Source: Vigna angularis
Lineage: Eukaryota; Streptophyta; Magnoliopsida; Fabales; Fabaceae
Direction: 5' to 3'
NCBI RefSeq assembly: GCF_016808095.1
Contig: NC_068976.1
Span: forward strand, 16,765,663-16,829,662
DNA: 64,000 bases
Shown: one piece after another, positions 1 to 64,000 of the stretch
Layout of the letters: every line of letters begins with the position of its first letter
Position numbering within the stretch: the stretch's first letter is position 1
Made by a program: the position numbers and the translations under genes
Notes under the pieces: generated by a model
The model's input: only the letters and a program-made list of their open reading frames with translations
Database searches by the model: none
Told to the model about the DNA's origin: nothing

Positions 1-675
1 TGCTGTTACATCATCTTCGGGAGGATTGGTAAGATGAGTAACCTTTATTCTATAACATTCTTTTTGTTAGATCTTAATTCATACTTGGTTCGTATTATTA
101 TATTCTTGACTTGTTTATTTCAGGAAAATCCAAACACTGGCAACAAACTTTTTCTTGGATTTCCTATCATTAATCACACAAAAGAATTTGTAAGAAAGGA
201 CATACTTAACTGACTTCGCAGGTTATGGTTTTGAAGATTTTCGATTTGATTTTGTGAGAGGGTAAGATATTATGTGACATTAATTAGTGTATTGCATTGT
301 CTGTTTATTTTTTTCTTAATCATGTTATATATCTTTGGTCTGTATTGTTTATATAGGTTTTCAGCAAAATATGTGAAAGAATATATTGAGGGAGCAAACC
401 CTTTGTTTTCTATTGGAGAGTATTGCGATGACTGTAACTATCAACATTCTTATTTGGACTATAATCAAGGTATTCCTGCTTAATCTTAAGTAAATAATTT
501 TTATTTAGTTTTGAATTTTCTAAACACTATTATCAATATTTGCAGACAGTCATAGACAAGATATAATTAATTGGATAGATGGCACGGGACAGCTTTCAAC
601 TGCCTTTGATTTTACTACCAAAGGAATTCTTCAGGTATATTGTACTTAGTTGGTACTGAATAAGTTAATTTTTGC
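1..675 (+). pseudogene. alpha-amylase pseudogene, piece A (left arm of palindrome)
   Basis: Exon-like blocks lie at 1-28, 124-261, 357-469 and 546-634, separated by short introns with GT and AG ends. They encode plant alpha-amylase (GH13) segments, including FSAKYVKEYIEGANPLFS and [16 protein letters not shown], which are characteristic of plant AMY enzymes that hydrolyse starch. The block at 124-261 is broken: relative to the copy at 1110-1258 it has lost about 11 bp (after GGTTA, near 224), and an in-frame TGA replaces the Trp codon after DILN. The piece starts at the window edge in mid-exon, so more of it may lie outside. No catalytic-domain start or gene end is present. A non-functional duplicate is the clear reading. 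Confidence 0.85.
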
Positions 676-1381
676 AAGAAGATCAATTGACAAGCAAAAA
701 TCAACTTATTCAGTATCAACTAAATACAATATACCTGAAGAATTTCTTTGGTAGTAAAATCAAAGGCAGTTGAAAGCTGTCCCGTGCCATCTATCCAATT
801 AATTATATCTTGTCTATGACTGTCTGCAAATATTGATAGTAGTGTTTAGAAAATTCAAAACTAACTAAAAATTATTTACTTAAGATTAAGCAGGAGTACC
901 TTGATTATAGTCCAAATAAGAATGTTGATAGTTACAGTCATCCCAATACTCTCCAACAGAAAACAAAGGGTTTGCTCACTCAATATATTCTTTCACATAT
1001 TTTGCTGAAAACCTATATAAACAATACAGACCAAAGGTATATATAACATGATTAAGAAAAAAATAAACAGACAATGCAATACACTAATTAATGTCACATA
1101 ATATCTTACCCTCTCACAAAATCAAATCGAAAATCTTTAAAACCAACATCATGACGTAACCAGCGAAGCCAGTTAAGTATGTCCTTTCTTACAAATTCTT
1201 TTGTGTGATCAATGTTAGGAAATCCAGAAAAAAGTTTGTTGCCAGTGTTTGGATTTCCCTGAAATAAACAAGTCAAGAATATAATAATACGAACCAAGTA
1301 TGAATTAAGATCTAACAAAAAGAATGTTATAGAATAAAGGTTACTCATCTTATCAATCCTCCCGAAGATGATGTAACAGCA
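1..1381. repeat. large inverted repeat (palindrome) of amylase sequence
   Basis: Bases 1-675 are repeated in reverse complement at about 694-1381, with a spacer of about 18 bp (676-693). The two arms agree almost base for base across both exons and introns. Differences include an 11-bp deletion in the left arm and a G-to-A change in a splice donor in the right arm. The left arm runs off the window edge, so the full palindrome may be longer. The centre is flanked by the short inverted pair TTTTTGC / GCAAAAA. Confidence 0.9.
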
Positions 1382-1603
1382 TGTTCATCCCATGCTAAAG
1401 GGATGTCATCGAATCTATTGTACATTCCTCCATGTCCTTTTGTCGTATCACAACGATGATTAATAACAATATCCGCCATTGATCTAACTTCATATTGCTT
1501 CATCTTATGAAGCAAAGTTCTTAACTCATCCTCTGAACCATATCTAGTATTTAAAGAATAAAAGTTTTGAGGAGTGTAACCTGTTTGTAGTAATAAACTT
1601 AAA
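676..1603 (-). pseudogene. alpha-amylase pseudogene, piece B (right arm, inverted)
   Basis: Read on the minus strand the exons are 1580-1354, 1258-1110, 1012-900 and 823-735. They encode amylase blocks GYTPQNFYSLNTRYGSEDEL, MADIVINHR, GNPNTGNKLFSGFPNIDHT and the segment ending in VGFKDFRFDFVRG. The catalytic-type motif FRFDFVRG is kept (the Asp here corresponds to the family nucleophile region). The coding blocks are better preserved than in the other copies. However, the donor after the first exon is AT (1353-1352), where the copies at 29-30 and 38695 have GT, so normal splicing should fail. At its left (+) end the piece abuts piece A; at about 1603 it abuts piece C in the opposite orientation. 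Confidence 0.85.
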
Positions 1604-2543
1604 TAGCTTTCAACTGCCTTTGATTTTACTACCAAAGGAATTATTCAGGTATATTGTACTTAGTTGGTACTGAATAAGTTTATTTTTGCATGCCAATTGA
1701 TCTTCTTGTTTTAATTTGTATGAAGCGGTTAAATGAGAGTTTTGGCAGCTTCGTGATGCTCAAGGAAAGCCACCAGGTGTGATGGGGTGGTGGGCATCAA
1801 GATCTGTTACGTTTCTTGATAACCATGACACAGGCTCAAGCTAGGTACAATTAATTGGCATTAAGCCATGTACTCTCACTACATGATCATGTTCTATTAC
1901 ATTTTGTAACTTGTGTTCTTCACTCTCTGCAGAATCATTGGCCATCCCCGAAAGACCATATTATGGAGGTATTTTATTTTTGGCATTAGTATCTTAGAAG
2001 TAGGGTCATTATGTTAAATAGTTTGACAATCTATTTCTATATTTGTTTTCTGTTTGTTACTACACCTTGACATTCCTAAAGTTATTTATCTGTATCTTCT
2101 GTCAAAAAGTAAAATTTAGTAAAATTTCAAGCATGTTCATCTTCATATTAAGTAATATACTAACATTTAAATTCTTTTGTTTTATGCAGGGATATGCATA
2201 TATATTGACCCATCCAGGAATACCAACGGTAATTTTTGACCATTTGTATGGGGAGAACGCACATCTGCAATCAATCGTGAAATTGGTATATAAGATACGC
2301 TTTTCTTTCTCTTTTTGTGAAATTGAAACTGCATATTAACATTCGCAAACAATTTGGGATTAAGAGTACATTTGCTATCAGAATTATAGAGGCCAAACAT
2401 GACCTCTATTCTGCCGTGATAGATGAGAAACTCTCTATGAAGATTGGAGAGAAGCTCTCTATGAAGATTGGAGAGGGTTCGTGGTGTCCTGGAGAGGATG
2501 GACAATTTCAACATCTGGCCACAACTATGCTGTGTGGCATAAG
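1604..2543 (+). pseudogene. alpha-amylase pseudogene, piece C (3' half)
   Basis: Amylase exons continue on the plus strand: about 1606-1648 ([12 protein letters not shown]), 1722-1844 ([31 protein letters not shown]), 1933-1968, 2190-2285 (GYAYILTHPGIPTV) and about 2339-2543 (DLYSAVIDEKLSMKIG, then GSWCP and the terminal GHNYAVWHK). Lesions: TGA inside EAVK-EFW near 1735, a stop at the end of the DNHDTGSS exon, loss of the AG acceptor before the last exon, an exact 24-bp tandem duplication (GEKLSMKI twice, about 2425-2475), and a frameshift near 2495 before GHNYAVWHK. The order matches the C-terminal half of plant AMY2-like enzymes, so this is a dead copy. Confidence 0.85.
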
Positions 2544-3722
<1,179 letters not shown>

Positions 3723-3810
3723 TGGCGTCAAAGAATGGAATTAGTATAGTAAAACAGTTTTAGCTCAAAAATCCAATATCTACGTTCAATAATGTTGTTA
3801 TTATTTCTAA

Positions 3811-4073
3811 TAGCCTTTCTTTTATTGTGGATTTATATTGTGTATTTTTCTTTTTTAATTTATTTCAAGGAGCTGTTTCTGTTGCTCCCAAGTTAGTTCA
3901 AGGATATATATTAGATAAATTATATTTTTTTAGGACAAGTAGAGATTTGGCCGAGTTTGGCATTGATTAGTTATAGTCTTGCATTGCACTTTTTATCCTT
4001 GTAGTTTTTTATTTTTGAACTGCATCACTAAATTAAAATGTTATAAAGAAAAAATATTAAATATGCATATAGA
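3811..4073 (+). repeat. direct repeat, copy 2 (amylase tail region)
   Basis: Same family as 2785-3035, sharing the blocks CAAGGAGCTG, TAGTCTTGCATTGC and the nearly identical end AAATATGCATATAGAT. A second amylase tail without its exons suggests a further duplicated copy has been lost. Confidence 0.75.
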
Positions 4074-4445
4074 TTTGATGAATTGAAGGTATAAAACACT
4101 TGTAATTTAATTTACCTTATTTTATATCATCATAATTACATGTTTTATCCACTTATAAAATCGATCAAAACTAATCGTTTCAATTTAAAAATTTAGGGTG
4201 AAGCTAACGTTATTTTGGTTCGTCAAACGGACTGGGTTACCTCGGTCAAGCTCTATCATTTGGTCAAATATATAATTTAAACATATTAATAAATAAAAAA
4301 ATTTAATAGATTAAAAAATCATAGTAAATATTATATAAAATATGAAGTTTCTTTTTTCATTGCTGTCAATTTAATAGATTGAAAACCTAAGAATAGTGAG
4401 CATGCAGAAATAGTGAGCAAATGCATTCTCTCACGCTGTTGTTTA
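4074..4445. repeat. AT-rich dispersed repeat plus unassigned flank
   Basis: 4074-4190 (TTTGATGAATTGAAGGTATA onward) recurs in diverged form at 15850-15990 and, in part, at 18223-18340. The remaining 250 bp to 4445 show nothing recognisable. Confidence 0.6.
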
Positions 4446-4873
4446 TGTCATAAAACAATATATGACTTCAAATACTCTTTCTTTCGGGCCGACATGACGT
4501 GTAATTAAATGTAAAATTACAGTCATCCAGAATTAAAAGAAACGGGAAACCAAACTTAAACAGCTTAAAGATTCGAACACTACACGTGTTCAGATGGGAA
4601 AGTTCCTAAGAAGACTACTCCGCAACCTTAGTATCCTCCAGCTCTTGCTCCAAAGTGATCTCTTCAACAACGTCTGCTCCCATTCAAGTGGATGATCATC
4701 GCCAGAGAAACATACCCAAACAGCACACAACACAAACAATGCAAGGGTGAGCTAGATATAAAAGCATGTTATCTCATAGCACATTTAATTCATAACATCA
4801 TACATAGGGACATATACAGGAACAATTACAGCATACTCATAACCCACATCTCAGAACCTCATACGACTCATCC

Positions 4874-5250
4874 TTACACCTACATAGTTCAGCTGGCACT
4901 CCCCAACACTATGTAGAGTAAGTCACAACTCAGATTTACGCTCGCATAGTTCAGCTGGCACTCCCCAACACTATGCAAGGTAAACACACACGATTTATCT
5001 TTACACCTACATAGTTCAGCTGGCACTCCCCAACACTATGTAGAGTAAGTCACAACTCATATTTACGCTCGCATAGTTCAGCTGGCACTCCCCAACACTA
5101 TGCAAGGTAAACACACACGATTTATCTTTACACCTACATAGTTCAGCTGGCACTCCCCAACACTATGTAGAGTAAGTCACAACTCATATTTACGCTCGCA
5201 TAGTTCAGCTGGCACTCCCCAACACTATGCAAGGTAAACACATACGGTTT
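4874..5250. repeat. 127-bp tandem repeat, three copies
   Basis: Copies start at 4874, 5001 and 5128. Each contains two half-units built on ATAGTTCAGCTGGCACTCCC followed by CAACACTATG, alternating between ACCTACATAG and GCTCGCATAG lead-ins. The three copies are almost identical. Confidence 0.95.
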
Positions 5251-5277
5251 AATTCTAGAGAAAATCAACTTTGAACC

Positions 5278-5453
5278 CAATACTATTCATCCGAACACTA
5301 TTCATCCAAACACTATTCATACGAACACTATTCATCCAAACACTATTCATACGAACACTATTCATCCAAACACTATTCATACGAACACTATTCATCCAAA
5401 CACTATTCATACGAACACTATTCATCCAAACACTATTCATACGAACACTATTT
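5278..5453. repeat. 15-bp / 30-bp tandem repeat
   Basis: About twelve copies of a 15-bp unit ACTATTCAT-C/A-C-G/A-AAC. CATCCAAAC and CATACGAAC alternate, which gives a 30-bp higher-order period. Open frames on both strands are caused by the period being a multiple of three. Confidence 0.95.
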
Positions 5454-5960
5454 GGACGGACGTGCACAGGTCAGGTCGAACGCTCAACAACAAGCCGAAC
5501 ATTGGACGAACGCTAACGGACGAACGCTCAACAACAGGCCACACACATTGGACGAACGCTCAACAACCGAAATGCTTCTCTCTGCGAACTCTGCGGACGA
5601 ATACTCAACAACTGAAAGACTTCTCTGGACGAACGCTATCTGAACGAGCGCTATCTGGACGAACGCTATCTGAACGAGCGCTATCTGGACGAACGTCACT
5701 TTGGTTAAACACGGACGAACGCTCACTTTGGACGAACGCGGACGAACGCTTAGGAGGTGAAATTAAGGACGAACGCTCGCTCACTGAAACTTAAGGTCGA
5801 ACGCACAAGCTGAAGTTAAGGACGAACGCTCGCTCACAACAGCAGGCCGAATGCTCAAATGAGAACAAAGGCCGAACGCTTGATCGAGTCATTTGGACGA
5901 ACGTCCAATGTGGCTCAATACGGACGAACGTCCAATTTGGATCAAATTGGACGAACGCTC
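5452..5960. repeat. GGACGAACGCT motif array (solo LTR)
   Basis: About twenty irregularly spaced copies of GGACGAACGCT and variants (GAACGAGCGCT, GCCGAACGCT, GGACGAACGTCC). The GGACG-AA-CGTCC form is a near-perfect inverted repeat. Spacing is variable, so this is a motif cluster, not a simple tandem repeat. The same motif fills 28982-29600. Confidence 0.9.
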
Positions 5961-7002
5961 ACTCTAGCATCTCGCGCTCAGGCGCCTGGGCGCGACAGGG
6001 GCGCTTGGGCGTGAATTCTGCAGAATGCAGAATTCTGCAGATTGAGGCCAGAACCTCGTTTTACCATATTCAACCATTTTTATTAACTTCTAACACCCTT
6101 AATTCATGTTTTATACTAGATTGGACTTACCTAATTGATTATAACCGTTCCTTATTCAATTCTTAAGGGATTCATACTCAAATTCAACCATAAAACACCA
6201 ATTTTCATAACTTTGATACTCAAAATCCAATTCCACTACTTTGCACCTATTTTGATCAATTTGATGACTCTAACAAGTCACAATACAGTGGGTGAAACTG
6301 TTCCAAATGCTCAATAACACTCTAGACCCCAAATACTCAAAATCACTACCTCACTTTCTCTCCAAATAACTAAAAAGCTACAAAATCCTAATTTCCTTCA
6401 ATTCCAAAACATACAAGATTACATACATGAATCAACATATCATTTCCAGTCCAACCATACACACAACCTCAAATTTCCAGCATCTACATCATGCAACAAC
6501 TACCAACATACAGAAAATCCAATTCCCCTTACCTCTTGAAGACCTCCTTGAATCTTTCTCCCAAAAGATTTGCAGAAGAGCTCTGGACGTTCTCTGTCTC
6601 ACTTCTCCCAAATCTGCAGTAAGCTTCCTCTCCTTCTCCAAATGCCGAACCCAACCCCTTCAAACCCACGGCTCTCCCTTTTTAATGGAAAACCTTGCAC
6701 TCTCAGCCACTCCCCTGCATTCCTAGTGCCAAATCCCACTAATTGATGGAGATGATGGTGTTCCTTGGTGGCTGTGGCACTCTCAAAGTGGGAAGACCCA
6801 CCAACTCCTGCTGCTGCCCACTTTGTTGAATGGGAAGCCCCTCCACTTCAACTGTGCAGCTGCCCACTCCACCCAGCCGTCCACAACTTGAAGCTCCCAC
6901 TGGCTGCTGTCCCTTTCCCCCTTCCAAACGTGCAGTCGCCCATTAGAAGGCCTTCCCCACCACTTTCATTTTAAAATTTAAAAAGGACACCCGGTCCTTA
7001 CA

Positions 7003-7430
7003 TATTCTGCATCGTATTGAACGTTGGTGGTATACTAAAGCCGACTTCAAACGTGTTTATGACATGGCAGAATCGAGTGACCGATGTCTAATTTGTCATT
7101 TTATTTACAATAATATTATTTGTTATTTTTTATATTGATTGTTTCTGATGTGACGTTTAATACTATACGTTGAAAGCCTGGATTGTACTAGTGATATTTT
7201 AAAGATATATCATTCTATTTGTTATTTGAGATTATTATAGTTAGTAAGAAGCTCTAAAATAAAAACTTTAAATAAGATAATTTTAAAATTACTTTCCAAT
7301 CATGAAACAAAATAATTATTATTTGAACACACAATCCTTCCTAATTATCTGAAATTAAAAATATATCTAAAAAATAGAAAATGTAACAAAACAAAAAACA
7401 TTAGAAGATGAAACATTGCACAGTGATATT
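7003..7430. other. intergenic / 3' flank of the GST gene
   Basis: AT-rich sequence between the solo LTR end and the GST stop codon. No other feature seen. Confidence 0.6.
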
Positions 7431-8213
7431 TTAATTCCTTTTTAAGTATTCTTGACGAATTTGAAGAAGCTTCTTCCAAGAATGACGAGAGGAGATATCG
7501 TTCCACCATCTGGAAAGGTTTGGAGAAGCAAATAGTGGAGCAGTGTGAGTGATATTGACCAAGTTATGAACACTGGGAAGATGGAAGAGATCTGCAAGTG
7601 TGAATTCATCCCCAGCTAGGTAACGACTCTTCCCGAGTGTATTCTCATATATCTCCATCATCTCACCCAACTCTTCTAAACTCATTTTTTTCATCAAAAT
7701 AGAATTTACTCCCTTGTAAGACGTCACAATATTTGAAGGTGAATCAAATCTCTCCTCCTCCATCTTCATCCACTCCTCTATGCTCTTCTTTGCCAATGGA
7801 TTCCTTCCGTACAGTTCTCGATTCCCTTTCTCACTAAACTTCTCACAAACGTACTTGCATATGTGTCTCGATTCTTATTGATTCATACATATACAAATAT
7901 GTGTAAGTTCAAATAAACTCATTCATAATAAGGTTACGATGATTCAACTCAACTTACCGTAACAAGCATCAATTTTCCCGATCTCCTGAACTACTGCAAA
8001 TTTTCGTCCTATTGACTGAAAAAAAAGGATGAAAAGTGAGATCATGAAATTTAAATCGAATCAAATCAAAGAGAAAATAGAGAGAAATGAAACCCCAGGG
8101 ATGTGACGGAATTCAACATCTTTCTCAAAGAGACATGTCATGACTCTGGCCACATCGGTATTCGTTGGTATCCCACTCACTTTAAGATTAAATGTCGATG
8201 GCGAGAGTGACAT
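7431..8213 (-). CDS. GSTF: phi-class glutathione S-transferase, three exons, possibly degenerating
   Basis: Three minus-strand exons join in frame: 8213-8094 (40 codons), 8015-7958 (58 nt) and 7873-7431. Together they give about 206 residues against roughly 212-218 for the family. Exon 3 is clearly phi GST: SRHICKYVCEKF, the linker, and YLAGDEFTLADLFHLPSVHN (the conserved helix of the C-terminal domain). Exon 1 has VARVMTCLFEKDVEFR, the usual first helix. The three-exon layout with a very short exon 2 matches phi genes. GSTs conjugate glutathione to electrophiles in the cytosol. Oddities: where phi enzymes have the catalytic Ser (P-x-S-x-x-x-x-R context) this reads PTNTDVAR, with Asn; the segment GEHKxPEFLxLNP at the end of exon 1 is missing; exon 2 (GRKFAVVQEIGK) is poorly conserved. 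The final donor of exon 1 (G/GTTTCA) is weak. It may be a diverged gene or a young pseudogene. Confidence 0.65.
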
Positions 8214-8215
8214 TG

Positions 8216-8660
8216 TGATTTCTATTTTTTATGTTTGCTATTCCCTCTGTGTTACTTTTATACCTAGTTCTTATTATTTTTATATTAATTATTTTCTTTC
8301 AAACATTTTAGTCTCACATTTAAATATTCTAAATTCTTCCTTCAATTTTTCCTAATACGGCGGAGTCAAAACTCTCCACCACATTGTTTTATTAATATTT
8401 TAAAATTATAGTGACACATTTGAGCTTAAAATAAAATTAGTAGTATAGTGATTTATATTTTTTTTATGTTTGTTATTCATTCCCTTTATGTTACTTTTAT
8501 ACTTAGTTCTTACTATTTATATAATAATAATTATTTTTGTTAAATATTTTAGTTTCACATTCAAATATTCCAAATTCTTCCTTCAACTTTGCCTGATAGG
8601 GCGGACTCAAAACTATACACCACATTGTTTTATTAATATTTTAAAATTATAATGACACAT
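8216..8660. repeat. tandem duplication, two units of about 220 bp
   Basis: 8216-8425 and 8446-8660 share blocks such as CTTTTATAC-TAGTTCTTA, AAATTCTTCCTTCAA, GGCGGA-TCAAAACT and CACCACATTGTTTTATTAAT. They lie immediately upstream of the GST start, so they could form part of its promoter region. Confidence 0.85.
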
Positions 8661-8905
8661 TTCATCACTTTATATGCTTAAAACATAGTTGTCTTAAAAA
8701 TCAACAATTATTCTTCAACTGTAGCTTTTCTCTCTTTTTGTAATCTCACATCTCACACAGCAGCCGTAAAGTAGAAATAAATAATAAAATATAAATTTTT
8801 GAGACCCATTTAAGAAATATTTAGACTTATGGGTTAGAGTAAAAAGTTTATTTGAATTGCTTAAAGTGGTAAAATTGATGTAGTATTATAATCCAGTTTT
8901 TTTTA
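8661..8905. other. AT-rich spacer
   Basis: Nothing recognised between the tandem units and the next inverted-repeat element. Confidence 0.5.
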
Positions 8906-10504
8906 GATTGATGGTGGTTCGTGGAATTTTGTTGACATTTTGATCTTAACTCATATAGTTAGGACTAAGTCATGGAGCTTAACCAAATTAATGGTGCAGT
9001 GCCTTATTTTGTTTGGTATTGTTGTACTGCCAATTTGGTAAACTGCAACCACTAATTCTTCTGATTTGTGGTAAATGTTATTTTTGTTTTACAAAATCTG
9101 CGTTTGACATTAGTTTAGACATACATTTTGAAACCCATAAGGGTTCAAAATTAATTTCATCAAAATCCATCGTGCCAAACTAAATAACAAATAGGTTTGC
9201 ATTGAAAGGTGTGAGTAAAAAGTATAAAATTATTGGGTTAGAATAAAAAGTTGGTTTAGTTATTTAAAACAGTTTATATAGAATGAAAATATGTGGATGA
9301 CATGGTTACCAGAATGAAGTTTTTTAAGTCGACACATACACACCACACCAATAAGTAGTTGAAGTACTACTTTATATTTTTAATTTAAGAAAATATAAAT
9401 AAAAATGTTTAGAATTATTAGTTTTTTATCAAAATATTTAAATTTCTATATTTTTATCATTAGTTTGTTGTAATGGTATAAATAAAGTTATATCTCAAAA
9501 CTATTAATTTTTTTAGATAAAGTCTTTAGACAACCTCTTTTTTAATTGGATAATCACATCTTTAAAAGATCAATCAAAATTTAAAATAATGACACTTTTT
9601 GCACTTAATAGATTAAGATAAGTATATAATTGATTATTTCAGTACAGAGAAAAATCATGTAGAATAAACACTCACATTTAATCAATAAATCCTAGTATCT
9701 AATGTATTAGGTTGTGTTTTATGAAAATCATCGTATTTAATGGACTAAACCTAATATCTAATCCATTAGGTTATGTTTTATGAAAGTCATCATCTCACGT
9801 TTAATCAATTAAGCCTAATATCTAATTAATTGTGGTTGTGTTTTTGTGGAAACCATCTTCTCACACTCAATCGATTAAGATGAGTATTTAATCTATTAAG
9901 ATGGTAACATGTTTAAATTATATCTTTAAGAGTATGTTTTGAAGAAGTTTATATTTAAAGATTTCGGTAAAAACCAATGAAAAAATAAATATTTTTTTTT
10001 ATAAATTAAAATTAGTTACTGTTTTGAGAGTAAATTATAATGTAAGATCTTTTACAAATAATGTTATTTGAGAAATATTGAGAGTTGGGAATTATTATAG
10101 TTAGTTACATTTTTTTTTTGTATAAGTTTTAAAGAAAAAAACTTAAAGTTAAACAAATGTAATAAAGACTTAGTAGAACACATGATCCTTTTATACCATC
10201 AAAAAATTTTCCGAGTTTTTCAGTATTAAATACTATATCTTTTACTATTCTTCTCTAAGATAATAAAGTATTTACAAATAAAGAAAAATATTGGATCACA
10301 ATAACTATTAAAGAAGAAATATTAAATTAAAAAACAAATTAATTTAGTAAGTAATATTAGTACAACATTATTTACGCTCATTTTTAAACATTAGAGTGTA
10401 TTGTTGCTCTATATACCTATTAATTTGGTTAAGCCCATGACTTAGTCCTAACTATATGAGTTAAGATCAAAATGTTAACAAAACCCCACGAACCACCGTC
10501 AATC
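8906..10504. mobile_element. non-autonomous element with about 86-bp terminal inverted repeats
   Basis: 8906-8991 (GATTGATGGTGGTTCGTGG through AACCAAATTAAT) is matched in reverse complement by 10419-10504 with a few mismatches. Between them lie about 1.4 kb of AT-rich non-coding sequence and a roughly 60-bp tandem array. No transposase is seen. No convincing target duplication was found at these borders, so the superfamily is not assigned. A simple inverted duplication of a non-mobile sequence is the alternative. Confidence 0.6.
9655..9910. repeat. degenerate tandem repeat of about 60 bp, four units
   Basis: Units share the pattern TTTAATC-A-TAA--CTAATATCTAAT--ATTAGGTTGTGTTTTATGAAA-TCATC. 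They diverge from one another by roughly a quarter, so the array is old. Confidence 0.7.
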
Positions 10505-10802
10505 CAAGAATTAATTTTAAATATAGTAGAAAAATTATTTAAAAATAAAAAGAAAATGCTTAAAAATATCTTGGTACAAACATTGAAATAAAGTCCATAT
10601 TATTTTAAGAACTAAAATAAATACAAAAGAATAAAAATAAAAACAGTTATATTCTATATTCACATCAAGTGTACTCAATAATAATTTAGAATTTTTGTTT
10701 TTTTATCATGTTCTAAAATAAAAAAATTACTTTTAAAGAATTCATTGATTGATGGTGAAAACATCTTCATTTGATTGATGAGGACAAATCTGTATCGTGT
10801 GA

Positions 10803-11915
10803 TGATAAGTGTGAAAAAGAGTTGTTTTTATACTTATAAATGAGCTCAATCTTGTAATTATTCATGTTGTTCCTCATTGAAAAGTTGTATTATGTAGTAG
10901 ATTATTATATAAAATATTGTACACGAAATAGTATATTATTTAGACTCTCAGCCAATTTTTACAAAGCGAAAGCCAAAATTCGCACTGTCAGAAGAAGGAA
11001 ATTTGCATAGCGCACTAGTACTTGTGCGTTGAGCGAATAACATCAGTTAAAGTGCAACAGTTAAGAAAATTCGCATAGCGCACCAGTACATGTGCGCTGA
11101 GCGAATTAATGAAGTTAAGTGGCTTTAAAAGACGTGACAGAAAGACAGAAACATTCTTCTGACAGAAGTTCCGGACAAAAGAAAGAAACGAAAACATCTC
11201 AGGAACTTCCGGAGACTACTTCAAGGCATCAAGACACCATTGTTGCAAGGGATTGCTTCAAATGTGTACGATTTAGATGACTAGGAGTAGTTAAATTTCT
11301 CTTTCGTTGGGATTGGATGTAATGAACTCACTGTGATTTAATTTTCCTGCTCAATATATCGTTGTTCGTTCATATGCTCTTTCTTAAATTTATTATCATT
11401 GTATGAAAATATAATGTTATTTGAATGTCTTTGATTACTGGAAAGTAACTTTGAACATGAACGTAGATAGAGCACTTAAGTGATTTGGGATCTAGGGATA
11501 GACTCAATAACTTGATCATTCTTAACATCGGACTTAATGCAAATTGTATATTAAATTGACTAAGGGATTATCATTTTAATATATTAATTTAGAACTAGTT
11601 GCTAAGGGATTAGGACTAGTATGCCTTGATGTGAATGTTTGAATGAAGTAATGAAATATTGAACAGAGTTTTATATTCATATGATTCATGAAACCCAATT
11701 CCAACGAAGTTTCTTTTAAATATAAATTCCTTGCACATCAATTGTTTGATAAAATACCAAAAATAGTTTCTTGTGTTGTTTTGTGCATTTTGATGTCTAA
11801 TTGAGTTATAAAAGGAAGAATTGTCATGTGTTGCACAAGTCCATTGGGAGACGATACTTTTACTTATTCACTGTATTACTTGGAACGATTTGGTATACTT
11901 GCCAAAAAGTTAACA
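10803..11915 (+). repeat. 5' LTR of the Athila-like element
   Basis: 1113 bp with TG...CA ends. It contains two imperfect hairpins around 11000-11110 (ATAGCGCAC-AGTAC-GTGCG-TGAGCGAAT). Confidence 0.92.
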
Positions 11916-11920
11916 AGTTT

Positions 11921-11940
11921 TTGGCGCCATTGTCGGGGAC
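11921..11940 (+). other. primer binding site
   Basis: TTGGCGCCATTGTCGGGGAC starts 5 bp inside the 5' LTR end. It differs by only a few bases from the TGGCGCCGTTGCCGGGGA site used by Athila-group elements, which is why the element is placed there. Confidence 0.85.
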
Positions 11941-14450
11941 TTGTGTTCCAACAACACAAGGCAATTTGGGCATTTATGACTCTTTTAGACTTTGTTGTGA
12001 ATTTTCCTTTTTAATGTTGTTGTGTATGCAGTTGGCTTTAGTTTTTAAGACTTTCCATTGATTTAGTTTGAACTTAATGCCTATCTCGGGGTACGCTTTA
12101 GAGCTTGATGTTGTTATTGAAAGTTCTTAGGAATGAGATTTCAGTAGCGGAACTAACTAAATCAAACCAGATGTGCAAATCACCAAGGATGGGGTTATGT
12201 GTTTGGATTCACTGTTTTGGAACTTAAGGCAAGTTTGACGGACGTCTTATACCAAGGGATTGGGTGAGGGTTTATCATACTTAAGTAGGCACAACAAGAG
12301 AGATCTGAGTGTTCTAACTTTAGAAAATAGGGAAAGTGGAATTCTTTGTCAATTGTATTTATGTTTTGTTTGTGTTTCTTTTATGCAATTTGTCTACAGA
12401 TGTTTCTAGTTGTTGGAAGATCCTAGGGATGGGATTTCAACAGCTGAAATGGGAGTACTAAGTGATCTTGAAACAAGAGGGATATGAGTAAGGTTATTTA
12501 GGAAATCCATTTCAATCATTTTGCATATTGGAATTGTTGTTTGGTTGGTGTGCTCACGTTCTGCAATTTTGTTTCTTCTTTTCCTTATTTCTTTGTTTGT
12601 GTTTTTTTATTTTTCTATTTCACTTCTCTATATGTTACTTTTAATTTTATCTTTATCTTTTAGTTTTTTTAAGAAATTGTTGAAGTTTTTGTGTTGGTAA
12701 GTTCTGTGTTTCGTTGTTAAGTGTAATGTTCTGTAGTGTATGTTCAATATTGCAATATTCGTTAAGCATATATATATGGTGCGTTAAGCGAATATATTTG
12801 TGAGTATCTGCAATGAGGTGAGTGAATTAATGAGGAAGAGAATTTATTCGCTTAGCGAATTTGTGAGTTGAGCGAATGTAAAAAAAAATCTGTAATTTTA
12901 TTCGCTTAGCGCACAACTCTAGTGCACTAAGAGAATAAATGCAAAAAAAAACTTTAATTTTATTCGCTTAGCGCATAGCTCCGATGCGCTCAGCGAATAA
13001 ACACAAATATAAAAAAAAATATTCGCTCAACGAGCAATTCGCTTTGCGAATTTTTCACTAAAACTTTGGTTCTGATAGTCACCTTATTAGCTCAGCGAGC
13101 TGTTTGCTGCAGTTTTCTTATTTTGCGCATTTCTCACCATATGTTCAATGTTCTTTTGTGCTTAACTAATATTATGCAGATAACTTCTCCTAAGACCACC
13201 ACATGGTCTTCTTCAAGAGTACAACGTGTTGAGGCACAGGAAGAAAACCTTGTTTTAAACTATGATCAACATAGGTTCTCTTTTGAGTTTGCGCATCTCC
13301 CATGGCCTGAGGGCAGACCAGACTTCAGGTGGGGGAGTGCAAGTGCCTTATATGCAGATGATGATTATGCAAGTGCAGATGGAGTTATCTTCAATGTTTA
13401 GTTATGTTATTTATGTTTTGTAATATGTTTTGAACTATGTGTTAGTTGTAAAGACATGTGACTTTTTGATTTAATGGTTATGCATTGTCTTGATTAAGTT
13501 GATGTGATTCTTGAAAATGATAACACATATGATTGTGGTTGCAATGTGCTTCATATATTTTTTTCTGTGTGTGAGTATGTATGACCAGATCTGTTGAGTG
13601 TTGAGAGCATGTGTTGAGAATAAGAAATATGATGAGTTGTCTAGATATGGAGTTTAATTTTGCATGATTGTGATTCTACATACATACACACCTGTGTGGT
13701 TAAGGATGAGAGAGGCATTGTTTGATATTGATTATACAGCTACTTGGTCAAACAACCAACCTTAACACATCATGATACATTTGTGAACCCTTTTGAGCCT
13801 TGTAAATTTTTTCCTTCCACCTTGAGCCTATTAGATGATATCCTACCTTACACCTTAGAAGAGAACATGTATTATGCTTTAAAAGAGGTTAAGGTTGAAT
13901 TCAAGTTTGTGGGAAGAAAAGATCAATAAAAAAAATATGATAAAAAAAAAAGCTCAAAATGAAAAAGAAGGTTGAGTTGTGAAAGAAAATGGTATGTGAT
14001 GAATGATATATTTTGGGATTTGAGTATTGGATTGGGAATTGAAGTTGTTCTCTTCTTAATAGGTGTCTTTGAATCCAAGAAAAACCATGATTCTTTTTCT
14101 AGCCAAGCCAAGCCTTAACCTGAAAAGACCTTTGGACTTAACCAATAGTGTGTGAAGTGTGTGAATCAAATGAAATGCAAAAGCTGATGAAGTTCTATGT
14201 CAATTCTACTGTCATGTGAGGACAAACACTTGAGTGTGAGTAATGATAAATGTTGATCTGGTTGTTCATATTCTATGCACAGATGATTTTGTGAGTGATG
14301 CACCATGTCATACTTGTTTGAAATCTTTGGAAATGCATGTGATTATTCTGATGTGCAGAGTCATTTTATCAAAATGTCAAATGTCTGTTGTGATGTTCAT
14401 TTTCTTATGTGATTTCATGAGGGCATGAAATAGTTCAAGTTTGGGGGAGT
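11941..14450 (+). other. internal region of the Athila-like element, non-coding
   Basis: No retroelement protein domain seen. An open stretch at 13066-13401 contains HRFSFEFAHLPWPEGRPDF, but no family is recognised and it may be chance. Stretches of T-rich sequence, a hairpin-motif array (12770-13060) and the polypurine tract at 14441-14450 make up the rest. Confidence 0.7.
12770..13060. repeat. TTCGC / GCGCA hairpin-motif array
   Basis: Repeated copies of ATTCGCTTAGCGCA and its inverse TGCGCTCAGCGAATAA, for example 12900-12944 and 12960-13002, each pair able to fold. The same motif occurs in both LTRs. Confidence 0.85.
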
Positions 14451-15563
14451 TGATAAGTGTGAAAAAGAGTTGTTTTTATACTTATAAATGAGCTCAATCT
14501 TGTAATTATTCATATTGTTCCTCACTGAAAAATTGTAATAGGTAGTAGATTGTTATGTAAAATATTGTACAGGAAATGATGTATTATTTAGACTTTGTCA
14601 GCCAATTTTCGCAAAGCGAAAGCCAAAATTCGCACTGCCAGAAGAAGGAAATTTGCATAGCGCACCAGTACCTGTGCGCTGAGCGAATAACATCAGTTAA
14701 AGTGCAACAGTTAAGAAAATTCGCATAGCGCACCAGTACATATGCGCTGAGCGAATTAATGAAGTTAAGTGACTTTAAAAGACGTGACAGAAAGACAGAA
14801 ACATTCTTCTGACAGAAGTTCCGGACAAAAGAAAGAAACGAAAACATCTCAGGAACTTCCGGAGACTACTTCAAGGCATCAAGACACCATTATTGCAAGG
14901 GATTGCTTCAAATGTGTACGTTTTAGATGACTAGGAGTAGTTAAATTTCTCTTTCGTTGGGATTGGATGTAATGAACTCACTGTGATTTAATTTTCCTGC
15001 TCAATATATCGTTGTTCGTTCATATGCTCTTTCTTAAATTTATTATCATTGTATGAAAATATAATGTTATTTGAATGTCTTTGATTACTGGAAAGTAACT
15101 TTGAACATGAACGTAGATAGAGCACTTAAGTGATTTGGGATCTAGGGATAGACTCAATAACAATCATTCTTAACATCGGACTTAATGCAAATTGTATATT
15201 AAATTGACTAGGGGATTATCATTTTAATATATTAATTTAGAACTAGTTGCTAAGGGATTAGAACTAGTATGCCTTGATGTGAATGTTTGAATGAAGTAAT
15301 GAAATATTGAACAGAGTTTTATATTCATATGATTCATGAAACCCAATTCCAACGAAGTTTCTTTTAAATATAAATTCCTTGCACACCAATTGTTTGATAA
15401 AATACCAAAAATAGTTTCTTGTGTTGTTTTGTGCATTTTAATGTCTAATTGAGTTATAAAAGGAAGAATTGTCATGTGTTGCACAAGTCCCTTGGAAGAT
15501 GATACTTTTACTTATTCACTGTATTACTTGGAACAATTTGGTATACTTGTCAAAAAGTTAACA
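14451..15563 (+). repeat. 3' LTR of the Athila-like element
   Basis: 1113 bp, same length as the 5' LTR. It follows the polypurine tract and is followed by the TGTGA target duplication. Confidence 0.92.
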
Positions 15564-15568
15564 TGTGA

Positions 15569-15875
15569 GAAGGTCCTCTCCCTGTCACGTTTGCCTTTTG
15601 TTTTTCTTGACCTTATTTTTCTTGGGACTTTGTTCAGAACTAGTAAATTAAACACAAAATTTTTCAATTTTGTTTTTCAGATTTCTGGATTTGGATTTGT
15701 ATAGGTGTGCAGGTTTAATTATAGGTGCACAGTTCATTACGTTTTTTATGCAGATTCAACGTTTAACTTTTTATGCACTTTCTATAATTTTTTTTTTGTA
15801 TATTTTATGTATTCATCATATATGTATTGATATATGTAGTGGTTACTGATTTGATGAATTGAAGGTATAAATCAC
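15569..15875. other. unassigned sequence between elements
   Basis: Continuation of the target locus of the Athila-like insertion (joins 10797). T-rich; 15848 onward belongs to the dispersed repeat also at 4074-4190. Confidence 0.5.
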
Positions 15876-16280
15876 TTGTAATTTAGTTTACTTTTTATCT
15901 TATTTTATCATAATTACATGCTTTCATCAGAGTTGAAATGTATTATATATTATTAAAAATGTTCAAAACTAATCGTTCCAATTTAAAAATTAGGATGGCA
16001 AAATCACTATATTATATCTATTTATTTTAATTATTTGAATCTGATATGATAAGTCATTCTTTTTTATATATATCAACTAGGAACGAGACTCACATATACA
16101 AGATCTAGAAGAGAGACCCAGAAGAAGAAGAAGAAGATCAACGAACAGGTAACATTTATTTATCCATCTCTTTTCTTCTTCTTGTGTTTTGATTTTTGGG
16201 ATAGTAGCCATAGCCTGTAACTGATTCCTCTTCTAGTCCACGGGGTGAAGATAACCATCTGAGTGTAAATCATGTGATCT

Positions 16281-16583
16281 TTAGCTATGGTTAACGTCTT
16301 GGTGATAGAGAGATACGGGAGGAGGGTTCCGATTTAAGTGAACAACAATACAAAAAAGTATAGCTAACATGATACTGAAAACAAGAATCATAAGGGTTTG
16401 CAAGGTGATGGTATATCTAAAATGATAGTGGAAACAAGAATCATAAGAATCATGATAGTTGAACAAGCGGCTATTGTTGAGATGGTGATGGTATGAGTAG
16501 TTTTTTGTTTCATTGAAACAAGAACCATAAGGGTTTGCAAGGGTTCCTGTAACATCGGTTTGGGTTTGATAAAAGAGATTCAT
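16281..16583 (-). CDS. hypothetical membrane-type ORF, 100 aa (copy 1)
   Basis: Not recognised. It has an N-terminal part rich in Asn, Tyr and His and a hydrophobic segment (roughly residues 62-85, LMILVFSIMLAILFCIVVH) that could span a membrane. Its central sequence is built from an internal DNA repeat (AATCATAAGGGTTTGCAA). A homologous but truncated frame is at 18676-18924. Substitutions between the copies often change amino acids, so there is little sign of selection on the protein. It may be a chance ORF within a duplicated repeat. Confidence 0.25.
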   Translation of the reverse strand: MNLFYQTQTDVTGTLANPYGSCFNETKNYSYHHHLNNSRLFNYHDSYDSCFHYHFRYTITLQTLMILVFSIMLAILFCIVVHLNRNPPPVSLYHQDVNHS

Positions 16584-16935
16584 TTTAGAGAAATGGAAAA
16601 ACAGTCATTTAGTGTGGGTGTGAGAGAGTGGAAGGGTCATGGTCCACCCAGAATTTGGGAGAGGAAGACGGTGCTGAATATGGAGGGGGACCCAACGGCC
16701 ACCTGGTCAGGGTGAAAGAGGCGGATTCAGGGTACCTAGTGGTGTTGACGTTGGTTTGGGAATCACAACAAACTTTCTTTTTTCCTTTTCCGTTAAAGAG
16801 AAATATTAATGTTTCTGTTATGTGATTAATGCTCCTTAAAATATTATTGTGTCTTCTAGGGGTTTTAGATTAGGGTTTTTCTGTTTCAGTTAGAGACTCT
16901 AACTGTTTTATATTTTGTTTGTACTTACCGGAACC

Positions 16936-16944
16936 CTATATAAA
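16936..16944 (+). promoter_or_regulatory. TATA box of the copia-like LTR/promoter, copy 1
   Basis: CTATATAAA about 350 bp upstream of the primer-binding-like site; the same box is at 19276-19284 in copy 2. It fits a copia LTR whose exact borders are not clear. Confidence 0.45.
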
Positions 16945-17287
16945 CATGGTTCCAGTGTGTTGTTTCAGATGAGAAAAAATACTCAATAATACAATTTTTC
17001 ATTCTACGAATAAAGAAATATTCAAGTTTTTTCTTACCTCTATTCTTCTCCACTATACTTTATCCCGTTTCTGCTTCGCTTCGTCATCATTGTTACTACA
17101 AGCTTCGCCGGAGTGCTGACCAGAGTTTGCCCTCTTTCTTTTCTCTCTTCCGCGAGCCACACATACGAAGCAAGACCTCACCAACTTTCTGACTTGAGGA
17201 AGCTTCTAGCGAAGCTTTACTTTCTCACTTTTGGGCCTAAGCCAGTTGAGCCTATGTCCATTCAAGATCCGGGCTTTTATTTTAATA

Positions 17288-17302
17288 TGGTACCAAAGCA
17301 GG
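17288..17302 (+). other. copia primer-binding-like site, copy 1
   Basis: TGGTACCAAAGCAGG resembles the initiator Met tRNA site (TGGTATCA-AGC) and sits about 95 bp upstream of the gag ATG. The counterpart is at 19623. Confidence 0.6.
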
Positions 17303-17396
17303 TCTTATACCTGTTCTGCACATGTTTCTGCTTCGCTTAAATCTTTTTTTCTCTTCTTGGTGCTAATCTTTAATCTTTTCTTGCTTTCTTGCTATT

Positions 17397-18215
17397 ATGG
17401 AAAATGTGGATCAATCCAACAATTCTTCCAGCCCCTTTTATCTTCATCTAGGAGAGAATTAAGGCACCTCTCTGATTTCTCAGATTCTTAATGAATCCAA
17501 CTACACTTCTTGGAACAAAAATATGAGAAGAGCACTCCTCTTCAAGAACAAGCTAAAATTCATAGATGAAGGGATCAAGAAACCCCAAAGAGATGATCCC
17601 CTTTTTGACTCATGGGAAAGAAGCAACATGATGGTGCTGTCTTGGGTCATCAAGACTCTTTCTGCCCAAATAGCAGAAAGTGTTATATATGTGGAAGATG
17701 CCCAAGAACTCTGGGCAGAATTGAAACAAAAGGTTCTCCAAGGGAGATTACTTTAAGTTTTCAGCCTTGCTCCAAGAAATTCACTCTATTAAACAAGGAG
17801 AAAGGAGTGTAAGTCAGTATTTTAGTGACTTGAAAATCTTATGGGGAGAACTGGAGTTTCTCAGACCCATCCCAAGTTGTAGATACAAGCTTCCCTGCAG
17901 CTGTGAGTTGTCTAAGATTTCTCATAAATACAGAGAAATGGAACACGTGATCTGCTTCTTAAAGGGCTTAAATGATGGTTACAATACTGTGAGGACACAA
18001 ATATTGTTGATGGAGCCTCTACCCAACATCAACCGTGTGTTTTCTCTCATTGTACAGCAAGAAAGACAGCAAAAACATGACTCTCCTCACCAACCACAAT
18101 GATATTAAGGTTCTTGCCAACACCACTGAAACAGTGTTCTCATTGCAACAAAATGAACCATACAGTAGAAGAATGTTATTCTAAACATGGATACCCACCA
18201 TGGTACAAGAAAAGT
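17397..18215 (+). pseudogene. copia gag fragment, copy 1, broken
   Basis: From ATG at 17397 it reads as a copia-like gag: MENVDQSNNSSSPFYLHLGEN, then LNESNYTSWNKNMRRAL, DDPLFDSWERSNMMVLSW, SVSQYFSDLKILWGELE, FLKGLNDGYNTVRTQIL, and a CCHC zinc knuckle (CSHCNKMNHTVEEC) near 18130-18175. Breaks: TAA at codon 22 (copy 2 has CGA) and a one-base insertion near 17730 (AAACAAAAGG against AAAGAAAGG). The sequence stops at the duplication junction; no protease or pol follows. Confidence 0.85.
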
Positions 18216-18675
18216 GACAATATTGTAATTTAGTTTACTTTTTATCTTATTTCATCATAATTACATGCTTTCATGAGAGTTGAAATGTGTTATATATTAT
18301 TTAAAATATTCAAAACTAATCGTTCCAATTTAAAAAATAGGATGGCAAGATCAGTATATTATATCTATTTATTTTAATTATTTGAATCTAACATGATAAG
18401 TCATTCATTTTTATATATATCAACTAGCAACGAAACGCACAGATACGAGACCTAGAAGAGAGACCCAGAAGAAGAAGATCAACGAACAGGTAACATTTCT
18501 TTATCCATCTTTTTTCTTCTTCTTCTGTTTTGATTTTTGGGATAGTAGCCATAGCCTGTAACTGATTCCTCTTCTAGTCCACAGGGTGATAATAATCATC
18601 TGAGTGTAAAAAATGTGATCTTTAGCTATGGTTAACGTGGTGGTGATAGAGAGATAGGGGAAGAGGGTTCCGATT

Positions 18676-18924
18676 TCAGTGAACAACAATATAAAAAAGT
18701 ATAGCTAACATGATAGTGGAAACAAGAATCATAAGGGTTTGCAAGGTGATGGTATAGCTAACATGATAGTGGAAACAAGAATCATAAGAATCATGAGAGT
18801 TGAACAAGCGACCATTGTTGAGATGGTGATGGTATGAGTAGTTTTCTGTTTCATTGAAACAAGAATCATAAGGGTTTGCAAGGGTTCCTGTAACATCGGT
18901 TTGGGTTTGATAAAAGAGATTCAT
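18676..18924 (-). pseudogene. truncated homologue of the 100-aa ORF (copy 2)
   Basis: Same start and first 82 residues with several substitutions, but a TGA replaces the Leu codon after IVVH, which shortens the frame. This supports neutral decay of the pair. Confidence 0.3.
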
Positions 18925-19731
18925 TTTAGAGAAATGGAAAAACAGTCAATTAGTGTGGGTGTGAGAGAGTGGAAGGGTCATGGTCCACCCAGAATTTGGG
19001 AGAGGAAGAAGGTGTTGAATATGGAGGGGACCCAACGATCACCTGGTTAGGGTGAAAGAGGCGAATTCAGGATATGTAGTGGTGTTGATGTTGGTTTGGG
19101 AATCACAATAAACTTTCTTTTTTCCTTTTCCGTTAAAGGGAAATATTAATGTTTCTGTTATGTGATTAATGCTCCTAAAAATATTATTGTGTCTTCTAGG
19201 GTTTTTAGATTAGGGTTTTTCTGTTTCAGTTAGAGACTCTAACTGTTATATATTTTGTTTGTACTTACCGGAACCCTATATAAACAAGGTTCCAGTGTGT
19301 TGTTTCAAATGAGAAAGAATACTCAATAATACAATTTTTCATTCTACGAATAAAGAAATATTCAAGCTTTTTCTTACCTCTATTCTTCTCCACTATCCTC
19401 TGTCCCATTTCTGCTTCGTCATCGCTGCTGATGCAAGCTTCGCCGGAGTACTGACCAGAGTTCGCCCTCTTTCTTTTCTCTCTTCCGCGAGCCACACATA
19501 CAAAGCAAGACCTCACCAACTTTCTAACTTGAGGTAGCTTTTAACGAAGCTTTACTTTCTCACTTTTGGGCCTAAGCCAATTGGGCCTATGTCCATTCAA
19601 GATTCGGGCTTTTATTTTAATATGGTACCAAAGCAGGTCTTATACCTGTTCTGCCCATGTTTCTGCTGCGCTTAAATCTTTCTTGCTCTTCTTGGTGCTA
19701 ATCTTTAATCTTTTCTTGCTTTCTTGCTATT

Positions 19732-20185
19732 ATGGAAAATGTGGATCAATCCAACAACTCTTCCAGCCTCTTTTATCTTCATCTAGGAGAGAATCGAGGC
19801 ACCTCTCATATTTCTCAGATTCTTAATGAATCCAACTACACTTCTTGGAGCAGAAATACGAGAAGAGCACTCCTCTCCAAGAACAAGCTAAAATTCATAG
19901 ATGGAGGGATCAAGAAACCCCAAAGAGATGATCCCCTTTTTGACTCATGGGAAAGAAGCAACATGATGGTGTTGTCTTGGATCATCAAGACTCTTTCTGC
20001 CCAAATAGCAGAAAGTGTTATATATGTGGAAGATGCCCAAGAACTCTGAGTAGAATTGAAAGAAAGGTTCTCCAAGGGAGATTACTTTAAGTTTTCAGCC
20101 TTGCTCCAAGAAATTCACTCTATTAAACAAGGAGAAAGAAGTGTAAGTCACTATTTTACTGACTTGAAAATCTTACGGGAGAACT
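19732..20185 (+). pseudogene. copia gag fragment, copy 2, broken
   Basis: Homologous to 17397 onward. It lacks the TAA and the one-base insertion of copy 1 but has its own TGA at the Trp after AQEL (about 20047). It is cut off after SHYFTDLKIL. The two copies therefore carry different inactivating changes that arose after the duplication. Confidence 0.85.
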
Positions 20186-21057
20186 TCTTTGTTCCTCTTG
20201 CTAAAATCCCTACGCAGATCAATAATGATACATCAAAGGGGGAAAGGTGTCTGACTGGCTTTAACTAATTTATACAAATTAATCACAAAGAAAGAAAAAA
20301 GACAAAATAAAGACAGAATAAATCCTAAGTCAGTGATAAGCCCCGATCTTCCAAAAAGCATAGAGAAGAGCGTTTTTCTGGGTATAAAAAACTATGGCCA
20401 TTGTGCTTCACTACGAGGGCTAAGAAAAAAAAATTATTCTCCTTTCAACTCCTTTCACCTCTGGTGTCCTCCATCAACCATTGCTCACGTTCACCATAAC
20501 TTTCTTGCACCTGCAAGAGCATTTGCAACAAAAAGAAAGTTCAATCTAAGAGAACAAAGGATAAAGAACACAAATATAGAGAAAGGAAACTTGAAAGGAA
20601 AATCGGAAAGGAAGCAAAGAAGGAAAGAGGCGAAAAGTCTGGAGCAAAAAGAAGGAGGCTAGAACGAAGGGAAAAACCATTTTTTTTTAAGCTACGAAGG
20701 TAAGTCTTCCTATCCTTGCTTGTCTTACTGGCCCTTATCTGTCTACATCATCATCTGCTTATTGTCATTTTCTTTGTTGCATCATCTATTAATCACAACT
20801 CTATAGAAATCTGAACTCAGTCTTCTATCCCACACCCATAAAACATTCAAGAGAGGAAAATATCATAAAAATAATAAACTTTAAAGCTCACACCCAGGAT
20901 AGATTCAAATTCAGTTCCTTTCATAACATAATCGAATCACATAACACAAAAAATAGTTTTTCCTCCTTAGCAAGACATAAATTTCCATCAACCTGGGTAA
21001 GAACAAAATCTGCAGTCTCTAGTATGACTAGAGCCGCATGACTCTGGAAGCAAGGTT
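20186..21057. other. unassigned sequence, left flank of the copia element
   Basis: No recognised gene. A Lys/Arg-rich open stretch at 20333-20662 (EKGNLKGKSERKQRRK) is low complexity. The sequence joins 25904 once the copia insertion is removed. Confidence 0.5.
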
Positions 21058-21062
21058 CAATT

Positions 21063-22034
21063 TGTTGGAACAATCGGTACCGTTATAGAGTCGCACAGCG
21101 GAATTAAAAACTTGAAAGAGAGTGGAAAGCGTGTTCGATCACAATTAAAATTAATTTGGTCCTTTTAGTAAAAATAATTTTCTTTGAGAAAATTTATCAA
21201 ACAGTTGATATACGTAAAATAAAATGAGTGCAGGGAATAAGAAGAACAACACAGAATTTTTATCCTGGTTCGAATCAAAAGATTCTACGTCCAGTCGTTA
21301 ATCACTATAAATAGTGATTAACCTTTTTCACTAAAAATGGTTTAACAGATTACAACAAATAGTTAATAAAGCAGATAAATAAACCTTCCTTCGACGAACG
21401 AACCGGAAGAAGAACACTCTGCCAACTCGAAGAGAACCGCTCCGACTATCGACAAACGAAACGCGAGCTTCTCCTATTCACGAGACCAGGCAGAGCACCT
21501 TGCTAACTCGAAGAGAGCTTGCTCCGACAATCGACACACGAAACGCGAGCCTCTCCTGTTCACGAGACCAAGCAAGGGAACTTGAACTATAGCTTCTGAG
21601 AACTTCCTCTGACAAACAGTATTCTGCTAGAGCTTCTGTTCAACAACATTTTTTTTTTTATTTCTCCAAATCAAAATATATAGCCAAGTACACTGAATGC
21701 CAAAGGTTAGCTCCCAACTGCCATGAATAATCGATTATTGTAAGTGATAATCGATTATTCAAGTCCGTTACAGGGTTTTCAAAATGTGATAATCGATTAT
21801 ATGAAGAGATAATCGATTATTCCTGTATGACTTTGTGATAATCGATTATTGCCATTCCATAATCGATTATTGCAGTTAAAAATGCAAGTTTACAAGGTTT
21901 ACAAGAATTTCCTACTACATTTAATTTCTACAAATTGCTTTTAACTAATTCTAATATCTTCTTCAACTAAAACTTCTTGTAGCATCATCAAAACAAATTT
22001 CTTCAAGATTTACCAATACTCCTTATTGGTAACA
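21063..22034 (-). repeat. 3' LTR of the gag-only copia element
   Basis: 972 bp. Carries six ATAATCGATTAT palindromes at 21727-21870. Confidence 0.95.
21727..21870. repeat. ATAATCGATTAT palindrome cluster (3' LTR)
   Basis: Six copies of a TAATCGATTA-core palindrome in about 145 bp, in three loose pairs. The same six are in the other LTR at 25591-25734, as expected for LTR copies. Confidence 0.95.
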
Positions 22035-23599
22035 ATCTCCCCCTTTTTGATGATGATCAAAAATTCAATTTTAAAAGCAAGTTTGGCTTACCTGCAAAAC
22101 ATACAAGCTAACAAACAACAACAAGGTTAGCAATACCTGTAATAATTTATACTTCTCCCCTTGTATTATTCTTCTCCCCCTTTTTGATCAGAAGCAAAAA
22201 GATCGGATGTTGAAGGCTCCCCCTAAATATGATCTCCCCCTCAATTAATCAAAGGATGCATATAATCAAGAGATCATTTTATTTATGAAAATAAATATTA
22301 CATTATAAGAAGAATGGACAAACTAGCCGTTTATGGTCGTTTATAGCCGTTATGGGATGCTCCAACGACTCTATTTTTGAACATGTCAGCGTGATAATCG
22401 ATTATGGCTTGTGATAATCGATTATCAGTTCAATAATTACTGCCCAGAATTGCATGATAATCGATTATGCATAATGATAATCGATTATCTGCTCAAGATT
22501 TTCCAGAATTGATTTTAATGCATGAATAATCGATTATGACTTGATGATAATCGATTATGAAGCGTTAAGTTTACGAAAAATGCAAAAATTTGCATAGATT
22601 TTGATTCTAAGATATGTCTAACACTCCAACCTCTCTTCTAAGTTCATAAAGTAAAGATACCCCCTTAAATATGCAATTCAAATTTAACTTTTAGCATACT
22701 CAATTAACCCACGAAATCAACAACCATTTTTCAAACAATTAAGATATCAATGATTAAGCAACCAATTTATAAACTAAAATGAATGCAACAGTAGCTTAAA
22801 TGGAAATTATCACAGCTGCTACAGGTTTGATATGAAAGCATTTCAGCTAGCACAATCAGTTCAAAAAACTAACTTTGACAACACAATTTACAACTTTCAA
22901 AACAACAGCTATGATTCATGCACTCTCATATCCCAATCTGTTCAACCCAATGAATTCAACTCTGCATATAAAACAACATATATAAAAATTAAAACATCAA
23001 TATGCAGTAATCAGATTTAATTCAATAACATTGTTTATCTTGGTTCAATGGATTTTATCCATGAAATATTGGCAAACCAGAATTTAAAACTGGAAAATTG
23101 ACTCAAACAAGGAAATGTAGTTTTGACAACTGCTTTTAAAGACTATTCTACAGTGATTTTCACAGTTTGTAATCAAGCTTTATGTGGAGCAAATCATAGC
23201 TCATATGGCATGCATATAAATAGATCTCCACAGAAAACATCTTTGAAACGGAAATGCCAATTCAATCATCAAATAACTTAATTATCTAAAAATGCCAATG
23301 AAAATCTATCAACCAACTCATTTAAATGAATATAACAATAATCAAATAATGGAAAATTAGAAAGATAACCAGAACAAAGTGCAATAACACAGTTCAAACA
23401 ACACTTAGCTCAATCACATGGAGTTCGAACCAAGGCTTTGAATGTCATTTGATGGATTCACTTCCTGCTCTTAGATCATTATTTCCGAAAGCATAATACC
23501 ATGGATCTCTCCTCTCTTTTTGAGAACTTAACCTGCAAAACCATCCAAGAGAGGTTTGGTGCCCATAATCTCATTTGGGTCCTCAGGGTTAGAGACAAA
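22035..23599 (-). other. non-coding 3' internal region of the copia element
   Basis: Between the gag stop and the 3' LTR there is AT-rich DNA with no pol motif. Polypurine tract at 22035-22048. A second palindrome cluster is at 22394-22558. Confidence 0.8.
22394..22558. repeat. ATAATCGATTAT palindrome cluster (internal)
   Basis: Six more copies outside the LTR, again in pairs (for example GTGATAATCGATTATGGCTT then GTGATAATCGATTATCAG). Because this is not an LTR copy, the motif was acquired or kept independently in the interior. Confidence 0.95.
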
Positions 23600-24880
23600 T
23601 TACTTTATAATGGGAATCCAAGCACATTTTCCATCAGGAACATCAAAATGTTTGATACTACATTTATTTGAAGTATGTCCTTTTTTCATACAATAGAAGC
23701 AACAAACACCATGCAGTTTGGTTTTTACAGTTGTTCCTTTTTCAACCCAAACTCTACGAGTTCTCTTAACTTTAGACTTTTTATGATGCACTTCTTTATT
23801 TCTAACATTGCTCCTTCTAAAAACATGTGAGACAGACTTGGTTGCTTTAGAAAGTAAATTTTCAAGTATGTCAATGTTAAACATATGACTTTTACAAGAT
23901 AAACACTCAACAGGTTTTTCATTTGAATTAGATTCAGACAATTTTGTTTCAAGATTACTAACTTTGTTTCTTAATATGACTTCCTCATCTAATGCATTTT
24001 CATATTTCCATTTCAATTCTTTAAATTCCTTTTTCATATTTTTATAAGCAGCATTCAATGTTTCAGATTCATCAAGTAATTCAAGAAACGCCTTTTGTAA
24101 ATCAAATTCATTAGATTCATAGCTAGAATTACTTACTTGGCTTCCAGCATCATCAAAATTAGCTGTCAAACACAAGTTTATTTCTTCAACAGAATCACTT
24201 GAACTAGAGGTGGTTGATGCATTATCCTTCGAGGCAATGTGAACCTTCTTCTTCTTGTGAATTTTCTTTTCTTTTCTTTCTTTACTTCTTTTGTTGCTTG
24301 AACAGTCAGCTTTCAGATGGCCTCTTTCACCACATCCATAACATTTGAAGCTTGAAGAGGAACCTTGATAGTCCTTCTTTTCCTTCAAGATTTTGCTTTC
24401 AGATGATTTATCGTTGGCCATCAAGCATAGATTTTCTTGCTCATTAGAATCGCTTGAGCTTGAGGAGTTTAATGTAGACCATGAGTTCGAACAAGTCAAC
24501 TTAGCCACATTCAATACTTCATCATGAGTGACTCTTAAAAATTTCCACATTTCCTGAGCACTTTTATAAACAGATACTTTGAAAAAATCATCAATGGTTA
24601 GTGCAGATAAAATTATATTCCGAGCCTTAATATCAAACTGAGCTCGTCTATTTTCTTCAGCAGTCCAATTAAAATAAGGTTTTTCAGTCTCTACACCATC
24701 AACAGTATTCATAGGAATATAAGGGCCATTTTGTACAGCTTCCCAGATACCTCTATCAACAGACCCCATAAAAATCTCCATTCTCACTTTCCAAAAAGCA
24801 TAGTTATCACCAGTAAACAATGGAGGTCTGTTAATGGAAGCACCCTCAGCATATACATGGTTTTGATTGTGACCGGCCAT
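23600..24880 (-). CDS. gag: copia gag polyprotein, 426 aa, intact
   Basis: Begins MAGHNQNHVYAEGASINRPP, followed by the typical copia gag start FTGDNYAFWKVRMEIFM (residues about 22-38) and the UBN2-type capsid region (IWEAVQNGPYIP, RAQFDIKARNIILSALT, SAQEMWKFLRVTHD). A CCHC zinc knuckle CYGCGERGHLKADC lies near residue 178, a coiled-coil-like acidic/Lys stretch around 265-325, and a second CCHC motif CFYCMKKGHTSNKC near residue 395. In related elements the frame runs on into protease; here it stops shortly after CAWIPIIK. Capsid helix sequence after the HDEV motif looks shortened. It would package element RNA into virus-like particles. The ATG lies about 30 bp inside the primer binding site, as usual. 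Confidence 0.9.
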   Translation of the reverse strand: MAGHNQNHVYAEGASINRPPLFTGDNYAFWKVRMEIFMGSVDRGIWEAVQNGPYIPMNTVDGVETEKPYFNWTAEENRRAQFDIKARNIILSALTIDDFFKVSVYKSAQEMWKFLRVTHDEVLNVAKLTCSNSWSTLNSSSSSDSNEQENLCLMANDKSSESKILKEKKDYQGSSSSFKCYGCGERGHLKADCSSNKRSKERKEKKIHKKKKVHIASKDNASTTSSSSDSVEEINLCLTANFDDAGSQVSNSSYESNEFDLQKAFLELLDESETLNAAYKNMKKEFKELKWKYENALDEEVILRNKVSNLETKLSESNSNEKPVECLSCKSHMFNIDILENLLSKATKSVSHVFRRSNVRNKEVHHKKSKVKRTRRVWVEKGTTVKTKLHGVCCFYCMKKGHTSNKCSIKHFDVPDGKCAWIPIIK

Positions 24881-24911
24881 TTTCGCAAATTTTGAAAAAC
24901 TATCAAAGCAA

Positions 24912-24923
24912 GCTCTGATACCA
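24912..24923 (-). other. copia primer binding site
   Basis: TGGTATCAGAGC on the minus strand, complementary to the 3' end of initiator Met tRNA, adjacent to the 5' LTR (24926-25898). Confidence 0.95.
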
Positions 24924-24925
24924 AT

Positions 24926-25898
24926 TGTTGGAACAATCGGTACCGTTATAGAGTCGCACAGCGGAATTAAAAACTTGAAAGAGAGTGGAAAGCGTGTTCG
25001 ATCACAATTAAAATTAATTTGGTCCTTTTAGTAAAAATAATTTTCTTTGAGAAAATTTATCAAACAGTTGATATACGTAAAATAAAATGAGTGCAGGGAA
25101 TAAGAAGAACAACACAGAATTTTTATCCTGGTTCGAATCAAAAGATTCTACGTCCAGTCGTTAATCACTATAAATAGTGATTAACCTTTTTCACTAAAAA
25201 TGGTTTAACAGATTACAACAAATAGTTAATAAAGCAGATAAATAAACCTTCCTTCGACGAACGAACCGGAAGAAGAACACTCTGCCAACTCGAAGAGAAC
25301 CGCTCCGACTATCGACAAACGAAACGCGAGCTTCTCCTATTCACGAGACCAGGCAGAGCACCTTGCTAACTCGAAGAGAGCTTGCTCCGACAATCGACAC
25401 ACGAAACGCGAGCCTCTCCTGTTCACGAGACCAAGCAAGGGAACTTGAACTATAGCTTCTGAGAACTTCCTCTGACAAACAGTATTCTGCTAGAGCTTCT
25501 GTTCAACAACATTTTTTTTTTTTATTTCTCCAAATCAAAATATATAGCCAAGTACACTGAATGCCAAAGGTTAGCTCCCAACTGCCATGAATAATCGATT
25601 ATTGTAAGTGATAATCGATTATTCAAGTCCGTTACAGGGTTTTCAAAATGTGATAATCGATTATATGAAGAGATAATCGATTATTCCTGTATGACTTTGT
25701 GATAATCGATTATTGCCATTCCATAATCGATTATTGCAGTTAAAAATGCAAGTTTACAAGGTTTACAAGAATTTCCTACTACATTTAATTTCTACAAATT
25801 GCTTTTAACTAATTCTAATATCTTCTTCAACTAAAACTTCTTGTAGCATCATCAAAACAAATTTCTTCAAGATTTACCAATACTCCTTATTGGTAACA
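24926..25898 (-). repeat. 5' LTR of the gag-only copia element
   Basis: 973 bp, near-identical to 21063-22034. Palindrome cluster at 25591-25734. Confidence 0.95.
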
Positions 25899-25903
25899 CA
25901 ATT

Positions 25904-26671
25904 TTCTTCTAAATATCCCAATGAGTGGCATAGATCCTGCCAACATACATAATCCATCAAATTCGTCCTCAATTCCTTTCAATACCAACACTGACCCGAA
26001 TTCAATCTTCTATGGTTCCATATCTTCCACCAAGCGAGATACTAACTCACCCTCTTCTCACTCTCAAGCTCATTTTTAACATGCATCAAAAACCCCGAAG
26101 CTACCATTGCTATCTCATACAGACACCATCGAACCGAAGCTAGTTGTTCACGACAACCCTCATAAAGCAAAGGTTACCTCCAATAGTAGGAAGAGGAGAT
26201 GCGGCGGCTTGAGGCGAAGAATCGCGGTGGGAGGTGGCGGCGTGGTGTGTCGAACATCCCAAGTGAAGAGAGCGGTCCGACGATGACTAACGGTGGGAGA
26301 GGAGACTAGTCCTCACGACTCCGACCGATTATTGAGGACGGCGTCGGCGATGACGATCCTAGTTCGTGCCGGCGATGTCGTAGGGAGAACGAGATTTCTC
26401 TCTCGCACGCGAAAAGGAGGATGAAGTTTGGGCTGATCCGTCTGGGCTAGGTGGAGTTGTCGGCGACACTATTGGACGACGAAAGGAAGGCGCGACGGAG
26501 GGTAGGGGGAACCGCGTTGGAGGTTGAAGGAAGAGGCGTTTCTCTCTTTCCCTTTTCGTGCATATCCCTTATGATTTTAGGGTTCTGAAGAAGAAAAGAG
26601 AGTTCCCTCTCTTGACCCCTAATTGGAAATAGAAACCCTAAAAGGGTTTGGGCTCAGGCCCAATTCCACTT
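25904..26671. other. GC-richer unassigned stretch
   Basis: A short open stretch from ATG at 25920 (MSGIDPANIHNPSNSSS) resembles the loose N-terminus of some copia gags but ends at a stop near 26078. 26180-26540 is GC-rich with GGCGG/GTCGGCGA runs, followed by AAACCCTAAAAGGGTTTGGG. No gene identified. Confidence 0.4.
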
Positions 26672-26680
26672 CAAAATAAA

Positions 26681-27589
26681 GGGTGTTGCTCCCTTCACCA
26701 CTACCCTTTGCTCCTTCCACCTCCCCAATTTATTTTGTTTTCAAAACTACCCTTCTATTTTAACTTTTTTACTTTTATCTTTTGGGATTTTTTAACATAT
26801 TTCAAAACCCTAATTTTACCACTCACTTCTTCACTCCCGCGACTGCACCCCACCACCACATCTTTCACGGATTCTCTCTCACTTGTCATTTCCGTTTAAG
26901 CTTTTCTTCTTCCTTCTCTTTCTTTTTCTTTCAACCTTCTCTTTCCCACTACCCTTTCCCTTTTTTGTTGATTCCTGGTGCGGAGGAACGTAGAGGAGGA
27001 GCATAGATCTAGCGGGATCTGGTTTTTCATCTCCATCCCAGGTTAGTTTAAATCTGTAAATTTGTTTGGTTTTAACATGTGTTGCTGCTGTTTGTTCGTC
27101 GCCCGCTGCGAAGGTCGAAAACGGATGTGGGACATCCGTTTTACGTTCAACGGATGTTGATATCCGTTGATGGATGCTCACATTCGTTTAAGGTTAAAAT
27201 GTTTATTTTAAGGTTTATCACGCACCTGGGAGGGGAGGAACACCGCACCTTCACCTTCAAGCACGACCACCACCAACACTGAACTCTCGCAACACTGGAT
27301 TCTCACACCACCAAATGAAAGTTCACCAGACTCTCACACTCTCACAGCACACACGATAAAACAATGAAAGAGAGGAAGAAGTAAACATTAAAAAGAGGAA
27401 GAAGAGCTTGTCTGCAAAGAAGAGCTTTTGATATTGCCGCGCTACATGCATTTGGGACCAGAAGTAGGTTATTGTTGGAGTGGGTAGAAAATAACAAATA
27501 TTAACCCTAAAAATAAAATTTTACTAAAAGACAAATCAAGAATGAAGAAGTGTTGGGAGCAAGGGGTGGTGGTGTAGGGAGCAACACCC
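26681..27589. mobile_element. Mutator-like non-autonomous element, 909 bp
   Basis: Terminal inverted repeats of about 40 bp start GGGTGTTGCTCCCT at 26681 and end AGGGAGCAACACCC at 27589. They are flanked by a perfect 9-bp target duplication CAAAATAAA (26672-26680 and 27590-27598); nine bases is the hallmark of Mutator-like elements. No transposase. The interior includes a GC-richer piece (26970-27180) with repeated ACGGATGT/ACATCCG that could be captured sequence. Confidence 0.9.
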
Positions 27590-27598
27590 CAAAATAAA

Positions 27599-27973
27599 AC
27601 TCTAACCAACCAAAAAAGGGGGTGCTGTAAGTCCATTTCATACCTGCCAGCCTTTATTCTTTCTTTCTGTTTTTTTTCTTTCCTTTTCTTGTGTTTGGAT
27701 TCTGAATTGGCCTGGACTGCATGCATATTTTTGTCTTTGTTTTTGTGTTTGATTTGGACTCCCTCCTTCCTTTGGACTTATGTGTGAAAATTGGTTTGAT
27801 AAAAAACAATAAAAAATAAAAAGAGGTAAAAGTATAAAAATAAAATAAAAATTATAATGTTGCAAAATAATTTTAGAGTCGTTTACAGTGTGTTTTTTGT
27901 TTGAATAATTAAATAAAGTTTTGAGATGCTTTTATTTTATTCTAAATATTGTGCATTATTGTTTTGTGAAAAA
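27599..27973. other. unassigned AT-rich flank
   Basis: No gene seen between the Mutator-like element and the chromovirus LTR. Confidence 0.5.
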
Positions 27974-30748
27974 TGTGACATCCCAAAATATATAACAAAG
28001 TATATACGTAGAATGCATCGATTATAATAATAGAAAGCAGTTAAGAGTACACAATAGATGGAATTAAGGAGTACAGTTATCCAAGTCTGACTGGAAAACT
28101 TTAAAACATAAGTACGAGTTCATAATTCTTCAAAATACGGATCATGCTAAAGATGAAGGCTAGAAGTCTTTCAAAATGAAAAGCTATATAACATAAGAGC
28201 TGGTAGAAATCCTAAGCACTAGGTGTTGGGTCTTCCTCAACTTCCAAAGCTTGCTCCAAAGGTACATCATCACCTACCGCTCACATCCAAAGGATTGGAT
28301 GATCATCGCAAGGGGAAAGCAAACACATGCAACACATACAAATGCAAGGGTGAGCTAGGTCTCAAACAATCATACAATTCATTTTCAACCAATCTAGCAT
28401 TTACCAGAATATCCATACACATAAGTCATCATAAACATAAGCATTTATTTCTTAAAACTCATTAAGACAAGCATACTATCATGTTAAGACTCTAGACACG
28501 TCCGGACATAGAATGTATGTAGAGCTGGGGCGGGTTGTGCACTTGTGATGGCCTCTACTGCTTTGCAAAGCCATTGCCGAGGGGTTCCACCCGACCATAC
28601 ACAAGGCTAATCCGTTACCGCGGAATAGACCTCCAGTGATAGCGTCTACCCTAGGACCTCCCACTACTCCCACCACACGCGTCAATCCTCTCTAAGTGAG
28701 AATGAAAGACCGTTGGAGTGTTAGGGATAACCCCCCATATGGAAGCCTCTACATTCATTCAATACACTAACTGATCTCACCGAGAGATCTAAATTTCCGA
28801 TTCAATCCAACCATTTTAAATCTCATAATATTCCTTTTGGATCAACAAAGTACATCATAAACCATTTATAATCATACACTTTCAAACAATCTGGATCACA
28901 TGAAGATGCATTCATAAATCGTAACCGAAATATTTAATTAACAAAGCTTACTGGAATGAGAGAAAGCATGAAGGAAGATATCACCGCTGGACGAACACTG
29001 TTTGGACGAACGTCCTAATCCCTTGGACGAACCCCATTTGGACGAACGCTTCAATATCAAGCCTCATGACCGAACGCTAACACCACTAGGACGAACGCCT
29101 CAATATCACTAGGACGAACGCTAACATCACCCGGACGAACGCCTCAATATCACTAGGACGAACGCTAACATCACTAGGACGAACGCCTCAATATCACTAG
29201 GGCGAACGCTGTTAAAGCAAGCGTCCCATGGACGAACGCTGTGAGATCAAACACTAGGCCGAACGTCACCAATATGGACGCTCGCCACTACCTATGGACG
29301 CTCGCTATTAATTCCAACCCCTGACCGAACGCTAATTAAACCTTCAGCTGACCGAACGCTACTAAACCTTCAACTAACCGAACGCTACTAAACCAGTGAA
29401 TGAACGAACGCCACTAAGCAACCGAATGAACGAACGCGACTAAGCAACCGAATGAACGAACGCTATTAATATCATCCCCTAAGACCGAACGCTCCCTAGA
29501 CAAGGACGAACGTTAAGTCAAGCCCACATTTGACCGAACGTCACTCAGCACATGGCATGACCGAGCGTTCAACTCCGACATGGACGAACGCTCAGTTTGC
29601 GCGTTCTGCAGAATTTCTGCAGAATTCTCAGAATTCTGCAGACTGGTATCAGGACCTCCCTTGACCATTTCCAACCACTTTTCTCAACTTCTTAGACTCT
29701 TAATTCTCGTTTTAGACTTAATTAAACTTATCCAAATGATCCTAAACATTTCTACTACCATTTCTAAGTGATTTAAAGTTCACTTCCAGCTTCAAAACAC
29801 TAACTTCAACAACTTAGGGACCCAAATTCGATTCCACTACTTGGAACCTGTTTTCAACTACTGTTATGCTTCTAACAAGTCTCAATGGACTTGTCTAGGC
29901 TGCCCAAACAGTCCAGGAACACTGCAGCCTTCATTTACTCAAAATCCCTACCTCACTTCCTCTAAAATGACCAAAAAGTGACCCTAAGACACTTGATTTT
30001 CCTTCCTATCAACACCACAACAAAATTTACACACCCAAAACAGTTCCAACATACATAATTCATCACTCAAAATCATCCCAAACAGTTCATATCCATCAAT
30101 CACCACATTCACGTAGCACTCACACTTCCATACATGCATTTCAAGTTAGTAAAATTCAAAATTTTGCTTCCAACAACATACCAATTTGAAAATCATCATG
30201 TAATCACGCCATGCAGTAAAACCAAAAAGAGAACTAGCTCCCCTTACCTCTAGTGTAGGCAACCAAGCTCAAGTAGGAACCCTAGACCACTTGCTTGCAC
30301 TTTCCAAATGTTAGAATCACCTATAAATCATCAATTGATGATAGAAAACGAATCTTAGCACCAAATAGAAGCTAGATTATGGAAGAAAACGAAATGGGTT
30401 GCATGCAACAAGTTCAATCACATGCTTACAACCCTAGGGCACATGAGAAAGGGGGTTTTCTTACCGGTTCAAATTAGGGAAAATTGATCGACTAAGAGCA
30501 ACACCCGCTACTTGGCGATCGTTGGGGCAGCACCTAATCAAGATTTTAATGGTTCAGTGAAGAATGGAAAAGGGAGAAGATGCAGGAGGAGGAGAGAGCT
30601 TGCAGGAAGAGGAATGGTTTCTCAGAAAAGAGGAATGAGTTAAAATCCACTGTTTCCAAACTAATGTAATTTTATTTTAAAGTGCTCAACCTCTCATCTT
30701 TCGCCACTTGTCATCCCCTTTTTGCTGACTCAAATCCAAGTCCTTACA
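27974..30748 (-). repeat. 3' LTR of the chromovirus, about 2.78 kb
   Basis: On the minus strand it starts TGTAAGGACTTGG at 30748, next to the polypurine tract, and ends GGGATGTCACA at 27974. It is large, with a GGACGAACGCT array and TCTGCAGAATTCTGCAG-like repeats. Short open frames within it have no family signature. Confidence 0.85.
28982..29600. repeat. GGACGAACGCT motif array (chromovirus LTR)
   Basis: About thirty copies of GGACGAACGCT and variants (GACCGAACGCT, TGAACGAACGC, GGACGCTCGC) with variable spacers, some in short tandem blocks such as CTAGGACGAACGCCTCAATA. Parallel to 5452-5960 but with different spacers. Confidence 0.92.
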
Positions 30749-30759
30749 TTCTCCCCAAC
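30749..30759 (-). other. polypurine tract
   Basis: GTTGGGGAGAA on the minus strand, immediately before the LTR start TGTAAGGAC. Confidence 0.85.
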
Positions 30760-30783
30760 AACAAAAATTTTCGTCCTCGAAAA

Positions 30784-32088
30784 TTAGGACTTACCAGAAA
30801 ACAAGTGAGGATATGACTTTTTCATCTCTTCCTCCTTCTCCCAGGTAGAATCGCCGGTTCTACTGTCCCATATGACTTTGATCAGTGTGGTAGCTTTCCC
30901 ATCTGGTCGTTTGGATAGCCTCTCATCTACTTTGACCGGTTGCATCTCTATAGAGAGATCCTCCTTGACTTGTACAGTGTCAGCTTCCAGCACATGAGAG
31001 GGGTCGGGGACATACTTCCGAAGCTGAGAAACATGAAAGACTGGATGGAGATTAGCTAGCTGGGGCGGCATAGCTATCTCATATGCGACTGGTCCGATGC
31101 GTCTAGTAATCTGATATGGCCCAAGGTATCTGGGAGAAAGCTTCTTAGCACGGATAGCCCTCCCTACTCCAGTAGTAGGTGTCACACGAATAAACACATG
31201 GTCATCGGCCTCGAACTCCAAAGGCCTGCGTCTCCTGTCAGCATATGATTTCTGCCTACTCTGTGAGGCTCTCATCCTCTCTTGAATTACTCTCACTTTC
31301 TCAGTCGTTTGTTGCACTATTTCTGGCCCAGTCAACACAAACTCCCCATCCTGGAACCAGCATAAAGGTGTCCTGCAGCGCCTCCCATACAGAGCTTCGA
31401 ACGGTGCCATTCCAATACTGGTTTGAAAGCTGTTATTATGTGTGAACTCCACCAATGGCAGCACTTCATCCCAGACTCCCAAATGATCAAGTACACACGT
31501 CCTAAGCAAATCCTCCAATGACTGTATAGTCCGTTCTGACTGACCATCAGTCTGAGGATGGTAAGCAGAACTCATCTGGAGTTTACTGCCCATCTCATTC
31601 TGTAAAGTCTGCCAGAAACGCGAAGTGAAGCGGGGGTCTCTGTCCGATATGATGCTGGAAGGCACACCATGCAATCTAACTATTTCCTTGATGTACAACT
31701 GAGCTAACTTCTGCATAGACATCTTCAATTTAATTGCCAAGAAGTGGGCACTCTTGGTCAATCTATCAACTATTACCCAGATGGCATCATGCTTTCTGAC
31801 AGTGTGTGGCAAATGGGTTACGAAATCCATGGCAATGCTGTCCCATTTCCACTCAGGAACATCAGGTTGTTGTAACATACCACCTGGCCTCTGGTGTTCT
31901 ATCTTAGCCTTCTGACAGGTAAGGCAAGAGGAAACAAATCTAGCTATATCACCTTTCATTCCTGACCACCAAAATGACTCCTTGAGGTCCTGGTACATTT
32001 TAGTCATGCCGGGATGCATGCTAAAACGACTGCGATGCCCTTCTTCTAAAATCACTCTTTTCAGCTCTCCATCATTTGGTATACATGT
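30784..32088 (-). pseudogene. pol: chromovirus integrase with chromodomain-like tail
   Basis: Contains the HHCC zinc region (HRSRFSMHPGMTKMYQDLK...CLTCQKAK), the catalytic core with AMDFV...WVIVDRLTKSAHF, IISDRDPRFTSRFW and AYHPQTDGQSERTIQSLED (Asp-Asp-Glu catalytic residues visible), the GPYQITRRIGPVAYEIAMP C-terminal domain, LHPVFHVSQLRKYVPDP, and a chromodomain-like end. An ATG-started frame is open from 32055; upstream of it the sequence [15 protein letters not shown] continues in the same frame to the deletion junction. Integrase itself has no internal stop, but it is cut off from reverse transcriptase by a deletion and frame change. Confidence 0.92.
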
Positions 32089-34029
32089 TCTTCCTCACTC
32101 TTAGAATATATTAGAATGTCATCTATGAAGACGACAACGAATTTATCTAAGAAAGGTCGGAAAATCCTATTCATGTAATCCATGAATATGGCAGGGGCGT
32201 TAGTCACACCAAAGGGCATGACCACATACTCGTAATGGCCATATCTGGATCTAAAAGCTGTCTTCTGAACATCATCAGCCTTAACTAATATTTGGTGATA
32301 GCCGGACCGTAGATCAATCTTGGAAAACACAACTGCCCCATGTAGCTGATCCATCAAATCATCAATTCTAGGCAAAGGGTACTTATTCTTGATGGTTAAT
32401 TTGTTAAGTTGCCTATAATCCACACACAATCTTGAACTGCCATCCTTCTTCTTTACCAGTAATACCGGCGCACCCCAAGGAGAAACACTAGGCCGGATGA
32501 ACTGTTTCTCCAACAACTCTTCAATCTGCTTTTTCAAATCGGCCAATTCGGCTGGTGCCATGCGATATGGGGCTATAGAGATAGGCCCTGCTCCCGATAC
32601 AATGTCTATGGAAAACTCTACCTCTCTTGGAGGAGGTAAGCCAGGAATCTCCTCAGGAAACACATCTAGAAATTCACTGACTACCGAGAGGTCTACGTCA
32701 GAATCTCCTTGCTTTACTTCCATGTGTGATAGTATCAAGAAACAACATGCACCTTCTATTAGGTCTTGCCTCAACACACCAAGAGTCAGAGGTGGGTAAT
32801 CCTCCTCATTGGGAAATACTAGCTTCTTCTCCCCACAATCAATGAGAATACGATTGACAGACAGCCAATCCATCCCTAGGATGACATCCAAACCCTGCAA
32901 AGGCAAACATATCAAGTTTACCTTGTACTGACGCCCCTCAACCACTACAGAACTTCTAACACAAACTGTAGATGTCTTCACTATCCCAGAAGTAGGAGTA
33001 GATACAGTCAAGTCATACTGTAGCTCTCTCACTGGTAACCCCAACTCTCTAGCACAAGTCTCAGACACAAATGAGTGTGTCGCTCCAGAGTCAAACAACA
33101 CCATGCAAGATCTACCACCCAATACACATGTACCGAAAATCAAATCACCTGAGCTAGCTGCTTCTGTCCCTGTCAGTGCATAAACACGTCCAGTGGCCTG
33201 AGGTCTGATGCCACCTCTGTGCTGAGATCTCCCTGCATGCTGTGGCTGGGAAGTAGCTCTCCTACCCATAGGGCAGTCACGCTCATAGTGGCCCTCCTTG
33301 TGGCATCGGTTGCACCTCCGAAAATTAGTCCTCTGGGGACATGAAGACAAGTAGTGCGAACCGCCACATCCATAGCATCTCACGCCACTCATAGATGAGG
33401 ACTGGCTCGGCTGAACAGAAGGCTGAGAAGATCCTCCAGAACTACGAGAAGAAGAAGAAGATCTGGAGTATGGTGTCTTCCTGGAACTGGACCCACCTCT
33501 AGACATGGCTGGTCCCCCAACCCTCAGTGGCTGGGCCTGACGGCTCGGGTATCCCTCAGCTTCTCTCTTTGTCTTCTCCATATCCCTAGCCATCTCCACA
33601 AGAGCTGGAAACTCCCTCAGACGGTGACCTCTCACCAAGAGCTTGATGTCACCGCGCAACCCGTTTTCAAACTTGCGACATTGCCACTCTTCATCCACTG
33701 TCATGGTGTTAAATCTAAGAAGATGTTTGAAGCGGTCAGTATACTCAGATACCGACATATTTCCCTGCACTAGCTCCAAAAACTCGACTTCCTTAGCGTA
33801 TCTAAGAGTGTCAGGGAAGTATTCCCTATAGAACTTCCTCTTAAATAAGTCCCATGTGATAGGGGTTCTAGTTCCCTCCAAGATCATCCGTGCACTGTTC
33901 CACCAGTGGCTTGCCTCTCCAGTCAAAAGATACTCAGTATAGGACAACCTGTTTTCGTCAGGGCACCTCTTGGCGTTGTAGACTCTCTCCATATCACGAA
34001 GCCACTGATCGGCCTCATCTGTATTTTCT
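32061..34029 (-). pseudogene. gag-pol: chromovirus gag-protease-partial reverse transcriptase
   Basis: Gag ([41 protein letters not shown]), a Ser/Arg-rich stretch, zinc knuckles [13 protein letters not shown] and [14 protein letters not shown], the aspartic protease site [10 protein letters not shown] with [11 protein letters not shown], then reverse transcriptase: [60 protein letters not shown] and the catalytic FIDDILIYS. The frame is open upstream of the first Met (33992) as [12 protein letters not shown] to about 34029, then meets a stop in foreign sequence, so the gag start is lost. After EEEHV the sequence jumps to integrase; the RT thumb and RNase H are missing. Confidence 0.92.
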
Positions 34030-34040
34030 AACCTTTTCAG

Positions 34041-34562
34041 TATTTAAAATTCTTTTTGTTTAGTTTTTAATTTATTTTTAGATTTTTCCTTAAAAATATT
34101 TATTTAAATAAGATTATTATTTTCAATTTTCATTTAAATAGTATTATTGGTCCATTTTAAGTATATCAATAAATATTACTTTTACTTTATATTAAATCTT
34201 TATGTAATTGTGATTACTATTTTATAATTTATTTACTATTATGTAAATGTGATTATTTCCCTTACTGCTACCAATATTTTAGATCTTTGAATAATAATTA
34301 GTTACAAATCACCTTTTTTAGAGCAAGGCCTTCAAAGTCTCTTTTCAAAACTTGAAGCTAAACAAAAGTTAAAGAGGTATGTTATTCAAAAGACTAAGGC
34401 TACTCAAGATGAGTAAAATAATTTATTTTTAGTTTTGTATTACTTTTGTTTTTTATTCTATTTTGTAAAAATAATATTTGTAAATTATTTTTCTTTAAAG
34501 ATGTCTCTTTTTTGTTTTTTTACGCGCAGCAACATTTTCATCCCGTCATCCTTCCTCCTCTG
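34041..34562. other. AT-rich sequence beyond the chromovirus breakpoint
   Basis: Nothing firmly recognised. A short open block near 34320-34418 (SLFSKLEAKQKLKRY) is not assigned. Confidence 0.4.
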
Positions 34563-35199
34563 GTAAGTTTTTTATTATATGTTTTTATTATTGTTTTATT
34601 TAAATAAAAATATATAATAAATGATAAAATTTTTGCAGAAAAAATTTGTTTGAAGCTATTTTCAATTCAAAAGACTAAAACAGTTACTAAAAAATTGTTA
34701 TAAGAAAATTGTTATTTTATGAGGTTATTAAAATATTTCACAAATTAACATTATTTAAAATAGTTAAAAAGAATTATCTGAACGTTAATAAATAACAATA
34801 AAAATTTTAATTATTTTATGAAGAGGTTTTTCACCTCCCTAAATTAAAATACAATCTCCACTGTTTTAACTCCTCCTTTACACTCAAATTTTTCTAAATC
34901 TATTATTTCTCCATAAGTTTTTTATTATATGTTTTTATTATTGTTTTATTTAAATAAAAATATATAATAAAAGATGAAATTTATGTACAAAAAAATTGTT
35001 TAAAGCTATTTTCAATTCAAAAGTCACTAAAAAAAATTGTTATTTTGCGAAAGTTATTTTTGTGAGATTTATGAAAATCCTCCACAAATTATTTAAGATA
35101 GTTAAAAAGAATTATTTAAACGCTGATAACAATGAGAGTTTTAATTGTTTTATGCAGAGGTTTTTCACCTCCCTGGACTAAAATACAATTTCCACTGTT
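34563..35199. repeat. tandem duplication, two units of about 300 bp
   Basis: Units at about 34563-34865 and 34914-35199 share TTTTTTATTATATGTTTTTA, AAGCTATTTTCAATTCAAAAG, AGTTAAAAAGAATTAT and the end AGGTTTTTCACCTCCCT. They differ by small deletions and substitutions. Confidence 0.9.
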
Positions 35200-35696
35200 C
35201 TTTCTCACATTTCTCCATTTCCCTTCATAGGCACCTCTCATCTTTTCCCTAAAACTTTTCACGGAACGCAGCTCGTCCTCATTTCTCCTCAACTCCCGCA
35301 ATGTAGCTCATCCTTGCAACGAACGCATCTCCTGCAACGCTGCTCATCATCATTTCGTGGTCTCCGTCGTCATCTAGGGTTCATCTGTGTCGCTGTTGCG
35401 GTCGTTGTTGTCGTTGCGGTCGCTGTTGCCGTTTCGGTCGTCGGTTCGTTCTGAGTTGTGGTGGTCGTCGAGTCCTTTGCTGCGGTAGTGGCCGTTCCGT
35501 CCTTAGTTGTAGTGGCGGTTGAGTTACCTCGTTCCCCCATTTTGAAAGGTAATAAAATCAGTTTTAGGTTGTTAGTTTTGTTCTGAATGAGGACTACTAT
35601 TTTCGGGGTGCTATTTTTGTGTATTCTGGCTTATTCATATTTGTGATCTATTTTGGCTTTCATCTTTATTGTTGGAATTGGAGTGGTGATTGCCCT
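35200..35696. other. GC-richer leader-like sequence
   Basis: 35260-35545 is rich in CGTTGC/GTCG triplet-like repeats and looks like a plant 5' leader or captured exon, followed by a donor-like GGTAATAAAATCAG near 35550 and intron-like T-rich DNA. Coding is not demonstrated. Confidence 0.35.
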
Positions 35697-35925
35697 GACA
35701 AAGTGCTTATCTATCTGCTAGGAGGAGCCTCTGCCTAAGTCACTTTGCTCGTCAATGATGCCTCAATCTCTTGAAGGATAGCAGCTTCAAGGTCTCGCAG
35801 GGCACGCTTCAGGCGCTCGACTCTGCCGCCATTCGAGCTAGCGACCACTTCAAGCTCCAATTCAATGTGTTCGCTTCTGTGGGAGAATGGTGGAGGCACA
35901 AAAAGCAAGGATCTAGTAAGCTTAA
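35697..35925 (+). pseudogene. CLASP: fragment of a CLASP (CLIP-associated protein) gene, TOG domain start
   Basis: The reading frame at about 35747-35890 gives CLNLLKDSSFKVSQGTLQAL, then DSAAIRASDHFKLQFNV, closely resembling the first TOG/HEAT repeats of plant CLASP (DLLKDNNFRVSQGALQAL...HFKLHFN). Upstream, a decayed LLGGASA-stop-VTLLVNDA matches the preceding helix, and downstream a shifted frame GGGTKSKDLV matches the LGDAKQPV loop. CLASP stabilises cortical microtubules. Here only about 75 codons remain with a stop and a frameshift, so it is a pseudogene piece, perhaps carried by a mobile element. The match is from memory of the family, not a search. Confidence 0.65.
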
Positions 35926-38037
35926 GAGTGAGAAGAAGAGAGGGTGCAAGCTATGAAGCGTTTCGGTTTGAGTACAGGACGCGTGAAGTTACGGGGTTTG
36001 GTGGAGGTGCGTTTCTGGAGAAGACAAACTAAGTTCCAGGTATGGGGAGCTAGTTCGTTTAATTTTGTTTAGATGAAATTATCTGTGAAGTTGGTGGTTA
36101 TCTGTGAGATTGGTGTTTGTTGTTTGATTCTTGTTTCGTTTTTTTAGGTTGTTCTGGAACTATGCTCTATTTTAGTTCAAATAAAAGAGAAAGGTGATAA
36201 GGAGAAATGGGTTTAAACGTCTGAACGTGGTTGGGTTGTGTTTCAGTAGTAGGTTGAAGTAGTTATAGAAAGAAAAAATGATGAACATCTAAACTGAATG
36301 TGTTTATTTCGGTGTTCTTGCTATTCATTTTTGTCTTGCGAGTAGGATTGGTTTTATTATTAAGTGGTTAAATTGTTAAAAATGTGATTTTGGAAAAATA
36401 GGAGTACTATGTGTTTTGGTTATTTTAGTTGGGTTTTATAATTGAGATGATAATAAGCTGGAAAATTAGAAGTAATGTATGCTTTGGTTACAAAGAGAAA
36501 AATTGATCCTATGTTTGAGCTGGCATTGTTCTGGTTGGTATGAAATAATGGGTATGTTGATATTAATGGTATTGTGGCATTCTAAAGACGAGAAGGATGA
36601 TATGCGAGGATGTTTTAGGTGGGTCTTGGTTATTAATGAGTATATGGAGTGGAAATTTATGGTGGTTATGTGCATTTTTTTGGTTGGATTATATATATAG
36701 CAGTGTAACAAATAAAATTGGCAGAGTGTTTTAAAGACGTGATGGTATGAGTTTTTGTAATTCACAGGTATATAGAGATGTTTATTGAGCTCTTTTTAGT
36801 GTTATAGATTTGTGAACACTTTTAGGGGTAATATATATAATATTATTGAATGGAGTTGTAATGTTAAAAGGTCTGGATAATGGAAAACAGATGCAAGGAT
36901 CACTTTTAATATTAAAATATTGATATTGAATTAAGAATGGGATATTGGTTGTTTCGTTCAGAAATTGTTTGACAAGCTGCAGTACCTTTTGAATTAAGGT
37001 CACGTTTTATAGAATTGATGGTTGATGTATTATAAATTGGTGGAATAACTATTTGTATTTTATTAAGTGTTTTATAAATTATAATTAGGAAGGATATGTT
37101 TACATATACTGTAATGTTAAGCAATATATGGATTATTATGTGTTAAATTGATTATTAAGAAGCAAAGCATGATTCAGTGGTGGAAACTTGGATTCTTGGA
37201 ATTTCTTTTATATACTAGTTTGTTTCCAATGAGTGGGTGTTAGTTCTGTTTTCATTATTGGAGATATTACGGGGCTAAAATTATATGTGAACATGATCAT
37301 TGAAATGATTGGAATTTACTTTGATGCTAATGTGGTTGCTTTTGAATAGTGAAATATTATATCTGGTATAAAATATCATTTTTATCATGTTATAGTAATG
37401 TTTTAATCTATATTCATCGGTTTGAGTGAAATAATTTATATTTAATTTTGTTTTGTTGTGGTTATCTTTTGGTATTATGTAAAATTTCATAGTCTACTGC
37501 AATCATTTTATTGTATTTGAGATTATTAGTTTATTAATTAATCTTTATTGTTGATTTGTGATAAGGTAATCTTATAACCTAGGGAAACGAATTAATTTTT
37601 CAGGTAAACTTTAATCACTTTCACTTGTTTGGATATTTTCTATAATTTTTTGTCATACCAAAAAATATTGCATAATATTTTTTACCTTAAAAATTTACCC
37701 ATGTATTGGTCTTTGTCCATGTCCTATTGACTTTTTGTTATGTGAATTTTTTTTTCTTTACCCACCCATGTGACCAAATCATGTAGACTGGTGTGATTAT
37801 ACAACTCACTGTGATTACTTACCATCATATCCTGTTCTAGGATTGTTGGTGTCTAAGATCACCTTCATATATCCTCTTTGTTATTTCTTCTTTGGTGTTA
37901 GTATGATCCACCGTTGTTATATAATAGTAAAACTTCATTATCTTAGAAAACTAATACTCTCTCCACAAAATAAAATATAGTATTTATCACTAGAACTTGC
38001 ACGGATTAGAATTAATATCTAACAATTTTTAATGCAG
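35926..38037. other. long unassigned stretch
   Basis: T- and G-rich sequence resembling intron or decayed element, with no conserved protein block on either strand. It ends at the AG acceptor (38036-38037) of an amylase exon, so its last part may be an ancestral amylase intron. Confidence 0.4.
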
Positions 38038-39373
38038 GGATTCAACTGGAAATCTCATGAACAACATCAGAAGTTGTGGAATTTCTTAGGAACTAAAATT
38101 CCTGAGATTGCTAAATCAGGATTTTCATCCGTGTGGTTACCACCATCTTATGACTCATTTTCACCAGAAGGTTACGTACTTTAAAAGTTGACAGTGATGT
38201 TTTTATTATTTTTTTCAAATATTTTAAAAGTTAATTTTCTTATAACTTTTTCTCTAAATCTTAGAAGATGACACTAACTCACTTAGATATTTCTGAATAT
38301 ATTTCTTGTGTATTTTCATATCACTCTGACCTTACACTAACATTAGATCTTTATCTATAACCCATAATACTTTCAATTATTACAAATAATTCATTATAAT
38401 GATTATAAAACATAAAAAAAAGTAACTTCCTAACCTTTTCTTTCCTTTTGCAATAAACACTACCACTTTTAATTAATAATTATTTGATAACTCTTAATTT
38501 AAGTTTATTACTACAAACATGTTACATCTCTCAAAACTTTTATTCTTTAAATACTAGATATGGTTCAGAAGATGAGTTAAGAACTTTGCTTCATAATAAG
38601 ATGAAGCAAAGGACATGAAGGAATGTACAATAGATTCGATGTCATCCCTTTAGCATGGGATGAACATGTTGTTACATCATCTTTGGGAGGATTGGTAAGA
38701 TGAGTAATCTTTATTTTATAACATTCTTTTTGTTAGATCTTAATTCATACTTGGTTCGTATTATTATATTCTTTGACTTGTTTATTTCAGGGAAATCCAA
38801 ACACTGGCAACAAACTTTTTTCTGGATTTCCTAACATTGATCACACAAAAGAATTTGTAAGAAAGGACATACTTAACTAGCTTCGCGGGTTACGTTATGA
38901 TGTTGGTTTTGAAGATTTTCGATTTGATTTTGTGAGAGGGTAAGATATTATGTGACATTAATTAGTGTATTGCATTGTCTGTTTATTTTTTTCTTAATTA
39001 TGTTATATACCTTTGGTCTGTATTGTTTATATAGGTTTTCAGCAAAATATGTGAAAGAATATATTGAGGGAGCAAACCCTTTGTTTTCTGTTGGAGAGTA
39101 TTGCAATGACTGTAACTATCAACCTTCTTATTTGGACTATAATCAAGGTACTCCTGCTTCATCTTAAGTAAATAATTTTTATTTAGTTTTAAATTTTCTA
39201 AATACTACTATCAATATTTGCAGACAGTCATAGACAAGATATAATTAATTGGATAGATGGCACGGGACAACTTTCAATTACCTTTGATTTTACTACCAAA
39301 GGAATTCTTCAGGTATATTGTACTTAGTTGGTACTGAATAAGTTAATTTTTGCAAGAAGATCAATTGGCAAGC
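38038..39373 (+). pseudogene. alpha-amylase pseudogene, piece D
   Basis: Exons: 38038-38170 (GFNWKSHEQHQKLWNFLG, IPEIAKSGFSSVWLPP, SFSPEG), 38521-38694, 38791-38939, 39035-39147 and 39224-39312, each with a close match to pieces A and B. The first exon is an N-terminal block absent from A-C. Lesions: the acceptor before 38521 is AT where piece B has AG; about 55 bp encoding MADIVINHR are deleted near 38610; TAG replaces the Trp after DILN (38878-38880). It ends at the same intron position as piece A (AAGAAGATCAATTGGCAAGC), where chloroplast DNA begins. Confidence 0.88.
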
Positions 39374-39780
39374 AAAAGCTCATTTTTAGGAAATTTTAGA
39401 CCAAGCTTTTAATAAATTTTGATTTTCAGCTAGTCAAGCACTAAATCTTCGATATATTTCTTGTTGAAAGTATCTTGATCCCATTGATATTGAGTAAGAC
39501 CAAAAAATTCAATGGGAATTGGTTCTGAACCATAACACATAGTTCCAACAACGACAAAAGTTATAGAAAAGACTGCAACAATACTGTTAGAATCAATATC
39601 AATATTTTCCCTACATGTTGAACGTTCCTACTGCAATATGATGAGAACCTATGGTCCCAAAACAAAAGGATCAAAACCTTCCACCCATCATGCGGGGTTT
39701 ATGAATTGTATCCTTCTAATTAGTCCGTAAGGATCAGACACCCATAATACCATACAATCCAGTTACATGAACTGTATGTA
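39374..39780 (-). pseudogene. psbB: nuclear insertion of chloroplast psbB (CP47) sequence
   Basis: On the minus strand, with frame changes, it reads HVTGLYG, VSDPYGL, INPA...[17 protein letters not shown], then SIVAVF...[49 protein letters not shown]. This is the order of CP47, the photosystem II core antenna protein encoded in plastids. Several stops, a one-base deletion after QYQWDQ and loss of about 65 bp between HHIA-GT and the SIVAVF block show long residence in the nucleus. Its 3' end joins amylase sequence at a shared GCAAAAG. Confidence 0.85.
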
Positions 39781-39842
39781 CAAGATGATACACATTCTTT
39801 ATTCTAAAATATATTTGGATGATAAGGATAAGTAAGTACAAG

Positions 39843-40923
39843 CAAGGTTGTCAAACTCGAGAGTTTACGTAAACTCGTGAGAGTCCAGTAAACTCGAATA
39901 GTAAACTCGAATCGTAAACTCGTAAGAGTTTACTTTACATGAAAAAAAAATATAAATTTATAGAAATGTTTTTCATAGAAATATTATTATTGAAAAACAT
40001 AAATTGAAATATTAAAGTCTCTATGTCTAATCCTCTAACAATGGCATCATCATCTCCATCATCATTTTCCCAGAATATTTTTACTTCTACTTTTAATTGT
40101 TGAAGATGCACTTGGATTAACTTCTACCGAGTTTGATGCGTTTCCAGACATAATAAGATAAACTTTTTCACTACAAATATAAAAAAGAAAATGTCGAACA
40201 GCTTAAAATATTGTAGCAGCAAGGTTGTTCAACAGTCCAGTGTGCAACATTTTATTTTTGAAAAATAAAATGAATGGGCGGTGCTATAAAATGAAACCCA
40301 TTAATATTGTGCTGTAAAATGCTTTGGTAATAAAACATGAAATCAATTTAAACATCACCAACAGTATATGTGGCAGAGGGTTTACACTTATGCAACCCGT
40401 GAGCTCTATAGTTGAGATTGACGGTCAGAGACGACTACGGCGAGATTGACTGCGACAGCGAGATTGACAGCAACGGCGAGATCAACGGCAATGGCGAGAT
40501 CGACGAAGACGACACGAACGGCGCGAACGAAGGAAAGATTGAACGACGACAAGGAAGGTGTGATAGAGGGCGAGATCCACGACAGGATAGAGGGCGAACC
40601 TGATGAACGACAGCACGACAGAGGTGAGATTGAACGATGAGATTGACGGCGAGAGTGCAAGAAAGGAGATGAACAGTGAGAATGAAAGCAGTGAGTGAAT
40701 CGGTTCAACGAAAGCTCAAAAAACCTAACCTGGTTTGTCCTAAAAAAATATCTTCTCAAACTCGCAAAATCGGAACTCAACTCGCGATTTCAGGCGAGTT
40801 TAACGAGTCTATCACCGATTCTACCGATCCCACACCAAAAACGAGTTTACTTACGAGTTAACTCGAAAGCACCGAGTGAACTCGTAAACTCGACCGAGTT
40901 AACTCGCGAGTTCGATAACCATG
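39843..40923. mobile_element. hAT-like non-autonomous element, 1081 bp
   Basis: Inverted ends of about 26 bp (CAAGGTTGTCAAACTCG at left, the reverse complement of CGAGTTCGATAACCATG at right) are flanked by a perfect 8-bp target duplication AGTACAAG (39835-39842 and 40924-40931), the length made by hAT transposases. Both ends are crowded with GAGTTTAC/GTAAACTC subterminal repeats, as hAT elements often show. No transposase. An 18-bp-like repeat (GGCGAGAT-GAC) lies at 40437-40520. Confidence 0.88.
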
Positions 40924-41130
40924 AGTACAAGGATTATTATTTAGAATATAATAAAGGTACATCTATTGAACGTTAAGTAAATAATTAGTTTTGAATTTTC
41001 TGAACACTCATACCAGTATTTGCATTTTCAACTTTGTTATGATATTAATTTTGAGCTTGTTGCTTTTTTTTTCAGTGATTTGCATATGATCATAAACAAT
41101 ATATAATCAATTAGATAGATGACCCATGAA
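40924..41130 (+). pseudogene. alpha-amylase pseudogene, piece E
   Basis: EYKDYYLEYNKGTS (about 40920-40965) aligns to EYCNDCNYQPSYLDYNQGTPAS of piece D, followed by the same intron (TAAGTAAATAATTAGTTTTGAATTTTCT) and a degraded exon at about 41084-41130 (DHKQYIIN, compare [10 protein letters not shown]). It is the most diverged amylase copy in the window. The hAT-like element landed at its left edge. Confidence 0.75.
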
Positions 41131-44100
41131 CTTTTGATTTTTGACACATAATCTCACTAAATAAATGAAATAAAGTAAAAAATAATAAACAAAAATAAAA
41201 ATGAGGTTAACCTCTCAAGTAAATAAATTAAATAAAAAAAGTAATAAATATAAACAAAAATGAAATTATAAACACTTTACTAAATAAATTAAATGAATTG
41301 GATAATAAATATAAATAGAAATAAAGTTACGAACACTTTACTAAATAAATATAATTAAAAAATGGTGTTATGAGTATCTCACTAAATAAATTAAATAATA
41401 ATAAATATAACAAATTTGAACTCGATTATATGATTGACAAAGCTTAAATAAAAAATTTTAATGAAATAACACCAAACATGACACAAGTGATTTAGACCTA
41501 ATTCTCTAAAACTCTACTAAGGTTTTTCCTTCTTGCATCTCGCTGTTACTACATTCATTGCATAATTATACGAAAAATACTAAAATTCCAAGCCTTTTCT
41601 ACCACCACTTTCACCGTCATCACCATGGCAGCTATCACCTGCCTCCAACTATACCTTCTTTTCTCCATTGTTGTTGTACTCTGAGGAGAAGAAGGCATTG
41701 TTGGGCCAAAACAAAGATGGGCTTTTATTCTCCTAAAAATAACTATGGCTTTTTCTTCCTACACTCTTAAGTTATAAGCTTCATCACATATTAATAAGAA
41801 AAGACTAAAGTACCCTTACCACCACTACATCCAACTGCACATTGGCTCTCTATCATCGTTACACTCTTTGGGAGGGGGAAAAAGAAAAGATTTTTGTTTT
41901 TGGAAAACTCGTTTTAAAAGTATTACATATGTTCCAAAAAAAATTGTTTCGGAAATGCTGTTATGGAAATTCTCTTTCGAACTACATCTCTTATGTTCTA
42001 GAAAATTTGTTTCAAAAGCTTGTTTCAGACAGCAAAACTCACTCCAAAAAATATATTTGAGCCAAAAATTATATTTGAGAAAGCTCATTTCAAAATGCAT
42101 TTCATGTATTATAGAACGTGTTTTCCAAAAATTCTATTTTAGAATTCTATTAAAAAGCTTGTTTCGGAAAAGGTAATCTAGAAATCGCTTTTACAAACTG
42201 TAAAATGGTATTTTAAAAATTATGGAGGATATGGGAGTGCACTTAGAAGTTATGAGGATGCATAAGAAAAAAAAAGCACCTAATAATTAGTGAAAAAAAA
42301 ATGGACTTGGACATCTTCTACAACCATTTTAGGTTTGGATATTTCTTCCTAAACACTATCAAATTTCTGCGTCACCCCATCAAAAAGTTACTCGAAATTT
42401 TTTTCCATGTGACAGGAAAGAGTGATTGCTCTCCGGAAAAGAATTTCTGGAAGTATTAATTGTATTCTGGAAAATAAATTTCGGAAGTGATAAGGTATAC
42501 GAAGAAATTTGATAAAGTGTAGAAAGCAATATCCTTCCAGGTTTTCTTCCTTCTCTTTTAATTTAGACCTCATTATCCACAATAATTACAAGTAGAATTA
42601 GGCTATTCTAAAAGAAGAAAAAAAAAACTATGATTGATTGATAGTTGTAATGTAAGAAACAAATTAATAATATATTATGTAAAAAAAATTAAGATGCACA
42701 ATGTTACCACTTAATTTGTTGAAAATTTTAAAAATAGAAACGGCAAATGAAGAAGTAAAGAACAACTTTTATATCAAAGGAAAAATATAATAAAAAATGT
42801 ATTCTCTAAATTAATAAAAAAATGGGGAAAAGTTATCATGTCAAAACTTAAAAGTTATTTTTGATAAATTATTAATGTATTGTGTATAGGTTATTATTGG
42901 TCGATTATTTTGGGTCAATCACATTGGTTGACCTATATGGACCAATCACTTTGAGTTGATCATTCTTGATTCACCATTTTGGATTGACCATCATTGACTA
43001 ATCATGTTTGGCTTATTATTTTGGGGTGACTTTCTTTGGCTTACCACCCTCTGAAGGAACACCCTTTGGTCGACTATCCTTTGACCGAACTCTAGACTGA
43101 TCATGTGTGATCGACTATCCTTTTACAAAATGAAGGTTAGATTAACACGAATGATAATTACGAATCAACGTACTACTATTGATTAAGGTATGATTAAATC
43201 ATTATTAAGCCAACAAAAAGGTAAAAGCTCATAACAACAATTATAAATAAAAGTATAAGGTATAACTTTCATATATATGTCCAACACATTTTCGTTTGGT
43301 CATCTAGTGACTTTAGCATTGGAGTACCTTTTGCATGTATCATCCAAACGATTTTGATGGAGATTTAAAAACAAAATTGATCAGTTAATGTAAAGATCTT
43401 GAAGTCTAACCAGATGATGTGAAGGCCACTTGAAATCCGACCACTTCGCCTTGAAAAATTGTCTAATTCTTCCAAAAATAATTCTGAATACAAATAAGAA
43501 TTCAAGCAGCCTTATATATAGTAAAAATGAAAAAGTTGAAGTAGGATAAAAAACATAAATTGATTATCTTATAATTTTATGTTAAAAATGATATTTATCC
43601 TTTATGAATTGAGCCCATATTCCATTGATTTTGTATTTTTTTGTGATTCTTTATGAAAAAGTCTACCAAAAATAAATATTTAAACATAAAAAGGTTTTCA
43701 TTTTAAATCTAATAGACTCTAGATAGGAAAAAAAATGAATATAGTTGTACCATATACAAATGAACTTTGTGATCTTAAACAAAAGAGTATGTGACATATA
43801 GAGAATGAATCAAAATTGGACTGTGATCAATGATAAAGATATCGTGGTGTGTTCAAATTCGAATGTGAAATTGGGTCACCACCAAATTCGATTATTGGTA
43901 CGATTCAGGCTATTTCCACATCAAAAATCAATACGTGTCAATTCCTCATTTTTCTTTCATCTGTTTTTCAAGATAAACAGTGATAAGGATTTCCACTTCC
44001 ACTATAGCTATACATTCTACAGAATTTCTCTGCCACCACAAAATCAATTTGTCAAACCAAACCAAAAAACAAAATAAAATAAAAACAAATATCAAATTCG

Positions 44101-45129
44101 CGAAAGTGCTTTTTCCCCATCACTTCATCTCAAAGCCTAAAACATTGTTGAAAAGAAACTATCTGATTGTGACACCGTATTATTCTCAGAGTTGGGTCAT
44201 ATATTTCGTCAAAGGATTCTAATGAACACAATGCTTCGAACATGCATGGTGGAGACCCATGCGACTTCGTTTCTAACAAAGATGTTTCTTTTCTTCCAGG
44301 TTGTACATATTCATGAAAACAGCACACAAAAGTTACCTTAATCTCAATCATACATACATGATATCAAACTCATCTGTCACTATTTTTTTTTTCTATTTAC
44401 TTTCTTTTAAAAGACTTAATCTTTCATTAAGGATGTTTTAGTTAAGAGATTATTAAGCTTTTGTTATGGCATTTTATGTAATATCAATTAAAGTTTTTTT
44501 AATTAAAATTGAGTAATAATAATGTCAAGAGGGGATACATTAATTGAAATTATTTAGCTTGCATTATAGGAATAGTAATCAAAACTTGTGTTTAATTAGG
44601 TGAGGACTTAGCTGGCAGAAATGTCCTCTCTCTCATGAATATAAAGACCCTTCTTTTGCATGATTGTGATTTGTGATCATGTTCACTTTCTTTTGGTCAA
44701 TGAGGTTCTTCTTTCTTTCTTTCCATTTTTTTTTTCTAAATAAATTTCATTTCACAAAATTTTGGACAGAAAAATTGGAAAAAACAGTGATGAGAGTGTT
44801 CTTGGGACAGAACCAAGATCAGGTGAAAACATACATTTGAAGTGAGAGAGATCGAACAAGAGCTTTCACGTGGGTTCCTGTCATTATAACTCCCACAACT
44901 GCTACTCTGATTGCAACCTCCACGAATACCAACAAACTTTACATTATATTTAATATCCTCTCTACCTTTTTTTTTTCTTAAATAAACTAATAAAATTTTA
45001 ATACCATAAATTAATAAGATAAACACTTTTAGTGAAATTAGATGTAAAAAAATTAACTTTTTTTATATGGTATAAAGAAGAGTGAATTGAAATTAAAAAT
45101 TCACTACAACTTAATTTGCGTTTGCATTG
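41131..45129. other. intergenic region with degenerate short repeats
   Basis: No gene recognised. 41868-42180 and 42410-42490 contain many variants of TTTC-GAAAA/TTCTGGAAA; 42890-43120 is a degenerate repeat (own entry). Scattered frames of 60-100 codons have no family features. A promoter-like GAATATAAAGACCC at 44637-44650 has no gene assigned to it. Confidence 0.5.
42890..43120. repeat. degenerate repeat of about 20-25 bp (TTGGTTGACCATC type)
   Basis: Successive variants of GATCAC-TTGG-TTGACC/GATTATTTTGG, about ten units, strongly diverged. Confidence 0.55.
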
Positions 45130-45300
45130 ATGGAATAAAATAAATACAACATAATAAGTGCTTTACATCGTGTGGGTGTTACCATGACAGTTAGAGACTC
45201 ATATCGCAGCTTGGAACAAGCCATGAAATCACAGCCTTAACTCGGATCCGAACCCGGGACGACTCGGTTGTGCCATCTCCTCCATCGGTGATTCCCGGAC
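45130..45300 (-). mobile_element. probable tRNA-derived SINE
   Basis: On the minus strand a box-A-like TGGCACAACCGAG (45275-45263) is followed at tRNA-like distance by a box-B-like GGTTCGGATCC (45254-45244), then an unrelated tail with AACACCCACACGATG and a T-rich end near 45130. That is the layout of a plant SINE transcribed by RNA polymerase III. Borders are approximate and no target duplication was identified. A decayed tRNA pseudogene is the alternative. Confidence 0.5.
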
Positions 45301-45516
45301 CATTCTTCTAACACTGATTTTATGATATGTGTAACTCGACTCACATCAAAAACAAACTTCCTTACTATGAAAATGAGATCTCACTTAGTAATAATAATAA
45401 TTATAATAAAGCCTCTTTTCACTCAACTCAAATCTCGACCAGACCAGGTTTATCTAGACCTTTTTTGGAAAACTCAGCTGAGTCAATTTTGAACTGTGTA
45501 AAAATAAAAATTTGAG

Positions 45517-45966
45517 TTACCAAACGGTTTTGTCACTGGGACCGTGAAGGAGCGGTCTAGACTCTGGCCAAAAATCAAGGTTGTTGTTGATTCTGATGTG
45601 GCAGTGTTGTTTTAAGTCGTCAAGTTCGAGGTTTACAAACCGGTTTGGTTTTGCTGATTCGGACCAAGAGATGAACCGGAGAACCTCGTGGAAGAGCATT
45701 TCGTCGCAGGGGATGACCAATGGACCGTGGTTGGAGAAGCCATACTCTTCTTCAGCTTGAAGGAGAAGCTTCTTGAAGACGGGGTGGTTCAGGTAAGTTG
45801 CACGCACCACGAATCTGGTGAGGTTGGTGCCTACACAAACAGCCACGTGTCCTGCAGGCACATCTGACGGTGTGCGGTTTGCAGACATGCGAGCCTTGTT
45901 GCGCCAGCGCCGCAGCATCTGGCGGAGCCGAACGATGTGTCGGATTTGGCTGCATTTTGGGGACAT
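45517..45966 (-). CDS. SAUR: SAUR family protein (small auxin up RNA), 149 aa, intronless
   Basis: The complete frame from ATG at 45966 to TAA at 45517 has the family start MSPKCSQIRHIVRLRQMLRRW and the core SAUR domain at about residues 35-100: DVPAGHVAVCVG, RFVVRATYLNHPVFKKLL, QAEEEYGFSNHGPLVIPCDE, FHEVLRFIS. The tail is variable, as usual. SAUR proteins promote acid growth by inhibiting PP2C.D phosphatases at the plasma membrane and many are auxin induced. No stop or frameshift and no missing core residue, so it is judged functional and is the best-supported host gene in the window. Overlapping plus-strand and shifted frames are shadows. Confidence 0.96.
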   Translation of the reverse strand: MSPKCSQIRHIVRLRQMLRRWRNKARMSANRTPSDVPAGHVAVCVGTNLTRFVVRATYLNHPVFKKLLLQAEEEYGFSNHGPLVIPCDEMLFHEVLRFISWSESAKPNRFVNLELDDLKQHCHIRINNNLDFWPESRPLLHGPSDKTVW

Positions 45967-46084
45967 TTTTCTCCTATGTTTTCCTCTGTTGTTGTTCTGT
46001 TTTTAAGAAAGTTGCAGTGGAATTGATGATGAATTGTTGATAGAAATAAAGGTTGAGGGATTTGAAGGAGGGTGTGAGATTAAG

Positions 46085-46092
46085 GATTTATA
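46085..46092 (-). promoter_or_regulatory. TATA box of the SAUR gene
   Basis: CTATAAATCC on the minus strand, about 120 bp upstream of the ATG, which leaves room for a leader of about 90 nt. No clear TGTCTC auxin element was noted close by. Confidence 0.6.
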
Positions 46093-46099
46093 GGTGCAA

Positions 46100-49052
46100 A
46101 GTTGGGAAAGTGCCCTTTGTTTTTGAGGATATTTACGAACTAAGGCTGACCTCTTCGTCTGTCTCTAGTTCTTGTAGCAATACCTTTCCTTTTCTTTAAG
46201 TAGTGAGTGATTTTAAATAATTTAACAAGGAGATTTTTAGTTTATTTCTCTATATCCAAATTTTATAAAAGAAAGTTTTAGTATATATAGAGTATTTAAG
46301 GTATAAAATAACTAAGTTAAATGTTATAAAAGTTTGAACAATTGTAAAATGAAAGATATTTCATTTTATTTTCTTGCTTAAATAATAATAATTTTACAAA
46401 TTCTTCTTGTTTTTAAATTGATAAAAGTATTTTTAGAATTTAAAAAGTTGAGTTGAATTAAATTTAATTATTGTAGCTTTTAATTCAACATGAAGTTGAA
46501 ACAATTTTTTAAACTATATTTTATAATAAAAAAAATTAATGAAATTCATGTTCGTTCACCATACATAATGTACACAAACTTTTCTCACCCTTTAAGAATT
46601 TAACTTATGAGAATAATATTATAATTAGGATGATAAAATATTTCACTAATTATTTTATCAATTTAATTTTTTAAAATTTCTTATTATTCAACTTAAACTG
46701 GAATATAATTTATGATTTAAAAAATATATTTTAACAATATAATGTTTGTTGAAAATAGTTTATATATTCTGGATAGTTGAAGTAAATAAAAGTATTATTA
46801 TAAATTTTCACATTTAAATGTTCATCAATAATTTATTATTAATTTTAATTTAATTTATGCATATTTTTTATGTTAATTATTGATAACTTTTTTCAATTTT
46901 ATTAGATATTTTCACTATAGAGATCATGTCCTAGTTTAATTTGTGAGTTTCTTTCTTCTACATAATTTTTAAGATTTTTCTTCAAATATTTCCTTAATGT
47001 AAGATTCTTACAATTTATATTCTAATAAATATTTTCTTTAATTGTTAGAAGAATTTTATGTTTTTAAAATCAAAATAGTTTTTTTTTTATTATGTATGAT
47101 TTTAAATTTCATATGTGTATTATAAGAGTTAGGTGTTAAACTTATTTACCTTATAACTTAACTCAATGCATCATCTTTCATAATTAAAATATTTGATGTG
47201 TTTATAAATACAATAAGTGGTCATATCTGGTGGAAACATTTACAATGCTTACGCAATTTTTCATCATATCTGGATAACGTGATCAGATATCAGTGAATTG
47301 AAACAAAGAATTGAATAAGTGGTCATAACACCTAAAATTGCTCAATCCAAACATCGATGAGTGCTCACAATTTTAATTTCACCGCAAATTTTATGGTCCC
47401 GAAGGTTGACTCTCTTAAAAAAAAACAATACATGTATTCACAAAAATTGCCACCTATGATAAAAATATCGTGTACTATTATCTACCTATAATATCTATAA
47501 TATTATAAATTCCTTTTACAAATTCAATGTTAAATATAATTAAAATTTTAAAAAAAGTACTAAATCAAACATGACAATTGTCATTTGAGAAGTTGCATTA
47601 CTTGGATATACTCATTTATGAACATACTTTTAAGTCTGAAGTGTTAACTACATTCTACAAATTTGAGATTAAACATGGAATGTAATTTTAATTACCTATG
47701 CACGAATATGTACATTTTTTATATGTATGAGTAAAATGTGATATACTATAAAGTAACATTAAACATTAACTATCTTTTAATAAAATTTGTTTAGCTTATT
47801 CAGAAAAAGTTTAACCACAATCAAACAATCATTAGAGTTTTGTAAATTCATATATTATAAAAGATATTATATAAACAGCTAGTTGTGTAATTTTATTAAA
47901 TTCAGAATGTAATTCAAAAATTTATCAGGTTATTTATTTACAGTATTTTTAACAGAAAAAATAGAATTAATCAACTGTGTATTAAACAATGTATCCATCA
48001 ATTTTAAATATTTTATATATATGCAAAAGTTTAACATTTTAAAATCACATTGTGTATTAAACAACTTAATAAATTATAATTAAAATTTAAACTTTCATAA
48101 AAGTTAACATATTTCATAAAAACATGTTTTTAACACTTCATTTCAAGAAAAGTATTAATGATTGAATTATAAATTGAAATATAATAGTTTTTATACTACC
48201 ATGAAGTTGGTGAATTGGTCCATAGTTCATAGTCCATTGTTGCCATATTTGTTCTATAGGAGTTTAATAAACTTTGTTTTGTTGTGGGTATGTATTTGTG
48301 TTATTGTACTCTACTAAATGATATGTATATTAATGACTACCTTGAATATTTTTTTTTTCTTTTCTCGTATTTTTGTGAAAAAAAATATGAAAATAATACT
48401 ATTTTTATGGCTTCGAGAAAAAAAGAAGAAGTAAATTCTCTTCTTTGTTTCTCTACTTGATGATGAAATTAAAAGATATATAATTACTTTACAACTCTAC
48501 CAAACAATGCATTTCTTTCTTTCTTTCCTAATGAACTGAACCAATGAATGTGTGAGGCTAGGCTGGCACAACATTTTCAATGTTTTTTCTTTTGTTCATC
48601 TCAAAGAAAAGGGACCATAAAATATTGAAACAAACAACAAACGTAAGTTTAGTATACATCTCTTCTAAAAAGGCAGCATTTTTCACAAACCTCCAAATCT
48701 GACCACATCCCATGTGCAGCTTTACCCCATTTTTCTCTTTCTTTATATTTTTCCAATGAAATGCCAAAAAACCCTTCTTATCTCTCATTTATCCATCATC
48801 TTAAATCAGATTTCAATGTATTTCTCTGCTTATTTTTTATCCTTATTACTTCATTAACATTTGTCACTTCTCATCCTTAAAATTAATCATTTCCATTATT
48901 CTCAGATACAAATCTTATAATGAGTATAAGTAGATTGAAAAAGTTGATACAACTTTTAAATCTAACTTAATTTTATATATAAAATTAGTTTTCAAGTTTA
49001 CATTTATTTATATAATATAAATTTATTTTATTTTTTTTTCGATTTAACACAG

Positions 49053-49108
<56 letters not shown>

Positions 49109-52100
49109 AATTAAATATTAATAAGTAATTTAATAATAAATAAAATAAAATGTCTAATTAATAACAAATATTATGAAGATAAATTTTAAATAATTTTAAT
49201 ATCATTTTAAAAATTAAATTTTAAATCTAAATGAACTTTTCAAAACCGAAAGTAAAATTCACTCTTATTAAGTTTTATTTATGTTTTCTCTAATTGACAT
49301 AAACTTTCAATAATATAAAAAAAAACTATAAATTACGTGTTACTTTACAGCTTAACTCATATTTAATTGATGAATCTTCTCTGAATACCATAAAATACTA
49401 CAACATCCTTATTACATTTAAAAATTAGAATTAAAATGTTGGCCAATTCCTTTGGTAGCTTTGGCAAAAAACTAATTTAAAATGGTACATCCCATGAATG
49501 TTATGTTTGTTTGATTTGAGCATAGAAAGCCACTTATAAACTTTGGGTCATGGCATTTATTTGCCTTGTTCAATGTTTTTCAACAAAACATACTTCCTAC
49601 AAAATCTCCAAATCTAATTAATTAAGAAACTTGAAGGGACAAAATGATGTGAATAATGTTGTTTGTAGGTTGCGAACTATGTTCCACCCGTGTAGTTAGT
49701 TTGGTGTTTTGTTTTCGTGCTTTCATGAAATATTATTTAATTTAATTGGTTTCTTCTTATGCTTACACAGAAATAATGAAAAAGATAAGAAGAATATTTG
49801 AGAGGGTTTCCAAATATATAACCACAATCAGTGCCACTTTATTTGCTAACATTTTCTCTTACCTTTTTGAGAAATTAATGTTTAATTTCTCATAGTTTCG
49901 TAGAAGATATATGGTTAATTAATATATAGAAGTATTAGTTTTTAGTCAATTATTCATTAAAGTTTCACATAAAAAGTAATATGAAAAATTAAAAAAATTA
50001 TATATTAAATTATTTAATAATTATACTTTTTAAAGTATTTTATATGTTGAACAATAATATTTTTGTTATGTATGCTTTTACGTTGAAAGATGTTATTTTA
50101 TTATATTACATTACAAAATTGTATATATCATGTTTTTATTAAATTTATATATAACAATTTCTAATTTATAAGAATTATTTTTTTCTAGACATGTTTATCT
50201 AAAAGTTGGTCAAAATAAACTCTTCAAACATGACGACTTAAGTCCACTTAATAACATTTTTTAACTCCAATGTAAAAAATATATATAAACAGTGACAAAT
50301 ATAAAACATAAATTCAATTAATTTTATCGGATAAATGATCAATTTGACACTATTAAAGAATGAAATTTCAGTAACAATGATAAAAGTATTGTTGCGTGTG
50401 TTTGTGTGTATATATTTATTTCAGTTTACGTACATTTCTGCGTTTCAGAAAAAGCACTTCCAGGTTCGTATACTCTAGTAGTACTCAAACAGTGTTACGG
50501 ACGTAACGGACCCACGCCTCCGTTCTACTTTCAGTACGGTCACTATAATTTCTAAGCTGTAATAAAAACTCAGTATATATTTATTTTAATATTTGTCTAC
50601 TAAATCAGTCCATTAAGTAAATGTTTTGATAAATCATTTTATAATTTGAATAGAAAATAATATAATTATAAAACATATTTTTATCCATGGCAATTTTTTA
50701 TATCAATACTTTGAAAATTCAAACTTTTAGATATTGTTGACGTCCAAAAAAAAAATTATAATACAATGCATTTAATTATAGAGATGAACAAATTAATAGC
50801 TTTTTGACTCTGTTATTTCTGCAAGCAAAGTAGATATTATATTTTTACGTATATCTTCAATAATAGTGGCTATGGAGATTGTGATATTACTAATTATTTT
50901 TTATATCTTCAAATAAGTTGATATGAGAATTAAAGGACGATGGAATGCAATAATGAGCTATCTAATTTTTATGCAAGCATGTGCATTACGTACTTAGATG
51001 GACTATGTTACTCAAACCAATAAAGAAGTTGACGTACTAGAAACAAAATAACATCATCATTTCAACAATTCAGTTTTCATGTCACATTATTTTCAGATTT
51101 GAATTTCAAAATTATATACATATATATTATATAGTTTATTTATTTTAATATAAATTTTATTAAATATTTTATTATCGGTAACTTTCTATAAAACGTAATA
51201 TAATTATTTCATTGTTAAATTAGAATTTTATGTTATTATGATTAACCATCTTAAATTTAATAAAAAAATAAAATTTAAATATATTTTAAAAAGTATACAT
51301 CAAAATTAATATAAAGGATATAAAATAATTTTAAACTAATAAAATTTTGTATATACAACTTGTATGAAATGAAATTTAAATATAATTTTTTGAATCTTAA
51401 ATACATTGAGAAAATATCATTAATTGTTTTAAAATTTAGAAATTCTACTGCGGTGAAGAAATAAAGTTACAGTTGTTAAATAGAAGTATCTTTCCACAAA
51501 TAACAAGAAGTAGATTTTTGATAAATATATTGTAAATGTCAAATACGAAAATAACTATAAAAAATAGTTTATAAATAAATATTTAATTTTTATGATGAGA
51601 AAGTTGACTACTATTTATATTTATGTAAGATTGAAATTGAAAATAAAAAATATAACAATGTGTTCTTATTGACCTTATTTATCGTGACAATGAGATGCAA
51701 AATTTGACATGCCTTGTATCATTTAAATCTTTGAATGACTAATTTTTTTATTCATTCATAACAAGTGTATATGTATGTCTTCTTCTTATGCTTAGTTTTA
51801 AGTTATTTAAAGTCCATTTTAATTCCAGCAACACTTAACTTTTTCAGTAAAATCATATCAATTTAGTATTACCAAATATTATCATTTTATATAGGAAAAT
51901 GAAAATCTAAAATATGTTTACGTTTTTATATTTTGTTATAGTTTAGATAATATCAAGCTTCCACAAACGAACATATTTTTTTCTTAGAATAGAATATTTA
52001 TTGCTTTCAATAAATTTAAATTATTTTATGCCATCTTCTTCATTTCACATGAATTAAAAATCTGAGATTATTACTCTAAAAAATATTACACAATTTATAT

Positions 52101-55100
52101 TATTTCTTACTCTAAATTCTTGAGTAAAATTAAAAAAAAAAACATACCATATTCCAAAAATCATACAACTCACAATTAGTTATTAATGTGGATTATATAA
52201 TCTTAAAAAAGTTGTGAAGAAATTCATAAAATCTTATTTAAAAGATTTCTAGATTGTCTTGAAACTAATTGATTATATAATTATATGTAGTACATATTAG
52301 TGTATCACTAGTCTTACAGTGTTTCCTTATGTAGGTGTAGTATGATATAATTATATGATGATATGTTTCGAGAAATACTATTAACATGTTTTTATTTCGA
52401 ATATAAGTATGTTGTATGTTTTTGTTGTAAATTCTATGAAAATGTTAATGTTTGAGTTTTACTATATTTAGTAGAATTTGTTAAAATAGAAATCTTATAA
52501 TGTTAAAATGTAAATTGAAAGTAATATAAAATTGACTTGTAAGATAAAATTTGTATTCATTATAAATTAATTTTATTTTTAGTCAATATGTGATTTTGAA
52601 TAATACATTTTTCTTACACCGTCTTAAATGTGGAATCTCATAATAAACAACAAATTTTAATTGGATAAACTCTAACAATAATTATAATACTAGATTAATA
52701 TATGAACTTTAATTTTAATTTAATTTTAAAAATCGGTTTGTAAGATAATGTTTAGATCTATATATATACTAAATTGATTTTATTTGTACTCAAGAATGAA
52801 CTTTCAACATATAATATTACTATAAGAATTTTTTTCATAACATAACATATATTACAGTTCGATAATATTTCAATTCAAGCACAGTATCTATGCTTTGTAT
52901 GTTTAATAAATTTTTTTAGTGAATTTGTAAGTAATTCGACAACAAAGATATAAATAAAAATTCTAAAATCACAGTGCCTATTATGACATAGAAGTCACAT
53001 GGTACGCCGTTCGAATCATAGCTGCTGGTATTGGCTAGCATCTCTAAAACAGAACACTTTACATGATAATTTATGTTGTGGATTCACAATCAGAAGCTTT
53101 CGGTGCGTTCTAAACCATGAGACACTGCCACGTTTTTTGTTCCATTTCTCAATCTTGTCGCCAACATCATCGTCATAACAATATTTAATCAATTTCATTA
53201 TTAAAAAACATGTAATTAATTTAACTCTACCACGCCCATGCTTAAGATAAACAAAAAGTGGAACTTGATTACTCCCCACATGCGCTGGCTCTGCTGCTAT
53301 GGATTCTCGATTCGTAAAAGTGTGATAATGAACAGTTCTTTGGGTTGATACAAAGAACACATTATGTGTATGTGTTGTATACATGAATTTAATAAACACT
53401 TAAGGATAAGCTTTTACATTATGGCTACAGCTACTGCTTATAATCTTCTGTCAGAAATCACAGAAATCGTTGCCACACTCATCCATGCATGCACATAATT
53501 CAAATGCTAACAACAACAATAATAAAGGAAACATGAATGAAGAGATAAAACAAACTAACATATTTAGGTTAGATTCTTGACCTTCATTGATATGATATGA
53601 ATGCTGGCAGTAGCAAACAAAATTGAATCAATGAATGAAATCAAAGTTTCATGCATGCGATGATTACATGCGCCTTAGAATAATATTCTTTTTTATTTTT
53701 TAAATATTTTCTTGATCATGTAGTTTTTCTAAAGTTGAGTTTTATCCCTTTTAAAAAAAACTAAAATAGATTATATTAGTTTTTTTTTCAAGTGATTTAA
53801 ATACTAACATTTTACCAAACAAAAAAAAACTACGAAAATCCTTAATCTCTTATTTAAAAAATGAGAGGATTGGAATAGTAAATATGCATTGACATAGGCA
53901 CTTGGGTGTATGATTAACACATTGACCTCAAAAATATGTTAGGATTGATTTTTGGGAATAAGCCAAAATCACAATCGGTTGTGTTGTTTGTTAGTTTCAT
54001 AGATAATAATACAAAACATATATAATTAATTTTCAAAAAGCCAACTTTACCAATAAAACTTGATCATGATTCTTGAATGTTTGTTTATACAAATACCATA
54101 AGATATATATGCACCTAATTAAAGAGTAAATTTATAGTACTACGGCCATTGCTGCTGTATCTTATCGATGTTGACCTATTCATTTTTTATCTCTCTCTTT
54201 ATTCTTGCACAAAAATTTGACTTCGATAAATAAGAAATAAATTATATATTATCCATACAGCTGTGAAGAAATTAAAACCTATACAGCTAATAAAAGAATC
54301 CATGACGTGGTAACATAAAATGAAAACTTATTTATGAGAATTATGAAAACTTTTGTGTAAGTTTCTTAAACTTTTAACTATATCATAATTAATTTTACAT
54401 CAACAAATTTCAATTTGTATATTTTTCTAAAAACAGAACTGAATGCATTACTTATATTCATTCAGTGATTCATTATTTTTTCTCGTTTGACTTTTTGATT
54501 TTCAGTTTAATTTCCATCACATTGTATATGCTACAGGAAATTTCTCGAAAGAAAAAATCTTGAATTTATGAGTGACTGCTCTGAAAATTCGAAACCCTAG
54601 TGAGAAGTCTGATGACAATATTTATTATAGAAATCGAGTTTTGGAACATGCTTTTTTATTTCTCGAGTTGTAAAGTATTAATATATATAGTTAGTTGTAT
54701 TATTTAATTGTAGAAATATATGGCTGTAGCTGAAGTATTTGATCCGCATCTCACGCCCCTGTCATTATCAAAACAGCACTTTGAGGGTAGCTACCAGAAA
54801 AATCGCGGTGGAAAAGGAATTAAAAAAAGTGAATTGAAGAGAATGGTAGCATTGTGGTGTTACTTGAGAGATTTCAAACGCGTGTTCATACTACTTACAT
54901 TCCAATCTCCATGATTCTTTTATTGCATGCAGAGTTTTATTAAATTCATGGTCATTATATAAAATATTATAATCAATGATTAACAGAGGTTATGCAGAAG
55001 AGATTCTAGCTTGGTGTCGTTGACGCACTTTTGCAGCTACTTCCTTCTCCCAAGCCCAATGAACTGCTATGAAAGGAATAGGTCAACAACTGCTACATAA

Positions 55101-57825
55101 TTTAAAATCTCTGCTCTCATTTCTTTGTTTATTCTTTTAATCTTCAATTAATTACTCTTCTTCCTTGATATTGTAACTATATTGCAACTATAGTTACAAT
55201 TGGAAAAGATGTGTTTGTATAATAACAATTTATCTAGAAGACAAAATATTAATAACCACAATAGATTAATACTATTTTTAATAAAAAGAATTAGAACAAT
55301 GACTTTTTGCATCTTGTATTATTAAATTTTTTCACCTTGTGTTTCGAACATGGGTCAAAAACTACTTTTTCATCTTTACAATTGTCTTTAGTTTTTCATC
55401 TTCATATTCTAAACAGAACGAATGACTATCTCTCAAAGACACGTCGACCCTTAAGCCAATTGATTGTGTTTGATCGGTTATTACAGTAAAATCTTGAATT
55501 CAGAATAAATCTAAATCACCTACCTTCTTATATTTATAAGTTTCGAAATAGTCTTTTAATTAAGATTGACCTAATCACAGTCCAAAAGTCAATAAACATA
55601 TTTTACTTGTTTTTACTTGTAGATATGTGATAACAATACTTAATAGCAGAGTAACCATTCGAAATAATAAAAATGATTGTTCAATAAATTGGAATTAAAA
55701 ACAACTTTTTTTTAAAAATGTTGACCATACGCTTAACCCAATCGATATATTTTGTAATTTGAACTTTTATTAGCCTAACATTAAATGACAATTCTTACTC
55801 GTTTTTAATATGGATATATTTTAATACAAATAAATTTTAAAAAAAATTGAGTTTTTTCTTGTAGAATTTTCTAAGCAAGAAAAACTTTAAAAAGTAGTTC
55901 TCCCTTTGTACTAAAAACAGATACATAGAATTAATGGTGTTGTACATTTTTTATGTCCTTGGTATTAATATACAATTTTTATTTATTAGATTAATATTTT
56001 AGTATATACTCTCGTTTTATACTTATATCCTTAAAAAAACAACATAATGCTTGTTTAATTTTACATCATTATATTTTTACACATGGAGGGCAAATTACAC
56101 ATTCACAAAACAAAAATAATTGTATAGGTATTATTGAAAAAAAAATGATAAATTAAGAAGTATTTTCAGTCTTAATTTCTCCTCACAACACCAAAGAAAA
56201 ACTTGAGTGAATGAATGAATAAATAAAAAAGGTGAGAATCCACCACCCGCACATGGTTGGGAAAGGTTCTAAGTAGCTGCTACAATAATTATGTATTTAT
56301 CAACCATGTTTATTTATGACATTATTTCTGAAAAAAACCTTCTACATTAACACAAACAATAACTATTGTACTACAAGTACTTGCAAACCTTCTTGGTCAC
56401 ATCTTCATTTATTCCTTTCTGTTTCTTCGGCGAGTTCCTTTTCCTCTCAAATTGTTCCAACATTTTTAATCATTTTGTTATGTGTTGGTACCTTTGTTCT
56501 CATATTTTCACTTTCTTGTTTTTTTCCCTAACTCTATCTATTCTTCCTTACCTTGTTTATTTTTATTTGGTTGGTGGATGCTGCAATTTTGTAATGTTAC
56601 TTTTAGTTAACTAACAACTCATTCACACTTAATAAAGTAAACCTACCTACGGTTTTCGCGATGAGGAATATAACCTATATGAGAATCTTCAACCCAAAAT
56701 TTGAATTTTTGTTGTCTATGTTGATGCATATGTCAACACGACTGCATTTTTCGTAATAAAGGGTAAAGATAAAGAAGCTTTTGACGCAAGCAATAATAAG
56801 ATAATAGCTATAGCCAGAGTGCATCTCCAATAATAAAAAAGAAATTATTCTTGTATGTGGATAATGTAAAAAGTTTAATTGGTGTTCATAAAAATATTTT
56901 AGTGTCTGCCTTTTCTCATACTATACTATGCCCTTTCTATTAACTTAGTGATACGATAAAATTCAATAAATTATATTAGATATTTATGGATAATTTTGAT
57001 AATAAGTAACATAATATTAAATGAATCTTGTTAAAATAGATTTGGATATTTGATGTGTGAAATTAAATATTTGTAAATAATTCAATAACAAATTATATCG
57101 TAAATTTAACAAACTTAATTAAGATAAATTTTGATATTGTATTAAAAAATAAATTTATTTGTCATTACAAAAATAACTTATAAAATAAAATTTGTTATCA
57201 CTTATTGACAGGTTTTTAAGAAGATTCATTAAAGAGATATAACATCATTAAAACTTAAATACAACTACATAAAATACAAAATACTGAATTTATAAATTTT
57301 CCTTTTCATAAAATATTTAACTTTCTATGTAAACTTAAATTTTCAAGAGTTATATATTATAAATTTATATTATATAAAATTAACGTGAAATCTCTATCAA
57401 GAAGCAAGCTTCCATGATTATGGACGGTGATAGTGTTATATAATATATAAGAATATTTTCTTAGTTATAGAATCACTATGATAGATTACATCACACCTAT
57501 AAGACCAACTATTCCTCTTACACTTCACTATATAGAAATTAATAGAAAAATGTATGTATATATATACACAATTATAATGTAATGTAGTCCATCTAGGGAA
57601 GCTCGCTAACCAATGTGATTGGTTGGCAATGAAGCTTATACACACTTTATATACTAATAATTTAATTAGTCTGATGTATACTTGTACCAGTACTTGATTA
57701 TATATTATTCTCTCCTTCCTTTTTTTAAACTAATGCAAACCTTTTTGAGGTGACAACAAACAATCAAAAACAAAATTTCCGTACCCAAAAGAAGTGCCTT
57801 TTAGTGATGAGTTTATGAAGAATAC
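46100..57825. other. long AT-rich intergenic region
   Basis: About 11.7 kb with very high A+T. No gene family recognised on either strand. Isolated open frames (for example 53016-53399 on the minus strand, 127 codons, and 54720-54914 on the plus strand) lack family motifs. A slightly GC-richer patch sits at 50440-50560 and at 53030-53300. A sequence at about 55330-55600 (GAACGAATGACTATCT, then leader-like text) vaguely resembles 58720-59010. Confidence 0.6.
49060..49101. repeat. (AT)n microsatellite, about 20 units
   Basis: Uninterrupted AT dinucleotides within AT-rich DNA. Confidence 0.95.
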
Positions 57826-58104
57826 TTGTTACCTAATTCCCTTTCACTCTTTGAAAATCCAAATTCAAATGAAATGCCAGCAGAGTTTTGTCCTCCACTC
57901 TCTCATCATCACACTCTGTTAGTCACTATCTTTATGTTAGCTGCTGCAGCCTTAGTTGCAATATGGTTTGCATGCTCAGCTCATAGTTTTTTCACTCAAA
58001 CACGCCAACACACTCATCAATATCACTTACCAATCAACACTTTCTGCATTCACTACTCGGACTTTGATATTTCATCTCACATTTCTAACAATTTTCATCA
58101 ATAA
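57826..58104 (+). CDS. possible small membrane-anchored protein, 92 aa
   Basis: Not recognised. From ATG at 57826 (or the Met at 57874) it encodes a short polar start, a hydrophobic stretch TLLVTIFMLAAAALVAIWFA (about residues 31-50) that would make a single membrane helix, then a His/Thr-rich tail. Codon content is less AT-rich than the surroundings, which is the reason to list it. No intron, TATA or homologue could be confirmed. Chance ORF is a real alternative. Confidence 0.3.
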   Translation: MLPNSLSLFENPNSNEMPAEFCPPLSHHHTLLVTIFMLAAAALVAIWFACSAHSFFTQTRQHTHQYHLPINTFCIHYSDFDISSHISNNFHQ

Positions 58105-61100
58105 TATATTTATATAAATAAATACACTTTAAATCTAATTCAATCTCTAAGAAACTGATTTATAATTTGAGATTTACAATCTATTTATATACTCTAAATT
58201 GATCTTGTTTCTAGTCAACTTAGATTTTCAACAAATTACTCAAATTATATAACAATTTACGTCTTTTTTGCTACCAAAAAGAAAATAATATAGAATCAAT
58301 ATTTTTAGGTAACAACTGAAGAAAATGAAAGATTATATAAAAAAAGGTGGCTTTTATTCTGATATATAGGGTTTAAATTCTGGTCATTAAGAAAAAAAAA
58401 ATACACCACAGTTAATAAAAAGAATATTAATACAAAATAACCATTTTATGTGTCTAATTAAGAAATAAATTAGGTTCCTTAAGTAAGTCAAAAAATGTTA
58501 CCAGAGCAATCGATTATTTTCAGCTATACTTTTTATAATCATTCTCCATTGAACTTTTATTTGTAATCTCTTGAGTTATAGCATATGAGAGAGGAGTGTT
58601 GTTTCGTCCATGTAATATCTCTTAAGAACTCTTTTTTTCGTTTTATTGTTTGTGTAAATAGATTGTGACGCTCCAAGTTGAAAAACTGGTATGAAAATAT
58701 TATAACTTAACAAGTAATTTCAAATTTGAGTATTGTTTCGAACGGTGTCGAGAGTTACTTTTTCACATGTTGTTCTTTTTTTTCTTCGTTCTCTTACAAT
58801 GTTTTTCTATTTCTTATTTTTTCAAAGTCTGAATTGAGTGGCTAGTCATCTATCAAAGGTATTCTGCGGCTTAAATTAATTAATTATACCAATCAATTAT
58901 TACAATTAAGTCTTAAATATTCAATAAATGCAATAAACTACCTTCATACCTTCTGTGTATTTATAGATTACGGAGTGAACTTTTGGTTAGGATTGACCCA
59001 ATACCCATAAGTATTCTTTACTTTATTAATTATATTGAATTTATACTAATGACTTTACGTTGCCAAACGATCATCTATAGAGATGACCATCTATTGGTGA
59101 ATATTCATTTTTATAGAATTGATCGACCGGTCATGCAAGAAACGTGTTAATCGGACGGTTCGATATAAGTATAATTTATGTTAAATATTTAAATAATTTT
59201 ATATATTTTGAGTAAGAGTACCTCACTTAGGAGAAAAATTATCATATAAAGAATATATTGTATTGTATTATTTATGTGACTGTTGCTAGCTAGCTGTCCA
59301 ATCACATCGACTTTTGAAAATGGGTTTTGATGAATCTATATATAATACATAATATATAATATGTATAGACAGAAGCGATTGTTGAAATGAAAAATAAGGA
59401 ATATATGCGTTCTCTTTTGACGTGAATAGGTTATGGTTGACGAAGTGAACAAACATGATGATGCGACGAGAAGACTTCACTAACCCAACAGTTATGCATT
59501 ATGATAGAGAGATTAATGAGCCTGACAAATTTTGGTGGGTGGGGACATCTTCACTTAATTACGCAATTTAATTCCCTAATCATATTCATTAACTGTTTTA
59601 ATTTTTTAGTACCTCAAATGATTGAAAATGATTGACATGCACTAACCACTGCATCAATGAATCAACCATTCGATTACAAATTGCTCACCTTACGTACACA
59701 CTCACATTACCCCTTTCCCTTCGTTTTCTTCTTTACTTCAACATTCTACCAATAACCTTTCAAGAATCCATCTTACATAATGCCTTAACAAATCATTAAA
59801 GTGTTTCTCTGTTTTATCAACATAGAGAAAATAAATAATCATAGAGAGTAAATAATATATTTAAAATGAATTTATGATTAATAAGTAAATGTAAATTTTA
59901 TTTTACAAATTAATTTTATAAAATTGAGTTAAACTTAAATTGATTTCACATTAAGAACTTGAAAGAATTATGATTGCATTGAAGAATTATAGGCTAGGTT
60001 GACCTAGTGGAGATTTAGTAATTAACATAAGTTCTTAATATTGTTTCCATGGTAAGAAAATATATAAGAATCGTTGTTCCATGTATAATATTGATTTAAG
60101 CTTTGAATTGTCTAAGTTCTAGAGTTTTGAATTGATTATTCCTCAAAAGACAAGCAATAATAGTGTTAAGGTGATCTTCGGAAATCACTCTTTTGAAGAA
60201 TCAATTTTTTATGAAGATTTTCACCAATGAATTATTATTGTTTTTTCTTCATAAATACGTAATAGTATCTCCATTGTTTACATGATTTCCATTCATGAAA
60301 AATGTAAAGTGGTGATATGATAGCAACTTGAGAACACTCATGTCCAATAGGGTCAAACAAAGAGCATATGCTCTTTGTATTTGAATTCATACAAAATATA
60401 TACAGAAAGAGAATGAGTACAAGTCATGTTCCTTTGCCGGATTATATGGGAGACTTTTGTCATTTATGTGGTTATGTAGATTAAACAAGAAAGCCTCACA
60501 TGGGGGTTCGATGCAACTCAGAATAATTCACCAACTCCAAACACCCCTTCTTCTTCAAACTCCCCAATAACTTAACCTTTTTTAGCTTTCTCAAAAATGG
60601 AGATGAAAAATATTATAAATTTAAGATAAGTTAAAAGTTTTATATTAAATAAAAATGGGAATATATATATAAAGATACTCACAAACTTATTATTACGAAA
60701 TTACGAAGTTTTGGATTGAAAACTATACTTTTACATATCATCATGTTGATTCTTTCGAATGGAATTCATTAAAAAGATATAGCACCAAAAATATCTCAAT
60801 TCAATTCAGATGATATATTAATACTATTTTTAATTTAAAATCTTAAAGACAAAAAAATTGAGGTTTTATTTTCTTTAATATCAAACTTAAATTCATACTT
60901 AAATTTTTAACACTAATTCAAAACTTTGAATCTATGAATCTTTTTATTATCAATAATGATCATTTGACACATACAAAATTTTCATGGCAATTTAATACTA
61001 TCTTTTATTTGATATTATCCTTTTTTTGAAAATACAAAATATTACTTTTTTTTGTGATTATTTTATTTTTATACTGTATGTCAAACGAAGGTAAGATCGT

Positions 61101-62034
61101 GTCATCTTATCATTACTTTTTTATTATACCTTACTTTTTTTTATTTCTATTCAATATTAAATTTTGATTTATAATTAAATTCCGAAGTCATTGGTGTCAA
61201 ATGTTCCTTTAGGTTAAAAAAGAATAAATGTTGATGATTGCATTAGACGGTTGAGAAATGCATAGGAAGCAATACACATGAGGTGCAAAAAGAAAAGATA
61301 ATGAGAAGAAGTAGATGGTGGTGAAATTTGCAGGATCTCAAATCTTTTAATAAAATGATTGGCAAACGAATTGGATTTTATTAAATTCTGGACCCCTTTG
61401 GAGATATTCCCACCGTTGCTGTCTCTACGAAATTTGCAAATCCAACTTCCAAACTGCAAGAGTCAGAGTAGCAAATGATTTTTCAGAACCCAGATTATTA
61501 TTTTAATTTCAGTGCAATGTACTTACATTTTTGCACAATTCTTTATTTTCACTTTATTTTAATTTCGGTCCAAACATAGTCTTGTCAATATGTCATCTTA
61601 CTTCTTTTCTCGAAATTTATCTTAATATTTTATATATATACGCTCATTTTTATGTGTGTGTTTGTGTAAGTGGTTGGACTTTATTTTCACTTTTCTGTCA
61701 CATATTTGAACATTATCGTATTCGACTAAATGCATGATCTGTTCTGTGTAGTTTATTTCGAGAAAATAATTCTCTTTTTTAAAAACAAAAATTGAAAACT
61801 CTTTTCATGTGAGAATTCTTTCTTTTTGAAAAGTTACAGCCATTGCTCTCACGTGTCACTTCAATTCAATAGCACAAAAAGTTAGACCTCGTAGCTTAAA
61901 CTTTCTTAGAGGAAGAAAGAAAAACCCTTTTCTTTTGAAGAGAAGTTGTGTTGGAAGAAAACCATAATGAATCACACAACATTTTATGAAAAGAGGAGAA
62001 AATAGGTTTTTTTAACTTATGACTTTTTAAATTT
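58105..62034. other. AT-rich intergenic region
   Basis: No gene recognised. Minor items: a palindrome AGAGCATATGCTCT at about 60361-60374, and open frames of 60-80 codons without family features (for example 61214-61459 minus). Confidence 0.55.
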
Positions 62035-63292
62035 AGATTAAATATGTTTTTATTTCCTAAATTATCAAGTGATTTTGTGTTTTTTCTCTTTTTGAAAGTT
62101 TTTTTTTATTTTAGTTCTCTTAGTTTTGAAACTTTTATGTTTAGTCCTTAAAATTGAATGGCGTTAAGTTTTTGTATGAGGTGTGACTAACGATGAGCCA
62201 GGTGTATGCCACGTTTTTTATTTTTTTCTAAAATATTTGTCACATTTTCCAGACCCTTCCTTCTTCTCCCCCAAATCACTCAAAACGTCCGCTCATCTCT
62301 TTCACATCCGCCATTGTTACTGAGATATGGATCTTCTACCAGTTTTAATATAGGTTGACATTTTTTGCATTGATCAATTGCTTATATTTTAGTTGGGTTT
62401 CTTGATTTTAATTTAAAGTGACTTTTCACAGCGACACTGCGAAACTTAGGTGCACGAGAAGAATGACAATCTCACACTCGCGATTTCTGGTTGGTAGAGG
62501 CGCAAGGAGTTTGTGATTGTTTTTGGTTTTTGGTTTTTGTGCATGTTGGTGACACAGATGAATGCAGTGGATGATGGTGGTTGTTAGGCGTGAAGGTTGA
62601 TGAAGGAAAAAGTCGCGATGGGTTAAGGGTTTCGAACTGGTTCTGGTTTAGGGATGACCATGGCAACGCGAGTTAAGGTTCGAAATTGGTCTCGTGGTAG
62701 AGGATGAGAATCATGATTGGGGTTTTTTTTGGGTTTCTTTCAGATTCGCGATGAAGGTGATTGGGATTTCTAGGTTTCTAATTAGGACGAAGGAAGATAG
62801 TGATCATGATTTGGATTCATGGAGGTCTTGCGATGTGGTTTTTTGGTTTGTTGGTTCATTAAGCACGATGGTAGGTTTGCTCACAGTTAGCAGATTTTAC
62901 AATTCTCAGACTTGGGTTTCTGCTTCGCAAGTTCCATGGTGGTTTGCGGTGAAGGTGGCTTCATTGTGGGGAAGTTGTTTCGAAGGAGAAACAATGATGG
63001 AAGGAGAGGAACAATGGTGGGTGTGAAAGAGATGAGCGTACGTTTTGAGTGATTGGGAGAGAAGAAGGAAGGGTTTGGAAAAAACGTGACAAATATTTTA
63101 GAAAAAAAGAATAAAACGTGGCATACACCTAGCTCACCGTTAGCCACCTCATACAAAAAATTAACGTTGTTCAATTTTAAGGACTAAAAATAAGAGTTTC
63201 AAAACTAAGAGGACTAAAATGAACAAACCTCTCGAAGTGGAACGAAACCAAAAATCGCTTGATAGTTTAGGAACTAAAAACATATTTAATTC
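62035..63292. mobile_element. Mutator-like element with about 280-bp inverted ends
   Basis: Left end 62035-62320 (ATTAAATATGTTTTTA..., TTAGTTTTGAAACT, GTGTATGCCACGTTTT, CACTCAAAACGT) is matched in reverse complement by 63010-63292. A candidate 9-bp target duplication TTTAAATTT lies at 62026-62034 and 63293-63301; it is low complexity, so only moderately convincing. The roughly 700-bp interior (62320-63010) is much richer in G and contains open frames on both strands but no transposase, suggesting captured host sequence. Confidence 0.75.
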
Positions 63293-63301
63293 TTTAAATT
63301 T

Positions 63302-64000
63302 TAAATTTTTTTGTCTTTGTGATATATGTTGAGGAAAAAATAAAAATACTTAAATAAATATTGTATTTTTATTACAAATTAAACTAATAAAAAGGTGATG
63401 TTTATTTAAGTGTTTTACTTTTACTTTAAAAGTTTATTTTCAAGATATTACATAAGATAGTAAAATATAAAATATGAAAAATATAACAATAAATACTCAA
63501 AATATAACTTTAATAATTTATTCACAAAAGATTTCAAAAAATTAATACAAAATTCTTCTTAGCTTTAAAAATATTATATTATCCCCAGTTTTTACATTAG
63601 AAGTTTATCCCCTTAAGGTATTTGAACCTGGAAACCCAGCATAAGCAAATAATGGATCAATTGTGTAAACCCTAAGGCGCATTGGAACACGGGCCTCGCC
63701 AAACAACGCTGTTCATCATGGGCTTTGTGTCAGTTATTGGGCTGATCTGTTAAACATCGTTAGTGATTAATTTTTTGTTTTGCCCTTCAGATTCAAACAA
63801 ACAAGGTGAAGAACCTGGACTTCAAATCAAAATGAAAAAAAGTGGACAATGTATTGTACAACTTTCGTGAGAAGGAAAATAAATTGGTAATTTTTTATGC
63901 TGATTGAAGAAATTTGAGAATTAATAAAATTAATTAAGGAAAATAATATTTTATATTGATAAATTAACCAAATGAGAAGAGAAAAAGTCATTGTTATTTG
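63302..64000. other. AT-rich right edge
   Basis: No gene recognised. A GC-richer patch at 63610-63760 includes CCCTTAAGGTATTTGAACCTGG and GGGCCTCGCC, possibly the start of a feature continuing beyond the window. Confidence 0.4.

What the first reader, a model, noticed from the sequence alone, without database searches (positions are those of the whole stretch)
10803..30748. Three unrelated LTR families here each have a private short-palindrome array
The chromovirus has GGACGAACGCT, the copia element ATAATCGATTAT, and the Athila-like element TTCGCTTAGCGCA hairpins. All sit in LTRs or non-coding interior. A known parallel is the VANC anti-silencing proteins of VANDAL Mutator elements, which bind short motifs reiterated in their own element. 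These arrays could be landing sites for a similar family-specific anti-silencing or targeting factor, possibly encoded by the autonomous partners. This is a hypothesis.
Basis: inference. Interest (0 to 1): 0.75.

Follow-up and report, generated by a model that had tools for sequence, protein, structure and literature searches.

The report
Jumping-gene promoter palindromes and possible reader
A bean genome carries about thirteen thousand copies of one 12-letter palindrome, many of them paired in the promoters of jumping genes whose self-sufficient relatives also encode a protein that may fold like a known plant anti-silencing factor, so a guess about what such repeats do can now be tested.

The parts
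21058..25903 (-). Non-autonomous Sirevirus-type copia element C: LTRs 24926-25898 (5') and 21063-22034 (3'), target duplication CAATT at 21058-21062 and 25899-25903
   Evidence: LTR pair 99.8% identical; LTR ends and CAATT read from sequence; initiator-Met-type primer site and GGGGGAG tracts before the 3' LTR
21727..21870 (-). 3' LTR array, 6 x ATAATCGATTAT, pairs 20/20/21 bp apart; TATA box 44 bp downstream in element sense
25591..25734 (-). 5' LTR array, 6 x ATAATCGATTAT (copy of the 3' LTR array)
22394..22558 (-). Interior array, 6 x ATAATCGATTAT, pairs 20/20/21 bp apart; aligned with the array between pol and the extra ORF in L061
   Evidence: 72 of 72 motif bases, 61 of 93 spacer bases identical to L061
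23600..25027 (-). gag-like ORF of element C (stop to stop, 475 aa); no other ORF of 150 aa or more within the element
   Evidence: Pfam Retrotran_gag_2, zf-CCHC; ORF list
27974..30748 (-). LTR of chromovirus-like Ty3/gypsy element D
   Evidence: LTR ends read from sequence
28989..29592 (+). GGACGAACGCT array in LTR D, non-palindromic; homologous LTRs L024, L033, L060 have ATAATCGATTAT pairs between the same flanks
30784..34043 (-). gag, protease, partial RT and integrase pieces of element D; no second LTR found in the window
   Evidence: Pfam; self-comparison
5474..5959 (+).
10803..15563 (+). Athila-like non-autonomous element A (LTRs 10803-11915 and 14451-15563, 96.8% identical; target duplication TGTGA at 10798-10802 and 15564-15568)
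12757..13051 (+). Interior hairpin array of element A (TTCGCTTAGCG(C/A)A and variants); further copies in both LTRs (11002-11105, 14608-14755)

Best explanation
The ATAATCGATTAT arrays are upstream promoter elements of Sirevirus-type copia retrotransposons, members of the published RM boxes. One array serves the LTR promoter and a second an internal promoter for an extra gene between pol and the 3' LTR. Gag-only copies such as element C keep the arrays in cis and would use the factor in trans; some gypsy LTRs carry the same array where relatives carry GGACGAACGCT, as if they had acquired the same sites. Shown: anatomy, counts, spacing, motif conservation in the copies fetched, LTR/interior agreement by ORF clade in five elements, replacement between homologous flanks in three gypsy-type LTRs. 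Inferred: promoter function, who binds, demethylation, trans-use.
Confidence: 0.45

Rival explanations
1. The arrays are enhancer boxes for a host transcription factor (Bousios 2010 suggested a regulatory role for RM boxes and noted stress-related plant motifs). LTRs of different superfamilies converged on, or exchanged, sites for an abundant host activator; the extra ORF is unrelated to them.
For: Position upstream of TATA boxes, palindromy, presence in copia and gypsy-type LTRs, core AATCGATT shared with the RM of Tnd-1 (ACAATCGATTGT), an element without ENV, as are 3 others of the 13.
Against: Copia clades in one genome use different outer bases and spacings, each matched between LTR and interior; one host factor would not obviously impose that. 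Interior copies go with the ENV gene in the 2010 set.
Confidence: 0.38
2. Neutral tandem-repeat dynamics: slippage and recombination amplified short units in LTRs and retrotransposition copied them; no reader exists.
For: A perfect 20-bp tandem at C1:26633513; GGACGAACGCT arrays with many unit lengths; LTR copies are not independent; fetched loci were chosen for having the motif.
Against: Motif bases stay 97-100% identical where array spacers are 61-92%; distances between pairs vary; the same variant occurs in LTR and interior of one element.
Confidence: 0.1
3. The arrays act as DNA or RNA structures (hairpins, insulators, integration or packaging signals) rather than as binding sites for an activating protein.
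For: The copia and Athila-like motifs are inverted repeats; the interior array lies between pol and the 3' LTR.
Against: The 20-bp phasing and the distances to TATA fit protein binding to duplex DNA; GGACGAACGCT is not an inverted repeat. Strand folding of the arrays was not run.
Confidence: 0.07

Closest known systems
RM boxes of Sirevirus retrotransposons (Bousios et al. 2010, PMC2829016; abstract and sections 9, 10, 11, 19, 20 read)
   Same: Palindromic repeated motif in the LTR upstream of TATA and upstream of the envelope-like gene, multiple PPTs; the Tnd-1 motif ACAATCGATTGT shares AATCGATT with ours
   Different: 12 of the 13 published RMs have a CGG-CCG core, most marking CpG islands; RM was called Sirevirus-specific, here it is also in gypsy-type LTRs; exact 20-21 bp pairing and clade-matched variants are not in the sections read
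VANC / VANDAL anti-silencing (Hosaka et al. 2017, PMC5735166; passages read)
   Same: Element-encoded protein plus a short motif reiterated in the element's own non-coding DNA, family-specific and fast-changing; the extra ORF's model has the VANC21-DNA structure as best match
   Different: VANC is encoded by Mutator-like DNA transposons, has DUF1985/DUF287, binds YAGTATTAY arrayed in one orientation and lowers methylation; here the carrier is an LTR retrotransposon, no such domain was found, the motif is a palindrome, and binding and demethylation are unknown
PF20167 Transposase_32 additional ORF of a sunflower Athila (PMC11728184; passages read)
   Same: Same Pfam family in an LTR retrotransposon
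   Different: There an Athila ORF; here a copia ORF directly downstream of a matched array. The same group's later paper (PMC12844716; passages read) asks whether such extra ORFs of LTR elements shape methylation, so that idea is in print
Tnt1/Tto1 LTR enhancer repeats (recalled; Tnt1 box I is named in PMC2829016 section 19)
   Same: Short symmetric boxes in a copia LTR promoter
   Different: Recalled as host-factor enhancers, without a second interior array or an extra ORF

Membership tests
Sirevirus (Ty1/copia) | Multiple polypurine tracts upstream of the 3' LTR | tested here: met
   Four GGGGGAG clusters before the 3' LTR in window C and four in L061
Sirevirus (Ty1/copia) | Palindromic RM boxes, at least 8 copies, in the LTR upstream of TATA | tested here: met
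   12 in interior plus one LTR of window C, 14 exact in L061; TATA downstream
Sirevirus (Ty1/copia) | Extra RM copies upstream of the envelope-like gene | tested here: met
   L061, L074, L075, L076
Sirevirus (Ty1/copia) | CGG-CCG core of the RM | tested here: not met
   Core is AATCGATT, as in the one published exception Tnd-1; so filed as a Sirevirus-type variant
Sirevirus (Ty1/copia) | RT phylogeny within the Sirevirus clade | not tested
   Only RVT_2 and other copia pol domains shown
VANC anti-silencing protein | DUF1985/DUF287 sequence domains | tested here: not met
   53 homologues scanned: PF20167 in 51, no DUF1985 or DUF287 listed; 0 hits in PDB sequences
VANC anti-silencing protein | VANC21 fold | tested here: inconclusive
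VANC anti-silencing protein | Motif reiterated in non-coding DNA of the encoding element, variant specific to the protein lineage | tested here: met
   Three clades, 5 elements; small sample
VANC anti-silencing protein | Encoded by a VANDAL Mutator-like element | tested here: not met
   Encoded by a copia LTR retrotransposon
VANC anti-silencing protein | Binds the motif and lowers DNA methylation | not testable with these tools
   No binding or methylation data held
Chromovirus (Ty3/gypsy), element D | Ty3/gypsy gag-pol with chromodomain | tested here: inconclusive
   RVP_2, RVT_1, rve and Ty3_capsid matches; no Pfam chromodomain in the integrase tail; the lineage name Tekay is recalled

The most novel reading that the evidence does not exclude
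The 'envelope-like' PF20167 proteins of plant LTR retrotransposons are not envelopes but VANC-like, sequence-specific anti-silencing factors. Each lineage's protein reads its own palindromic RM array at the LTR promoter and at its own internal promoter; gag-only relatives and unrelated gypsy LTRs exploit the same sites; and the GGACGAACGCT and Athila-like arrays belong to parallel systems. VANC-type anti-silencing would then be shared by DNA transposons and LTR retrotransposons.
Probability: 0.32. Interest if true: 0.93.

Novelty: new variant of a known kind. Interest (0 to 1): 0.8.

Why it matters
What plant 'envelope-like' genes do is unproven and controversial (PMC2829016 section 20). A matched set of array variant, spacing and ORF clade within one genome gives a direct test: does each protein bind its own array? 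If so, self-encoded anti-silencing would extend from Mutator-like DNA transposons to LTR retrotransposons, and RM boxes and env-like genes would be two halves of one device. The same array inside gypsy-type LTRs would show elements hijacking each other's sites.

Tried and rejected
Considered and set aside: 'private palindromes' for three families (refuted for ATAATCGATTAT; GGACGAACGCT is no palindrome). A nested copia fragment as the source of the gypsy array: motif-masked blastn of the swapped segments found only an 85-bp, 67% match of the L060 and L024 segments to element C (E about 4e-5), away from its arrays, and a 75-bp match of the L033 segment to L055. A gypsy element with pol and ATAATCGATTAT: no pol found near L060 or on both sides of L033 or on the one side fetched of L024, nor on either side of three more loci. 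DUF1985 in this genome: no match, but the control genomes did not ring either, so uninformative. The first AlphaFold model was poor (mean pLDDT 45.4); its VIA search gave 12 rows, 11 on the C-terminal helix, without VANC. Literature strings: ATAATCGATTAT in three papers, unrelated by title; four 9-12-mers in 184 papers, the 25 listed unrelated by title; AATCGATT, TAATCGATTA, ATCGATTA as whole words in none. Topic searches; no listed title or abstract start joins PF20167 to VANC or to RM boxes, but I read only passages of eight papers (sections of one of them), and most subscription papers are not held; one relevant paper (EMBO J 2022) was not held.

Not achieved: sampling of LTR copies by DNA query without regard to the motif, the one-mismatch spectrum as a methylation proxy, and genome counts for the TTAATCGATTAA variant (not completed). 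Most loci come from contig C1 because listings start there; they are not a random sample and most were chosen for having the motif.

Full report
What is in the window. The range holds three LTR elements. Element A (10803-15563) has LTRs 96.8% identical and a TGTGA target duplication. Element C (LTRs 21063-22034 and 24926-25898, CAATT duplication) lies on the minus strand, has LTRs 99.8% identical, a copia-type gag, an initiator-Met-type primer site and several GGGGGAG tracts before its 3' LTR, and no other ORF of 150 aa or more. Element D has one LTR (27974-30748) next to Ty3/gypsy gag-pol pieces and no second LTR in the window. The best database relatives of the extra ORF found later are Vigna angularis proteins 88-93% identical, and one V. 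angularis protein has a 99% match in this 448-Mb genome, G000; so the genome is adzuki bean or a close Vigna (inference).

The motifs against chance. All three exceed dinucleotide shuffles of the window. In the whole genome ATAATCGATTAT has 12,990 sites and its reversed control 48. TTCGCTTAGCGCA has 68+62 against 0. GGACGAACGCT followed within 30 bases by GGACGAACG has 3,384+3,239 against 0.

Pairing and conservation. Two ATAATCGATTAT sites with exactly 8 bases between them (20 bp start to start, two helical turns) occur 3,445 times; the 22 spacer lengths from 9 to 30 together give 2,131, and the listed ones are mostly 9, 16-17 and 30, recurring slots of one LTR family. Spacers are diverse. 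Among 123 sites with the AATCGATT core, 113 non-redundant, 103 are the full 12-mer. In eight comparisons (two of them the same pair both ways) motif bases are 97-100% identical where array spacers are 61-92%. These loci were mostly chosen for carrying exact motifs, which favours this result.

Promoter position. Among 26 stretches examined, 11 are copia LTRs of the window's group; a TATA box follows the last exact palindrome by 44 bp (4), 54 bp (6) or 64 bp (1), and in L021 and L027 a decayed site lies in between. The other 15 show TATA-like words at other distances or none. In L077 and L078 the box follows the last AATCGATT core by 52 bp (positions).

The autonomous partner. Locus L061 has LTRs 99.7% identical, gag, a 1,024-aa pol ORF with copia RT, then eight paired palindromes, a TATA box, a ninth palindrome and the start of an extra ORF, which is broken in this copy. 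Intact homologues are up to 392-393 aa and P0001 matches Pfam PF20167 above its cut-off. A genome search with a related protein lists 110 scored matches of 2,251 candidates, more than half without internal stops (best matches only).

Variants that follow the ORF clade. I fetched 500 bp upstream of three further extra ORFs and the expected 3' LTR of two of these elements (the LTRs were assigned to the element by distance, not by a proven LTR pair). Clade B (57% to the query P0085) has GTTAATCGATTAAC 21 bp apart in both places. Clade A (P0085 and an 86% relative) has a 20-12-20 quartet around TAATCGATTA in both places. Window C and L061 have ATAATCGATTAT at 20/21 bp in both places. Outer-A half-sites are 53 of 54, 1 of 20 and 5 of 36; outer-GT half-sites 0 of 54, 15 of 20 and 4 of 36; A and B do not differ in outer A. 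Sites in an array are related by descent, so the Fisher values are nominal. Still, agreement between LTR and interior within a clade, with differences between clades in one genome, is what a clade-specific reader would leave.

The same motif in gypsy-type LTRs. Three loci (L024, L033, L060) with four ATAATCGATTAT in two 20-bp pairs align to LTR D on both sides of the array. For L033: 88% over 361 bp and 65% over 729 bp. The middle holds GGACGAACGCT in LTR D and ATAATCGATTAT in the three loci. They look like solo LTRs: no pol was found in the flanks fetched (both sides for L033 and L060, one side for L024). So arrays appear to be replaceable modules, and the motif crosses superfamilies.

Known and new. 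Bousios et al. 2010 (PMC2829016; abstract and five sections read) described palindromic RM boxes in 13 Sireviruses, upstream of TATA and, in the nine with an ENV gene, also in the interior, mostly upstream of ENV; 12 of 13 have a CGG-CCG core and the thirteenth, Tnd-1, is ACAATCGATTGT. The copia arrays here are new members of that kind. Two of their facts count against an ENV-encoded reader: four RM elements lack ENV, Tnd-1 among them, and six ENV-containing Sireviruses lack RM boxes. In what I could read I did not find the exact pairing, the clade-matched variants, the gypsy replacement or a link of the ENV-like ORF to VANC. Sunflower work reports PF20167 in an Athila ORF (PMC11728184, passages), and a later paper asks whether extra ORFs of LTR elements shape methylation (PMC12844716, passages).

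What remains open. Binding, demethylation and trans-use are not shown. Pairs with one CpG-decayed site exist (275+262 for one pair pattern), so the sites mutate; without the control spectrum I draw no conclusion on methylation. An Athila-like locus repeats the layout (ten hairpin motifs after an 883-aa ORF and four more near its end in L073), and one PF20167 fragment lies near such a motif, but no array-protein pair was established for these or for GGACGAACGCT.

Noticed in passing
window 4863-5251 and 5282-5452: Two further tandem arrays beside the second GGACGAACGCT array: a 62/127-bp unit containing CATAGTTCAGCTGGCACTCCCCAACACTATG, and a 15/30-bp unit ACTATTCATCCGAAC. One LTR-like stretch thus holds three different arrays.
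   Followed up: no
window 15876-17852 and 18223-20185: Two copies of a 2-kb copia-like piece in direct repeat, 94% identical, between elements A and C; no ATAATCGATTAT in them.
   Followed up: no
G000 C1:26633513-26633604: Perfect 20-bp tandem ATAATCGATTATCACCAGTG, the array reduced to a pure repeat.
   Followed up: no
L060 4660-4762 and 7435-8484: Solo-type LTR with four palindromes about 2.7 kb from an exostosin-type ORF (PF03016): a possible source of such sites near host genes.
   Followed up: no
L073 221-2869, 3226-3798, 5332-5424: Athila-like locus with an 883-aa ORF followed by ten hairpin motifs, and four more near its end.
   Followed up: partly
window 29604-29642 and about 6017-6045: TTCTGCAGAATT-type palindromic repeats directly beside both GGACGAACGCT arrays.
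   Followed up: no
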